A program made the position numbers and the translations under genes. A stretch of DNA of 64,000 nucleotides, taken from assembly GCA_964019135.1 (NCBI GenBank), contig OZ025248.1:14887574-14951573 (forward strand), given 5' to 3'. The stretch's first letter is position 1. Every line of letters begins with the position of its first letter. This DNA comes from Arenicola marina (Eukaryota; Annelida; Polychaeta; Arenicolidae). Below are positions 1 to 64,000 of the stretch, one piece after another. The notes below the pieces were generated by a model. It had not been told where the DNA came from. It ran no database searches and saw only the letters and a program-made list of their open reading frames with translations.

Positions 1-1755
1 AGGCCTAATTCACTCGCAGTCAGTCACAAGGCCTAATCCACTCGCAGTCAGTCACAAGGCCTAATGGACTCGCAGTCAGTCACAAGGCCTAATCCACTCG
101 CAGTCAGTCTCAAGGCCTGATCCACTCGCAGTCAGTCACAAGGCCTAATCCACTCGCAGTCAGTCACAGGGCCTAATCCACTCGCAGTCAGTCTCAAGGC
201 CTAATGGACTCGCAGTCAGTCACAAGGCCTAATCGACTCGCAGTCAGTCACAGGGCCTAATCCACTCGCAGTCAGTCTCAAGGCCTAATTCACTCGCAGT
301 CAGTCACAAGGCCTGATGGACTCGCAGTCAGTCACAAGGCCTGATCCACTCGCAGTCAGTCACAAGGCCTAATCCACTCGCAGTCAGTCACAAGGCCTAA
401 TGGACTCGCAGTCAGTCACAAGGCCTAATCCACTCGCAGTCAGTCTCAAGGCCTGATCCACTCGCAGTCAGTCACAAGGCCTAATCCACTCGCAGTCAGT
501 CACAGGGCCTAATCCACTCGCAGTCAGTCTCAAGGCCTAATCCACTCGCAGTCAGTCACAAGGCCTAATCCACTCGCAGTCAGTCTCAAGGCCTAATCCA
601 CTCGCAGTCAGTCACAAGGCCTAATTGACTCGCAGTCAGTCACAAGGCCTAATCCACTCGCAGTCAGTCTCAAGGCCTAATCCACTCGCAGTCAGTCTCA
701 AGGCCTAATGGACTCGCAGTCAGTCACAAGGCCTAATCGACTCGCAGTCAGTCACAGGGCCTAATCCACTCGCAGTCAGTCTCAAGGCCTAATTCACTCG
801 CAGTCAGTCACAAGGCCTAATCCACTCGCAGTCAGTCACAAGGCCTAATCCACTCGCAGTCAGTCACAAGGCCTAATCCACTCGCAGTCAGTCACAAGGC
901 CTAATCGACTCGCAGTCAGTCACACTGCCTAATCCACTCGCAGTCAGTCACAAGGCCTAATTGACTCGCAGTCAGTCACAAGGCCTAATCGACTCGCAGT
1001 CAGTCACACTGCCTAATCCACTCGCAGTCAGTCACAAGGCCTAATTGACTCGCAGTCAGTCACAAGGCCTAATTGACTCGCAGTCAGTCACAAGGCCTAA
1101 TTGACTCGCAGTCAGTCACAAGGCCTAATCCACTCGCAGTCAGTCACAAGGCCTAATCGACTCGCAATCAGTCACAAGGCCTAATTGACTCGCAGTCAGT
1201 CACAAGGCCTAATGGACTCGCAGTCAGTCACAAGGCCTAATCCACTCGCAGTCAGTCACAAGGCCTAATTGACTCGCAGTCAGTCACAAGGCCTAATTGA
1301 CTCGCAGTCAGTCACAAGGCCTAATTGACTCGCAGTCAGTCACAAGGCCTAATCGACTCGCAGTCAGTCACAAGGCCTAATCGAATCGCAGTCATTCACA
1401 AGGCCTAATCGACTCGCAGTCAGTCACAAGGCCTAATCGGCTCGCAGTCACAATGCCTAATCGACTCGCTGTCAGTCACAAGGCCTGATCGACTCGCAGT
1501 CAGTCACAAGGCCTAATTGACTCGCAGTCAGTCACAAGGCCTAATCGACTCGCAGTCAGTCACAAGGCCTAATTGACTCGCAGTCAGTCACAAGGCCTAA
1601 TTGACTCGCAGTCAGTCACAAGGCCTAATTGACTCGCAGTCAATCACAAGGCCTAATCGACTCGCTGTCAGTCACAAGGCCTGATCGACTCGCAGTCAGT
1701 CACAAGGCCTAATCGACTCGCAGTCAGTCACAAGGCCTAATCCGCTCGCAATTAC
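1..1755. repeat. 28-bp satellite/minisatellite array, about 62 units
   Basis: Period is exactly 28 bp; each unit begins AGGCCTAAT and contains ACTCGCAGTCAGTCAC. Units differ mainly at the base or two before ACTCG (TCC, TGG, TTG, TCG, TTC) and in TCACAAGG versus TCTCAAGG or TCACAGGG. Variant order repeats at multiples of 28: 65-205 recurs at 401-541 (shift 336) and 204-311 at 708-815 (shift 504), so there is higher-order structure. TTGACTCG units dominate after about 960. No coding potential is evident. The array continues off the left edge. Confidence 0.97.
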
Positions 1756-1889
1756 AACAGGACATTATCACAAGAATAATTCCATTCCACGCTAAAGAGA
1801 GGAAATTTGTTTCGTGCAACGTTGTCCCGTGCAATTCTATTGCTGAGATACTCCTGTTGTCTTCCTGACCAAGTCCTCTGGATTCTCTC

Positions 1890-2515
1890 TCTGGCTTGTC
1901 TTTCCGCCCAAGTCCTCTGGCCTGTCCCTCTGGTTTGACTTCACCGCTACGCCCTGTGGCCTGCCCCTCTGGCCTGCCCCTCTGGTATGACTTCACCGCT
2001 ATGCCCTGTGGCCTGCCCCTGTGGCCTGCCCCTCTGGTTCGACTTCACCGCTACGCCCTGTGGCCTGCCCTTCTGGCCTGCCCCTCTGGTATGATTTCAC
2101 CGCTAGGCCCTGTGGCCTGCCCCTCTGGCCTGTCTTCCTGACCAAGTCCTTTGGCCTGTCTTCCCGGCCTAGACATTCGGCCTCTTTCTCTCTGGCCTGT
2201 CTTCCTGGTCAAGTCCTCTGGCCTGTCTCTCTGGCCTCTCTACCCGGCCAAGTCCTGTGGCCTTCCTCTCTGGCCTGTCTTGCTGGCCAAGCCCTCTGGC
2301 CTGCCTCTCTGGCATGTCTTCCTGGCCAACTGCTCTGGCCTGCCTCTCTGGCATGTCTTCCTGGCCAAGTCCTCTGGCCTGCCTCTCTGGCATGTCTTCC
2401 TGGTCAACTGCTCTGGCCTGCCTCTCTGGCATGTCTTCCTGGCCAAGTCCTCTGGCCTGCCTCTCTGGCGTGTCTTCCTGGCCAAGTCCTCTAGCATGTC
2501 TCTCTGTCCTGCCTC
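1890..2515. repeat. C/T-rich minisatellite, 39-bp unit plus a related longer unit
   Basis: From about 2200 to 2500 a 39-bp unit containing CTGGCCTGCCTCTCTGGCA and TCTTCCTGGCCAAGTCC repeats about eight times. From about 1905 to 2120 a related unit carries GACTTCACCGCTA between CCCTCTGG blocks. Because 39 is divisible by 3, several frames stay open on both strands; these are low-complexity and I do not call them genes. Confidence 0.9.
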
Positions 2516-2559
2516 TGCCGGTCGAGCTCTCAGACCTGTTCTACAAGTGAAATACATGT

Positions 2560-5542
2560 TATATTACTTTTTGTAATCTTAAAACCTGATCGGAAACCCC
2601 ATTTTTACGATATTTTACTATTCTAAAGGTATTCGTCTTGCCGTTGAGTACACACTGGAGGCCACCTCCAGTTTTCCATTCCAGTTTTATCCAGTCTTTC
2701 ACGGTCTCGAAAAAAAATATCTTCTTCCAGCAAATCTCTGGTCGCCTGACCGTCTTCATAGGAGGATGGGGCCCTGTCAGCCATTCAGAACCCTCTCGAT
2801 ATGATCTCTCTCTCTGACCCCTCCACCCACTCCCTCTCCCACCCTAGATGTGACGTCGTGCCGGCCGAGTGAGTAGCAAACCAGGTCTATGCTGTGTGCA
2901 GCCCTTTGGGCTTTTGCGGCCTGGCAGACACGGGGACAAATCGAAAGGGTCGTAAAAGTCTGGAAGAAAATGAAAGGGAATCGAGAGTAACGTTGCGATG
3001 TCTTCACGTATTGATATATCATTTTATATGGGTTCCAGTCGGCGACTCCCCGGAGTCAATGGGCAAGTTATATTGCGATGATGGGCTAAGAAGTGGGAGG
3101 GGGAAGGGTGCTGGTGGTGGTGGTTGATATCTCATATCCTATACAGGACGAACGCCCACGTACTCTGTCCTGGTTGAGTGATAGTGGTGCTGACGCCCGG
3201 GGACGCCGCGAGCGCACGGGTGCTTGGGGTCAGGTAGCCCGCGTTCTGTCTCCGTGGGTTCTGTCTCTTGCCCCGCGCTACCCGCTTTCTGTCCGCCACG
3301 GATGTCGATACCACCGACATACCCAGGGCCTCATTCCGACCATTAAGGGTTGGTCAAACAAAAACCGTGCTTGCTGGTAACTGCAATTGTGCTTCTAACC
3401 CCGAGAAAAGCTCAGAGTGGTAACTATAATCGGTCACATATCATGATGAAACGTTATAAATGGAACATTAAATCAGTATATCGACTTTTAATACTCGTCA
3501 TTGAATTTATGACCACTTATGAGTTCAAAGCTTTTATGTCATCTGTCCAAGGAGCCAGCATGAAAGCTTGGAGTGAAACCTAACATAATTTGCCCGTCTA
3601 TACCAAGCAGGGTATAACTGCAACCAATGCAACTCCTTGCAGTTAACACAACCTACGTTATTTACTAAAATAACCCGAACAAATGGAATAGGCGGCTTAC
3701 AGGAAAGCGTTGCCAGGCAAGCGCCCCGTTTTATGGGGACAACAATCTTATCGGTATTGCAAGAGCGGGATTCTGCACAAAACTGGTCGCTTGGTGCACA
3801 CCATCTGGTAACATCCCACGGCTCGTCACGAGATTCCGTTCCCAGATGCCTACTCAAAGAAACGACGGCCCAGCGAGGTTTGCCGCCGGTCGATAGCTTC
3901 ATACCACGTGACCCATATGTCTTCCGAATACATATTTATGCGTCGGCGCGAGCGATGCATGGAATGAGAAGACCGTTACTTGGGTAGTCTTTTTCTATCG
4001 CTTATGCTGATATTGGTATTTGCAGTGATTTCCCCATCACTAGACCTGCTACTTAGAGAAGTCCCAGTTCATAATGTGACTTATTTACGAGAGCCGGGCG
4101 CTCGGTCGGTTCTGGTCACGATTATCGCGGCGGTCAGAGCGAGGGGCTGGCTATGTACAAAGGCGCCACCTAGCGGGCCGAGATTGCTCGGTTGTCCGTT
4201 TGTTATCGTCCTTTCCGCGGATGCCCCCGTTGAGTGTCAGGGACAACTATTCCCAATGCGACACAATGTCGCGGTGGGGAAATTTATTGGAAGCCTATGG
4301 CTCCAAGTTTATGATGGACTTCACATGAAACTCGGCACTCGGCCACGTGAACTGAATACGGTCGCCCTCCCAGGGTGGCATATATATTGCCCCGTGACGC
4401 CACGGCGATGGGAACCCATGCACCGTTTTATGGCCGTCCAGCGGGTGGGAGACGCCTAAAAGCGGAATTATGAACGTTCCTTTTGGCCTGTTTTATAAGT
4501 TCGTGTTTTCTCAAACGCAGATGCATATCTACAAATGATGTCCCATGTGGCGTATCCGTGATAAGCATCTCACGTGCTTAAGCGAAGTAAAAGTGAAGGG
4601 ACTACAAGCTTCATGGCGAACCATCAGCAACGTTTTCCATCCAATTTTTGTCATTAAGCCTCTCAAATACAAATACAGTCTGTGATATCTATTACTGACG
4701 TCATTATGTGGAATGCGTCCTATGCGATACCTTTGCCCAATGCCAGCGCACGACTGTTCATTGTTCATGGAGCTAGCTTTGCCCAATGGCAGCGCATGAT
4801 TTTTTCATTATTCATGGAGCTCTTTGTGTCACATCACGTAGCCATCAGCTAGCCTGTGTAAGTGTAACTAAACACGGACTGACACCGAACCAATGATGGG
4901 TAAACTGTAATTTGATGTGTTCATAATGTAACGCTACTGTTGAAATGCAATCTCTCCTACTCTCTCCAGCAAACTTTACTTTCAATCATACGGGCAATTT
5001 TTCTATGCTTTCATGTGTTCAATGCATAAGGCTAAATTTACTGAAGCCAGACAAAAGCAATACTATATCTAGTTGTGATTATGAGTTACGAGTGTAACAC
5101 AGACCCCGATACAGGCATCGGGCTTTGTTGTATGTTGTTACTATTTGAATTATGTTCTTTATAGCCTTTTATAATTTACCGTACTAACTGTTTGTGTCTA
5201 ATTGAGTTTCTATATTGGTGTAAATGTTTTACATATGATATGCTGTCGTATTATAACGGTATATATTAAGCTTCCTTTAAGTTTTATTTTGATTGTATGT
5301 CGTTTAATCTTCAATTAATTGTTGTCGTTTTTTCATTTTTATATATTAAATGAATTTACGTGTAAATGACTGCTTTAGTGGTGAGTCTCTTGTTATTCGG
5401 TTATGTTGACGCTTGTTGCTACATAGTGCATGTTGTGTTTTCTTTCCCGCCATCATTCGGTGTGCCGAACCCACACCATCCTCACCGCCACAATAACACA
5501 ACAACACGCATCTGGTGTGCTTGACACCCCACGCAATGACAG
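2560..5542. other. Non-coding stretch upstream of the first visible SLC2A13 exon
   Basis: No exon of the transporter N-terminus (first transmembrane helices, first RxGRR loop) could be found here. Reading frames of up to about 160 codons exist (for example 3980-4459 on the plus strand), but they lack recognisable domains. A short imperfect tandem duplication around TTTGCCCAATG lies at about 4732-4830. This is probably intronic or 5' flanking sequence of the transporter gene. Confidence 0.6.
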
Positions 5543-5702
5543 GCCTGACATCCATGACGACGCCTGTTTATATAGCTGAATGTGCTCCGAGAGATCGGCG
5601 CGGCTTTCTGGTTGTCATCTACCAGCTCGTGTTAACGCTCGGAATGGTTACAGCAGCTGTCATCGACGGCATCTTCAGCTTTGACTTGAACAACGGCTGG
5701 AG
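5543..5702 (+). CDS. SLC2A13: SLC2A13 exon a (helices 4-5 region)
   Basis: Acceptor AATGACAG and donor AG|GTGAGA. It encodes [20 protein letters not shown] followed by a helix and the segment NNGWR. It starts with two bases of a split Gly codon and ends two bases into Arg. Upstream exons needed for the N-terminus are not in the window. Confidence 0.92.
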
Positions 5703-8700
5703 GTGAGAATGTTTCTCTGGTTCACGACTTGGAAGCGGTATTGATGGTCGTGGGTTCACGCCAAGTGCTCAACGAAAAAGAAGCCTTCTTTGCAGGATGG
5801 AAGTCTCTTTGGTATCTAATCATGTAAGCAGGTGACATGGCCTGTGTACAGACCTCATCTCCCTCCCCCTCACCCCCACTTGCCTGTTTGCTTGCCGTGT
5901 CTGTTTGGGGCTGGGTTTCTGGCGAGGTAAGAGTGCCTAGCGGTGAGTCGATGCACTAACACACGTCAAGGTATCTCTGTAAAGCCAATCACCAAAATTT
6001 GGCTTCCGATGAATCTCCAAGCAGACCGGAAGTTACGACCATGTGAAATTTGCGACCAAGCGGAAGTTGCGAGCAACCGGAAGTAAGCGTCAGACGCCAA
6101 GCCAAACAATCACACGTCCCTCAAGTCGTTGTCTGTCCGCTGTCTATGTACGTTCGTTATGTAGTCTGGTCACTGGCAACAATGTTGATCGCTGCAATCA
6201 GTTATCTCGCACTAACTTATTTATATAAACGGAAGTTCTCAAGCTGCGTAAGGATAAACTGACAAATCACGTGTAGAAATCAAGCGAGGTTTTCTGTCAC
6301 TGCAATCAGCTGTGTGCACATATGTGACCTAACACCAATACATCCATCACATGAGCTTCAAGGCACGTGTGCCTGTTTACGAAATTTTAAACGGCCACAT
6401 AAATCATGCCTTAAAACCTGTATTGAGAAATGGTTCGCACAATCGGATTTGTTTTAAAAAAACGTGGACCGTATGCACTGCCTACGATTAAGCACAGCAG
6501 GGGCCCTGCATTAGAATAATCAGTGAAAGGTAGGGGGATGCCATTATTTGAAGGTTCGTGCTAGTCTCTGACACGAAAACCCCGTCCACATCAAGATCAC
6601 ACACGCGACCTCGGCGAGACCCAGATGGCGGCGTTTCCGCTGGGACTCCCATCCGGGTTAAATTCATATGGAAGACCTTGCCAATATCAGCTGTATGAGT
6701 GGCTTCGAGAGGTATGCCGAGCTTCGTGGGCATCGTGGAACAGGGGGAGGGAGGGGGTAGGGGGGGTCGTGACACGGCAGTATCTGTCTGGCGGCGGGGC
6801 GGCCGTGTATTGGCTGTCACAGGCAGGATGGTGACGAAATTGATCTGCGCCCCCTAGCGGGCTCGAGGGGCAGCGCCACGTGGCCGTCCAATAAAGCAGC
6901 GTGTATAGGGCTTGGGGTGGGGTGACGGTGTGTGGTCGAGGAGGGGCGGGGTGTTGAGGGGGGCAGAATGTGGAGGTGTAGGCCCCATGGCCTTGTGTGA
7001 TGTCCCCCACCCTCCATTCCACCCCGGCGACGATGCTCGATGGTGAGCTTGGATTAAGATGGCATCACTGATGGGCCGTTGATGTTGGGGAATGGAGGGG
7101 GGAGATTGGACGCGATATTTAAGGCAACGAGAGGGGTGGGGGTCTATTTTTTGGCCAAAGCTCTTGATCTCGTTTGTTGGGCCAGTCGAGTCTCAGATCT
7201 CGCGCCCCGTCGGTTTCGCTTGATATTGCGTTGGCTTGGCTAGGCTTGGCTAGGCTTTACACATACATCAGCGCACACCGTGATATAAGGCCAACCTTAT
7301 TTTCATATTCTTCCTCTCACCGACCAGGAAATATGAAGGATGAGCTCTAAATTAAACCCCAAAATATGCGTTAGAAAAATGTTTTTTTATACTACAGGCA
7401 AATGGATGCCCACGACATGGGACTCTAATTCGCTTACCCATACGGCCCGCTAGAGCCAATCGGGGACCGACAACACGCTCAGGGGCTATCTAAATGTCAG
7501 GAAGAAGCACTAGACGTTTTTATTGACGAACAAAATATAGTATTCCCAAGCATGTTTTAAGTCTTAATTCAGTTTTACGTATCCAAGTCATTGATTTTAT
7601 GATCAACCGTTCGTTTGTGTCAGAGCCAATAATAAAAAATCCTGTCGATCGTACTAGCCGTGAGGACGGACTGGTTTCCACCACGTTTCACTTACATTGG
7701 CTGCGTTAAGAAATAAACCCAGCTTACGTGCACGGCCACAAAAATCGCCTCCACGAATCGAGCAGTTATCCATCAGAATACCTGTGCCGTGACCTTTAGC
7801 TGCAACTGAACATTTTGTGGCCAGCCTCTTGTATGTTAGCATAAATCCGTACAATAGAAGTGGTACGGACGCCCGGGTTACGACCGGATTTCCGGTTTGT
7901 GCGCGGCCTCTGTTATGGTCGATTCTATCAATTCTTGCGTCACAACCATAATGGCATTTTATGTAAAGCCATTTGCTGGCGCATGTTTTAATGTTATTTC
8001 CGTAGAAATGAATTTGGTGGCTCCGTTTTTAGCGAACGTTGCATGCATGTCAATTGCTTTTCATGACAGTCAGTCACAACGCGTAAACAGGCTCGTTACT
8101 GTGTTATCCAGATGCCGGCTGCTGACTAAGTATATACATATATATATACTGTCATGGCATGTTTCTCGTTAGTGACTGTTTCGGTTTGGGTTACAGGTAT
8201 ATGCTTGGCCTGGGCGCGGTCCCATCCATAGTGCAGTTCATTAGCTTCATCTTCATGCCGGAGTCCCCAAGGTGGTTGGTGAGCAAGGGCAAGGACACCG
8301 AGGCCAGGCTGGTGGGTGCCATACCCCCTCCCCCGCCCCACCTCCATCCCCTACCGACCACGCCCAGGCTGTTTGCCTTTGTACTACTCCCACCACCAAT
8401 TTCCTTTTTTATCTTTTCGACCCCAACCCCGCTATACCCACAACACTAATAGGTACACACCGATGCTTGCTTGCTTTGTCCATTGCCCGTCTCTTTCATG
8501 ATTACTGACATTAAGTTTTACCCCCTCCCCCCCCCCCCCCCCGTTTGGAGTATGCAGGCGACTCATCCCATCCTTTGTCCTCATTCCACGCTAAAGCAAT
8601 CTCTAACCAAGCTAAAACCTCTCTCCGCGCTATAATGAAGGTGTCTCGCCGATTACGAGACGGTAACTCTCAGAGGAACTCCCGCAGTACGTAGGCAATT

Positions 8701-11700
8701 ACTTTAATGAAGGTCAAGGTCGCATGAATCAGGTTTCCGTACGTTTGGATTACGAGGCGGGAAACGACTTTCGCGGGTATCTCCGTTCCCTTGCCTTCCC
8801 ATTGTTCCTGTCCAAATTGACTGGCCCTCGGTCAGTGAGCCTGAAACAGCCCCGGGGGCAAAGGGCACACTTAATAAGTGCTTAAAGTAAGGTCATGTGA
8901 GGGCTTCTTTTCAAAGGATCAATATAACAGAATACTTTCGCATTCGCTCTGGCATATCGTTTGTGTGCAAGTGACTGTTTGATAGCGAGCTTCCATCGAC
9001 ATCATATGGAATGTATGATTGATTAAGCAGACAACCTTGAACTTTGAAAATGACGTTATCATATATCTTCATTTAGATAGTGAAATCGGCATGAAAGTAT
9101 AATTGTTGACGACAGATGGACCACGCGACGTTTTTTTTTGCATAGATGTACCACATTTAGTATCTTACAAATGCCAAACGTCTCTAACAATGCAATCATT
9201 ACCGGAGGAAAACACACTAACAGCTATCGTTTCTTAGGTGTTACAAAAGATCCGGGGAGCCGACGACATAGAAGAGGAGTTCCAAAACATCCGTTTGAGT
9301 TTTGAAGAAATGGAAGAAGAGCGAAAAGCTCGAAGTAAGCTTATATATATTATCAGACTTATGTATTGATAACGTTCGGACGTGAATCACATACCCGTTT
9401 AGGACATAAACATATGTTATATATAATATTTATTTATGTAAGGGCCTACCTAGCTACAAGGTACAGGTCACGCCTACTGTGATACCTACAGAACACGTGA
9501 ATAAAGACGCATCTGATGTTGTGGCCCCATGTTTTACCAATATGTTTGTTTCGCTGAAGGCCACAAGCCCATCATATGGCAGATGTTGCAGCACCCGGCC
9601 ACGAGAAGGGCGCTCATTATAGGCTGCAGTCTGCAGATGGTCCAGCAGATTGCAGGCATCAACACCGTCATGTAGGTAGACGCCAAAGCTACCTTGGTGC
9701 ACAACACACAATTAGATAGAGATAGGTCACCATAATAGGTATCAGTTAACATGCGTGGATTAATAATTGTACTAACCGCACAATTTATGCTTGGGGAAAT
9801 ATAGGGAAGAAGATCTAGGTCAAAATAGAAAAAGATGCCCTCTTCTCACCAGACTTATTTGTCTGCTTTATTAGACCGTGTGTTTGTGATTCGCAGGTAC
9901 TACAGCGCCACCATCATTAAGATGTCTGGCGTGAAGAGTGAAACAGCTGCCATCTGGCTTTCAGCTGTAACGGCCGCCGTCAATTTCCTCTTCACCTTTG
10001 TGGGTCTTTACCTCGTGGAGAAGATCGGACGGCGACCGCTGTTACTGTGCAGTCTCATAGGTAGGATATTTATATGTATGTCATAAAAAACCAAAATACT
10101 TCCTCTTAATTTTAGACATGTAATCCATTTCTCAAGACATAATAATTTGCAGCTTTAAAGGGAACCGCCAGCCTGGCCTCTAACGCTGCTTTACCGATTC
10201 ATATAATACCCAATCGTCTATCCTCCAAATGACAGAATTTTTCGTCCTTTCTATAGCTCACAATAACATTTAGAAGTGACCGCCGGGCTCGATTTCGCCG
10301 CCTACCCAGGCGGCAGCCCTTTTTGGAATTCTGTTCGCGCTTGACCAATCAGGAGGGGATACTCTAATTTATTCAAACCGGAAATTGCGCCTATTGTGTG
10401 AGCAAAACATGAACGCGTCATCATCGCTAATCTAAAGAGCTGCGATTCTAACTCCAATCATGGCATTGTTGTGGAGTCAATCGTCGCAAGACATATATCA
10501 ATATGTTTGGACGGAGTTTTTCTATGAAACACTAAGATCTTGCGCTACTGCGCGGCTTGGAACTGCTGCTGTTCATCTGTAAATCGCGGCCCTGATCTCT
10601 CTCTCTGCGAGTGATAACGTAAGGCGGTGCCACGTGAATAGTCACAATACGCGTCACTGCTCCCGGAAAAATGGCGCTCTGCTTGACATTGCTGGGGGCG
10701 GGTTGCCCTAATTTTTTTCTCCTTACCAGTCGGCCCAAACGAAGCGTTAACACTCGCCAATTGAATTTAAAGATGTAAACTTTCGGTGCAGATCGCGATT
10801 AAATCAGGTTGGTCACCCGCTTTAAATAAACGGATATGACGATATATATAGATTTTAAAATATAACTACGAACTGTTACTAAACATGGCAGCAATCCTCA
10901 ACCCCCCCAACCCCTTCACCCTGTGGTTAGTTTTCTCATCATATCCGATACCGTGTCTACGGCTTTTTTAAAAATCTAACAAATGCTTCTGCTCTGCCCC
11001 CAAAATAGAACTTCCATTAGATGGCGCTTCCGCCTCTTTCCTAATATAAAGCGACGCCTAGCGGAGGGTGGGGGGGGGTCGATGGCGGAGAGTGACAAAC
11101 ATTCCTGTAATATAGCGAGTGGAACAGTCCATGTTGTACACTGAATTGACGCATATGTTCTTCAGGAGCTATCATCAGCCTGGCGTGGCTTGCAATAGGC
11201 TTCAACCTGGCTGCTGTCAACTCGCCCGCCATCTCCTACGGCGAGGGCGACCAGGGTCACTGCAACTCTTACGGGTCAGACGTCGGTCCACGGTGTCCAT
11301 CGAGTGCACGGTGTATAAAGATATCCACACTCATGAATTGTTTCAGAATGGCACAATGGCTTCAACCTTGCAGGAGGCAATAGTAATCAACTAATAAGTA
11401 GCTATCATTCGATTTATGTATTTATTTGGACGTTCGCGCCTCTTTATGCACCTCCCCGTCTTAATTATGCTTATATTATGGTTCACATGTTTATATCATA
11501 TGTATACTTCTAATATATATTGTCATAAGCGGCTTACTCTTCATCGTCTGTCCCACAGAACGTGCAACGACTGCATGCGGGATTTGTATTGTGGCTACTG
11601 TTACATTGACGCCAAGGCCGGCCCAGGCAACGGCTCCTGCCTAGCAACCGACTACGACAACCCCGTGACGGCCGCTGGGGGGCGCTGCAACTCGACGGTG

Positions 11701-13883
11701 CTGCCCGGAACCCTGACGTGGGCGTACGACTACTGTCCGACGCCTTTCGCCTGGATGCCAATGGTCGGCTTGGTCCTCTACCTCGTCTTCTTCGCCCCAG
11801 GTACGCTCACCAGGCCGACACGAAGGGAATGGGAGGCCACTCCTGTGCACATGAAGGCCACTCCTCTTTATATGAAGGCCACTCCTCTTTACATACAGGC
11901 CACTGCTCTTTACATGCAGGCCACTCCTCTTTACATGCAGGCCACTCATGTGCACATGAAGGCCACTCCTCTTTATATGAAGGCCACTCCTCTTTACATG
12001 CAGGCCACTCCTCTTTACATGCAGGCCACTCATGTGCACATGAAGGCCACTCCTCTTTATATGAAGGCCAATCCTCTGTACATGCAGGCCACTCTTTACA
12101 TGCAGGCCACTCATCTTTATATGAAGGCCACTCCTCTTTACATGCAGGCCACTCATGTGCACAAGAAGACCACTCCTCTTTATATGAAGGTCACTCCTCT
12201 TTATATGAAGGCCACTCCTCGTTATATGAAGGCCACTCCTACTTACATGCAGGTCACTCCTCTTTACATGAAGGCTACTCCTCTTTACATGAGGGCCACT
12301 CCTGTGCACGTGAAGGCCACTCCTGTGTACATAAACGCCACTCTTGTGCACCTGAAGGTCACTCCTGTGCACCTTAAGGCCACTCCTGTGCACCTGAAGG
12401 CCACTCCTCTTTACATGAAGGCCACTGCTGTGCACCTGAAGGCTACTCCTGTGCACTTGAAGGCCACTCCTGTGCACCTGAAGGCCACTCCTGTGCACAT
12501 GAAGGCCACTCCTCTTTACATGAAGGCCACTACTCTTTATATGAAGGCCACTCCTTTTTACATGAGGTCCACGTCTATTTACATGAGGGCCACTCCTGTG
12601 CACCCGAAGGCCACTCCTATGCAAATACAGGCCACTCCTCTTTACATGAAGGTCACTCCTCTTTACATGAAGGCCAGTCCTCTTTACATGAAGGCCAGTC
12701 CTCTTTACATAAAGGCCACTCTTCTTTACACGAAGGCCACTCTTCTTTACACAAGGGCCACTCCGCTTTACACGAAGGCCACTCCTGTGTACCTGAAGGC
12801 CACTCCTGTGCACATCAAGGCCAAGAAACATTACGTAATAAAGAAATGAGGTTGACTAAAATATCCCAAGATGCAGGTGCTATGGTTCGAACCCACGACT
12901 TGTTGCTTCCCAAATTACCTACAAAGGCTAGCCCCATCAGAACAATCAGAGCAACTTACATTGGTCGCTCAGCTAGGATACTATTATATTGATTTTAAAA
13001 TACTACAGAGGAAATGGAGGACTTAGTATATATAAATACTGGTATGACTGTATCGGTTCCAGGCACAATACATGTAGTCCTACAATATATTATGACCATG
13101 ACGAGGAAGTCACTTTAATTCATGCAAATGGCAATAGAACAACAAGACCATGTCAGGACAGTAATGGGGACGCCAGTATAAAGATTGTACACAAGTTAGA
13201 CCGCTCTTGTCAGTATTTACTGCGGTGTATCGATCCGTTATTATCGATCCCCTAAAACGGTGTGACTGAAATGTAGGTTTTTCATGGTTCTTTTTGGTAT
13301 TTAGGTATGGGCCCAATGCCGTGGACCATCAATTCTGAGATCTACCCATTGTGGGCGCGCAGCACTGGCACCGCGGCCGCTACATTCACCAATTGGATCT
13401 TCAACCTGGCTGTTTCCATGTCCTTCTTGTCGTTGACAGAGACGCTAACGCGATACGGTAGGTCGACTCCTGGTCAGATCGGCTTATATGTATTATCTTT
13501 GGGTCCGGACTATGGTATATATTTTGTAGTTGGCCTTAAAGAAACCCATGTAGATGATTCCACAATATTTAAGGTAGATTCCTTATTTAATTTATAAAGC
13601 ATTATATAGGGTGGGGAAATGGTTTAGCATGTATTTATGTTTTGGGTTTACAGGTACATTTTGGCTTTATGCTGTCCTTGCAACCTGTGGGGTGATCTTC
13701 CTCGGCCTCTTCCTGCCCGAGACCAAGGGGAAGAGTCTGGAGGAGGTGGAGGGGCTGTTCGCCCGGCCCTGGTGTGGGTCGGAAGGCGCCGCCATTCCCT
13801 TCAGCGACAAGAGCGTGCAGTACGTACACATCCGGGGACTCAATCGCGACGGACGCGAGTCAGAGATGGACTCTCCAGAGTGA
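5543..13883 (+). CDS. SLC2A13: Proton/myo-inositol cotransporter (SLC2A13/HMIT type), 3' part, nine exons
   Basis: Exons 5543-5702, 8197-8311, 9238-9334, 9560-9671, 9897-10060, 11166-11274, 11559-11800, 13305-13457 and 13654-13883 join with GT-AG borders and consistent phase into 460 residues ending in TGA. What is seen: VYIAE after the fourth helix, MPESPRW in the central loop, QQIAGINT, a VEKIGRR loop, a cysteine-rich extracellular insert ([13 protein letters not shown]), [13 protein letters not shown] and a C-terminal [16 protein letters not shown]. These are major-facilitator sugar-transporter signatures, and the long Cys-rich loop before the last helices is characteristic of HMIT. HMIT is known to import myo-inositol with protons at the plasma membrane and in vesicles. 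Compared with the human protein (about 650 residues) roughly the first 200 residues are absent; those exons presumably lie left of the window. Introns carry MITE, SINE and minisatellite material. Confidence 0.93.
8197..8311 (+). CDS. SLC2A13: SLC2A13 exon b (PESPRW exon)
   Basis: Acceptor GGTTACAG, donor CTG|GTGGGT. It encodes [10 protein letters not shown], a helix, and [19 protein letters not shown], the conserved cytoplasmic motif that follows helix 6 in SLC2 transporters. It ends in phase 0. Confidence 0.93.
9238..9334 (+). CDS. SLC2A13: SLC2A13 exon c (central cytoplasmic loop)
   Basis: Acceptor TTCTTAG, donor GAA|GTAAGC. It encodes [19 protein letters not shown] and an acidic/basic stretch ([10 protein letters not shown]) matching the charged intracellular loop of HMIT. 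Phase 0 in, phase 1 out. Confidence 0.9.
9560..9671 (+). CDS. SLC2A13: SLC2A13 exon d (helix 7, QQxxGINT)
   Basis: Acceptor TTTCGCTGAAG, donor AT|GTAGGT. It encodes [18 protein letters not shown] and [14 protein letters not shown]; the last Met codon is split (AT + G), so the in-frame TAG just after the donor is intronic. Confidence 0.9.
9897..10060 (+). CDS. SLC2A13: SLC2A13 exon e (helices 7-9)
   Basis: Acceptor GATTCGCAG, donor ATAG|GTAGGA. It encodes [12 protein letters not shown], a helix, and [12 protein letters not shown], the second RxGRR-type loop of the sugar-transporter fold. Confidence 0.94.
10240..10400 (+). repeat. Dispersed repeat fragment in SLC2A13 intron
   Basis: GAAGTGACCGCC, GCAGCCCT, CCAATC and ACCGGAAAT occur in this order. 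The same order appears on the minus strand at about 55590-55720. The flanks of the two places are unrelated, so it is a decayed dispersed element of unknown class. Confidence 0.4.
11166..11274 (+). CDS. SLC2A13: SLC2A13 exon f (helix 9 and start of extracellular loop)
   Basis: Acceptor TGTTCTTCAG, donor GG|GTCAGA (weak but phase-correct). It encodes a helix ([16 protein letters not shown]) followed by the luminal segment [12 protein letters not shown] that joins in frame to the next Cys-rich exon. Confidence 0.85.
11559..11800 (+). CDS. SLC2A13: SLC2A13 exon g (Cys-rich extracellular loop, helix 10)
   Basis: Acceptor GTCCCACAG, donor CCAG|GTACGC. It encodes [37 protein letters not shown] and a helix ending VFFAPG. 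The cysteine-rich insert is the feature separating HMIT from GLUT-type relatives. The frame stays open past the donor into the adjoining minisatellite. Confidence 0.94.
11830..12838. repeat. 21-bp intronic minisatellite, about 47 units
   Basis: Unit is like GAAGGCCACTCCTCTTTACAT, with CTCTTTACAT and CTGTGCAC variants interspersed. It begins about 30 bp after the SLC2A13 exon donor at 11800. The 21-bp period is a multiple of 3, so the exon frame continues open as ATPLYMK-type heptads to a stop at 12847-12849, and the minus strand is also open. I treat it as intron, not exon, because the conserved protein continues at 13305. Confidence 0.95.
12870..12985 (-). repeat. tRNA-derived SINE remnant
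   Basis: Read on the minus strand there is a perfect B-box-like GGTTCGAACC preceded by a decayed A-box region (TTGCTCTGATTG). No cloverleaf can be drawn, so this is a pol III-type SINE relic and not a tRNA gene. Confidence 0.35.
13305..13457 (+). CDS. SLC2A13: SLC2A13 exon h ([13 protein letters not shown])
   Basis: Acceptor GGTATTTAG, donor TACG|GTAGGT. It encodes [20 protein letters not shown] followed by a transmembrane segment; the motif is diagnostic of the HMIT and plant INT transporter group. Confidence 0.95.
13654..13883 (+). CDS. SLC2A13: SLC2A13 terminal exon i
   Basis: Acceptor GGTTTACAG, stop TGA at 13881-13883. It encodes the last helix, the [16 protein letters not shown] motif and a short cytoplasmic tail. 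TGACGTCA palindromes occur at the stop codon and again about 40 bp downstream; whether they matter is unknown. Confidence 0.94.
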
Positions 13884-14529
13884 CGTCACGTGACACCTTG
13901 TCAGATACGACCTTTGTTAAGTGTGACGTCATCGCTACTATTCTTCATTGGTGGATCGTCTGCGACGTGTTGATAACTTTATGGCTATAATCACAGCTTC
14001 ACAAACGATCTGCAAATGAGGATGAATTTCATGGCATTAAATGACAATTGTTATATGGTTTAACCGTTGTTACTACTTATTGCTTAGAGTTAGACGGATG
14101 CATGGCGTAAGAATTGCGTACATTTAGTTAAAGATAATATGAAAAAGCTTGTTATGAGTTGACAGTATGTGGTATTTTGTCGTAAATGTTGAGGAAAGAC
14201 GAAGGAACACAGGCGTGATCTCACTGAAGATGATTTATATGACATATATATATATGTGTACCAGTCACTGTCCAACTTCTCCGAAGGAATGATGCATTGC
14301 TTAAACATGTTGATTTAAATACGCATGACGGTAGTGTGTGAGAGGCCATCTATAGACTGTTTATCGCCTTTAATTGCATTATTTTGTTACACAGAGAATA
14401 CAGAGTTGATTTCACCTGTGCAACAATTGTTCCTTCTATTGACTCACTAGATTCCTATCCAAATCAAAACTCACGTATATCACAGTGACATTGCAACTGT
14501 ATTCTACGTTCTGTTATGTAGCCATGATA

Positions 14530-15240
14530 TTGTAGGCAGAACAAAAAAGAACTGGGCATCGCAAGTGAAGAATTGGCTTTTTAAATACGGATTTGGTTTT
14601 GTCTGGTTAAGTCAAGAGCTTGGGGACCATCTGTACTTCATGAGGGAAGTTAAGCAGAGATTAACAGATGTTTTATCGCAAAATTGGTATGTAAATGCGT
14701 GTGAAAATATGAAACTAGCTGGTGAATATTGTCTGTATAAAACCCTTTTAAACCCAGAGAGATATCTATCAGTGGTAACGAGTGCAAGATTAAGAAAGGT
14801 GTATAGCTGGTTCAGATGTAGTAGCGGTAAACTTATGATTGAGAGAGGAAGACAACTTAATATACCCAGAGAAGAAAGATTGTGTCCATATTGTCAGAGA
14901 TTTTGTATCGACGAAATTGAAACCCACTTCCACTTCATGTTTAAGTGTCAGCTTTATACAGATATTAGGGAAAAATATATCAATAAGAGCTTTTACAAAT
15001 ATCCATCAAAAGAAAATTTTATCCGACTTATGTGCGCAACCGACGAGAAAACTCTATACGGAATCTGTAAGTTTATTATTGCCGCATTTTGCAGAAGGGA
15101 ACAACAGGGGTATTAATGTGGATGAGATGATTATTGACTTGGATTGTTGTGTTGCTGTTTTTTTTTGTGTTGAATGCTTTTGTAATTTGTGCCAGGGCTG
15201 GAGGCCAGCCAAAGTACTGAATAAACATACATACATACGT
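14530..15240 (+). mobile_element. 5'-truncated non-LTR retrotransposon (LINE) 3' end
   Basis: An open frame (14565-15116) encodes the C-terminal part of a LINE polyprotein. It has a YLSVVTSARLRKVYSWFR segment and a terminal zinc-knuckle-like CPYC...HFHFMFKC pattern typical after the reverse-transcriptase domain. It is followed by a short 3' UTR (GGGCTGGAGGCCAGCC) and a tail of CATACATACATAC, the usual form of a target-primed insertion tail. The reverse-transcriptase catalytic part is missing, so the copy is inactive. Confidence 0.82.
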
Positions 15241-16916
15241 ATTCTACGGCTACCGATCGGTCACCCACATAGATGTGGGTTCTTGATATACACGTATGAC
15301 AATGAAGGTCCAATAATATGGAGCACCATCTCAACAATTATTCCTGAAGTTTTATATCATTTAAAGGTTTAAATAGATAAAAAATTCATTGCTCGGCAAT
15401 ATTCCACTGAAAGACTTTCCCATACTGCTTTTATCTTGTTATTTGAGCCTCAGGGATTGGGTGAAAAGCGTGGACCCCCGGCTCTCGCGTACACGTAGGC
15501 ATAAAATAACAACCGGGCATACAGGGCATTGCCTTAGCAGCGCAAGCAAATCCTAACCATGGTCATAAAAATCACCCTACGTTGCTTAAATTATGGATTC
15601 TTCAATGATAGTTGATGCAGTATGTTTTCTTTGTTCATATGGCAGTGATAACTCAATAAAAAATCTTTATTTGCCGAAGTAGTTCAATATTCCAATGTCG
15701 CTTACCTAGATATATTAATCGATATAGTATACGTATCTATTGCAGATTACAGAAGCCTAAGGTAGATAAATGACATTTTTTGTCTTGGAATTAGGTTTAG
15801 AGAATAAAGCATTGAATTCTTTGAAGCATGATAGGAGCATTTTCTTCCACCGCTTATATATATATTTGATAAAACTGCTGGACATCGGTGCATTCGGTGT
15901 CACTGTGTGTGCGTGTGAGATTACTGAAACTTGAGATGACGACAGTAATTCATAGCAAAATTTGTACAGAAGTCGTGATCATAAGTCGTCATATACATGA
16001 CACATCACCAGAGTTACTAAATTCACCACGGTGTACCATTTCCATATAGATCACCCTATGTCATAATAAGACAAGCGAGCGTCTTTTAATCCGTTTAATG
16101 TTCAATCTTCGCTAAAAAGTCATTTCGTGACGTCACCTTGGTATTATTAACAGTAGCTAGCCTCCATAGTAACGGTTGTTTTAGTAGTAACAGTACCAAC
16201 AAATGCAGTATAACGAGGAAATGGTTGAGGTGTACTAATTATCTTATGAAACGATCCAATGCCAGTAATTCGTTGTGTGCTTTTGGTATTTGACGTGGCT
16301 TGAATTGTTTCACGAATCTAATTCTAGGCTAACGGTTGCGTAATGGAAAAATATGGGGCCGAAAACTGTCGTACAAAGCCTATAGTTTGCATGTGATACA
16401 TCTATCCAGGCCGTATTATCGTGTCACGTGATGGTTGGAATTTAGCCTTTAAGCATTTGCCTTGCAGTTGTGTTATAAGCCTACGTCGAAATGGAAGTGA
16501 CTTAATTAGCTATAGATCATCGGTTGGTAGTTTGTTTCAAAGACGCATTAACCTTACTGTTGCTGTGGAAATAATGAGGATGGTTCTTGTTTCTGTTGTC
16601 TGTCAATCATGTCATGTGGCAAATAAAAACTGGAAGTCGAATGCATCTTGTTTTTTGCGAATAAATAACAAACATTTAATTAAAATTTAAATCCAATAAT
16701 TTTCGAGAAAAAAAATACTTAGTAGGAGACTTACCAATGATACTTTTGCGCTTGGCTTAAAAGAGTTTTTATATCAATAAACATTTTATATCTTAATTTC
16801 AAGGAATTATACCGAGTAATAACATTTTAAGTGACAAGAAAAATACGTGTATATTGACTACAATGTAAATATCACTATTAGGAACAAGACCGCTTAACGT
16901 AATCATATGACTCAAG
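15241..16916. other. AT-rich intergenic stretch, no gene seen
   Basis: No exon, repeat array or recognisable transposon was found between the LINE tail and the assembly gap. The reading frame at 16421-16690 has no recognisable motif. Confidence 0.5.
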
Positions 16917-17116
16917 NNNNNNNNNNNNNNNNNNNNNNNNNNNNNNNNNNNNNNNNNNNNNNNNNNNNNNNNNNNNNNNNNNNNNNNNNNNNNNNNNNNN
17001 NNNNNNNNNNNNNNNNNNNNNNNNNNNNNNNNNNNNNNNNNNNNNNNNNNNNNNNNNNNNNNNNNNNNNNNNNNNNNNNNNNNNNNNNNNNNNNNNNNNN
17101 NNNNNNNNNNNNNNNN
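16917..17116. other. Assembly gap (200 N)
   Basis: Exactly 200 undetermined bases. The round length suggests a placeholder of unknown true size. It interrupts the large minus-strand exon, so the 3' end of that gene cannot be read and the sequence left of the gap may not be contiguous with it. Confidence 0.98.
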
Positions 17117-20100
17117 CGACTCCGCTGCCAGTGAGGGGGATACCGTGTCCGACAATGTCTGTACGGTGTTCAGCAAGGGCGGTATGGTCTCCGGCGAGAT
17201 TGGTACAACGTCCAAAAGCGGCGATACGGCCTTCGACCAGGGCGATGTCGCTTGGGAACACAGCGATGCCGATTTCGACTCAAGCAGTACTGACCTCGAC
17301 AATGGATTAGAGGCGGCGAGTGGTATTCCAAGCTGACTGTTTGGTGTTGAGTCAGATAACGTAAAATATTCTTGCGAGGATGGAATGTCAATTTCGTGAC
17401 CGTTACACAGGTTCCATTCTTCTCCGGAACCACAGCCGGGCCTGTGTCTAGGCGTTGCGGAGCTCTCACACAAATCCATAGAGTCTTCACTCTCCGTGGG
17501 GTCTACAACTCGTGACTTCTTCAACGGTGATCCTCTTTCTGTGGATCCAGCAATATTCGCCAGTGAATCATGCCTTTGATCTACGACAGGTTTAACCGTT
17601 ATAGCATCGTCATCGCTGTCTGTGTTGTCAAGTTCCGTCACCGTCGTATCTGGCTCTTCAGGGGTATCTTTTTGTGTATCGGGAATACAGTCAAGTTCCT
17701 CAAAGAATTTGGTGGTGGCGACGTCGCCGTAGTTCGCCAACTCATCCACTCCACATATGTCGTAAGGGATTCCTGGTAACATTGGCGCTTCATCATCAGC
17801 CATGTTCACGCTGTGGTCCCCATGCTTCCGTTCTGATTCTGAATCGGCATCATCAGCCATGTTTACACTGTTTTCATTTTTCAGCCCTGACATTGTTTCT
17901 GCATCATCAGCCATGTTTACGCTGCTGTCTCCATACTTATGATCTAACACTAAATCTGCATAATCAGCCATGTTTACGCTGCTGTCTCCATACTTCTGAT
18001 CTAACACTGAAGCGGCATCATCAGCCATGTTCACACTGATGTTTCCATGTTTCCGGTCTGAGACTGAATCTGCATCATCGGCCATGTTTACACTACCCTC
18101 ATGTTTCCGGTCTGACACTGTATCTGCATCATCGGCCATGTTTAAACTGTCTCCATGTTTCCGGTCTGACACTGAATCTGCATCATCAGCCATGTTCACC
18201 ATGTTCATGCAGCCATGTTGCGGCCCCGAGACTGAATCTTCACCACCAGACATTGCCCTGATGTTGCCTCGATGCTGTCGCCGGTCATGTACTTTTTCAT
18301 CTCCGACATTCATGCCTACCACGACTTTAATATTCCCAGGGTCAAGACCATAATTGTCGACGCCTTGGTCCCTCAGCGCAGGCAGCACATTGCACTTCGT
18401 TCCCTGTGTTTGGAAGGTCAGTTCCTCGGATACTTCAGTCGGGGATTTCCTGACTCGCAGGAAGTTCTTGGCCATGTTCAGCAACTGCTGGTAGATGATT
18501 TCCCCCTGGCTGTCGATGGACGGGGAAGTGAAGGGTCGAATCCCTGGCGAGTCACGTGATATAGGGGAGACCAGGACACCGCCGGGGCTCGGGGAATGCG
18601 TACTTTGAGCTTCCGACACGGTGACAACCATAGTTATGGCGTCACTTGGCCTACCCTCTGAGAGACGCTGGTCCATCTGCATGTGTTCTGTATCGTTGAA
18701 CAGGCTATTTCCTTCGTCATGACTCGAAATGTCAAACCGACCTTGTTCCTTCCAAAACTTCACGCGATTCCGTGTAGTAACGAGACTCTGATCTGACACA
18801 AGACTCAGTGCGGGCTGTGTGGTCACATCTGTGTGGTCATTGGGTGTCGTCCGTACGTCATCCAGTGGTATACCTACTGCTCCTCGTGTGTCCGAAGTCT
18901 CCACATCAACATTTACGTCACGCATGAATTTGGATACCAACATATGATTTTCTTGTGCTTTCGGCACGCTGCACGTATTTAATGTGGTTAAGTGATTTAA
19001 CGAATTTCGTTCGCCTTTTATCATGACGTCCTCGTCATATGTGTTTGTACCATGTCTTTGGGTCGTTATTGCTATTCCCATACCGTTTATTTTGCCTTTG
19101 CCATTATGATCATCTTGTTTACAATGTATTTTGCCTGTGTTTTCATGGCCTTGAGTGTCATGCCTTTGGTCATCCACTTCTAGGTTTTGTGAATCATGTC
19201 TATTGCCTTCCACTTTTATGTTTTGTGTATCATGTCTTGTAGCTTCCACCTCTAGGGTTTGTGAATCATGTCTATTGTCTTCCACTTCTATGTTGTGTGT
19301 ATCATGTCTTTTGTCATCCACTTCTATGTTTTGTGAATCGTGCCTTTTGTCATCCACTTCTATGTTTTGTGAATCGTGCCTTTTGTCATCCACTTCTATG
19401 TTTTGTGAATCGTGCCTTTTGTCATCCACTTCCATGGTTTGTGAATCTTGTCTATTGACATTCACTTCTATGTTTTGTGAATCGTGTCTGTTGTCATCCA
19501 CTTCCAGGGTTTGTGAATCATGTCTATTGTCTTCCACTTCTATGTTGTGCGTATCCTGTCTTTTTTCATGCACTTCTATGTTTTGTGAATCATGTTTTTT
19601 GCCTTTCATTTCCACTGAGCTTGCCCGAACTGGGGCGGTCGGCACATCATCATTAGCATGTAGTGTGACGCCATCAACCGCGATAGTGTGTAGTGTGACG
19701 TCATCATGAGTGATACCACCCGTCCTTTTCTCTATATCCGGTAATATTCCCACCTCAAGGCCAGTTACTTCCTGTAACGCGCAGTTTCCGCTTGCCTCAC
19801 CCCCTCCATCCGCGTTTGTCTCTTGCTCCGTTGTTATCTTCACTGTGTAATCACTTCTTATATTTATCTCTTGGCCCGTTTGATGGTCTACTACTTCACC
19901 TGTTTCTTCAGTTGGTCTGGTCTTCATGGCTTGATAAGTTTCTGCCGCTTTCAATCTCCCCTTGCCACTGCGAAATATGTATTGACAGGTCACTGTATTA
20001 TGGTGTGTATTTAATTGTGTCTCCGAGTTGCCCCCTGCGCCACGAGGAACTTCTTTGTTCACGTTTGGCGCCTTGTCCACGCTATCCTCCGCTCTGTGCT

Positions 20101-21274
20101 GAAGGTCTTCTGTTTGAGTACTAAGTCTGTGGCACGCCAAGGACCAGTCGGTCTGACATCCCCGGTCCACACTGGGATGCTGCGGTAGGGTGCACTGGAC
20201 AGCGCAGTCCGCCATGGGACGCTCGGGGGAGACACACTTCACAGCGCTGTTCATCAAGTGACATTCGAGGTGAGGGCTTTGTGCCACAGTCTCAAGCTGA
20301 GCACCATGTTCTACAGCCTCAAGCTGAGCGCTCTGTGCTACACACTCAAGCTGAGCGCTCTGTGCTACAGTCACAACCTGAGCGCCATGTACCACAGCCT
20401 CAAGCTGAGCACCATGTTCAACAGCCTCAAGCTGAGCACCATGTTCAACAGCCTCAAGCTGAGCGCCATTTGCTAAAGCCTCCAGCTGAGCACCATGTTC
20501 AACAGCCTCAAGCTGAGCACCATGTTCAACAGCCTCAAGCTGAGCACCATGTTCAACAGCCTCAAGCTGAGCGCCATTTGCTAAAGCCTCCAGCTGAGCG
20601 CCATTTGCTAAAGCCTCCAGCTGAGCACCATGTTCTACAGCCTCAAGCTGAGCACCATGTTCTACAGCCTCAAGCTGAGCACCATATTCTAAAGCCTCAA
20701 GCTGAGCACCATGTTTTACAGCCTCAAGCTGAGCACCATGTTTTACAGTCTCAAGCTGAGCACCATATTCTAAAGCCTCAAGCTGAGCACCATGTTCTAC
20801 AGCCTCAAGCTGAGCACCATATTCTAAAGCCTCAAGCTGAGCACCATGTTTTACAGCCTCAAGGTGAGCACCATTTGCTGCAGCCTCAAGGTGAGCACCA
20901 TTTGCTGAAGCCTCAAGCTGGGCGTTCACTGTAGCCATGGAGATATCTACCTCTGGCTGCAGCTGATTAGATTCGTACTGTGCTGACGTCGTGGTTACCT
21001 CTAATTTCGTCTCCTCAATGTTTGGCAAAATATTATCCTCGGGTTTGTTCGCAATTATCGCATTACCATCTGACGTGTCAGGTAAAGTGGTTGACTGGGT
21101 TAAGTTAATACATTCAGACGGATCCGTGACTTTACATCCGGCTTTGCAACCATCACGACCGTCATTTCTTTTCACACCAACTGCTTTCGGTTGCTTCTGA
21201 GAAGTCGTCAGCGGTGTCTTCAGCAAGTACTCGAATTCGCATTCAGTGGTCGTATCTTCACTATCGCTCAGGAA
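17117..21274 (-). CDS. Unrecognised minus-strand gene, giant repeat-bearing exon (interrupted by gap)
   Basis: It is open from the acceptor ATTACTTCAG at 21275 down to the N gap, about 1386 codons. It begins FLSDSEDTTTECEFEYLLKT. Three coding arrays follow: a 27-bp unit (about 20260-20940), a 36-bp unit (about 19150-19610) and a 54-63-bp unit (about 17790-18220). The plus strand across these arrays is also open, because the periods are multiples of 3, but only the minus frame continues through the non-repetitive parts. The true 3' end is hidden in or beyond the gap. Confidence 0.75.
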
Positions 21275-24200
21275 CTGAAGTAATAAATGCAGTGTTTATT
21301 TCTTCAGACTCGATCCGGCAGTATAGTACATTTCTAGCGCTAGGAAAGTTGGCACTGGTATTGAATGACAATTACCGGCTTAAAGAATGTGCACGCGCCT
21401 ATGTGTCTCCAAGCACTGGTATCATTGTTGTCACTTCAAAAAAACAAGCGGCATGTCGTTCTTCTTTGGTTTTCAATGCATAGGTTTTATTTCATGGTTG
21501 CATATGACTAAGCATCCAGCACATCACGCAATGCGTGCATTGGGCGCAAGACTGATTAAATACTAAAAAGCTGATAATCTGAAGACATATGTTCATCTCA
21601 TTCTTCTGGCCGGAAACATGTTTCATATTTCGTAACTATATGCATATGTCTGGTAACCGAAACACATCTATTGCACGAGATGGCAATTAGACATATGATT
21701 GTTATTTATTCTCCTACTTACTTGTTCAACCGTCAGCTCATTTCCATGATGTTTGCTGAAATAAAACGGTATAAAAAGGTCATAATTTAATCCAGAAATC
21801 ATGCATTCATATTTGACACAAATATTTTGGTTCAACAATAATGTAACTCGAAAGCCACCTTTGCGTTATAACGAATTTATCACTTTGAAATAACAACTTT
21901 ATGCCTCACGTTGTTCCTGCGGATCCATTTGTGTCACAGCTTCCGGTCCCTCCGCCTACAATTACAGCAAGCACAAAACGTTTAGGCATTAAATAATGTA
22001 TGGACGAAAGACAATATGCACCAAAGCAGCTTGGTGACTTGGAGACTTGGGGATTCCTTGAAAACTAAAAGTGTTGCTCATGTGCAGCAATATTCAAGCA
22101 GCGATACGATTTGATTAAGTTGTCGCGGTTGCAACCCGTGGGTATGAATCATGGCGTCATCAAATCCATAGAGATAATATAATGTTAGAGAATTAATAAA
22201 ACCTTAGCTAATGTTGCAACAAATGGTTATATATATGTAGCCCATAGCCCATAGGGAGTAAAGCTATTTTTGTGTCCGAATGGGTAGGAAAGGATGCGTT
22301 CTCTACATGTTACTTACTGGTTTCGAACTGAGACATTCGAGCCCCAGTCAAAAACGCCATCCAATCACCGTGTGCGGCTCGCTGATTGCGAGTTGTATCC
22401 GTGCCTCGCACGGTGGCGCTGCGGTCGGGCGACGTTGCTGGCGTCATCCCCCCTGTGGCGGGAGACTCCACGGGACCCCGGTCTTTCGGAAGGCCGTCTC
22501 GACTTATAACGATGGGAGAAGAGGCCGCGCGGACATCATAGGACGTGGTAGCAACCGGGGTACCGGCCAGCAGCTGACTGAGCCGTGTCCTGTAGGTGGG
22601 TTCAGGCGGGAAATCCACGCCGGCTTCCACGTCAGCCCTATTGACCTGATTTAAATAAAAATGACGGATAATAAAAATTATATCAAATAACCTTTGGTTG
22701 TCGGTCAATGGAGGTTCCGGCGCAGTCCGGCCATTAACACCAATTATGAGAATGAGACACGTGATCGTAATAGCGGGGTGGCCAATATAGCATATTACCA
22801 AAGTACCATAATATTTCAAGTTTATATAAATCTCAGTGGTTGTAGATACATACAATGGGAGCCACTGACCGATCTTTCAGTTGCAATTACTTTACTTACA
22901 TGGCGAGTTTGTTCATCCCTGCCACGGGGCAGGTGTTCAGCATGGCCACTGGAGAAACGGAAGTAATTGAAACTTAAATAACATAATAGTATTTATTATG
23001 TTGGTGGTAAACTGGAATGGAAGCTAGACAGATTTCGTTGAGATTAAGGCTCAACTGTTATGACATGAATGTGCAGCATACCGTTATCATAGCACTTACA
23101 TTGAGGTCTTAACACCTCGATCTCCAACTGTTGTATCGCTGACATTATCGGTGTCTTTATCATGCTTTCGGTAGTCCACAGTGGAGGCTTTGAGCTTGTT
23201 GTACAGTTCATCGTCGAGTAGGTCTACGGAGAAGGAGGATGCCCCGCCTACCGCCGGCCTGCAGGGAGTGCCAGTCTCGGCGGCATGGTTCCCGGCAGTA
23301 CAGCCACCATGGCTCTTCCCGACCACACGCCTGGGCGGCCATCTCTCGACCTCCCTGCGCTTTCGGTCGCCATGATCCCCGTGAGACGTCATATCCTGCA
23401 AGTCACGGCGTTTCTCTCTGGAGCCTTCTTTATATTTGCCGTTTGCGATCCGGGCGGCCTCTTCAGTTTTTGAGGCATATTTAAGGAGCGGAGTAACTTG
23501 AAAGTCTTCCGAGAGGCTGAGATGATCGTAGCGAGGTTGCATCCGGGCATTGCTAATGGAGTCTCCGTGTCCACGACCTTGGCTACCATTGGCGCTAATA
23601 GTTAGCGGGGAAGTGTGAGTTCTGCCATTAAATAGATTGCGACTGTCAGCCAAGAAAGGATCTTCCTGATCCCAACTGGCCATTGACAGTGGGGTTGGTT
23701 TAAAGGTGGGTTTCCATTCTCTGTCACAGTCGGAAGATGCTGATTGAGGCTGCGAGATGTGCTTCACGGACAGCTGAGTACTGAAGGTCACCTTGGGGGC
23801 TGGTTTGGTATAAGGCATGAATGGTGTCTCCGGCTGAAATAAATAGCGTTTATTATTCGTGTATTACTCCTCGAAAATATATATCGGTAAGCATGTCAAC
23901 TAATGTTAAAACTAATGGACGATCGTAGAGGTATTGCTGTTAAAGTTGATCAAAATAAAATACGTTGAACGCCATGGCAGAAAGGAAAAAAATACCTCGT
24001 CAGTCTGTACCTTTAAAAACACCAAAACTCATGCCATTTAATAACAGTTATCACTGAATTATCGCTACCTCTTGTGTTAAACTGGGAGGAAACATTCGTG
24101 CCATCTTGGACGTTTGACTGGGCGGCTCGGAAGAGCGGCGCTGAAAATGCACATGTAGATGTGGGTGACATATAGAGTCACAAATAGAATAAGAGTATGA

Positions 24201-25609
24201 TATTTTGAAAAGTTCTTTAGTAAAAGCCCCTAACATGTGGAACTTACGTAGGTAAATAAGAAAGATAGTAGGTTTCCCCGTCCACACTGCATTGCGTATT
24301 TTGTCCCAAAAAAAATCTTACATCGACTAACTTGTGATTTGATTGAGGTTTAACGACACTTAAGCCTGTAAGACTATATCGAGACATAACGCGTCAGGGG
24401 ATGGTCATGGTGCGACAATTGCTAGCTTTACCTTGTCAAGCGTTGTTGGCTGAAACGGTGTATCATCCGCCCAGGGATCACGTGGTCCTGTCATGGCGAG
24501 GCCTAGTGGGTCATGTGGTCCGCTGATGGCGATGCCGAAGGGGTCACGTGGTCCGCTGATGGTGCCATTCCGGGCGTCCCGACGGCCAGTCGTGACGCCC
24601 CGGGCGGACCCAGAACGGCTGGGTGGATCCTGAAGCCTTGCTGTCGACATCCTGGAGTTAGCATCAGGAAGGCGCGCGCTGTAATGGTGTGTCCACCAAA
24701 ATGTCTTAAGTAAAACTGCATAATCTCAAATACATATTTATTCTGAAACCACTTGTGTGGCACATCACCCAGTTGTTGCACTTATCAAAGTTATCAGATG
24801 GAAACTATGGCACCATGAATATAGTGTATAATCAGTCCAACTCGTAAGAATTATTCCTTACCAGGGACCACATTACCCCACTGCGGCAGAGGTACAAGAC
24901 TCGTCTGCTCGTCGATTAGCCATGAAAATCGAAGGATGTTCTTGCCTTTCCTTTGGCTCCAGGAAGAGAAGCTTCGACTGGTGGCGCAAGGGGGACATCG
25001 GTCCAAGGTCAAGGCTCTCGCATCTCCGCTTCACGGGTGTCGCCCTATCAAGGTCAACGTGTACGACCTTCCGTCCGACAGAACCTGAAGCTATCACATA
25101 AATCGAGAAAATTAAAAGACAAAAGTTTATTATTTATCTGTTTCACAGTAAGTTCACGTTAATTAAAAAAAGAAGACAATAAGTCGCTAAAGGCCTATTC
25201 AAGCGTTACTTAAAGATTCATTTAATTCATTCTCTTTGCCTTTCTTTGCGCTTGTCAATTAGTTCTCTTATTATGGGTACATAGTATGCAATGTATAAAA
25301 GTACAAGGTGTAGCAATTCTTTTCTAAGCTATATGTTGAAGGTCACATAGGAAATTGCTAAATTCGGCCTTAAAGTCATCAGTGGACTATAGACCTCTTG
25401 AGCAACCAACTGACATGTTCTGCTCACCCAGCTCGGCGGTGTCGTGTGCTTTAGCCAATGTCTGCAGCGAGAGGAGATCCTGGCTCACACCTGTGCTGCG
25501 TTTCGGAGACAATGTCCTCACCCTTTGAACCTTCTTCTGCAGTCTTTGTCTTTCGAAAAACTCCTTCAGCAAATACAACAATATTTGACATGCAGTTTCA
25601 TTGGTCACG
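17117..25609 (-). CDS. Unrecognised long, repeat-bearing, probably disordered protein (partial at both ends)
   Basis: On the minus strand, exons 25428-25609, 24877-25084, 24432-24678, 24069-24140, 23100-23833, 22900-22948 and 22318-22645 join with consistent phase and good donors. A final exon 17117-21274 then runs into the N gap; a 46-bp candidate exon (21910-21955) could bridge the phase to it. I recognise no domain. The N-terminal part is Ser/Pro/Arg-rich, with motifs such as EPETPFMPYTKPAPK and WDQEDPFLADSRNLF. The large exon holds three arrays in order: GAQLEAVEH nonapeptides, a 12-residue HDSQNIEVDDKR repeat, and an 18-21-residue SVNMADDADSVSDRKHGD repeat. After these comes an acidic C-terminal part (DDDAITVKPVVDQRHDS, SEDSMDLCE). 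No membrane segment or signal peptide is evident. No start Met was found. A nuclear or cytoskeletal scaffold is possible, but that is a guess. Confidence 0.7.
17790..18220 (-). repeat. 54-63-bp coding repeat array (SVNMADDADSVSDRKHGD)
   Basis: About nine units, each with GCATCATCAGCCATGTT on the plus strand. Unit length varies in multiples of 3, which keeps the frame and argues for selection on coding in this strand. Confidence 0.9.
19150..19610 (-). repeat. 36-bp coding repeat array (12-residue HDSQNIEVDDKR)
   Basis: About 13 units of 36 bp. On the plus strand they contain CATCCACTTCTATGTTTTGT followed by GAATCGTGCC. The peptide unit is rich in Asp, His, Asn and Gln. Several adjacent units are identical. 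Confidence 0.92.
20260..20940 (-). repeat. 27-bp coding repeat array (GAQLEAVEH nonapeptide)
   Basis: About 24 units of 27 bp. On the plus strand each contains CAAGCTGAGCACCATGTT with variants (GCGCCATTTGCTAAAGCCTC). Variants alternate in blocks, which suggests unequal exchange. Predicted peptide units are GAQLEAVEH, GAQLEALEY and GAQLEALAN. Confidence 0.93.
21910..21955 (-). CDS. Candidate 46-nt bridging exon
   Basis: Acceptor TAATTGTAG, donor CAAC|GTGAGG. It would encode GGTGSCDTNGSAGT in phase 1 and exit in phase 2. It then fits the large exon only if a secondary acceptor 8 nt inside (TTCCTGAG|C) is used. Short and weakly supported. Confidence 0.3.
22318..22645 (-). CDS. Unrecognised minus-strand gene, 328-nt exon
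   Basis: Acceptor ATTTAAATCAG, donor ACCA|GTAAGT. It encodes VNRADVEAGVDFPPEPTYRT, RLSQLLAGTPVATTSYDVR and a Ser/Thr/Pro-rich stretch ending WMAFLTGARMSQFET. It leaves one base of a split codon, which does not join directly to the best acceptor of the large exon. Confidence 0.68.
22900..22948 (-). CDS. Unrecognised minus-strand gene, 49-nt exon
   Basis: Acceptor GTTTCTCCAG, donor GCCAT|GTAAGT. It encodes GHAEHLPRGRDEQTRH. Phase 2 in and 0 out fit both neighbours exactly. Confidence 0.6.
23100..23833 (-). CDS. Unrecognised minus-strand gene, 734-nt exon
   Basis: Acceptor TTATTTCAG, donor CAAT|GTAAGT. It encodes PETPFMPYTKPAPKVTFSTQ, a Ser-rich middle, a basic stretch (REKRRDLQDM, DRKRREVERW) and FSVDLLDDELYNKLKAS. 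The long uninterrupted frame with polar, proline-containing composition supports real coding. Confidence 0.75.
24069..24140 (-). CDS. Unrecognised minus-strand gene, 72-nt exon
   Basis: Acceptor GCATTTTCAG, donor AAGAG|GTAGCG. It encodes RRSSEPPSQTSKMARMFPPS followed by LTQE. Phase 0 on both sides, so it is a potential cassette exon. Confidence 0.65.
24432..24678 (-). CDS. Unrecognised minus-strand gene, exon with GPRDP repeats
   Basis: Acceptor CACCATTACAG, donor ACAAG|GTAAAG. It includes a three- to four-fold 12-13-residue repeat of the form ISGPRDPFGIA / ISGPHDPLGLA / MTGPRDPWADD, and ends TPFQPTTLDK in phase 0. Confidence 0.7.
24877..25084 (-). CDS. Unrecognised minus-strand gene, exon
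   Basis: Acceptor ATAGCTTCAG, donor GTGGG|GTAATG. It encodes SVGRKVVHVDLDRATPVKRR and LGPMSPLRHQSKLLFLEPKE. Phase 1 in, phase 2 out, matching both neighbours. Confidence 0.68.
25428..25609 (-). CDS. Unrecognised minus-strand gene, first visible exon
   Basis: On the minus strand, acceptor TTTGTTGTAG and donor CTGG|GTGAGC. It encodes ILLYLLKEFFERQRLQKK, which looks helical, and LLSLQTLAKAHDTAELG. No in-frame Met is present, so an upstream exon is expected between here and 29 kb; I could not find it. Confidence 0.6.
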
Positions 25610-26535
25610 CTACAACAAATGTGTTATTGGAGTGCCAGTTAATGGCGTTTGCCTTACTAGCGGAATAGGGGGTCCAGTCTCCATGCAGTGTCGATTTTTC
25701 AAAGTTTCAGTGTCAAATGTCTACTGTTTACGGAGTTGAATGTCGCTTTTTCAGATCCTCAGTGTCAGAACTCGGGGGTCAATTACTGGGGGCAATAAGG
25801 GAACTACGTATAATTCATGTTTTTGGTATTGATTGTGTCTCCATTGTTATTGCTACAAGTTCCCACTGGAAAAGCCAGCTAGGCTTATTGTAATAGGTAA
25901 AGACGACATATTGTGGTTCAGAAGAACGACTTTGTACCATTTAACAAGAGAGCCTAGATACGGTCCAAATATACACTTCGATGGTGCACTCGATCGTCAT
26001 TGAAAAGGATGTTTTCCAACAGAAGAAAATGGATTCTAATACTTGGCAAGCTGCTTGCGCATTGAACCTGGTGCAATATAGTTAGACATGAAATGGCTTT
26101 AACTTAATGTTAAGACATAATGTTAGGATACATTACTGGTTTCTCCAAATTAGTCAGCGCTTGCGGCAATGTTATCCGAGTCGGGGACGATGTTTACTTC
26201 CGATATATTTTTTAATTTAAGCATAATCCGGAAAAAATTTCTTCATCTTTATTACAAGTTCACATCTTCAGTCGGTGGCTAAGAGGTTGTCCCGATAACT
26301 CAGCAAATCCGTAGAAGACACATATCTCGATCACATATGGGGTGTTGATATGTCAACGCTGATTGTCAGTGTGAAGCATGTCCATAACCCCTTGGAGATG
26401 GGCATCAACAGATGCTGTGATACGATGTCAGTATTACCATCGATATCTTCCTGAGATTCTATTGTCAGACTATATCACCGAAGTCGCCCTTCCACAGTAC
26501 ACCGAAGTTCCTCTTCCACGAATTTACGAAAAAAA

Positions 26536-26645
26536 GCGCGGATCCAGCGAGAAACCTGCGACCGGCTGGGGTGGGGGGGGGGGGTGTGCCCCGGCCCTGG
26601 TGGCCGCTGCCCCACCCCCTCCCGCCCCCCTGGATCCGCCACTGT
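26536..26645. mobile_element. Short hAT-like MITE remnant
   Basis: Ends GCGGATCCAG and CTGGATCCGC are inverted repeats; the outer right end reads CCGCCACTG. The interior is almost entirely G and C runs. No transposase. Confidence 0.4.
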
Positions 26646-28525
26646 TTCACTACAATGCTCCAAGTCTGTTTCGTTTCACTTCTATTTATTCGCCTCTTTT
26701 ACTACTCGCAAGGGACCGAGAGTCGTTACTCACGCTGCTCCAAGCCCCCTAAGATAGCAAAGGAATCCCCGCGTATCCCCGTCTTTATACCTAGATCACA
26801 CCTTTTACTGCTTCTACCCTGCTGGATGTCCCTTAATAAAGGGAATGGTCAGCTGGGTCGTACGTTCAATTAACGGCTTCAAAAAGCCGTTACGTTCAAT
26901 TAACGGCTTCAAAAATCCCGCCAACCGCACAATACGGGGGGGGGGGTACGTAATTGCTGAGGGCGGGGGGGGGGGGCAGCTCCGAGGCAAAGCCCCCCCT
27001 TAACCGCCAAAATCCGCTAGGTCGGGGGCAACCCGCTTTATGGACGCACGTTTTCAGAGCTCCCCCCCCCCGGATCGCAAGTTTTAATATCCGCTCTATA
27101 GAGGTATTTTCTCACCATAAATGGCTCCCACCAGATTCGTATTACAGTTACAGGGGGGGGGGGCACTGTAATACGAATCTGATACCCAACCCATTCCAGT
27201 AACCAACTCCCCAACCAACAAAGTCATATTTACTGGTTCCTTGTGGTGTCAAAACGTGTTATTTCGGGGGTTGCTCTCTAAAACTTCCGACCGAGGAGTG
27301 TGCGCTTTGAAAAACTTGCGACCGGGGGGGGGGGGGGGCGTGCTCGGAGAAGCCGATTTTAACAGTGTTTGTTCAGGTTCCCAAGGGGGCTGTTGCTCTC
27401 TGACAACTTGCGACCTGGGGCGGGGGGGGGGGCGGGGGTGCTCTGAAGACTTTTGTGACCGGGGGGGGGGGGCGGCAGGGGCTCTGACCCCCCTAAACCC
27501 CCCCCCCCCCAATAGATCCGCCACTGATATGGAGCGCAATTTGTCCCCAAAAGTCCCTCTACGATGTCCGATGGTGGTCCTTAAGCCCTACACGCTCAGA
27601 TCAATGTGTTATTGAAGTGTTATGAAACTTCGGCTGCCCGAATTACGATAATTCGGGCCGACACGTTAGCTAATAGGCTGAAAGGTATATTAGGCCCCCT
27701 TCCTCACCCCTCGCCATGCTCTCGTCACATGTGTCCTTGGACCAAGTCGATTTTTAGACAAAGGCGACAAAGAAATGTGCCTGTCGTTCAAACACGAAAT
27801 TGTGTGAATAGTAAAAATAATATGGACAGAAAATGAACCAGTATCTTGCAGTGATTGGCGCAGATAGGCCCCGGTGGTGGTGCTGGGGTGGGGGGGGGGC
27901 AACCCCACCACGGTATTAATGTAGTGCCCCCCCCCCCCATCAGAGATAGGCCTAGAAGTGATCGCGCAAGTATAGTCTATAGTATAGGCTATAGTTACGA
28001 AGCATTGCGCACTTGATGACTTAAATGTCTGCCCTTTCATGATTCAAACTTAAATCAAACATGTTAATTGATATTTTTTCTAAAATTCGAAACGCATAGG
28101 CCTACGATTCGTTTCTCAAGGCGCAATTACAGGTTGGGTACGGATGCGGTGGGTGTGTGTGTGTGGGGGTGGGGGGGGGTCACAATTATACAAATTTGGT
28201 GGGGAGGGGTAGGGGAGGAGAAATTCCCCCACTGCAGTGTAATGCCTGAGAGAGCAAACATTCTCAAAATAAACATGTTGCATGGGTAATACGTAATAGG
28301 CCTACGTAATACGTACCCTAGATCTGGAGCGGGTACTTTTTAATAAAAATGACATCCATTTCAGAACTAACATAAACTTATGAATTTATAAAGTTACCCT
28401 ACATAGACTAACTTAATTGATATTTGACATGTAAACTGCTGGACTGGAAGTCTTTTGTGTCATCCTGGGGTTTCCGCACAATACAGTGTGAATAAAGCGG
28501 CTTTGCGAGGAAAAGAAGTATTTCA

Positions 28526-28933
28526 AGTTGCATATCGAGCTCTTTCCCGCCAAAACTAAAGAGGTCAAAATACAAGAATATAACAATCAGTCCTTGATTC
28601 ATTCAAGATTTCTTTTGTCTATACTCCACGCATGCCTCACTGCCAAATGGTGTCTCTTAGCCTTGACCGTGATATCAAAGTTTTCATTTTAGTGGTAGGC
28701 TAAACGTCATTAGTTTGTGTGCTTCGCGATGCTTTGGTATAGAGTAGCAGTGCCGAGACAGAGTTTTGTGGTGTACCGGGATAGACAGTAGACACGTTTG
28801 CCACATCACAGCCGAAACGGCGATGTTTATCAGGTTTCTGAATTTATAGAATGAAACAATCGAATTTTCTGCAAATTTTGAGATAAATTTCGCCTGGGCT
28901 TAGTTTTGGCGGAAAAGAGCTCGATATGCAATA
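28526..28933. mobile_element. MITE, copy 1 (diverged)
   Basis: Left end AGTTGCATATCGAGC, right end CTCGATATGCA. The inner parts TTTCCCGCCAAAACTAAAG and TTAGTTTTGGCGGAAAAG form a long inverted repeat. The interior (ATCAGTCCTTGATTCATTC, TGTCTCTTAGCCTTG) is clearly homologous to the copy at 42395-42794. Target site no longer intact. Confidence 0.8.
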
Positions 28934-29270
28934 ACCAAGCATGCCTGCATGGAAATGCGACGCATAAGTTATATGCCTAGCGGGTCACTGGAAAAAAAAG
29001 TTAGATCTACTCTGTGCTTAGATCTATACCTCTTCACTTTAGAGCGGATTTCAGAAAAGTTAAAGAAAGACAAAAAAAACCTGGCTCAGGCGAACTTACT
29101 CTCTGTGACTTCTTTTCATTTTGGCTTCTGATTCTGTTTCTCACACCTCCGACCCAGTTCATAATGAGTTGACTTATACCGATAGTTTACAGTTAACGAC
29201 TGATTGTGGCTTGATAACACCTAATTCATGATTGGAAGTTACCAAATAACCCCGCTAGTTACAATTACAC

Positions 29271-29485
29271 TGAAGCAGACGATTCTTTAGTGACAGACCT
29301 TTGACCGAAGTGCCCCGGAAGTAAGCTGGCGCTCGAGGTCAAGGTCGTTGCCTCCATCTCAGATGTAAACATGGTGGAGTGCACCGTACCCGCTGTGTAA
29401 GGGGCAAGGTTCTCTCTGAACGAAACCCTCTGAACAGTCGCCGAAGATTCCTGTCCTCGTGTCACCAGACAATCTTCGAGGCAAC
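29271..29485 (+). promoter_or_regulatory. Probable ABCD promoter / 5' leader
   Basis: An ETS-type CCGGAAGT lies at 29315-29322. Two upstream starts precede the main ATG: a start-stop ATGTAA at 29363-29368 and a 9-codon uORF 29371-29400 (AAACATGG context). No TATA box is obvious. The transcription start is not determinable from sequence alone. Confidence 0.4.
29371..29400 (+). promoter_or_regulatory. Upstream ORF in ABCD leader
   Basis: ATG in AAACATGG context followed by eight codons (MVECTVPAV) and TAA, about 85 nt before the main start. It would affect translation only if the transcript starts upstream of it. Confidence 0.35.
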
Positions 29486-30412
29486 ATGAGTTTATCTAAA
29501 TTATTTGAGGCTTCTAAGAAGCTTCAAAGTAACAGAGGGAAGGTCGCAGGTGGCATAGCCCTCGCAGCTGTGGCTGCTTACGGATTGAATAAGGCCTTTC
29601 TCAGCAAGGCCAAGGGAAATCGTGAGAAAATCGATAAGAGAACTGTCAATGGCGAATTGGTGAAGCCTAAGGACCTTGTAGATGATGCAAAGAAACGCCC
29701 AACTATTGCAGTGAACAAGAAATTTCGGGAGCAGCTGAAGCGCCTTTTAAAAATCCTGATTCCTGGAATATGGAGCCGAGAGTTTGGTCTTCTCTTCCTG
29801 CACACACTATCTTTGATATCGAGGACATTCTTGTCAATTTATGTTGCACAGCTTGATGGAAGAATTGTCAAGTCCATTGTGAAAAAAGATGTAAAGGACT
29901 TCATCATGATGATATCTACATGGCTTGCTATTGCAGTACCTGCGACTTTTGTCAATAGCTTGATAAGATTTCTTGAAAGTCAGTTAGCTTTATGTCTGAG
30001 GACAAGGCTTGTTCAACATGCTTACAAACTCTATTTTGATGAACAAACTTATTACAGAGTCAGTAATTTGGATAGTAGATTAGCAAATGTAGATCAATGT
30101 CTAACAGAAGATATCACAATGTTTACTTCATCGCTGGCACATCTGTATTCACATTTAACAAAGCCTGTATTGGACATTGCGTTAATCTCCTTCACGTTAT
30201 ATAGTCAAGCCCACAGCCATGGTGCAAGTTCGCGAATGCCTACCATTCTTGCACTTGTTGTCATCCTTGTCACTGCCAAGACATTAAGGGCAGTTTCTCC
30301 AAAATTTGGAAAACTTGTCGCTGAAGAAGCTCATCTCAAAGGATTTCTGAGATATGTTCATTCTCGGGTTATTACCAATGCAGAAGAGATTGCCTTTTAT
30401 GGAGGCCACAAG
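29486..30412 (+). CDS. ABCD1/2: ABCD exon 1 (transmembrane domain)
   Basis: Starts ATG at 29486; donor CACAAG|GTAAGG. It encodes the first 309 residues, including all the early membrane helices and the EAA-like loop. A very large first exon is also a feature of vertebrate ABCD1. Confidence 0.97.
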
Positions 30413-32386
30413 GTAAGGTTTAATTAAAAAAATATATGATTAAATACACTTTTTTTATAAAATTACAAGGTAATGATAAAGGCTTCTTAATGAATTAATT
30501 TAAGCAAGTTTTTTTATTTACAGTTAGATATATTTATATAGAAATGATCACATCTAACAATTATTTAAAGAAGATAATATTTGTTAAAATTAAAGTTAAT
30601 CATATAGCAATAATTTACCTCAACAACTTGAAACAAGTTTTGAATGGAAATGATGTACCGTAAACTGCCTATTAGAAGCCACATACATATTAGAAGCCGT
30701 ACCCCAACTTTGGCCTAAAAACCGGGTTGGCCGGCGCCCAGAACCATTTCCGGAAAACTACATATTATAAGCCACACCCCGACTTTGACCTTCCGACCTC
30801 CCCCCCCCCCCCCATGACCTGCCCTCCGCCCTGTATTCCTGCTTAATCCATCCGGCCAACCAAGCCACTTAATTGTTTATACAAGCAGTCGCGACCACTA
30901 ACAGCATTCACCTCTCCCTCTCCGATCGCACCTCTTATCAAGTGTCACACCAGTGGCTGGCTCTCCTGGACTTTACCAAACCAATTAATTGTTTATACAA
31001 GCAGTCGCGACTATTAACAACATTCAGCTCTCCATCTCAGATCGCTGCTCTTATCAAGTGTCACACCAGTGGCTGGCTCCTACTGCATGTTTATGAATCC
31101 GGCAGCTGTATCAAGTTACACAACCTGAAACCTGGCCTCTGATCGATTGGTCTACAATAGGTGTGGGGGGAGTCGCGTGGCAGTATAAATAAATAACACA
31201 ACCATAAGTAGCTCATTGTATGATTGATTGATTTGTATGACGTTATGATGCCATAAATTATTTTAGCAACATCGGTAATTTTCCCATTACTTGCCCCCCC
31301 CCCCCCCCTCCCCCGCTTGTCCTGCAGCGCTCACTTGAAATCGGCAAAAGGCCCTATTTAAAGCCGCACCCTGACTTCCGACTAAAACCCGGGAATTTGA
31401 CCCTCCAACTTCCTAATATAAGCCGCGGCTTCTAATAGGCAGTTTACGGTATTTAAGTTCTTTGTATAGAGGTACACATATGGTATTCAATAAACAGCAG
31501 AATATACATTACAATAAACTGCCTATTTGAAGGTGTAGCTTCTATTAAAAGTTGTGTGATGAACTGTCTTGGTTTTACCGCAAAGTTATGCTGCAGCTTT
31601 ATATACAACAAAAACTGCTGGTGTTGCCAAAATAATTGATTGTATCATAACATCATTGGTGTAACTTAATGCAGCTGATGTCCTCATACTCAGATACTAA
31701 CTACAATACATTACTCAGGTCAGACAGAAACTTGATACTGATAGGCATGACAGTGATTTATAAATATAATAGAGGTATATAGTTTTCCAGATATGGTTTT
31801 GGGTGCATGCCAACTTTTGAGGCCAAAGTCAGGTGGCGCTAATATGTATGCAGCTTCAAAAAGGCAGTTTACAGTATGTAATTATAAAAGTGAGAACAAA
31901 TTGGAATGTTACCTTTTATATGTTGAATGAAGAAGTTTTTTTTTATATTAATATTATGGTGGGAATTAATGCATTAAACATAATTACATGTAGTCTACTC
32001 CTTGTAGACTGCATTAGAGATCTGCTTTTTGGCTAACATGACCTGCTACAACTATCTATAACAACTGTCTTACACACCAGAATATCAGCTTTTTATGTTG
32101 TTAACCATATTCACTATGTGTCCCAGTCACATGTCTTTAATGAAAAGTGTCTTTATAATAGTTGACCTCATATATTGCCAGAAGGTTCACATTTACAAAT
32201 GGGAATCAACTATCCTAATGCCTATAACATGACACAGGATTGAAAGAAGTGTCTTTGGTACAGTTATTGACCTCAAGCAATTTCTGATCAGGTGATAGTG
32301 AGTCCATGTATACCTTGTACCTATAGAAATAGCTTCTTTGTTTGCCCTACTTCTGTTTCATCCTGGAACAAGCATAGACCTATTAT

Positions 32387-32422
<36 letters not shown>

Positions 32423-35400
32423 CTTCAATATGAGGCTTTATACAGTACATCAGAATCCACATGTAGGGCATTATCAACAAGGACCTTTAAACACCTTGTT
32501 TCATACATTGCACTAAGAATGAATTTTACCAATCAAGGTTTGTTTCTGGTAAATATGGAGCATAATAAAGCATGACTATCCATTATAGTAGTTTTGTGAT
32601 GATTGCTTTACCAATTGTCTAGTCCTAATTACATGAACTGCAATTTACAGCTGTTGCTGATGACAAGTGCACCTTGTATGTCTGTTAAGTAGTTCAAAGT
32701 ACCAGTGCGTCCTACTTACCTGTAATTTCTTTGAATAAGGTTAGACTTGTTTTGAGATGTGACCAGTCTTAAACTTCTTCTAGAAGATTCAAATGTAACT
32801 GGATGTAAATGAATCTAAGAAAGAATGGCTGCTGGATAATCCATGTGACTACCAATTGCAACATGTATTCAACAATCATGTTTCAAAAGTAAATCTATCA
32901 CAGTAGCTATTCTAATGAAAAGGTCATTAATATATCTGAATGCAATAAAAAAATGATACTACTTAAGTGCCTTGTTTACTGCATAGAGATGATTCTAATG
33001 ACCTATATATAGTATATGCTTGAATGACCCTGTGTCATAATACTGGTACCTATATGTTGCACTGCCTTGTTCTCTTAACCACCTTTGCAGTATCTGAAGT
33101 AGTGTACAACAGAACTGTAGTTATTATTTCACAAAAAGCCACTGTTGTCTGCACATATGAACCTTGCTCCAAAGACATGCACTTGTTTTGCTAAATTAAA
33201 CTTGCTTATTCTTTATTTGTAGGCGCTTTATTCTCCAGCACCAAACAGAAATTCTTTAAAGCAGAAGCCCACCACGCCATTGATTTCTGGGTTTCTTCCA
33301 TTGCTAATCCTTTCAGGTGGAACACAGCCTCCTCCAGCGCAGTTACAGGACATTGGCGGCCCAGATGAACCACATCTTCTGGAAGCGTCTGTGGTATGTT
33401 CAGCTGGAGCAGTTCCTCATGAAGTACGTTTGGAGTGCCAGCGGACTCATCATGGTAGCTGTGCCCATCATCTCAACACGAGCCAAGCAAGCTGATGGTC
33501 AGTTTACTGGTTCTCATTGCCAACATACCGGGTGACCCCCTTCATACCACATTGCCACACTTACCATCAGGTCCCCCCCCCCACTCCTAGGCTCCCTGTA
33601 TGCGGCTGATGTTACCCTTTGTAATAGCCATGAGGTTTGCCCCCCTCCTAGGCTCTCTGTATTAGGCTGATGTTACCCTTTGTAATAGCCATGAGGTTTG
33701 CCCCCCTCCTAGGCTCTCTGTATTAGGCTGATGTTACCCTTTGTAATAGCCATGAGGTTTGCCCCCCTCCTAGGCTCTCTGTATTAGGCTGATGTTACCC
33801 TTTGTAATAGCCATGAGGTTTGCCCCCCTCCTAGGCTCCCTGTATTAGGCTGATGTTACCCTTTGTAATAGCCTGTTATTTGCCTCCCTCCTAGGCTTCC
33901 TGTATAAGGCTGATGTTACCCTTTGTAATAATCATAAGGTTTGCCCCCCTCCTGAGCTTCCTTTGTAAGGCTGATGTTACCCTTTATAATAGCCATGAGG
34001 TTTGCCCCCCCTCCTGGGCACCCTGTATGAGGCTGATGTTACCCTTTATAATAGCCATGAGGTCTGCACCCCCCCCCCCTCCCCAGGCACCCTGTATGAG
34101 GCTGATGTTACCCTTTATAATAGCCATGAGGTTTGCCCCCTCCTAGGCTGCCTTTGTAAGGCTGATGTTACCCCATTGTAATAGCCGTGATGTTTGCCCC
34201 CCCCCCCTCCCACCTCCTAGGCTCCCTGTATGAGGCTGATGTTGCCCTTTATAATGGCCATGAGGTTTGCCCTTCAGGCTCTCCGTACGATGATGATGTG
34301 AGTGACAGGACCGAGGCCTTCACCACCGCCAGAAACCTGCTCATCTCGGCAGCCGATGCCACCGAGAGGATGATGTCTTCATACAAAGAGGTCAGCGCAT
34401 CATTATAACGCGTGGTTTGATTGCAAACTCAATGCCAGCGCATCTGCTTGATTCTCGTGGTTGGTGTGCCGCCATTGCAAGAATGGGAAAAAGTGAAGAA
34501 TATAAATGAGTCATTGCCTGGCGTGTGAAGATTGTATGTTATCATAACTAGTCCTATTTTAGAGTAATGCAGCGTTGGTCTCGCTTCAACATGAAACCTG
34601 ATTTTGCTGTATAAAACCTAATAAAGAATTACGTAATTTAGCATTTTACATTGTAAAAGCAGAAGTCTTGCATCACGACACGTACCAGATTTACATTTAT
34701 CTAACCATGATTTCAGAAGGTCGTTTTATGAACAAGTCGTGCTTCATTAATTTTTCATAGACTGTTAAAAACTGTAATGTTGCCGGTAGGAGTACAGTGT
34801 CATTAATGATCAGTGGCGATTGTAACGCAGATTACGGAATTGGCTGGATACACATCTCGCGTGGACGAGATGTTGGAGGTGTTCAAGGACATGAAGGAGG
34901 GAAGGTACAAGCGTCACGTGGTCGTCACCAAGCAGTCCAAGCACCTCAAGATCGATGGACCCCTCGACATGCGAGGTTAGTGCACACGTTAATGTCTTCA
35001 AGCCATGGTACCTAGAGTGTCTATTTCTCTTTAAGTCCACCAAAGAACAAACCTATAAAGTGACGTTTACTTTACTGTTTTTGCTTACTGATTATTAATC
35101 TGCTGCAACGTCCTCTTTGCAATATTTGTGAACGAAAATTTCCCAATCTTAAGATTCAATCAGTGATTTAAATATAGCTTAGAAATGCTAATTCATGTTT
35201 TACATTGGATGTCTGCACGGTTTATAGCGCTACGTGTTTTTCTTGTTGGTTCCACTTGAAAATAGTAATAGATTACTTTGGGCTCTGACCCGTAATCTGG
35301 TATGTATTCTCGACGCTCACTGTTAATGTCCGGCAGGTGTGGTGGTGGACACTGAACACAATGTGGTCGTGGAGGACCTTCCCATCATCACCCCCAACGG

Positions 35401-38400
35401 GGACGTCGTCGTCTCCAGTCTCTCCTTCAAGGTAGTCACTGCAGTGTTTATCTCAGCTTTAAGCTATATATGGCGTGCAGATCGATACGGGTTTGCCCCT
35501 TGGCACCGGCATCTGGGCCATTGTTCTGTCATTCCCATTGCATACACGATTCGCTATTATACACCATCTTGGAAAAATCGAGACTGGCGCAAAGAGTTAT
35601 GGGAAATATTTTGGTGTTATCTTGACTTTTTCTATGGAGGTAAATACCATATTTCCACGTTATTGGCAAGGCATGTATAAAATTAATGAGCATAGCTAAC
35701 TTACATTCAGATTACGTAACTTTTCCGTTACATAGATGACACTATTTCATGTTTAGATGTTTACAAAGATGACGCCATCTTGACATGTCGCAAAGACCAA
35801 AATAATACCCAGAATGCATTGCACATGCAGTGGCGCCTCACGGTGGCACAATTGAAACTACGATTAGCGAAGTGGTCTATTGTCCTGTGAAGTTTCTGGA
35901 CCCGGTTTAGCATTCATGTTCACAGAAGCCGCGTAAAACACTGACATTTCTTTTCATTTCACTTTATAACAGTTTTCCTTATGGTGGATATTTTCCATCC
36001 ACCAGTGTAAATGAATGCTTTAAACAGGTCATAATTACTCTTTGCCTGTGGGATTAGGAGGCAGTAAATGGAGCTGTCGTGCTACTCTTTACAATGTAAA
36101 CTGAAAGGTAATCCCAGCTGTCAGCGGGGCGTAGCATATGGTATGACAATCAATATTTATCGAAATGTCTCGATTGTCGACAAGGGCCAACTTCTACTGG
36201 CCTACGATGTCACTGATAGTATATGTGCACGCTTTAGTTTGGCTAGTAAATGACCATGAGAGTTATGATAATCACAACGCGCTCACAAAACAAATCGATT
36301 TAATGCAAAGTAGTCTGGGCCCTAAGTTCATGTTAGTGGGCATTAGGCGATTGCTGGCATATACATGTATAATGGCCATCAGTTGAGTATGATAGGTGTG
36401 TAACGCGTGTTATTTTCCTGCCACCAGATGGAGCCAGGTATGCACCTCCTCATTACGGGTCCCAATGGCTGCGGCAAGAGCTCATTGTTCCGAATGCTGA
36501 GCGGGTTGTGGCCCGTCTTCAAGGGTCGTCTCTTCAAGCCTCCCCCCAGCAGCATGTACTACATCCCACAGCGGTAAGACAACACTCCACCCCCCCCCCC
36601 CCCCAGCAGCATGTACTACATCCCACAGCGGTAAGACAACACCCCCCCCCGTCAGCAGTCTGTACTACATCCCACAGCGGTAAGACACCACCCCCCCCTA
36701 GTACCATGTACTACATCCCACAGCGGTATGACTGAACATAACCCCCACCCCCAGCCCCGCCTCCAGCACCATGACTATATCAAAGGGGAACGTATCTTAC
36801 TGTTGCCATGGTTACAGGCCGTACATGTCGATTGGGACGCTGCGGGACCAGGTGATCTACCCGGACCTCCCCGAGGACATGGCCGAGAAAGGTCTCACCG
36901 ACGACGACCTGCTGAACGTCCTCCACATCGTCAACCTCAAGCACATCGTGACGAGAGAGGGAGGTACGAATGGTCCACGAATCGATGCGAACTTCACTTG
37001 CAGGATGGGTTTAAATCCATCCACTCTGAAAATAAATAAACAAACTCCGAGACTTGATCCCTCATTGGTTGTTCCTGCTAAGCGTATTATGGGGACCACC
37101 CGAATGAGTGCTGACACGGGTAGGTCTTGTCCTGGAATTCATGCTGCAGCGGCGGCTTGACGCCGTGCCTCATGGGACGCGACTGTAGCATGTTACGATT
37201 CATATACATGTATTTGAGCGTTCCATGCTCTGTGCTCTCGAAAAGTTCTTCAGTTTGATGATCAGTTAAAACGTGTCTTCCTTTATCCTTGTCATTCACT
37301 CCTTATGCCAATGACCAACTCGGTCTGTTTAGGATATCTTCGCTCAGTTTATGGAGAATCGCTGGATCGCTATATACCTTTCCGTGTCGGCAATCTGCAC
37401 AGCTCACTGATGCAGGTTGAGGGTTAATCTTTTATCTTAAACCCACATTTGGGCACATCGTTGGCAATCTGCACAGGCACAACCCGTATGCAGGTGTCAA
37501 AAAGCACGCACCTCCCATGATAGGAGTGCAGATACGTTTCCCCGCTAGCTGTACACTGTTGGACTCTTCCCCCCCCCCCCTTTATCTCTAGGCTGGGACG
37601 CTATGAGTGATTGGAAGGACGTGCTGTCCGGCGGAGAGAAGCAGAGGATGGGCATGGCCAGGATATTCTACCACAAGTACGGAAAACTAGGATTGCCATA
37701 AATTGTTCTCATTAAACGTTCATTAAATTATTATTGTACAGCTGATCAATGTGTTTTTCGAATGGGGGCGAAGTACTGATTTTGGCGACTGGTTTTTTCA
37801 AGAACACCTTATTTCACTTATGATTATGGCTAACGGTTCTTAAAGAATCTGTTATTTGTTATCTGTGAAGACGTATATCCTTTCCTATATATCCCGCATG
37901 ACAGGGAAAACATTTAAGTGCGTCTGAAGTTATCTTCATAAATTATCAATAAAATATGGATAAAAATATGCCTCGGTGGATATTGCTGTGAAGACCTGTA
38001 GTTTTGTGTGTGTATTGTTCGTGTGTTGTTTCCCACTCTATTCGTCACAGAATGTAACAGTGCAGTATTACTCCCCCCCCCCCCCCCACCCCCAGGGGCA
38101 AATAGTTTTGTTATTGAGTTGTGGTGTTTGTCCGCCAGGCCGAGGTACGCCCTGCTCGACGAGTGCACGAGCGCTGTCTCCATCGACGTGGAGAGTCAGA
38201 TTTACCAGACCGTGAAGGACTCAGGCATCACACTGCTCACCATCACACACAGGCCCTCCCTGTGGTAAGTACGTGACGTCACACATACACTGTGGTAAGT
38301 ACGTGACGTCACACACAGGCCCTCCCTGTGGTAAGTACGTGACGTCTCACACACCCTGTGCTAAGTACATAACGTCACACACCCTGTGCTAAGTATATGA

Positions 38401-39044
38401 CGCCACACAGACCCTCCTTGTGGTAAGTACATGACGTCACGCACAGGCCCTCTCTGTGGTAATGACATGACGTCACACACCTTGTGGTAAGTATATGATG
38501 TCACACAACCCTGTGGTAAAGCACATGACGTCACACAGACCCTCCCTGTGGTAAGTACATGACGTCACGCACAGACCCTCCCTGTGGTAAGTACATGACG
38601 TCACAGACCCTGTGGTAAGTACATGACGTCACAGACCCTGTGGTAATTACGTCTCACAGGATCATCCACCTACACGCGTATATACATCACCCACCTATTA
38701 TCGCTCTATCGCCGAGCACGGGCTGACGATGGGTCCGTGTCTCTTGCAGGAAGTTCCACACGCACCTGCTGCAGTTTGACGGCGAGGGCGGATGGCGCTT
38801 CGAGCAGCTCGACATGGGAACGAGGCTCTCCCTCAACGAGGAAAAACAGCGTCTCGAGGTGCAGCTGGCCGGCCTTCCCAAGATGCAACTCCGCCTACGC
38901 GAGCTCTGCAATGTCCTTGGGGAGGACTCTGTGCTGTTGAGTAAGATTGCCAAGGTGGAGGCTGCACCTGTTGATGAGGAAGAGTTGAGCAGCGGAGTGG
39001 ACGGGGAGGAGGAAGAAGAGGAGGAGGAGGAGGAGGAGAAGTAA
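29486..39044 (+). CDS. ABCD1/2: Peroxisomal ABC half-transporter, ABCD1/ABCD2 (ALDP) type, complete, ten exons
   Basis: Exons 29486-30412, 33317-33497, 34278-34390, 34831-34975, 35337-35431, 36428-36573, 36818-36963, 37592-37676, 38139-38264 and 38750-39044 give 752 residues; human ABCD1 has 745. Family knowledge: ABCD1/2 homodimers import very-long-chain acyl-CoA into peroxisomes for beta-oxidation. Seen in order: a basic N-terminus, the membrane domain ([32 protein letters not shown]), an EAA-like motif ([26 protein letters not shown]), Walker [10 protein letters not shown], signature [10 protein letters not shown], Walker [12 protein letters not shown]-loop ITHRPSLW, and a C-terminal region [13 protein letters not shown]. 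It ends in a Glu-rich tail not seen in the human protein. The start is the ATG in GGCAACATGA; no closer in-frame Met fits. It matches ABCD1/2 better than ABCD3 or ABCD4; a single pre-duplication orthologue is likely. An AATAAA lies at 39304-39309. Confidence 0.97.
30656..31451. mobile_element. Tc1/mariner-like MITE in ABCD intron 1
   Basis: Perfect 25-bp inverted termini read TACCGTAAACTGCCTATTAG followed by AAGCC; the outer TA at both ends fits a TA target duplication. The interior has C-runs and a 116-bp tandem duplication starting at 30871 and 30987 (AATTGTTTATACAAGCAGTC). No transposase. Confidence 0.85.
31508..31878. mobile_element. Second, diverged copy of the Tc1-like MITE
   Basis: Left end TACAATAAACTGCCTATTTG, right end AAAGGCAGTTTACAGTAT; these are inverted relative to each other and related to the 30656-31451 termini. 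The inside is shorter and AT-rich. Confidence 0.55.
31879..33316. other. Rest of ABCD intron 1, no feature seen
   Basis: AT-rich intron with one (AT)n microsatellite at about 32389-32419; otherwise nothing recognisable. Confidence 0.6.
33317..33497 (+). CDS. ABCD1/2: ABCD exon 2
   Basis: Acceptor AATCCTTTCAG, donor GATG|GTCAGT. It encodes [20 protein letters not shown] and [20 protein letters not shown], nearly the family consensus. Confidence 0.96.
33567..34277 (+). repeat. About 61-bp tandem array filling ABCD intron 2
   Basis: About eleven units, each like CCTCCTAGGCTCCCTGTATG followed by AGGCTGATGTTACCCTTTG and TAATAGCCATGAGGTTTGCC. The phase is set so that the last unit ends exactly at the exon 3 acceptor, and the TAG|GCTCCCTGTATGA portion matches the exon 3 border CAG|GCTCTCCGTACGA. 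Confidence 0.93.
34278..34390 (+). CDS. ABCD1/2: ABCD exon 3
   Basis: Acceptor TGCCCTTCAG, donor AAAGAG|GTCAGC. It encodes [20 protein letters not shown] followed by [10 protein letters not shown]. Its first about 22 nt resemble the tandem units filling the preceding intron. Confidence 0.95.
34831..34975 (+). CDS. ABCD1/2: ABCD exon 4
   Basis: Acceptor GTAACGCAG, donor CGAG|GTTAGT. It encodes [20 protein letters not shown] and a linker ([16 protein letters not shown]). Confidence 0.94.
35337..35431 (+). CDS. ABCD1/2: ABCD exon 5
   Basis: Acceptor GTCCGGCAG, donor TTCAAG|GTAGTC. It encodes [20 protein letters not shown] and [11 protein letters not shown], the entry to the nucleotide-binding domain. 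Confidence 0.94.
35432..36427. other. ABCD intron 5, no feature seen
   Basis: No exon or repeat was recognised; the small open frames lack motifs. Confidence 0.5.
36428..36573 (+). CDS. ABCD1/2: ABCD exon 6 (Walker A)
   Basis: Acceptor CTGCCACCAG, donor CAGCG|GTAAGA. It encodes [20 protein letters not shown] and SSMYYIPQR. The donor and the last about 25 nt of the exon are copied three more times in the intron; only the first donor keeps the frame with exon 7 directly. Confidence 0.96.
36545..36730 (+). repeat. Tandem copies of the exon 6 end plus donor
   Basis: Four copies of ATGTACTACATCCCACAGCG each directly followed by GTAAGA or GTATGA (donors at 36574, 36631, 36680 and 36726), separated by C-runs ending in AG in most cases. 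The first copy is the real exon end. Confidence 0.94.
36818..36963 (+). CDS. ABCD1/2: ABCD exon 7
   Basis: Acceptor TGGTTACAG, donor GGAG|GTACGA. It encodes [20 protein letters not shown] and the helical segment [19 protein letters not shown]. Confidence 0.95.
37592..37676 (+). CDS. ABCD1/2: ABCD exon 8 (ABC signature)
   Basis: Acceptor TTATCTCTAG after a C-run, donor CACAA|GTACGG. It encodes [20 protein letters not shown], the C-loop. Confidence 0.95.
38139..38264 (+). CDS. ABCD1/2: ABCD exon 9 (Walker B, H-loop)
   Basis: Acceptor GTCCGCCAG, donor CTGTG|GTAAGT. It encodes [20 protein letters not shown] and [11 protein letters not shown]. The junction is reiterated in the following intron. 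Confidence 0.95.
38250..38655 (+). repeat. Tandem copies of the exon 9 donor with TGACGTCA motifs
   Basis: About thirteen copies of CCCTGTG|GTAAGTACGTGAC or close variants, of irregular 28-37-bp period. Eight contain the perfect octamer TGACGTCA. The first copy is the real exon 9 donor. Confidence 0.93.
38750..39044 (+). CDS. ABCD1/2: ABCD exon 10 (C-terminus)
   Basis: Acceptor GTCTCTTGCAG, stop TAA at 39042-39044. It encodes [39 protein letters not shown] and a run of Glu before the stop that comes from a GAG/GAA microsatellite. Confidence 0.95.
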
Positions 39045-41680
39045 GGATGGAGGGAGATGGAGCGTGGTCCTGCGAAAGAGGAAGAGGTGGACGGAGCAGA
39101 TGAAGGAGAGGCGAAAGGAAAGTCATATCAAGGAAACACCGAATAGGGAAGAAGAGGAAGCGTGATTGGGAACAAAATGGCGACTGGGTGGAATAAGTGA
39201 ACTTACGGAAGTTGGCAAACATGGATGCTAAACATGTCAACGGATATGTGATGAGATGAAACGAGATTTGTTGGTGATTAAACTAATATCTGTATCAACT
39301 TTTAATAAAGTATAGATTCAGTGTAGCTCTAAATGTAGGACTATCTGTTGGGTATGATGAACGAGTTGATGAACAGTCCGAATGTAAGAACCTAGTTTCG
39401 ATGATTATCGCAAGTCTTTCAAGTGCAAAATCTGGCGCAAATTAAGCGGGTGTTGCATGAAAGCCTTGTGTCTGGTGTGCGAATAAAACTCTCAGTTAGT
39501 TCTTCATAAGTTCCGATATTCTGACTGCTTTATGTGGAGTTTTTGTACTGTTATGTTGTGTGGTGGAGCTGAGTGGTTTCGGTGAGACACATATTCTGTG
39601 TAATCACTGTTCTATGAAGCAAATGGGCAATAACGGTAGCCTACCGGAAGCAAGAAAGGCATCCGATTTGTGATACTTCGTTTATCCGTGCTTTTGTGTG
39701 TCTTCACGCCAATTACTGATGTTGTTCGCTGTATATTGTCGAGTATACTGAGGATTGTCTGACTGACCTTGAGGCGCCCGATCACAGGTGATATGATGAC
39801 AAACCAGTAGCTCGTATAGGCTGATGGTGGTTGATATTGTCCCGTACATATTAGTAGCTTCTAAGGAAAAGTTTCGTACGCATTATATAAGACGCGTAAC
39901 GTTAAAAAAAAAAAAGATAATTGTTTCTGATTCGTTATATTGAATGTTGTTTAAATGAGATTAAGTGTCTTTCATTGAATACCGGCCATCGCTGGTATCG
40001 CGCCCGATAAGGTGGTTGTTATGTTACCCAGATAATTGTTACAGGCTTTGAGATGTTGACTCTCTATAGATATATAGCTTGATCTTGGAGCCGTCCAATA
40101 AATGTTGAACAGGGACTCGGCATATCCGACTCAATGATATAAGCTAAAATATTATGTCATCTTAACTGTGACACGGCAATGCCCGTATCCTTGTTCTATT
40201 AATTTATTCATCTTAATGCAAGAATTATTAGCCACTGTGGTTGATTTCATTGTATTCTTTAGTCTATTTATATTTTGTTGTACGTCCAAAAAAGGGCATG
40301 AAGTATTTACTGAGAGAAATCAAGCTTAAATCGATTTAGTTTCGTATTCTATCAGCTTTACATGATACCATGCTTGTTGCGACGCCCATGTGGTTACATG
40401 TCCTTTTTTTTGTGATTCACGTGGCGTGCAATCGGTGTTATGCAGAACAGCTGAATGAGTTTATGGTGAATAACACGCCGAGTTCCTTTAGTATAATGTA
40501 TGCCTTGGGGAAAAATTAAAATCTGTGTTTTACAGATCTACTTAAACTATTACGCGACGCCCAATGTTTCTCATCTATTACTACTCTTGGTATGAATTGA
40601 GGTCACAGTTTTTCCTTTGCATTCTATGCCTTGTCTATGGTATGTTAATATATTTAAGTAGTAGATGATTGGCCTTGGCCTTAGTGTTATTTATTTTTAC
40701 AGCTGCCTTATGCAATTGCTCCTCGAATTTATATTGCATTGATTACTATTGTTAAACATCGTTTAGTTCACAGAGATGGCTCTGAACAGAATAACATGGG
40801 TTTACGGACCGATCAATCGGCCGTCTTCATTAGTATTAACAGTATTATTATAATTTTGTCCCGTAGCAATGACATCACCAGGTTTTAATGAGACAACAAT
40901 CAATCTAGTCAAAGGCACAAGTAAATGCAAATGGTGGTATTCATCCAAACGCCGGTCCCACATATACGGTTCCTCTATCTTTTGCATTCTGTTTGTATCT
41001 TTATTGTGATTTTTAAAAGTTTAGTATAGAATTTGTATTTGTTTACATGCGGAGATTTTAAATGCGCGATAATGATGTTGCCTTTCAAAAACTTGGTTCT
41101 CTATATGGGATTCCGTAAGATAGCGGTCAGTTACTACGGTATAAGAAAGAGGTAACGGTCGGTGGGGTATTAAAGAGAAATGCCAGTAGATGTAATATTG
41201 TGGAAATTCACTAATGTTGGTATCCACCCGCTGCCCTGGCTGTTAGTAAACATGCGCGTATCTTAGATTAAGGTACTCGGCTGAAGTATCTGGCTTCTTG
41301 CCTGGGGTGAGAATACCATCAGAGGGTTCATTGTATATCACCACGCAAGTCTCACTGGGGGTGACTAAGTACCTTGTTGCTGTGTGTCATAGTATATGTT
41401 CAGAAAACACACTATATCATATCAATCTATTGTAGAAATGTTATTTGTTTGGTCTTGCGTGGTTTCAAACTGAATGGTATGTGTCCGTGTTCTCTAGCTC
41501 AGTCTGGCGGCTTAAGTGTAGCTTTATCTTGTTTATAGAATCTGCCACGCGCCGTAAATACAAGAGATCGATTTAAACTTTTTTTTAACACGGCATAGTC
41601 TTTTTATGGATGTTTAGGGTTTCAGTATGGTATCTACTCTTTAGCAGGTGTTTTTGTTTATAATACATGTACCAGCTTAG
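39045..41680. other. ABCD 3' UTR and intergenic sequence
   Basis: AATAAA at 39304-39309 is the first good polyadenylation signal. The remaining sequence is AT-rich without recognised exons. Confidence 0.55.
39304..39309 (+). terminator. Polyadenylation signal of ABCD gene
   Basis: AATAAA about 260 nt after the stop codon. The cleavage site is not determined. Confidence 0.5.
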
Positions 41681-42196
41681 GTCAATTAAACTGGGGACCA
41701 GGAAAGTTAGGTTTCGGTCAAAATACTTAAAACGTTCTTACTTAACCCTCACTAGCCTGGAAGAGTAACCCCTTAAATGCTTAATTTGTCCTGGAGGTTG
41801 TAGTTGTTTCAGTAACTTGTCAGTACTTTGTTGACGGTGTGTATTTGGTTAGGTCAATTAAACTGGGGACCAGGAAAGTTAGGTTTCGGTCAAAATACTT
41901 AAAACGTTCTTACTTAACCCTCACTAGCCTGGAAGAGTAACCCCTTAAATGCTTAATTTGTCCTGGAGGTTGTAGTTGTTTCAGTAACTTGTCAGTACTT
42001 TGTTGACGGTGTGTATTTGGTTAGGTCAATTAAACTGGGGACCAGGAAAGTTAGGTTTCGGTCAAAATACTTAAAACGTTCTTACTTAACCCTCACTAGC
42101 CTGGAAGAGTAACCCCTTAAATGCTTAATTTGTCCTGGAGGTTGTAGTTGTTTCAGTAACTTGTCAGTACTTTGTTGACGATGTGTATTTGGTCCC
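41681..42196. repeat. 172-bp tandem repeat, three near-identical copies
   Basis: Copies start at 41681, 41853 and 42025 with GTCAATTAAACTGGGGACCA. Copies 1 and 2 look identical; copy 3 differs only near its end (GACGATGTG for GACGGTGTG). Non-coding. Confidence 0.97.
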
Positions 42197-42394
42197 TTGG
42201 TTCGTTCAATAAGCTGGTGCTGCATCACATTAACGTTCACAGGGCGTGTAGCATATGTAAGGTAACTATATAATTCGTCGGCAACTGTACGTTCATTCAG
42301 CGTGAGCGGATAACCCTAAATTACTTCAGTGTCCGAACAGATGTAACAGATTTTTTGTCTCATTACAGGCGGCAAACAATATATCGATCGTTAA

Positions 42395-42794
42395 AGTTGC
42401 ATGTCGAGCTTTTTCCCGCCAAAACTAAAGAGATCAAAATACAAATAAGAATCAGTCCATGAATCATTCAAGATTGGTTTTGTGTATACTCTACCCATGC
42501 CAGACTGCCAAATAGTGTCTCTTAGCCTTGCCCATGATATCAATTTACCACAAATTTTCCTTTCAGTGGTAAACGTCATCAGTTTGTGTGCTTCGCGATG
42601 CTTTGTTATAAGTAGCAGTGCCGCGACAGAGTGCTGTGGTGTCGCGGGAGAGACACGTTTGCCACACCACAGCCGAAACGGCGAGGTTTATCAGGTTTCT
42701 GAATTTATGGAATGGAACAATCGAGTTTTCTGGAAATTTTGATATAAATGTCGCATGGGCTCAGTTTTGGCGGGAAAGAACTCGACATGCAACT
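42395..42794. mobile_element. MITE, copy 2 with intact TTAA target site
   Basis: It is a 400-bp element with inverted ends AGTTGCATGTCGAGC and CTCGACATGCAACT, flanked on both sides by TTAA (42391-42394 and 42795-42798). TTAA duplication is the piggyBac-type target, although the terminal bases are not the canonical piggyBac CCC. Non-coding, so it must have been moved in trans. Confidence 0.85.
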
Positions 42795-43360
42795 TTAAAC
42801 TTCACGTACGGAGATGTAATTTAACTATGATCGTGATAATACAAAGAGCCAGACTAGCGCTTCACTAATGTTAGATCTTCGTTAGATGCAAATTACGGCT
42901 TATCTCAACGTTACTGGGTGATGCCGCGATACGCGTTTTGCAGCAATTATAAGTGCAGCAGCCAGCCATGTGCATTCAATTTGCCCCCTGACAATATTAG
43001 ATTTATTGAAAATCATGTTTGTATGTATTTATGATGAAAATTTCATCTGTCTTTCCTCTTCAGCCGTGCAAATAAAACTTAGTAATTTCCGGTAAAAGGA
43101 ACGATATTTTAGTGAAACGGCCCCCTGGTCTTCATGTCACGACTCAATGATCCAAATGGCGTTCTTTAATGGATGATAATTCATCATTGTTTTTTTCCCC
43201 TTCTTGACACGAGAAAGAGTTCTAAACGCAAACTGGAGCAGGTTATCTTGTGGTAATCCCACCACCATATACCACCCGCGACTACGCCCAGTAGCTGATA
43301 CGAACTGTGTCATCCATACGTTGTGATTTCTGTTGTAATGAAATAAAATCCTACCACTAC

Positions 43361-43512
43361 CGACGTCTTCAATGAGGTTGAACAACTTACCGACGTCTTC
43401 AGTGAGGTTGAACAACTTACCGACGTCTTCAATGAGGTTGAACAATTTACCGACGTCTTCACTGAGGTTGGACAACTTACCGACGTCTTCAGTGAGGTTG
43501 AACAACTTACCG
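43361..43512. repeat. 30-bp tandem repeat, five copies
   Basis: The unit CGACGTCTTCAATGAGGTTG plus AACAACTTAC repeats with exact 30-bp period. On the minus strand each unit junction reads CGGTAAGT, a strong splice-donor consensus, and the array is open as VGKLFNLTED decapeptides. Confidence 0.95.
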
Positions 43513-43689
43513 ACGCATCGGTTGAGCAATGCGAAGTGCTTACACCACGTGGATAGTCTAATCTGCCTTCTTCTGCTTTAATATTATGCAAACACCTGTG
43601 GTTTCCTTGTAACTTTGCATGTCGATGTTTATGGCATGGTGAAACTGGATAGATTACCGACCTGAACTACAAGATACAACATTCGAACA

Positions 43690-43830
43690 CAATAGAATAA
43701 TACTTCAATTTGTCTCCGCGGCCAAACGATGGAACAATTCACAGACTACCCTGACAATGCGTTTAAGAAACAAACTACAAGAGTTCAGTCTTCTCACCCA
43801 GGTTTTTTTTTTATTAATGACCAATAAACG
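43690..43830 (+). mobile_element. Possible LINE C-terminal fragment
   Basis: The plus strand can encode SAAKRWNNSQTTLTMRLRNK followed by LQEFSLLTQ, reminiscent of the AxxWNxLP...FKxxL segment that ends many LINE reverse-transcriptase proteins. It is very short, so tentative. Confidence 0.35.
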
Positions 43831-46800
43831 TACAAGAGAATAACTTTCTCGTTCCCCAGTTACAAGGCGTTAAAACGATTATGACGAACACTTATTGGGT
43901 CTCAAGCGCGTTGACGTCAAGTATTTGTATGCATGATCCTTCCCAGGATGCCTTGCAGTTAAAAAATGGCCCGGAACTTAACAAGTATTGTGACTGCCAC
44001 GTATCAAGCCATCAGCCCTGGATAAAAATGGTCCTTTTTTTACATACAACAAAACAATGATTACCATCTCATCTGGTTCTAACAACCTAAGACTCTTCAC
44101 AAAATTCTGGAGGGATAAGCAAACAAAATATAGATACGTTAATATGTGTAGGACATGCTCGCACGCGGTCGCATGCACCATGCCTACCGCGGGGTGGCGT
44201 CGCCAGCCCACGTGTGTCGCCATAGCAACCCACGTCCCCAAGACTAGCAAGAAACGTAACTGCACGAGTCAAAAAGGCTTTGTTTAAAATACACTCTGTA
44301 GCCACCTTTCCATCAACTACAAATGTACATTGGCTTCAAGCATTATCATTTAATTCGGAGAAAATATCGTGCTAATCGCCTGATGTCCACGCCGCCTACC
44401 GTGGCGACCTCTGGCGAATGAGAATGCCAAGGGAAACATACCTCTCAGTCTGGCTGCCAGCAGGTTTTAGCTTTCCTTCGACCACTAGAGATACTATGCG
44501 CAACGACGCCTAAATGTCAGCTGCGCCCTATTTACACCGTATATGCAATATCCTTTGCTTCCGACGCTACAAAATACGAACAGAGGTACAGCTATTTACA
44601 GGGCGTCCCCTCTGCCAGACAATAATTCTTTCAATCTCCGATCTCTACACGCAAAACTAGAGATCCACACCAGATGGGATTTTGTCACCAGATTGTTGTC
44701 TCTGTTGCTAAGACGCATACCACACTGATTGCAATACATGTAGGACATACACCAAACGGAGGACAGGAGCTAAAAGACCTGAATGGCTCTAGACCACTTA
44801 AGTGCACTTCATACTAAATGTCAGCATTACTATGTACAGGACACACACCCTCCCCATTCAGCACACATATCGGAGCCCTTGTCATCTTAGCACTAAACTG
44901 GTATTCGCAGCAGAAAAACTTTAATTAAAACAGTGACCAAGCTAAGACTTCGCAATGAATGTATATTATAGATATAGATATATATATACATTACTGGTTT
45001 TTCTTTAATATTGACGAGTAACTTGTACTAACAGTACACAAATACAATCATATTGAACCTTTATTCACATGATCTTCGGTTATTACACACCGATATATAA
45101 CACATTTCTTTCATGTACTTTCAGCTATTAATAAACTGCCTGTTGTTTACACCAGTAAACTAAAACTCAAAAAGTAACGATTTTCATTTAAGTCATATTT
45201 TCAAATTTAATATTGCATAATTTTGACTCCGCTCTCGAAAACTATTGCGATTAGAGAAATTTCAATAACAATAAAATGCCTGAAATATTTCAGACTCAAT
45301 TAATGGCGATTCCAATAATAAAATCCTATGCCAGATGCAAAATAGCCTGTATAACCATAACATTTGGTGTCAAGGGCATAGAAATAGCGTTAATTAACAT
45401 GTCATCGAATGTGCTAATATTAATGCAAAAATTAAAGCACTAGACAAATGCGGCAATGAGAGCTGAAATATGCTGTGAAAAATGCCCACACCCATCATAC
45501 GCATATACTCTTATACTGCCTCATATATATATACACACATTCTTATAGATCGCACGTACAACCTGTAGCACACCCTCACAATGTCGAATACACACATTCG
45601 TATACCTTAGCACACACACACACGCTTAACCATCCATATGGGTATCAGTCTACTCACACCTATGCACAACCGACCACACCATAAGCGCATAATAAACATA
45701 ATCTACTTTCAATGTTCGTTCTCGATAAGACTTTCGACGAGTAATACAAACGCTCTCAAAAGAGAAGGAAACCGTACTCTAAAATTGCAACCTCGGCAAG
45801 ACATACACAATACATTTATGTAATATCAAATCTCACTATAATTACTTCATCTTCCGAGAAAAGAGTGAGCGCCACCTGGTGGTCAAGTTCGAAAACCACG
45901 TGACGCTAGGGTGGAGGAGGAGTCATTCCTGCCGAGACTGTACGCGAAACCCGGGGAGGTGTACGTACATACGTACGGTCGTACACCCGACCCGGGATAA
46001 CCATATTCTTATCACAGAGAAACTTCTTGGGATTTGCGACATCAAGTTTTCCATCTTTAAGAGAAACTCCAATGTAAGGTGGACATGTTGTGCATCGTGA
46101 CGGGGTTGCAAGGTAATATGGCTCGGGACGATGCAATCAGAGCAAAGGCTGCGAGGGGAAGAGGAGGGCGGGGGGGGGGGGGTCCGGAGGGAGGCGCCCT
46201 GTGGGCCCGATACAATACAGAGGGAGGGGGGGGGGGAGGAGGTATGGAGAGAGACGCCCTGTGGGCCCAATACAATACAGAGGGGGACGGTTCAATGCTG
46301 GAAAGGTCTATGATATCAGAGCAATAATCGAAACGCCTACAAACTCGCTAGCATAACGCGGCCGTGTGAATAACTTTTCATCGTGTTAACGTTAACAACC
46401 TGCTTAAATAATGATTATTCGAGCTGAAGAGCGTTTACTCATATTTAAATTATCAATGAGGCTACATCTACGGAAGGAACTCGGCTAACGGTGTCTATGA
46501 ACCGCTGCTGACTCTACCCCAAGCAGGTCTCGTCCACACATGTCGTCGTAACAGCGCGGTGGCAGGGCGCTGGACAGCGCTATTGGCCAGACAAACCCAA
46601 GGCTCGGGCCGATAATGAACATGGCCGGTAGCATGACTCGCTCACTGGCTACCACTATTATGACGAGTAACAACCTGTGTACTCACGAGGCCCCACTCGC
46701 CATTGGCCCACCCTTGGCGACCGCGGTCAGGAGTGGCGGTGGGGTGCCGTCAGCTAAGCCGGGCCGCAGTAAGGGACAAGACAACGAGAGCCAAGCGATG

Positions 46801-47489
46801 GTTGTAGCGGCTGTTTGGCCCCAGCAATGTCAACGGTACAGACGTGACGAGTTGGCACTTTACACCCAAACCCGCCGAAAACGAAATTAAGATTTGGGAC
46901 TTCATCTCATGGCTTCGCAACATTGCAATTCACTATTGCTCTTCTACGTCATGGCAACACGTCCGACCTCTGACCTCTGACCTACTTCCCTGGGCGGGAT
47001 TCTGCGATACTATAAGGCGTGAATTCCTATCGAAGCGTTCAGCTTTCCCGTTAGTAAAAATACAGTCACATACATTTTGATATATATTACACGCGACACT
47101 ATACATTACCCTATAGGCAACCTACTTGCCCCGTGATCAGCATTCGCCGTGTAGCCCCCAAGCACACTGACTCCTGTACACGTACACACGGCCGCCGGAC
47201 GACGATACGCTAGTGTTAAGGCCACCAATTCACCATCCACATCGTCGTCGTGAGCCAGATATCCACACAGAAGTACTAAGTCGTTACGCGATACGCTATG
47301 TACACACTCGTTTAATTGACAGAAACGACCCAAAAAGATAATCACAGCTTTTCGTAGAATTGACATTCGAATCTATAGTCTCCAGGGTCATGTCACGTGA
47401 TTACTGGCAAGCACAGCGCTACCTGGCGGTTACTATGATAACAAAAGTCTTGTCTAACAAAAGACTGGCTCAAGGGTAGACAGCCGTCA

Positions 47490-47700
47490 TGTCACACACG
47501 CCACTGGTCAGTGTACGCCACTGATCGCGCCACTCGTCAGGGTACGCCACTGGTCAGTGTACGCCACTGGTTACTGTACGTCATAGGTCAGGGTACGCCA
47601 CTAGTCACACCACTGATCAGTGCACGCCACTGGTCACGATACGCCACTGTTCAGTGTACGCCAATGGTCAGTGTACGCCATTGGTAATGCGTAGCCAATG
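47490..47700. repeat. Short minisatellite, GTACGCCACTGGTCA-type unit
   Basis: About twelve degenerate units of about 17 bp around TACGCCACTGGTCAGTG. Confidence 0.8.
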
Positions 47701-47701
47701 A

Positions 47702-47830
47702 TACGCACCCCGTCGCTGCAATTTACACCCCGTCTCGGTCGCTGCAATGTACACCCCGTCTCGGTCGCTGCACTGTACACCCCGTCTCGGTCGCTGCAGT
47801 GTACACTTCATCTCGGTCGCTGCAATGTAA
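47702..47830. repeat. 26-bp minisatellite, about five units
   Basis: The unit CCCGTCTCGGTCGCTGCAAT plus GTACAC is repeated with single-base changes. Confidence 0.88.
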
Positions 47831-48224
47831 CCCAGTCCAGGACACCCTGTCACGCCATTCCATGTTCTACAACCAACAGTGAAGGTCAAATCGCCCAAGG
47901 TCACAACGGGGGCGTGTATAACTATACAACATGATGTCCACGTGATAAGACGCGTCGGCTCGGACTAGGCTATGGGAACAAATGCAGCAGTAAAGGAGCT
48001 GGTGAAGGTGATAACGTCTTCACCGCCATTCCGAGCCGATGGAGAGGGGTGGGGGAGGGGGCATGCGCGTCACGTGGTATATACAGTCGCGCCGGTGGGC
48101 CCTCCGCCGTCTGACCAGGGACGCCCAAGGACACAGGGTTAAGGTGACCGCCATTCCGGCAGTCTGTAATCCTGGGTCGGCAACGCGCGACGCTCGGTCC
48201 GTGGCTACATACAGCTACATGTCG

Positions 48225-48263
48225 GTCACTTCCGGTCACTTCCGGCCACTTCCGGTCACAGCG
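48225..48263. promoter_or_regulatory. Cluster of ETS-like ACTTCCGG sites
   Basis: Three CACTTCCGG octamers occur in about 35 bp just downstream of the nuclear-receptor stop codon. They may be a mini-repeat with no function. Confidence 0.25.
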
Positions 48264-48337
48264 GGCCGACAGCGTGTCGCTGTAGCCGGTATTGGGTACA
48301 CCGTGGCGCGCTCTATTTGATGAACGCCGGAGGTTTG

Positions 48338-48486
48338 TCACTGTCGGTCGTACACCTCCTTGTGGAGTTCCGGGAACATGTCATTCTTCATCTTGAATCC
48401 GTTGAGGGCGCGCGCGTGCTTCTCGCTGGCGTCCCACAACGCCGGGAAGAGGCTGATTCCCCGGATCAACATACTTTCATATGTGT
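48338..48486 (-). CDS. Nuclear receptor terminal exon (helices 10-12)
   Basis: Acceptor CCGTCTCGCAG, stop TGA at 48338-48340. It encodes DTYESMLIRGISLFPALWDA, HARALNGFKMKND and the activation helix MFPELHKEVYDRQ at the extreme C-terminus. Confidence 0.93.
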
Positions 48487-51400
48487 CTGCGAGACGGAAA
48501 ACAAGATTTCCCAGTAAATAACTGCAACAATTGCAATTTCATGCAGACGAAATAACTATGCTTTTTTTTCACAAATAATTGTTAAATTCTTTCATGAAGT
48601 AGCAGGTGAGTACTGAACACTGATAGTAGTGGTGTTGAGGTGACAATCGGACGCCAGCACGACGGCACATTGCCACAGCGGTGTGAGGCGTTCGCTCACC
48701 TGGTCGGTTCAGCCTCAGGTAGAAGTACAGAGCCTGGAGATACAAGCCTTGTAGCTTCTGGATCATCTTGCGGTTCTCAAGGTCGTGTCTCTCTGATCAA
48801 GGTCAAAGAAAGGTGCACAGTCAAAATACAGATTTCAATCAATTATCTACTTGCAGAAATGACTTGACTGGAATACGAATTGTTACAATCACATCCAGGC
48901 ACCGTTACTGCCAGGGACGTCAGAAATCGAGAGAGGGGGGGGGGGGGGTATGGCGGTCACGTGGTCACTCACCGGGATGCATGATCATCAGCGCCGTCAG
49001 GAGGCCAATCTCGTTGTCGTCGAAGGCGAGGTCCTGGAACCGGAAGGCGATGTCGAACTGGATCTCCAAGAACTCGCCGAGCGGCATGAACTTGACGGCC
49101 GGCCTGGAAGTGGCAGGCGAGGGCGGGTTAGGGGGGTGGTGGTGGGGCTGGTGGTGGTGGCCGGCCTGGAAGTGGCAGGCGAGGGCGGGTTAGGGGGGTG
49201 GTGGTGGGGCTGGTGGTGGTGGCCGGCCTGGAAGTGGCAGGCGAGGGCAGGTTAGGGAGGTGGTGGTTGGGCTGGTGGTGGTGGCCGGTCTGGAAGTGGC
49301 AGGCGAGGGCGGGTTAGGGGGGTGGTGGTGGGGCTGGTGGTGGTGGCCGGCCTGGAAGTGGCAGGCGAGGGCGGGTTAGGGGGCGTGGTGGGGCTGGGGG
49401 TGGTGGTGGTGGCCGGTCTGGAAGTGGCAGGCGAGGGCGGGTTAGGGGGGTGGTGGTGGGGCTGGTGGTGGTGGCCGGTCTGAAAGTGGCAAGCGAGGGC
49501 GGGTTAGGGGGCGTGGTGGGGCTGGGGGTGGTGGTGGTGGCCGGTCTGGAAGTGGCAGGCGAGGGCGGGTTAGGGGGCGTGGTTGGGCTGGGGGTGGTGG
49601 TGGTGGCCGGTCTGGAAGTGGCAGGCGAGGGCGGGTTAGGGGGCGTGGTTGGGCTGGGGGTGGTGGTGGTGGCCGGTCTGGAAGTGGGAGGCGAGGGCGG
49701 GTTAGGGGGGTGGTGGTGGGGCTGGTGGTGGTGGCCGGTCTGGAAGTGGAAGGCGAGGGCGGGTTAGGGGGCGTGGTTTGGCTGGGGGTGGTGGTGGTGA
49801 CCGGTCTGGAAGTGGCAGGCGAGGGCGGGTTAGGGGGCGTGGTTGGGCTGGGGGTGGTGGTGGTGGCCGGTCTGGAAGTGGCAGGCGAGGTCGGGTTAGG
49901 GGGCGTGGTTGGGCTGGGGGTGGTGGTGGTGGCCGGTCTGGAGGTGGCAGGCGAGGGCGGGTTAGGGGGCGTGGTTGGGCTGGGGGTGGTGGTGGTGGCC
50001 GGTCTGGAGGTGGCAGGCGAGGGCGGGTTAGGGGGCGTGGTTGGGCTGGGGGTGGTGGTGGTGGCCGGTCTGGAAGTGGCAGGCGAGGTCGGGTTAGGGG
50101 GCGTGGTTGGGCTGGGGGTGGTGGTGGTGGCCGGCCTGGAAGTGGCAGGCGAGGGCGGGTTAGGGGGCGTGGTTGGGCTGGGGGTGGTGGTGGTGGCCGG
50201 CCTGGAAGTGGCAGGCGAGGGCGGGTTAGGGGGCGTGGTGGGGCTGGGGGTGGTGGTGGTGGCCGGCCTGGAAGTGGCAGGCGAGGGCGGGTTAGGGGGC
50301 GTGGTGGGGTTGGGGGTGGTGGTGGTGGCCGGCCTGGAAGGGACAGGCAAGGGGGAGGCGGAGGGGGTAGGGGGTGGTGGTGATGGTGATGGTGGGGGTG
50401 GTGGTGGTGGCCGGTCTGGAATGGGAAGGCCAGGGGGGGTTAGGGGGGATGGTGGTGGGGGTGGGGGCCGGTCTGGAAGGGGCACACCAGGGCGGGTTCG
50501 GGCGGGGATGATGGTGAGGGTGGGGGTGGTGTTATTGGTGGCCGTGATGGTTGGGGTGGTGGTGGGGGCCGGTCTGGAAGGGGCACGCGAGGGCGGGTTA
50601 GGGGGAAGTGGTGGTGGAGGTGAGGGTGGTGGTAGTGGTGGTGGTAGGGGTGGTGGCGTTGGGGGTGGGGGTGATGGTGGGGGTGGTGGCGTGGGTGAGC
50701 GCCAGGCTTGGCGAATATGGATGAGCGTTGTGCAGCGGATCTCGCAGACGATAACATTTTAACCAGCGATTGGCAAGACTAGTTATTTCAAGCATTAAAC
50801 ATGCTTCGTTATTATTATTATTATTATAACGAAAACACAAGCTTCCCAGCGTGGCTTGGCACTATAGGACAAGCGCTGGCTGGGTGACTTACCTGGGCAC
50901 CTTGAATGACATGCAGGGGGTGTACATGCCCTCGTGGTCGAAGAGCGGTATGTAGCGGACCAACAGCACCTCGAAGGATCCCTGCTTGATGAGGCGGATC
51001 TGGTCCTCCTGGGGCAGCTCCGTGAAACCTGCGACACAGAGGTAAACACGTCTGGTGTAGGCAAACACGTCTGGTGTAGGCAAACACGTCTGGTGTAGGC
51101 AAACACGTCTGGTGTAGGCAAACACGTCTGGTGTAGGCAACCACGCCTGGTGTAGACAACCACGTCTGGTGTAGGCAAACACGTCTGGTATAGGCAAACA
51201 CGTCTGGTGTATGAAACACGTATCATGGCTTGGGGTGGACGTAGAGAGGAGCGGGTTCGTACCTGGTAGGAGCTTGCTGAACTTGACCACGCGGGTGATG
51301 GCGGGTACCATGCTGCCAACGAACTGCTGCCACATCTTGTCCGGATCCTTATTTGCCATCATCGCCTTCATGTCCATGCCCTGCAAAGACCGCGCACCTC

Positions 51401-54049
51401 AGAACACGTGGCGAAAACACAACACATGTCCCAGATAGTGACGTGAAGGGAGAGGGTCTGCTGACACAACTCCCAGACAGAGAGACAGAACACGCGGCGC
51501 AGAGACAACACATGTTACAGGTAGTGACGAGAAGGGAGAGGGTCTGCTAACACAACTCCCAGACAGAGAGACAGAAGTCGTGGCGAAAACACAACACATG
51601 TCCCAGGTAGTGACGTGAAGGGAGAGGGTCTGCTAACACAACTCCCAAACAGAGAGAGAACACGTGGCGAAAACACAACACATGTCCCAGGTAGTGACGT
51701 GAAGGGAGAGGGTCTGCTAACACAACTCCCAGACAGAGAGAGAACACGTGGCGAAAACACAACACATGTTACAGGTAGTGACGTGAAGGGAGAGGGTCTG
51801 CTAACACAACTCCCAGACAGAGAGACAGAAGTCGTGGCGAAAACACAACACATGTCCCAGGTAGTGACGTGAAGGGAGAGGGTCTGCTAACACAACTCCC
51901 AGACAGAGAGAGAACACGTGGCGAAAACACAACACATGTTACAGGTAGTGACGTGAAGGGAGAGGGTCTGCTAACACAACTCCCAGACAGAGAGAGAACA
52001 CGTGGCGAAAACACAACACATGTTACAGGTAGTGACGTGAAGGGAGAGGGTCTGCTAACACAACTCCCAGACAGAGAGAGAACACGTGGCGAAAACACAA
52101 CACATGTTACAGGTAGTGACGTGAAGGGAGAGGGTCTGCTAACACAACTCCCAGACAGAGAGAGAACACGTGGCGCAGAGACAACACTATGTTTTTCAAT
52201 AAAAAAAAGTGCTGTGAGAGCAGTTTTAATCCTCGATTTAGCTTTGCACGCCATATTATCTATTTATTATCTTTACAGCAGTACCGTGTACCCACCTCGG
52301 GCATTTTCCGCTGGCACTCGGCGAAGTGCTTCATGCCGGCCACCACTTTCTCCTCCGTGTAGTTGCAGGTGTTGTGGTGAGCCTCGGTCACCGTCTTCAC
52401 GACCTGCTTGATGAGCAGCAGGCGTTCCCGGCCGGGCACCTGCTTCGCCTCCTGGATCATCGTGTTCAGGATGCTCAGCGTCTGCGGGTCGACGGCGCCC
52501 GTGGGCGGCGAGCAGGACTGGGGCGGGCAGGGGCGGGGACTGCCCGTGGAGGAGGCCGCGGTGGGCGAGGTGCAGGACGTCGTCGTGGTGGGGGAGGGGA
52601 AGGAGAAGTCACACTGTACATGAGAGCGGTCGGATTCGGACTTGATGTGCCGGGGGGATACTTGGAGCGGGCCGGCCGAGGCCGCGTCGGGGAACCCCCC
52701 ATCGCCGCCCGCCATGTGTCGGGGGTCCACCTCCCCATTATCGCTCACATCTTCCATCTTCACGTGTCCGGCGTCGGGGCCGCCGAAGAAGCCCGCGCGG
52801 CTGCCGCCGTCGCCCATGCCCCCGCCACTAAGGATGTCCAGGTCCCCGAACTCACTGCCCGACCACGAGGGGGGTCCGCCATGGTGCTGGTGCCCCTCCC
52901 CGGCCTCCGGCGGGGAGAGGCTCTGCGGGCCGCTCAGGCCCAGGTCAAACGAGGCCGCCTCGTGCAGGCTGGCCGTGCTGGCCGAGCTCGCCTGGCGCTG
53001 GTAGTACTGCGGCCATCCACCCCCGCCCCCTGGCCCGCCCCCCGGCCCGTCCCCGCCTGGTCCCGCCGGGGAATGCTGGCTGTTTAAATGGCTCTGTACT
53101 GGACTCGAGTCACACATCACGTTAGGCGGACTGGGCTCACTTTGACCTTGAGTCGTGTGATTTGAGTGCCGGAGGGACGCCATGTGGTCGAGCGGCAAGC
53201 CCGATACGGCGTTGCCATAGGTACCTACGTCGGAGCCCCCTCCCTGGGGGTCATAGGGCCCCCCGGCGTCTGGGCGCAGCGGAGAGGGCCCGTGTCCGTT
53301 GAGGGTCGCGGGCGCCGCGTGAGAGTTCATCTCACCGTTTCGAGCGGCGAGGAAGTTGCTGAGCAGGCAGCTGACCTCGGGCGACAGCTCCAAGTCCTTC
53401 TCCTGCTTGACGCACACCGCCGCCGCCGCCATCTCTTTGCCCGAGGGCGACGTCACAGTGGTGGGGAAGCCCGGAGGGGGCGGCGGACACAGCCCGGCCG
53501 ACGCCGGCGCCGAGGCCGGGGAGTGGCTCTTGGAGCTGGACGGGGTGTCACCCCCCTGGCTGGCGTACCCCTCGTCGCAGGTTCCGGTGCCCCCGGCGCT
53601 AGGCAAGTGCTCGGGGGCAGCCGGCGCCACGCCCGCCACGCCACCCGCGCCCGCACCGCCCGCCACGCCACTCGCGCCCGCACCCCCACCGCCCGCCGAG
53701 CCCCCACCGCTACCTGACGGCAGAGGCTCGAACTTAATGGGCGCCTGGAGCGGCTGCTGCTGCGGCTGCTGCTGCGGCTGCTGCAGCGGCTGCTGCTGCG
53801 GCTGCTGCTGTTGCTGCTGCTGCGGCTGCGGCTGCTGCTGTTGTTGTGACTGTTGGGGCAGCAGGTTGATGGCGCGCTGACCGCCTCCCAGGTTCTGCAG
53901 CAGACACTGCAGCTCGGCCATGCTGAGGCGGCTGAGCTGCTGGGGGCTGAGGGGTGGGTAGGGGGCGATGGCGGGCGCCGGGTGGGACCCCCGCTGCGAC
54001 GCCTCCTGGGCCTCCTTCAGCCGCTTGGGACGCCGCCCCAGCCGAGACG
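48338..54049 (-). CDS. Nuclear hormone receptor, NR1-like: hinge and complete ligand-binding domain (5' part outside window)
   Basis: On the minus strand, exons 52296-54049, 51263-51380, 50893-51028, 48973-49103, 48700-48792 and 48338-48486 join in phase to 792 residues and a TGA. The first visible exon starts SRLGRRPKRLKEAQEA, which fits the basic extension just after a DNA-binding domain. A long Gln/Gly/Ser/Pro-rich hinge with a polyQ-P tract follows. The ligand-binding domain shows ITRVVKFSKLLPGFTELPQE, DQIRLIKQGSFEVLLVRY (helix 3-5 signature), FDDNEIGLLTALMIMHP, ENRKMIQKLQGLYLQALY and a helix-12 AF-2 motif PELHKEVYD. These resemble Rev-erb/E75/PPAR-type NR1 receptors. SRxGRR is closer to the insect knirps-type extension than to the FGRIPKR of Rev-erb/E75, so the exact subgroup is uncertain (a lophotrochozoan NR1 expansion is possible). 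The zinc fingers are not found up to 64 kb. Confidence 0.92.
48700..48792 (-). CDS. Nuclear receptor LBD exon (helix 9)
   Basis: Acceptor TTGATCAG, chosen by phase among three adjacent AGs; donor ACCAG|GTGAGC. It encodes ERHDLENRKMIQKLQGLYLQ and ALYFYLRLNRP. Confidence 0.9.
48973..49103 (-). CDS. Nuclear receptor LBD exon (helices 7-8)
   Basis: Acceptor TGCCACTTCCAG, donor CCCG|GTGAGT. It encodes VKFMPLGEFLEIQFDIAFRF and LAFDDNEIGLLTALMIMHP. The acceptor and first 7 nt of this exon recur in each unit of the neighbouring 66-bp array. Confidence 0.92.
49104..50350 (-). repeat. 66-bp GC-rich minisatellite in nuclear-receptor intron, about 19 units
   Basis: The plus-strand unit contains GGCCGGTCTGGAAGTGGCAG, GCGAGGGCGGGTTAGGGGG and a GGTGG run. 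It starts at the exon border 49103/49104, and every unit repeats the acceptor (minus strand CCACTTCCAG|GCCGGCC or AG|ACCGGCC). The 66-bp period leaves long open frames on both strands; these are Gly- or Pro/Thr-rich artefacts. More irregular GGT-rich sequence continues to about 50705. Confidence 0.95.
50893..51028 (-). CDS. Nuclear receptor LBD exon (signature)
   Basis: Acceptor TGTGTCGCAG, donor CCCAG|GTAAGT. It encodes FTELPQEDQIRLIKQGSFEV and LLVRYIPLFDHEGMYTPCMS; the FxxLxxxDQxxLxKxxxFEVLxVR pattern is the family signature. Confidence 0.94.
51030..51220. repeat. 20-bp minisatellite in nuclear-receptor intron
   Basis: About nine copies of CAAACACGTCTGGTGTAGG directly beside the exon acceptor at 51028. 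Confidence 0.93.
51263..51380 (-). CDS. Nuclear receptor LBD exon (helix 3)
   Basis: Acceptor GTCTTTGCAG, donor ACCAG|GTACGA. It encodes GMDMKAMMANKDPDKMWQQF followed by VGSMVPAITRVVKFSKLLPG. Confidence 0.92.
51405..52185. repeat. 80-86-bp minisatellite in nuclear-receptor intron
   Basis: About nine units containing ACATGTTACAGGTAGTGACG, GGGAGAGGGTCTGCTAACAC and AACTCCCAGACAGAGAG. Two-base and four-base length variants occur (AGAGAG versus AGAGACAGAAGTC). Confidence 0.95.
52296..54049 (-). CDS. Nuclear receptor hinge exon (1754 nt)
   Basis: Acceptor TTCCCCAG, donor CCGAG|GTGGGT. It runs from the basic SRLGRRPKRLKEA through polyQ (about 53745-53850), Gly-rich and Ser/Pro-rich stretches to LSILNTMIQEAKQVPGRERL and NTCNYTEEKVVAGMKHFAEC, the start of the ligand-binding domain. 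It contains possible sumoylation-type motifs (VKQEK, IKFEP, VKMED, IKSES). Confidence 0.92.
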
Positions 54050-54349
54050 CTGGGGAAGAGAAGCCGAACACTCAGAAACCATCGCTAATATCATAACGCA
54101 AACTCCCATGCATCACGGCCATCAGACTGATTAAAGCCATTAAAAGATTTAAAAAACCAACAAACAAAATTCGTTATTTAGCTATCAACATAAAAATACA
54201 GATACATATATGTAATTACAAATATAAAAAGATAAAGAAGTTGACCGATTGTAAAAAATCATATAAATTATAGCACATGTTTCATGCTTACCACACTGAC
54301 TATAAGTATATTTTCTAAAATTTAGTTCAAAATAAAAAAAGCCACGACT

Positions 54350-55320
54350 GCGTATTTCTCTCTTTGGAACCGCAGTGCATAATAAATTCTTTGTACAAGA
54401 GATATCATATCAAATACATAGTAAAAGCTGCATCATTTGGAATATCGGTTATAATGATATCGCGGAATAAAATCTTTCTCTCTAATACTTGTTCAACATA
54501 TGACCAGATATACTTTGCGCGGGAGCATTCATACAGAAGATGCTTGATGTCGTGCTCTTCGTTACATTGTTCGCACTGTGCGTCTTGAGGTTTGATTTTT
54601 GAGTTTTCATTTATACAGATTAGATCTTCTTAGCTTTTCTTGTGTATGATCTTTGAATTCAATATTTTTTATTGAGGAACGTTATCTCCATTTGACTTCC
54701 GATGGCGGTTTCGAGAATAACTGTTTACTGTAAGAGTTTTAACAAGCTTTACTTTTCATACTTAACTAATTTGTCTTGATATTGCTGTTTTTGTCACTAA
54801 ATATTGTAGGGTCGTGATGCACAACAAGGGCACACATTTTTTTGTGTGGCTATCTTCACATGACATAGTTCTTGTAAGAAATGTGCTGTTAATGACATCT
54901 TCTTAACAAGATATGATTCACAGATATTTTGCCGTCTCGAATTTGGACGTTTCCTACATTAAAAAACCTTGTTTATACCAAGTCTTGAAAAACAGACATT
55001 GCTACTTGAACATTGGGGCTTGCTACCTCGATTAGAAATAGTTATATTTTGTTATTGCCCCATAGGTGCTGGTCTGCTACTACTGGCTGGTGCCTGCGGA
55101 ACTGATTAAACGCTAAAATGGCCTCTCTGTAAAATATGGGTATTTTGGACAATGAGCGATATGTTCGTTCATCCTTAAAGCGGGTAAAAAGGTTAATATA
55201 ATCGTGAGGCCTTAGTATAGCTTTAGTCCTGAAAGCAACTTTGCAAAACACGACACGTCTTAGAGAACAACGGGTTGATAGAAATAAATTTGCAATCCTG
55301 TCCACAGTAAGCTCAAGCGC
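54350..55320 (-). mobile_element. LINE fragment (non-LTR retrotransposon C-terminus), inactive
   Basis: On the minus strand, 55305-55042 encodes LSKIPIFYREAILAFNQF and LWGNNKI. Further downstream, about 54600-54500 encodes CEQCNEEHDIKHLLYECSRA, a terminal zinc knuckle. These are the typical last segments of a LINE polyprotein. Stops and frame changes lie between them. Confidence 0.75.
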
Positions 55321-55442
55321 CGCGCCATTTCGCCACAGAGCAATCTCGCTTGTCCAGGGGCGAGCGGAAACGCGTGAAAAGTATCCCGGGGGGCTCGCTT
55401 CGCGCTGGAATTGTTACAATTCCAAGTCGCACAGTACACCAT
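55320..55442 (-). pseudogene. THAP-like zinc-finger N-terminus, frameshifted
   Basis: On the minus strand a Met starts MVYCATWNCNN, with the C-x4-C spacing of THAP domains, followed by TFHAFPL, the usual FHxFP motif. The expected basic/Trp segment (DKRDCSVAKW) follows in another frame, so the domain is broken. The second Cys-x2-His half is not seen; LINE-like sequence follows. It could also be a chance resemblance. Confidence 0.4.
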
Positions 55443-55589
55443 CTCTTCTAGAAATTAGGCCTGAGAACCACATTCGATTTAGCAACTAAAAATTCAACAG
55501 ATTGTATCCGTCTAATATAAGTGAGTAGACTATAAACTGCGTTTTTTTATAGTGGGTTGAATATGAGCGAAGTTAGGTAAACATCGCCC

Positions 55590-55720
55590 GTTTCGTTATT
55601 TCCGGTTTGGGTGTCGCTCTCCGATTGGCTAGCGCCAGCCACGCCCACCAAGAGGGCTGCGCCCGGGAAAGCTGCGCTTTCTCGACAGGCGGTCACTTCA
55701 AAAATTTATTGCCACCAACT
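55590..55720 (-). repeat. Dispersed repeat fragment, second copy
   Basis: The minus strand shares GAAGTGACCGCC, GCAGCCCT, CCAATC and ACCGGAAAT in order with 10240-10400 in the SLC2A13 intron. Confidence 0.4.
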
Positions 55721-55949
55721 GGTGCGTCACAAAAAATTGCGCTTTGGAGGGTTGACGCATGGATGGCAAATAAACGCTTGGGTCAGCTACAAGGGCTAAT
55801 ATTTTTATTTCATTTAAAGGATTCGAAACGATAAATGTTATCCAAACCTATTGATTGAAAATAGAAATTTGCCACTAAGGCCCAGTTAGAGTTTTTTGCA
55901 GTTAGAATTCGCGTATACCAGGCTACTTGCCTATTCCGTTGCCAGTTCA

Positions 55950-56102
55950 AGGCGTATTTATCACAATACCGGGATTGGGTTCCGAGCCATTAAAAGATAA
56001 CCATGATTATTCGATCCATCGATCCACGTGCCGTTAGGCTTTCAGGTGGCCAGAGCACTCAAGGCGAGGGCTGTAACCCACTGAGCTACCGGGCCGGCCC
56101 CA
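55950..56102 (-). repeat. tRNA-derived SINE
   Basis: The minus strand reads GGCCCGGTAGCTCAGTGGGT at its 5' end. TAGCTCAGTGGG is an A-box match, followed about 50 nt later by a B-box-like GGATCGAATAATC. The tRNA-unrelated tail contains GGCTCGGAACCC. Not a functional tRNA: the stems do not pair throughout. Confidence 0.6.
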
Positions 56103-56489
56103 CCATGATTAATGAAAGTATCTCATTATCTCTTACTTTATTAACTTATCTTCTTGACAATACGACAGTCGGATACACAAGATGCAAGGGGGAAGGGTGG
56201 GGGGGGGGGGGGGCACATTGCAACTAGCCTCGAGGCGTGTACGGAAAATGGGTCGGTGTTTTACGACGAGACGCGAGAGGCACATGAGATGTGGAACAAA
56301 TTAATCCCCGAAGCCCGGTTTCAGGTTCCAGGACTCACATCCGGCTATGCGGACAAAATACGGAAACTCCCTTTATGGATAAGACAGCTGTGAGGTGGAA
56401 AGACAGCTCTCAATGACGAGCCACTCAGCCTTCTCAATCAATACAGACAAACGTGGCTCGGAGGACCACACCCCTCCCCCTCCTTCCCT

Positions 56490-56580
56490 CCAATATGGCG
56501 CCCACCACTGTCACTGGGGTGTGGAGGGGTGTGGAGGGATGTAGAGGGGTGCGGAGGGGTGTGGAGGGGTGTGGAGGCCC
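56490..56580. repeat. Short GTGGAGGG minisatellite
   Basis: About seven units of GGGGTGTGGAG/GGTGCGGAG with 10-12-bp spacing. Confidence 0.8.
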
Positions 56581-56767
56581 GCTTTACGTCATCTTGCGGA
56601 CAGCTGAGGCTGTGAAGCACGTGCCACGGTGTGTACACTGTCAATGTACATAGCGTTTTTAAGCCACCCTTGTGCACACATTTCGAGGTTATTAACGAAC
56701 CAGACCGAGATGATATACATAAATAAACATATATATATACCGAGATATATGTGGCCTCGCACCCCCC

Positions 56768-56889
56768 TTGGATCTGTCCCTGTCTTACAACGGTCATTTA
56801 GCGCTACAGAAGTAATCTAATGGCAGGCCGCTCGCACCCCACGCCCATGCGCCCATCACGTGACAATGATGTTCGTGCTCTCGATATAT
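56768..56889. repeat. 122-bp direct repeat, copy A
   Basis: From TTGGATCTGTCCCTGTCTTA to GTGCTCTCGATATAT it is the same as 57327-57448 (shift 559). It includes the right end of the hAT-like MITE plus its flank. Confidence 0.93.
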
Positions 56890-57170
56890 GTGGCCTCGCT
56901 TCACAGTCTTATAGTGAACGCTAGCAGTACCGTAACCTTCAAGAGGTCACGTGGGGGTGGCCATATTCCGAGGCAACCCCAACGTGACCCCGCGTAGGTC
57001 AACATGCTCTCTCGGGTGCGGGAAGCGTGCTACCTCTCTTCTGTTAGCTGTGGATTCCCACGGATCTTGCAGTAGGTGGCGCGCCGGTCGGTCTCCAGAA
57101 TGGACAGGGTAATTACCGATACTAACGTTGTCTCCAGGAGTCGGGAGCGACCCTACACGCCATAATCTTA

Positions 57171-57341
57171 CAGGGGCGGATCCAGCAATCTGGCTAGGGG
57201 GGGCCGGGTTCAGTGTTGGATCCAGATATGCTGGATAGTGGGGGCCGGTTTTGGCTTTCATTCGGTTTTCATGTTAAATGTTATAAATTTCGGCCCTAAG
57301 AGGGGGGGGGGGGGGGCGCCCCCCCCTTGGATCTGTCCCTG
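57171..57341. mobile_element. hAT-like MITE with TCTTA flanks
   Basis: Left end CAGGGGCGGATCC, right end GGATCTGTCCCTG, flanked by TCTTA on both sides (57166-57170 and 57342-57346). CAGxGGCGGATCC ends are usual for hAT-type non-autonomous elements, but their target duplications are normally 8 bp, so classification is tentative. Confidence 0.55.
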
Positions 57342-57448
57342 TCTTACAACGGTCATTTAGCGCTACAGAAGTAATCTAATGGCAGGCCGCTCGCACCCCA
57401 CGCCCATGCGCCCATCACGTGACAATGATGTTCGTGCTCTCGATATAT
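57327..57448. repeat. 122-bp direct repeat, copy B
   Basis: Second copy of 56768-56889. Because the non-element flank is copied too, this is a local duplication and not a second insertion. Confidence 0.93.
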
Positions 57449-57904
57449 TTAGGCCACTTTTGTGCACACATCGGGTGATGGATCCCTGGGATAAAGAGAT
57501 CAAAGCATACATCTATCTCCCATACCCTTCTTTGGTGGGTGTTTTTTTTAGCGTTTCCCTTGTCGTTTTCACAATTAATTAAAGGCGAGCAAACCTACCG
57601 ACGTCACGAGCTATTGTCACTTTCATGGCAGTCGCCATAGCTACAAGAACGAGGGTCGCTATGACGACGTCGCGTTTCCCAGTAACACTTCAAAGACTTC
57701 ATACCTATTGAAGTTTTCACTACATGGACGTTAACTCGCCGGTAGGGGGAGGGGGTAGGCACTGGCGTGTGGAGGTGAGATGGTGGACTTTGGGCTGGAG
57801 TGGGGGCCGTTTATTTTATTGTAACAAACAGCCGCCATGTACCAGTAACGTCTACAGTCTAAAGAGCACTAGCCCCATCACGAGGGCCCCTGAAGGGGGG
57901 GTAG

Positions 57905-58085
57905 CCATGTCGCGTGTCGATTTTAAGAAAAAGGTTCATGTCGCGTGTCGATTTTAAGAAAAGGTCCATGTCGCGTGTCGATTTTAAGAAAAGGTCTATG
58001 TCGCGTGTCGATTTTAAGAAAAGGTCCATGTCGCGTGTCGATTTTAAGAAAAGTTTCATGTCGCGTGTCGCTAAGTCTTATGTCG
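57905..58085. repeat. 31-bp minisatellite, about six units
   Basis: The unit ATGTCGCGTGTCGATTTTAA plus GAAAAGGTCC repeats with one-base changes, decaying to about 58150. Confidence 0.93.
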
Positions 58086-59132
58086 CATGTCGATTCTAAG
58101 ACAACCCCAATGTCGCGTTGTCGATTTTAAAAATCGCCGTGTCGCCGTGTCGAAAAAGCCCCTATGGGGCCCCATCACGCTGCGATAGGACCAGATGTAT
58201 CGACCGGAACCACGGGGTGTATAAACCATGCAAACGGCTGGACTAAATAAAGTACAGTGTTTTCTTCCTAAAAGATATGGCTAAGGCGGATTTAAAAGTG
58301 TTGACACAAGCGATCTACTTTATTAGTATCTCAAACAAGAACGCGTTTACATTTGTCCCAAGTATTAGTGTGGCGGGACCTATTGTCACATAGCCCACTG
58401 TACGTATCGGTCTTATTTTTATCATCAGTCAGATTCTATTTACATACATATAGTAATTAGTTGGTCTCGCAGTCAACAAAGTACCCAAGGTATACATCAG
58501 CCAACACACAAAGGAGACGTCTAACCAAGCAGCTATTTTCTTTGAAAAGGTAGCTATAGATTTATGGGTTTGTTTATTATATGTTACCATCAGAGCCAAG
58601 CCGAGGGGCTCCCGGTAGGCGGCGCTACAGATACGCATAAATTAACACCATTTCGAGCCAATGAGAACGACGGTGTGAGTTGTTTCTCGTTAGATGTCGC
58701 TAGTGGCACCGCAACGGTCGTCGTTGCTCCAGAGGGGCTTCCAGGGTATCCTTCTGGGAAGAGACTGGTCAGGTGGAGAAGGGGACCAGGGGGCAGGGGG
58801 GCAGGGGCTGGACAGAGGGTGACCTTATCCACCACAGACAATACGCCCCCCCCCGCCCCCCAACACACACATCCTGTCTTCCAGGTAAGGTCGGTCAGTA
58901 ATTGTAGATGACCCCCTTGGCATCGTATCGTGATCTTGTTGTCAACTGCGAAAACGAGTCTCCGCCTCTCCCCCGACCCCTGTACCCCCCCACGCCCCTC
59001 TCCCGGCAACCCACTTTTTAAGCCCTCACACATAAATTGCCCTGAAACACAAATACGTTTCTATAAATATCTATATGTGGACGGCGGGGTAAAAGAAGGT
59101 AAAGGAAGGTACACGCTGGACAACGCTGTACA

Positions 59133-59480
59133 TCTATACTAATAAAATGAAGCTGTCTGTCCCACTATGCCGCGGCATGCAAGAGCCCATTGACATCAGC
59201 AGCCGCCTTGAACCTATTAATATCCAGCCGCCGCTCTTAGATGTGTCAAAGCTATCGCATGTGTCAACACAACCGCTGGGTGCTTATCACCTTATCCCGC
59301 GGCATACTATCAACTGCGGCGGGCTACCTGGCTTGGTGCCAAAAGTAATAATATTTCTCCCAACGCCTTATCGCCCGAACCGTCATCAAAACAAACAAAT
59401 CCCGTACTGTCTCGCGTCCACAACTTCCCATTAGTACCAGAGAACGAACTCTGCCCGGGGAACCTTGCCTATTTGAATTG
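59133..59480 (+). mobile_element. Possible Helitron-like fragment
   Basis: It begins A|TCTATACTAATAAAATGAAG, a start seen in many invertebrate Helitrons, and proceeds to AGCTGTCTGTC. No clear CTRR end with hairpin was found, so the assignment is weak. The 95-codon open frame inside has no recognisable motif. Confidence 0.3.
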
Positions 59481-59499
59481 ATTTGATCTTTTTGATCTT

Positions 59500-60600
59500 T
59501 GATCCAATTTTACAGTATAGTTAAGTTGTCTACACGTCAATTCTATAGACCAACCAGGACGTCAGGCAGATTTTATCCACTGAAGGTATAGTAGTAATAC
59601 GTTAAATGACGAACAACGGACGGGAAACAGCCCCTTTTTTAACTCAATCAACCCTTTTTTTTTTTTACTCAATCAATGTATGAGCTTGGGCCTTAGTTTT
59701 ACTTGACTGATATTCGTTGATATCGTGCTTTAGTCGCAATTTGAGTATTCTGTACTGGATGCACAATAATTGCACAGGGTTTAAATATCCTTAACATATA
59801 TGTCCCGTTATTCCGTAGCTCCCGGTCTCAATTTAATATGTCAATATAATTATCGATATTATTTCTGCCCAATGTCTACCTTCTGCCTGCTACTATTTGA
59901 CGTATAAAACAAAATATTGTCATACTGTTATTTCTTTCGCTGCTACTACGAACGCTAGACGGCTAGTACCGGTATATATGGAGAATTGTTCTGTGTCACA
60001 GTACCTGTGTAAACTTGCAGAACGTTTACAGCGGTTAGAAAGTCCAACAATGGCCTAAATAAATCGGCGTCGGTGTACTCAGGGTTCATTTTAGAGTGTA
60101 TACTGTATACGGTTTGTCTCACTTTACAACCCTCGCGCAGGTAGTCGCCAGGGTCCAAGGGCGCCTTTAGCAAAACACCTGCCGAAATCAACAACCGAAT
60201 GCTATTCATTATCGACAGATAGAGTTAAAGATAAAAAGATAGAAGGAAGTGATTCATGGCCTGCATTGTATTACCCTAACCCGTTCATCTTGAGCTTAGA
60301 ACGGCTTGAATGCGCCTAACTTTATAATACTAGATTACAAGTCCCCCCCCGCGCCCGCCAGGTATGTTTCAGATTGACGGGGCCTTGCTGATGCAGCCAA
60401 ACAACGGAACCTTCACAATGGGCCGGTGAATGAGTTGGGACAAAGACCAAGTGTAACATCAGTCAACACCACGGTATTGATGGGTGGACACTCTGCTGAC
60501 TGAAGAGAAAGGAATCGATGGCCTCCCAAGTGTGTACTTATCCGGCCTGACGTGGGCAAATGGGGAGGAGAGGGGAAGAGGGTTACTTACGCTAGCAGGG
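59500..60600. other. Gene-free stretch, nothing recognised
   Basis: AT-rich sequence without repeats or motifs that I can name. Confidence 0.5.
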
Positions 60601-60639
60601 CCTTGCCCCATCTTTCTACTCCCTTTCCCACAGTGTCCA

Positions 60640-61080
60640 ACCCTATAGTGTCCAGCCACAGTGCCCAGCCCCACAGTGTCCAGCCCCACAGTGTCTAGCC
60701 TCACAGTGTCCATCCCCACAGTGTCCAGCCCCCGTGTTCAGCCCCAGTGTCCAGCCCCCCAGTGTCCAGCCCCAGTGTTCAGCCAGTGTCCAGCCCCACA
60801 GTGTCCAGCCAGTGTCCAGCCAGTGTTCAGCCCCACAGTGTCCAGCCCCAGTGTCTAGCGCCCCCCCCCCCCCAGTGTCTAGCGCCCCCTCCCAGTGTCC
60901 AGCGCCCCCCCCCCAGTATCCACGCCCCCAGTGTCCAGCGCCCCCCCCCCCAGTGTCCAGCCCTACAGTGTCCAGCCCCCCAGTATCCAGCCCCCCAGTG
61001 TCCAGCGCCCCCCCCCCCCCAGTGTCCAGCCTCCCAGTGTCCAGCCCCCCCCCCCCGCCCCCAGTGTCCAGCCTCACAAA
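60640..61080. repeat. CAGTGTCCAGCCC minisatellite with C-runs
   Basis: About 30 degenerate units of 10-20 bp around CCCAGTGTCCAGC, mixed with runs of up to 12 C. The long open frames on both strands are low complexity and not called. Confidence 0.93.
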
Positions 61081-61889
61081 CTGAGGCCTCAGATCGATTG
61101 CTACCGCGTGGCGGAGAGATACAAAGACGCCTCGCTACCTTCTTGTGATGCTTCCGCCATTTAAAACTTTAACAGGGGGAGACACAACGCCCCAATCCTA
61201 ATCAACAGTCCACCCATTACGCACCTGTTCCAGGGTTTTCCGCTAACAGGGACAGATCATTGACGAAAGCACAAGCGGCGACGTGCTAATGGACTGGGGG
61301 GTGGGGGGGGGGGCGTGAAGATATATGTATGCCTCTACCCACTGTAGCAAGCAACATTGTCGTCGATAATAGCGCGCCATGTGAGTCACGTGTTTGGTGA
61401 CATCGATCCCCACGTCACGGCAGCTGAATGCCTCGCTGGATCGCTTCATCTCACGCCGCACCCCCGCACCCCACCCCCCCTTCCCACATCCCCTCACCCA
61501 GCAGATGCAATAAAAACAGGAACAATTACAATTTATCAGGTTTCAAAAGCATCAGGGTCGACACTGTAAAATAACAACGGCAGCTTTATTTTACATATTT
61601 ATCGTGTTTAGATGAGATCAGAAAAGCGATAATACTGTTATTGCATACGGTGTTATTGCATAAAGGTGAAAGTTTGCAGTTTGTTGTGTGTCGCTGGGTC
61701 AGTCATTTCATGCTGAAGAGGAGGAATGGGAAAGGGCGGGGTTGAAGGGGTAGACGGCGAGCCGCTGTACATTGGTCCGCCTTTCAGACGCACCTGTAAA
61801 GTCTGGCGTCTGTAACCACAGCTCAGCGGGCCAAATATAGACTTGATTCGCAGACACTTAGCCAGTGACCGCTGGCCAAAATCCAAGGT

Positions 61890-62250
61890 CCGCCAGCCGG
61901 CGAATGGTGAACGCAGCCAACGTCAGCCAGCGAACGGTGAACGCAGCCAACGTCAGCCAACGTCAGCCAGCGAACGGTGAACGCAGCCAACGTCAGCCAG
62001 CAAAAGGTGAACGCAGCCAACGTCAGCCAGTGAACGGTGAACGCAGCCAACGGTGAACACAGCCAACGTCAGTCAGCAAACAGTGAACGTCAGCCAACGT
62101 CAGTCAGCGAACGGTGCACACAGCCAACGTCAGCCAGCAAACAGTGAACGTCGGCCAAAGTCAGACAGCGAATGGTGAACGCAGCCAACGTCAGCCAACG
62201 TCAGCCAGCGAACGGTGAACGCAGCCAACTTCAGCCAGCGAACGTGCTGA
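61890..62250. repeat. Composite GTCAGCCA minisatellite
   Basis: About twelve units built from GTCAGCCAGCGAACGGTGAA and CGCAGCCAAC, with a shorter AACGTCAGCC submodule inserted in some units. Confidence 0.92.
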
Positions 62251-62629
62251 GCAGCCGTGTACGCCCAGACGCTACCCCACCCCTCAACCTCGAGATGACG
62301 AGGTCAGCCGTAAGGGTAACCCAGCAAGCTATCCCCACCCCCAGATTGAGCCTGTAACGACCGAACCGGTCTGACCCCCAGCACCCAGGGTAACCAACCA
62401 GGCCCGCAGGCCCACACGCACCGGGCAAAAAGCAGGCCAACGAGCCTGTAGATGGACCCTGCCACTACGGTCACCAGACCACTTGCAGGGTACTGTGGTC
62501 TGGTACAGGGTACCGGCTGAGTAGGGGGTTTCTCCGGGGACGTGGCTCACTCTCTCTTCCTTCTCCCATTGACGAGATATGACCAGAATTGGTTCCTTAA
62601 ATTAAAGCATCCGGAATAAACAGCCCACC

Positions 62630-62830
62630 AATCAGTACTGCCCCGGCACAGGGTACTGCCCCAGCCCAGGGTACTGCCCCAGCCCAGGGTACTGCCCCAG
62701 CATAGGGTACTGCCCCAGCATAGGGTATTGCCCCAGCACAGGGTACTGCCCCAGCCCAGAGTACTGCCCCAGCACAGGGTATTGCCCCAGCACAGGGTAC
62801 TGCCCCAACCCAGGGTATTGCCCAAGTGGA
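62630..62830. repeat. 18-bp minisatellite, about 11 units
   Basis: Unit GGTACTGCCCCAGCACAG with CCAGCCCAG and CCAGCATAG variants. Confidence 0.94.
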
Positions 62831-62839
62831 AGTAAGATA

Positions 62840-63884
62840 CTACCTTGGAAAAGTGCCATGGCCAAAATAATATTGCAACACACAACCTACACTAAAAATA
62901 TATCATGATTCGGGGACATCATGGTGAGTATGTAGATTTCATGACTGACATTATTTTTACCCGACCATGACTTTGCACGACAGCTTTTTTTGCCGGATTT
63001 TCGCGGACTTTCCCTGACCGTGGGAACCCTGTCTTTGTGTGCCCATCGCCTGTCTGGGGGCCGCCCTCTACAGTCGCCGTTGTTTGTGCAGTCGCAGCGC
63101 CGAGCCAGGCCGACGATCAGCTGATCAGCGAATGGCAAGCCGCCCGGAGATCTCTCCCCGCAAGATGGCGCCACCGGTGTTACTACGGACTGCACCGAGC
63201 GTCTCCCGTACCCTCCAAGGCAGGGTATGGAATGAGCATGTCCGCCAGGTGTGGGCAGTCCTGGCCGGGGTTTACGGCGGCAACCCATCCAACAGATAAC
63301 TGACTGCAGCTTTTTTACAAGAATGGACGGATTGGTGCTTTGGGCCACCTCTGTGAACATATAAACTACACTGGTAGACAAAACGTAGCGATGACAGACG
63401 GAGATAATGCTTAATAATGAATTCTATAACGCGCCATGAAGGACTTCACAAATACACCCCCCCCCTCCCCCCCCACCGCAAGATCTTTGACAAAAAAAAC
63501 CTGGCTGGCGCAAAGAGTTCTGGTAAAAAAAAAAACAGCGTTTAATGTGTCTTCTGATGTAGACTTTTTCTAGGAAGGGGATGACATAGAAGGCTTTATA
63601 TTAATGAGCTGCCTCTCAAATAAGTCGGGGCTGATTGTCAGGCGTGCAAGTGGGAAGCCAACGAAGGTCCTTGCCAAACAGGGCTGAAGAGACCGCTCCC
63701 CCCCCCCCCCCCAACCCCCCCTCTCCCTGCCGTAGCCACGTCATAGTCGACGGAACAGGCACAGCCCCGAGATCCGGCCCTACACCCACGCTAAGCCCCC
63801 GTCCTTCACAGCACGCCGCACGGCTCACAAGGCCTCCCCTCCCCTTCCCTCTCCTCTCGGCCAGTGTCCAGTTACTGCAGGGAC
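62840..63884. other. Gene-free stretch, nothing confidently recognised
   Basis: 63037-63303 is GC-balanced and open in several frames but shows no known domain. C-runs are present at 63456-63475 and 63698-63712. The missing DNA-binding-domain exons of the nuclear receptor were sought here and not found. Confidence 0.45.
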
Positions 63885-63965
63885 ATGCAGCAATGGGCGC
63901 CGGCGGGAATGAGCGGGTGGGCATGGGCGCCGGCGGGAATGGGCGGGTGGGCATGGGCGGGCGGA
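63885..63965. repeat. 30-bp tandem repeat, about 2.5 units
   Basis: GGGCGCCGGCGGGAATGAGC plus GGGTGGGCAT, repeated with one change. Confidence 0.85.
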
Positions 63966-64000
63966 GGAACAACGACTGGACACATGTGTAATACGTGTAA

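Follow-up and report, generated by a model that had tools for sequence, protein, structure and literature searches.

The window analysed here, a 64 000 nt stretch of Arenicola marina DNA, contains two genes in which tandem arrays meet exon borders:

29486..39044, + strand: ABCD1/2-type peroxisomal ABC half-transporter gene; 10 exons, an open frame of 752 aa, all introns GT-AG.
48338..54049, − strand: nuclear receptor (NR) gene of the Rev-erb (NR1D) type; the modelled part comprises six exons, including the ligand-binding domain (Pfam Hormone_recep).

The ABCD product contains the Pfam domains ABC_membrane_2 and ABC_tran, and was matched by phmmer to ABCD1 chains (E ~1e-278), which we take to be the human protein. 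The modelled receptor exons join into a single open frame, with Rev-erb alpha as the top PDB match (E 2.7e-27). At four exon borders of these genes, head-to-tail units of ~28–66 bp, within the minisatellite range (10–100 bp), cross the true splice junction in register, with exon bases inside the unit:

33567..34299, + strand: acceptor array of ~61 bp units at ABCD intron 2/exon 3; real junction 34277/34278, with 11 decoy acceptors from 33591 to 34221.
36542..36732, + strand: donor array of ~49 bp units at ABCD exon 6/intron 6; real junction 36573/36574, with decoy donors at 36631, 36680 and 36726.
38243..38650, + strand: donor array of mixed units (~28–36 bp) at ABCD exon 9/intron 9; real junction 38264/38265, with 12 decoy donors in 38295–38643.
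49097..50620, − strand: acceptor array of ~62–66 bp units at NR intron 3 (as modelled); the first exon base of the real junction is 49103.

Decoys of both polarities, which the original prediction had claimed from the letters alone, were confirmed, with two acceptor arrays (ABCD intron 2 and NR intron 3) and two donor arrays (ABCD introns 6 and 9). It had put ~11 decoys in intron 2, four in intron 6 and ~13 in intron 9, where 11, three and 12 were counted, whilst the ~19 given for the receptor correspond to an evenly spaced run (to 50333, with no copy missing among its 19 decoys), which three less regular decoys (to 50573) extend to a total of 22. Decoys in introns 6 and 9 and in the receptor were searched for using patterns that require a splice-like motif, such that copies without any motif could be missed. 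As the patterns for intron 6 (three decoys) and NR intron 3 (22) demand GT or AG, retention of these dinucleotides was judged on introns 2 and 9 only, where AG is kept in 9 of 11 decoys and GT in 10 of 12. When the array units were scored as splice sites, using position frequencies in place of a trained model, decoys with AG or GT intact scored mostly like real sites; sequence alone thus gives no reason why they would be ignored.

The extent to which the units reach into the exon differs between arrays. For ABCD intron 2 the overlap is 22 bases (16–17 of 22 matching in the three units tested) and for intron 6 it is ~35 bases (30–34 of 35 matching). The overlap at intron 9 is at most 22 bases, with matches of 19–22 in five of the seven units tested and of only 5 and 7 in the other two. 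Similarity is therefore not limited to a few bases in the three ABCD arrays, whereas the receptor unit includes only 7 exon bases, of which 6–7 match in the four units tested. None of 20000 shuffles equalled the in-register exon similarity of intron 2, intron 6 and the five long intron 9 units; for NR intron 3, 48–69 of 20000 did so, and for the two short intron 9 units 584 and 125 of 20000. An independent gapped alignment test, used in place of a short-word copy test that did not detect the intron 2 and NR intron 3 arrays, was positive at exactly these four of the 28 ABCD and receptor junctions. Together, unit alignment, shuffles and this test bear out the claim that junctions and adjoining exon bases lie inside repeat units at four borders. 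At introns 6 and 9 the peptides of the copied exon ends are nearly identical in ABCD1 of solved structures (for one of the pair, MYYIPQRPYM in the window gene versus MFYIPQRPYM in ABCD1; for the other, 15 residues versus THRPSLWKYHTHLLQ), which makes the exon the source there. In NR intron 3 the mean identity of four distal copies is 0.67–0.79, compared with 0.84–0.90 for interior ones and 0.86 at the junction edge; distal divergence is partly visible in intron 2 and not evident in intron 9. Interior copies that are more alike than the most distal ones are a usual pattern of array turnover.

Use of a decoy is predicted to introduce a premature stop for eight of the nine intron 2 decoys with AG, all three in intron 6, all ten with GT in intron 9 and all 22 in the receptor. 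The intron 2 decoy at 34221 would preserve the reading frame, and the stop created by the first intron 9 decoy would lie only 29 nt upstream of the last junction, a position at which decay may fail to act. The real, exon-proximal junction is probably the one in use, judging from reading frame, protein similarity and the precedent of amphioxus.

That precedent consists of the amphioxus 'mirage' minisatellites, whose tandem units, as described in the available text of PMC3087553 and PMC3902484, include the exon–intron boundary at an acceptor or a donor, with many, although not all, copies keeping AG or GT. The genes named there are Adh3 and the globins BflGb6 and BflGb9, along with troponin C and PGBD5 by report; RT-PCR suggests that splicing is undisturbed, according to the same partial text (PMC3087553). 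The window arrays are similar in that they also span acceptors and donors and have partly lost AG or GT (introns 2 and 9). They differ in their annelid host, in the occurrence of four junctions within one window, in the junction-frequency control presented below and in that Adh3 is free of arrays here. In earthworm metallothionein genes, intron 1 minisatellites with repeat turnover likewise provide annelid arrays within an intron, with fourth-exon duplications also noted in one clone; these arrays, however, lie within the intron, and the available text describes no junction as part of the unit (PMC12783039). A model of intron gain, in which tandem duplication of AG/GT yields copies that could in time create introns or exons, is set out in the accessible part of PMC3087553; in contrast, the four junctions of the window sit in genes with intact frames. 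Our literature search found no report of junction-spanning (mirage) minisatellites for annelids.

The mitochondrial contig of the same assembly (C762) has nad6/cob after cox3, atp6 between cob and nad5, nad5 and nad4L/nad4 interchanged, and nad3 between nad1 and nad2, which are annelid features listed in PMC2639372. In a Pfam check of ten of its proteins, cox3, cob, atp6, nad5, nad4, nad1, nad3 and nad4L were above the cut-off, nad6 was below it (E 8.7e-05) and nad2 was recovered only as the antiporter family. ARAGORN detected tRNAs on the mitochondrial piece with the invertebrate code and none with the bacterial code; two extra minus-strand calls were taken as false.

Other arrays in the window spare the junction:

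51040..51221, − strand: 19 bp array in NR intron 2, junction outside (alignment test).
51401..52193, − strand: 84 bp array in NR intron 1, junction outside (alignment test).
11834..12823, + strand: 21 bp array in a sugar-transporter intron, ~34 bases from the donor, which lies outside.

The sugar-transporter gene appears SLC2A13-like by eye, its joined exons lack a single open frame, and its ends are one base off in the array listing; its junctions were still counted as tested. Of the 13 array rows in that listing, ten entered a model of random seeding in the window (the 2 bp and 3 bp rows were excluded and the 101 bp row was merged into NR intron 3), with array lengths entered by hand, some of which extend past the Tandem Repeats Finder ends. 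Under this model 2.6–3.0 of ten arrays are expected across a junction versus four seen (P for at least four, 0.22–0.35), and 2.5–2.9 are expected for the seven strong arrays only (P 0.19–0.32).

Across the sampled genes, a junction-spanning copy was found at 18 of 178 testable junctions (10.1 %; score threshold 36), compared with 19.3 % at positions within the same introns, giving a junction/intron ratio of 0.52 (bootstrap 0.33–0.72); ~1 % of positions 60–90 bases inside exons were spanned. By offset, the counts inside exons were 1/179 at 90, 2/179 at 60 and 5/179 at 30 bases, and on the intron side 28/178 at +40 and 31–37 of 170–178 per offset from +80 to +400. Acceptors were depleted relative to introns (5/86; ratio 0.30, 0.12–0.50), and donors showed no clear depletion (13/92; ratio 0.74, 0.40–1.11); compared by themselves, acceptors and donors gave a Fisher p of 0.083. 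The positives were unevenly spread (myosins 14/106, ABCD 3/18, receptor 1/11), and none was found at 17 sugar-transporter, 16 Adh3 or 10 kinesin junctions; Adh3, where mirages are classically known, had been included as a positive control and is free of arrays in this genome. A smaller set of 155 junctions gave the same picture at three other score thresholds, and with introns shuffled the yield in that set was 0 of 456. Tandem repeats make up 45.4 % of 16 sampled genome stretches and 18.7 % of the window.

The myosin sample comprised 57 usable matches of 77, the other 20 lying outside the stretches analysed, and kinesins were added; the 155-junction set had used 50 of the 77, and the seven later additions gave no new positives. 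The positions of the myosin junctions are estimates, obtained from the edges of profile matches with the help of a splice matrix, and some may be wrong; no junction scoring ≥ 3 was present at six of 114 myosin and two of 12 kinesin edges. Two myosin candidates (scores 15 and 12) fell under the threshold, and an acceptor at C1:64337547 was left uncounted, being too near the end of its stretch. Among the 18 positives, the acceptor at C1:64332097 extends only 6 bases to the exon side, with AG lost in its copy, and the donor at C12:10161763 has a score of only 41.

We consider it likely that the window arrays are themselves 'mirage' minisatellites, i.e. ordinary arrays begun by chance over a junction and grown into the intron, without a function of their own. 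The first step would be a chance tandem duplication across a splice junction, after which slippage or unequal exchange would enlarge the array as it grew into the intron. Selection would purge arrays reaching far into exons, as well as many that cross acceptors; the exon-proximal copy of the junction would stay the splice site in use, and most use of decoys would lead to a premature stop and a transcript destroyed or wasted. That sampled junctions are crossed no more than other intron positions suggests that the arrays can be explained without a dedicated mechanism at junctions.

The original prediction had taken recurrence as a sign of a mechanism acting on junction sequence. Recurrence itself holds, as four of the ten counted arrays in modelled window introns cross a junction and such arrays are found in other genes, including the 14 positive myosin-exon junctions elsewhere in the genome. 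Promotion of duplication by the junction itself (e.g. through slippage or repair at junction motifs, R-loops or co-transcriptional pausing) nevertheless appears improbable, given that the window count lies within random seeding and that sampled junctions are crossed at about half the intron rate; across these 178 junctions, a sample well short of genome-wide coverage, overlap with arrays shows no excess over expectation. A junction-promoted birth rate may, however, be hidden by stronger selection.

We likewise regard it as quite unlikely that the decoy ladders are functional, be it in tuning splicing, in feeding decay or, at intron 6, in supplying micro-exons. Each of the three intron 6 units reads AG, 24 coding nt and GT in frame, such that inclusion of any one would preserve the frame and repeat the peptide YYIPQR, presumably the Q-loop of the ATPase, and most decoys judged have retained AG or GT. 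Against this, the first micro-exon requires an intron of 33 nt, GT is lost in two of 12 intron 9 copies and AG in two of 11 intron 2 copies, most decoy use would give premature stops, and motifs persist without selection in copies shared by descent; the amphioxus RT-PCR, as far as the available text of PMC3087553 reports it, also suggests regular splicing. Assemblies are known to be weak on the number of repeat copies, and the numbers given here may still be wrong, but arrays that are mere artefacts of collapsed or wrongly expanded repeats are very hard to reconcile with fixed differences between copies, the intact frames of both genes and like structures at other, unlinked genes.

Returning to chance-born arrays shaped by selection, a more tentative proposition, which may well not hold, is that about one in ten of the sampled annelid junctions is overlapped by a minisatellite, with extra donors downstream of the real donor being almost neutral and extra acceptors upstream of the real acceptor being removed. 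Judged at the sequence level, the mirage phenomenon, known from lancelets, extends to an annelid. Our findings suggest that, given enough minisatellites in a genome, junction-crossing arrays will arise by chance and selection will shape the remainder. Intron-side decoys of a donor seem to be tolerated, more so than those lying upstream of an acceptor; if it held in a larger sample, this difference would amount to a testable statement on splice-site choice. Were the asymmetry true, this genome would serve as a natural experiment in spliceosomal choice among near-identical neighbouring sites, and would keep supplying candidate in-frame micro-exons, of which ABCD intron 6 holds three.

The ABCD gene (an ABCD1/2-type peroxisomal ABC half-transporter) encodes a protein with Pfam domains ABC_membrane_2 and ABC_tran that matches ABCD1 over 648 residues (E about 1e-278), and its introns had been numbered correctly in the original prediction. 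For the Rev-erb (NR1D)-type nuclear receptor gene (NR, reverse strand), six modelled exons gave one open frame when one acceptor was shifted by two bases; the closest solved structure to its ligand-binding domain was Rev-erb alpha. Using Tandem Repeats Finder to locate arrays and reading their units in register, we confirmed that four intron edges of these genes sit in minisatellite arrays carrying decoys (splice-site-like copies within the units); the decoy lists for ABCD introns 6 and 9 and NR intron 3 (as modelled) come from motif patterns.

29486-39044, + strand: ABCD gene, ten exons, GT-AG introns, single 752-aa frame
33591 to 34221, + strand: 11 decoy acceptors of the ABCD intron 2 array, by in-register reading; real acceptor 34278
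Downstream of real donor 36574, + strand: three decoy donors of the ABCD intron 6 array, by motif patterns
Downstream of real donor 38265, + strand: twelve decoy donors of the ABCD intron 9 array, by motif patterns
Farthest decoy 50573, - strand: 22 decoy acceptors of the NR intron 3 array, by motif patterns

Scored with human-type frequency matrices, the 9 of 11 intron 2 decoys that keep AG reached 7.7-10.5 (real site 8.6), the intron 6 donors 7.8, 7.8 and 4.8 (real donor 7.8), and the NR decoys 7.3-11.1 (real acceptor 8.4), with 19 of these 22 forming a gapless run at a spacing of 62-66 bases. GT is kept in 10/12 intron 9 donors, seven of which score 9.4, equal to the real site, and three 4.1-5.3.

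The units also contain exon bases. Identity to the real exon edge was 16-17/22 bases for intron 2 (three units tested), 30-34/35 for intron 6 and 6-7/7 for NR intron 3 (four units tested), whilst for intron 9 the match spanned 19-22 bases in five units and was shorter in two more (5 and 7 bases). Shuffled exons equalled the intron 2, intron 6 and long intron 9 matches in 0/20000 trials, the two short intron 9 matches in 584 and 125/20000, and the NR matches in 48-69/20000; the exon overlap is weakest in NR. The exon ends copied in introns 6 and 9 encode YIPQR and THRPSLW, both identical in ABCD1, and the exon therefore predates the array at these two borders; the end copied in intron 2 falls in a gapped part of the ABCD1 alignment. 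An exonic C-run (three prolines; 36542-36573) before the intron 6 donor is the counterpart of the pyrimidine tract preceding each repeat copy, so that each copy resembles a complete micro-exon.

Consequences of decoy use were computed from model transcripts. Premature stops are predicted for the eight farther AG-keeping decoys and ten secondary AG sites within the intron 2 units, for 3/3 intron 6 donors, for all ten GT-keeping intron 9 donors (the stop from the first one only 29 nt ahead of the last junction) and for 22/22 NR decoys; the nearest intron 2 decoy (34221) would add 57 nt and keep the frame. Alternatively, each intron 6 unit parses as an AG followed by 24 coding bases and a GT; any single unit would keep the frame if included, the first candidate requiring a 33-nt upstream intron.

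It had further been proposed that a recurring mechanism acts at junction sequence. This was not supported in the sample, as junctions were crossed about half as often as intron positions and the window count fits random seeding. The seeding model places one unit-length duplication at random in an intron, taken at its length before expansion, and lets it grow; of the ten arrays counted in modelled window introns, 2.6-3.0 are expected to cross a junction, vs four observed (P 0.22-0.35). When the count is limited to seven strong arrays, the expectation is 2.5-2.9 (P 0.19-0.32). Gapped alignment for a tandem copy crossing the junction recovered just the four arrays among 28 ABCD and NR junctions. 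Applied to 180 junctions (178 testable at the junction itself), this span test found 18/178 positive: ABCD 3/18, NR 1/11 and myosin 14/106, with none in the sugar transporter (0/17), Adh3 (0/16) or kinesin (0/10); myosin and kinesin junctions are estimates, and the sample is mostly one gene family from one assembly. When the test point was moved, positives numbered 1/179, 2/179 and 5/179 at 90, 60 and 30 bases inside exons, 28/178 at 40 bases inside introns and 31-37 of 170-178 between 80 and 400, a junction/intron ratio of 0.52 (0.33-0.72; bootstrap, 24 gene groups). A first run on 155 junctions was similar (18/155; 0.56, 0.36-0.77) and stayed so when three alternative thresholds were applied; its introns shuffled in two-base blocks gave 0/456. 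In the full set with myosins left out, junctions gave 4/72 vs 9-11 of 70-72 at three intron offsets. Acceptors were positive in 5/86 (ratio to intron 0.30, 0.12-0.50) and donors in 13/92 (0.74, 0.40-1.11); compared directly, the difference was not significant (p 0.083).

Inspected singly, the majority of the myosin copies contain bases coding conserved-looking myosin sequence. At loci L045, L046, L049, L053 and L055 (several myosin genes) the junction-spanning copy is identical at 56/56 bases, which suggests very recent or ongoing expansion. Myosin exon matches at contig position G000:C7:32812561 and others lie within open frames of at least 1000 aa, exceeding expected exon length; these frames may possibly traverse intron arrays. 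In 16 stretches sampled around myosin genes, 45.4 % of the sequence is tandem repeat (period at least 7); the window itself has 18.7 %. Elsewhere in the window, a 1498-aa open frame (16802-21295, - strand, a 200-N gap included) traverses 27-, 36- and 57-bp arrays, and some minisatellites therefore lie in a long reading frame. Three 172-bp tandem copies downstream of ABCD (41677-42193; 99 % matches) are apparently very recent, two further NR introns (51040-52193) are mainly minisatellite (19-bp and 84-bp units, ending 11 and 20 bases before the acceptor), and two stretches similar to each other, both with inverted-looking ends (about 28530-28930 and 42380-42800), resemble, by eye, short transposable element copies.

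In the excerpts of PMC3087553, the same structure, boundary-including tandem units, is described for amphioxus globin genes, its name (mirage) being derived from Adh3 work (Canestro 2002); RT-PCR there suggests regular splicing, haplotypes vary in copy number and intron gain is proposed. Excerpts of PMC3902484 add PGBD5 and cite troponin C, and those of PMC12783039 report minisatellites in introns of earthworm metallothionein genes. Our search of open-licence papers recognized no annelid or genome-wide account of junction-spanning arrays.

The 867 Mb assembly includes a mitochondrial contig, assumed to come from the same animal as the window, with all protein genes on the same strand in the order cox1, cox2, atp8, cox3, nad6, cob, atp6, nad5, nad4L, nad4, (rrnS, rrnL), nad1, nad3, nad2 (rrnS and rrnL placed by gaps between tRNAs; cox2 and atp8 named by eye). 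Pfam placed cox3, cob, atp6, nad5, nad4, nad1, nad3 and nad4L above cut-off, nad6 under it (E 8.7e-05) and nad2 as antiporter family only. All four order features listed for annelid mitochondrial genomes in the excerpts of PMC2639372 are present.

The offset profile is what random minisatellite growth together with selection against exon damage would give: minisatellites would arise and expand at random, and selection would remove those damaging exons. Acceptors seem to be protected; this would be expected if an upstream AG by a usable branch site were more harmful than a second donor downstream.
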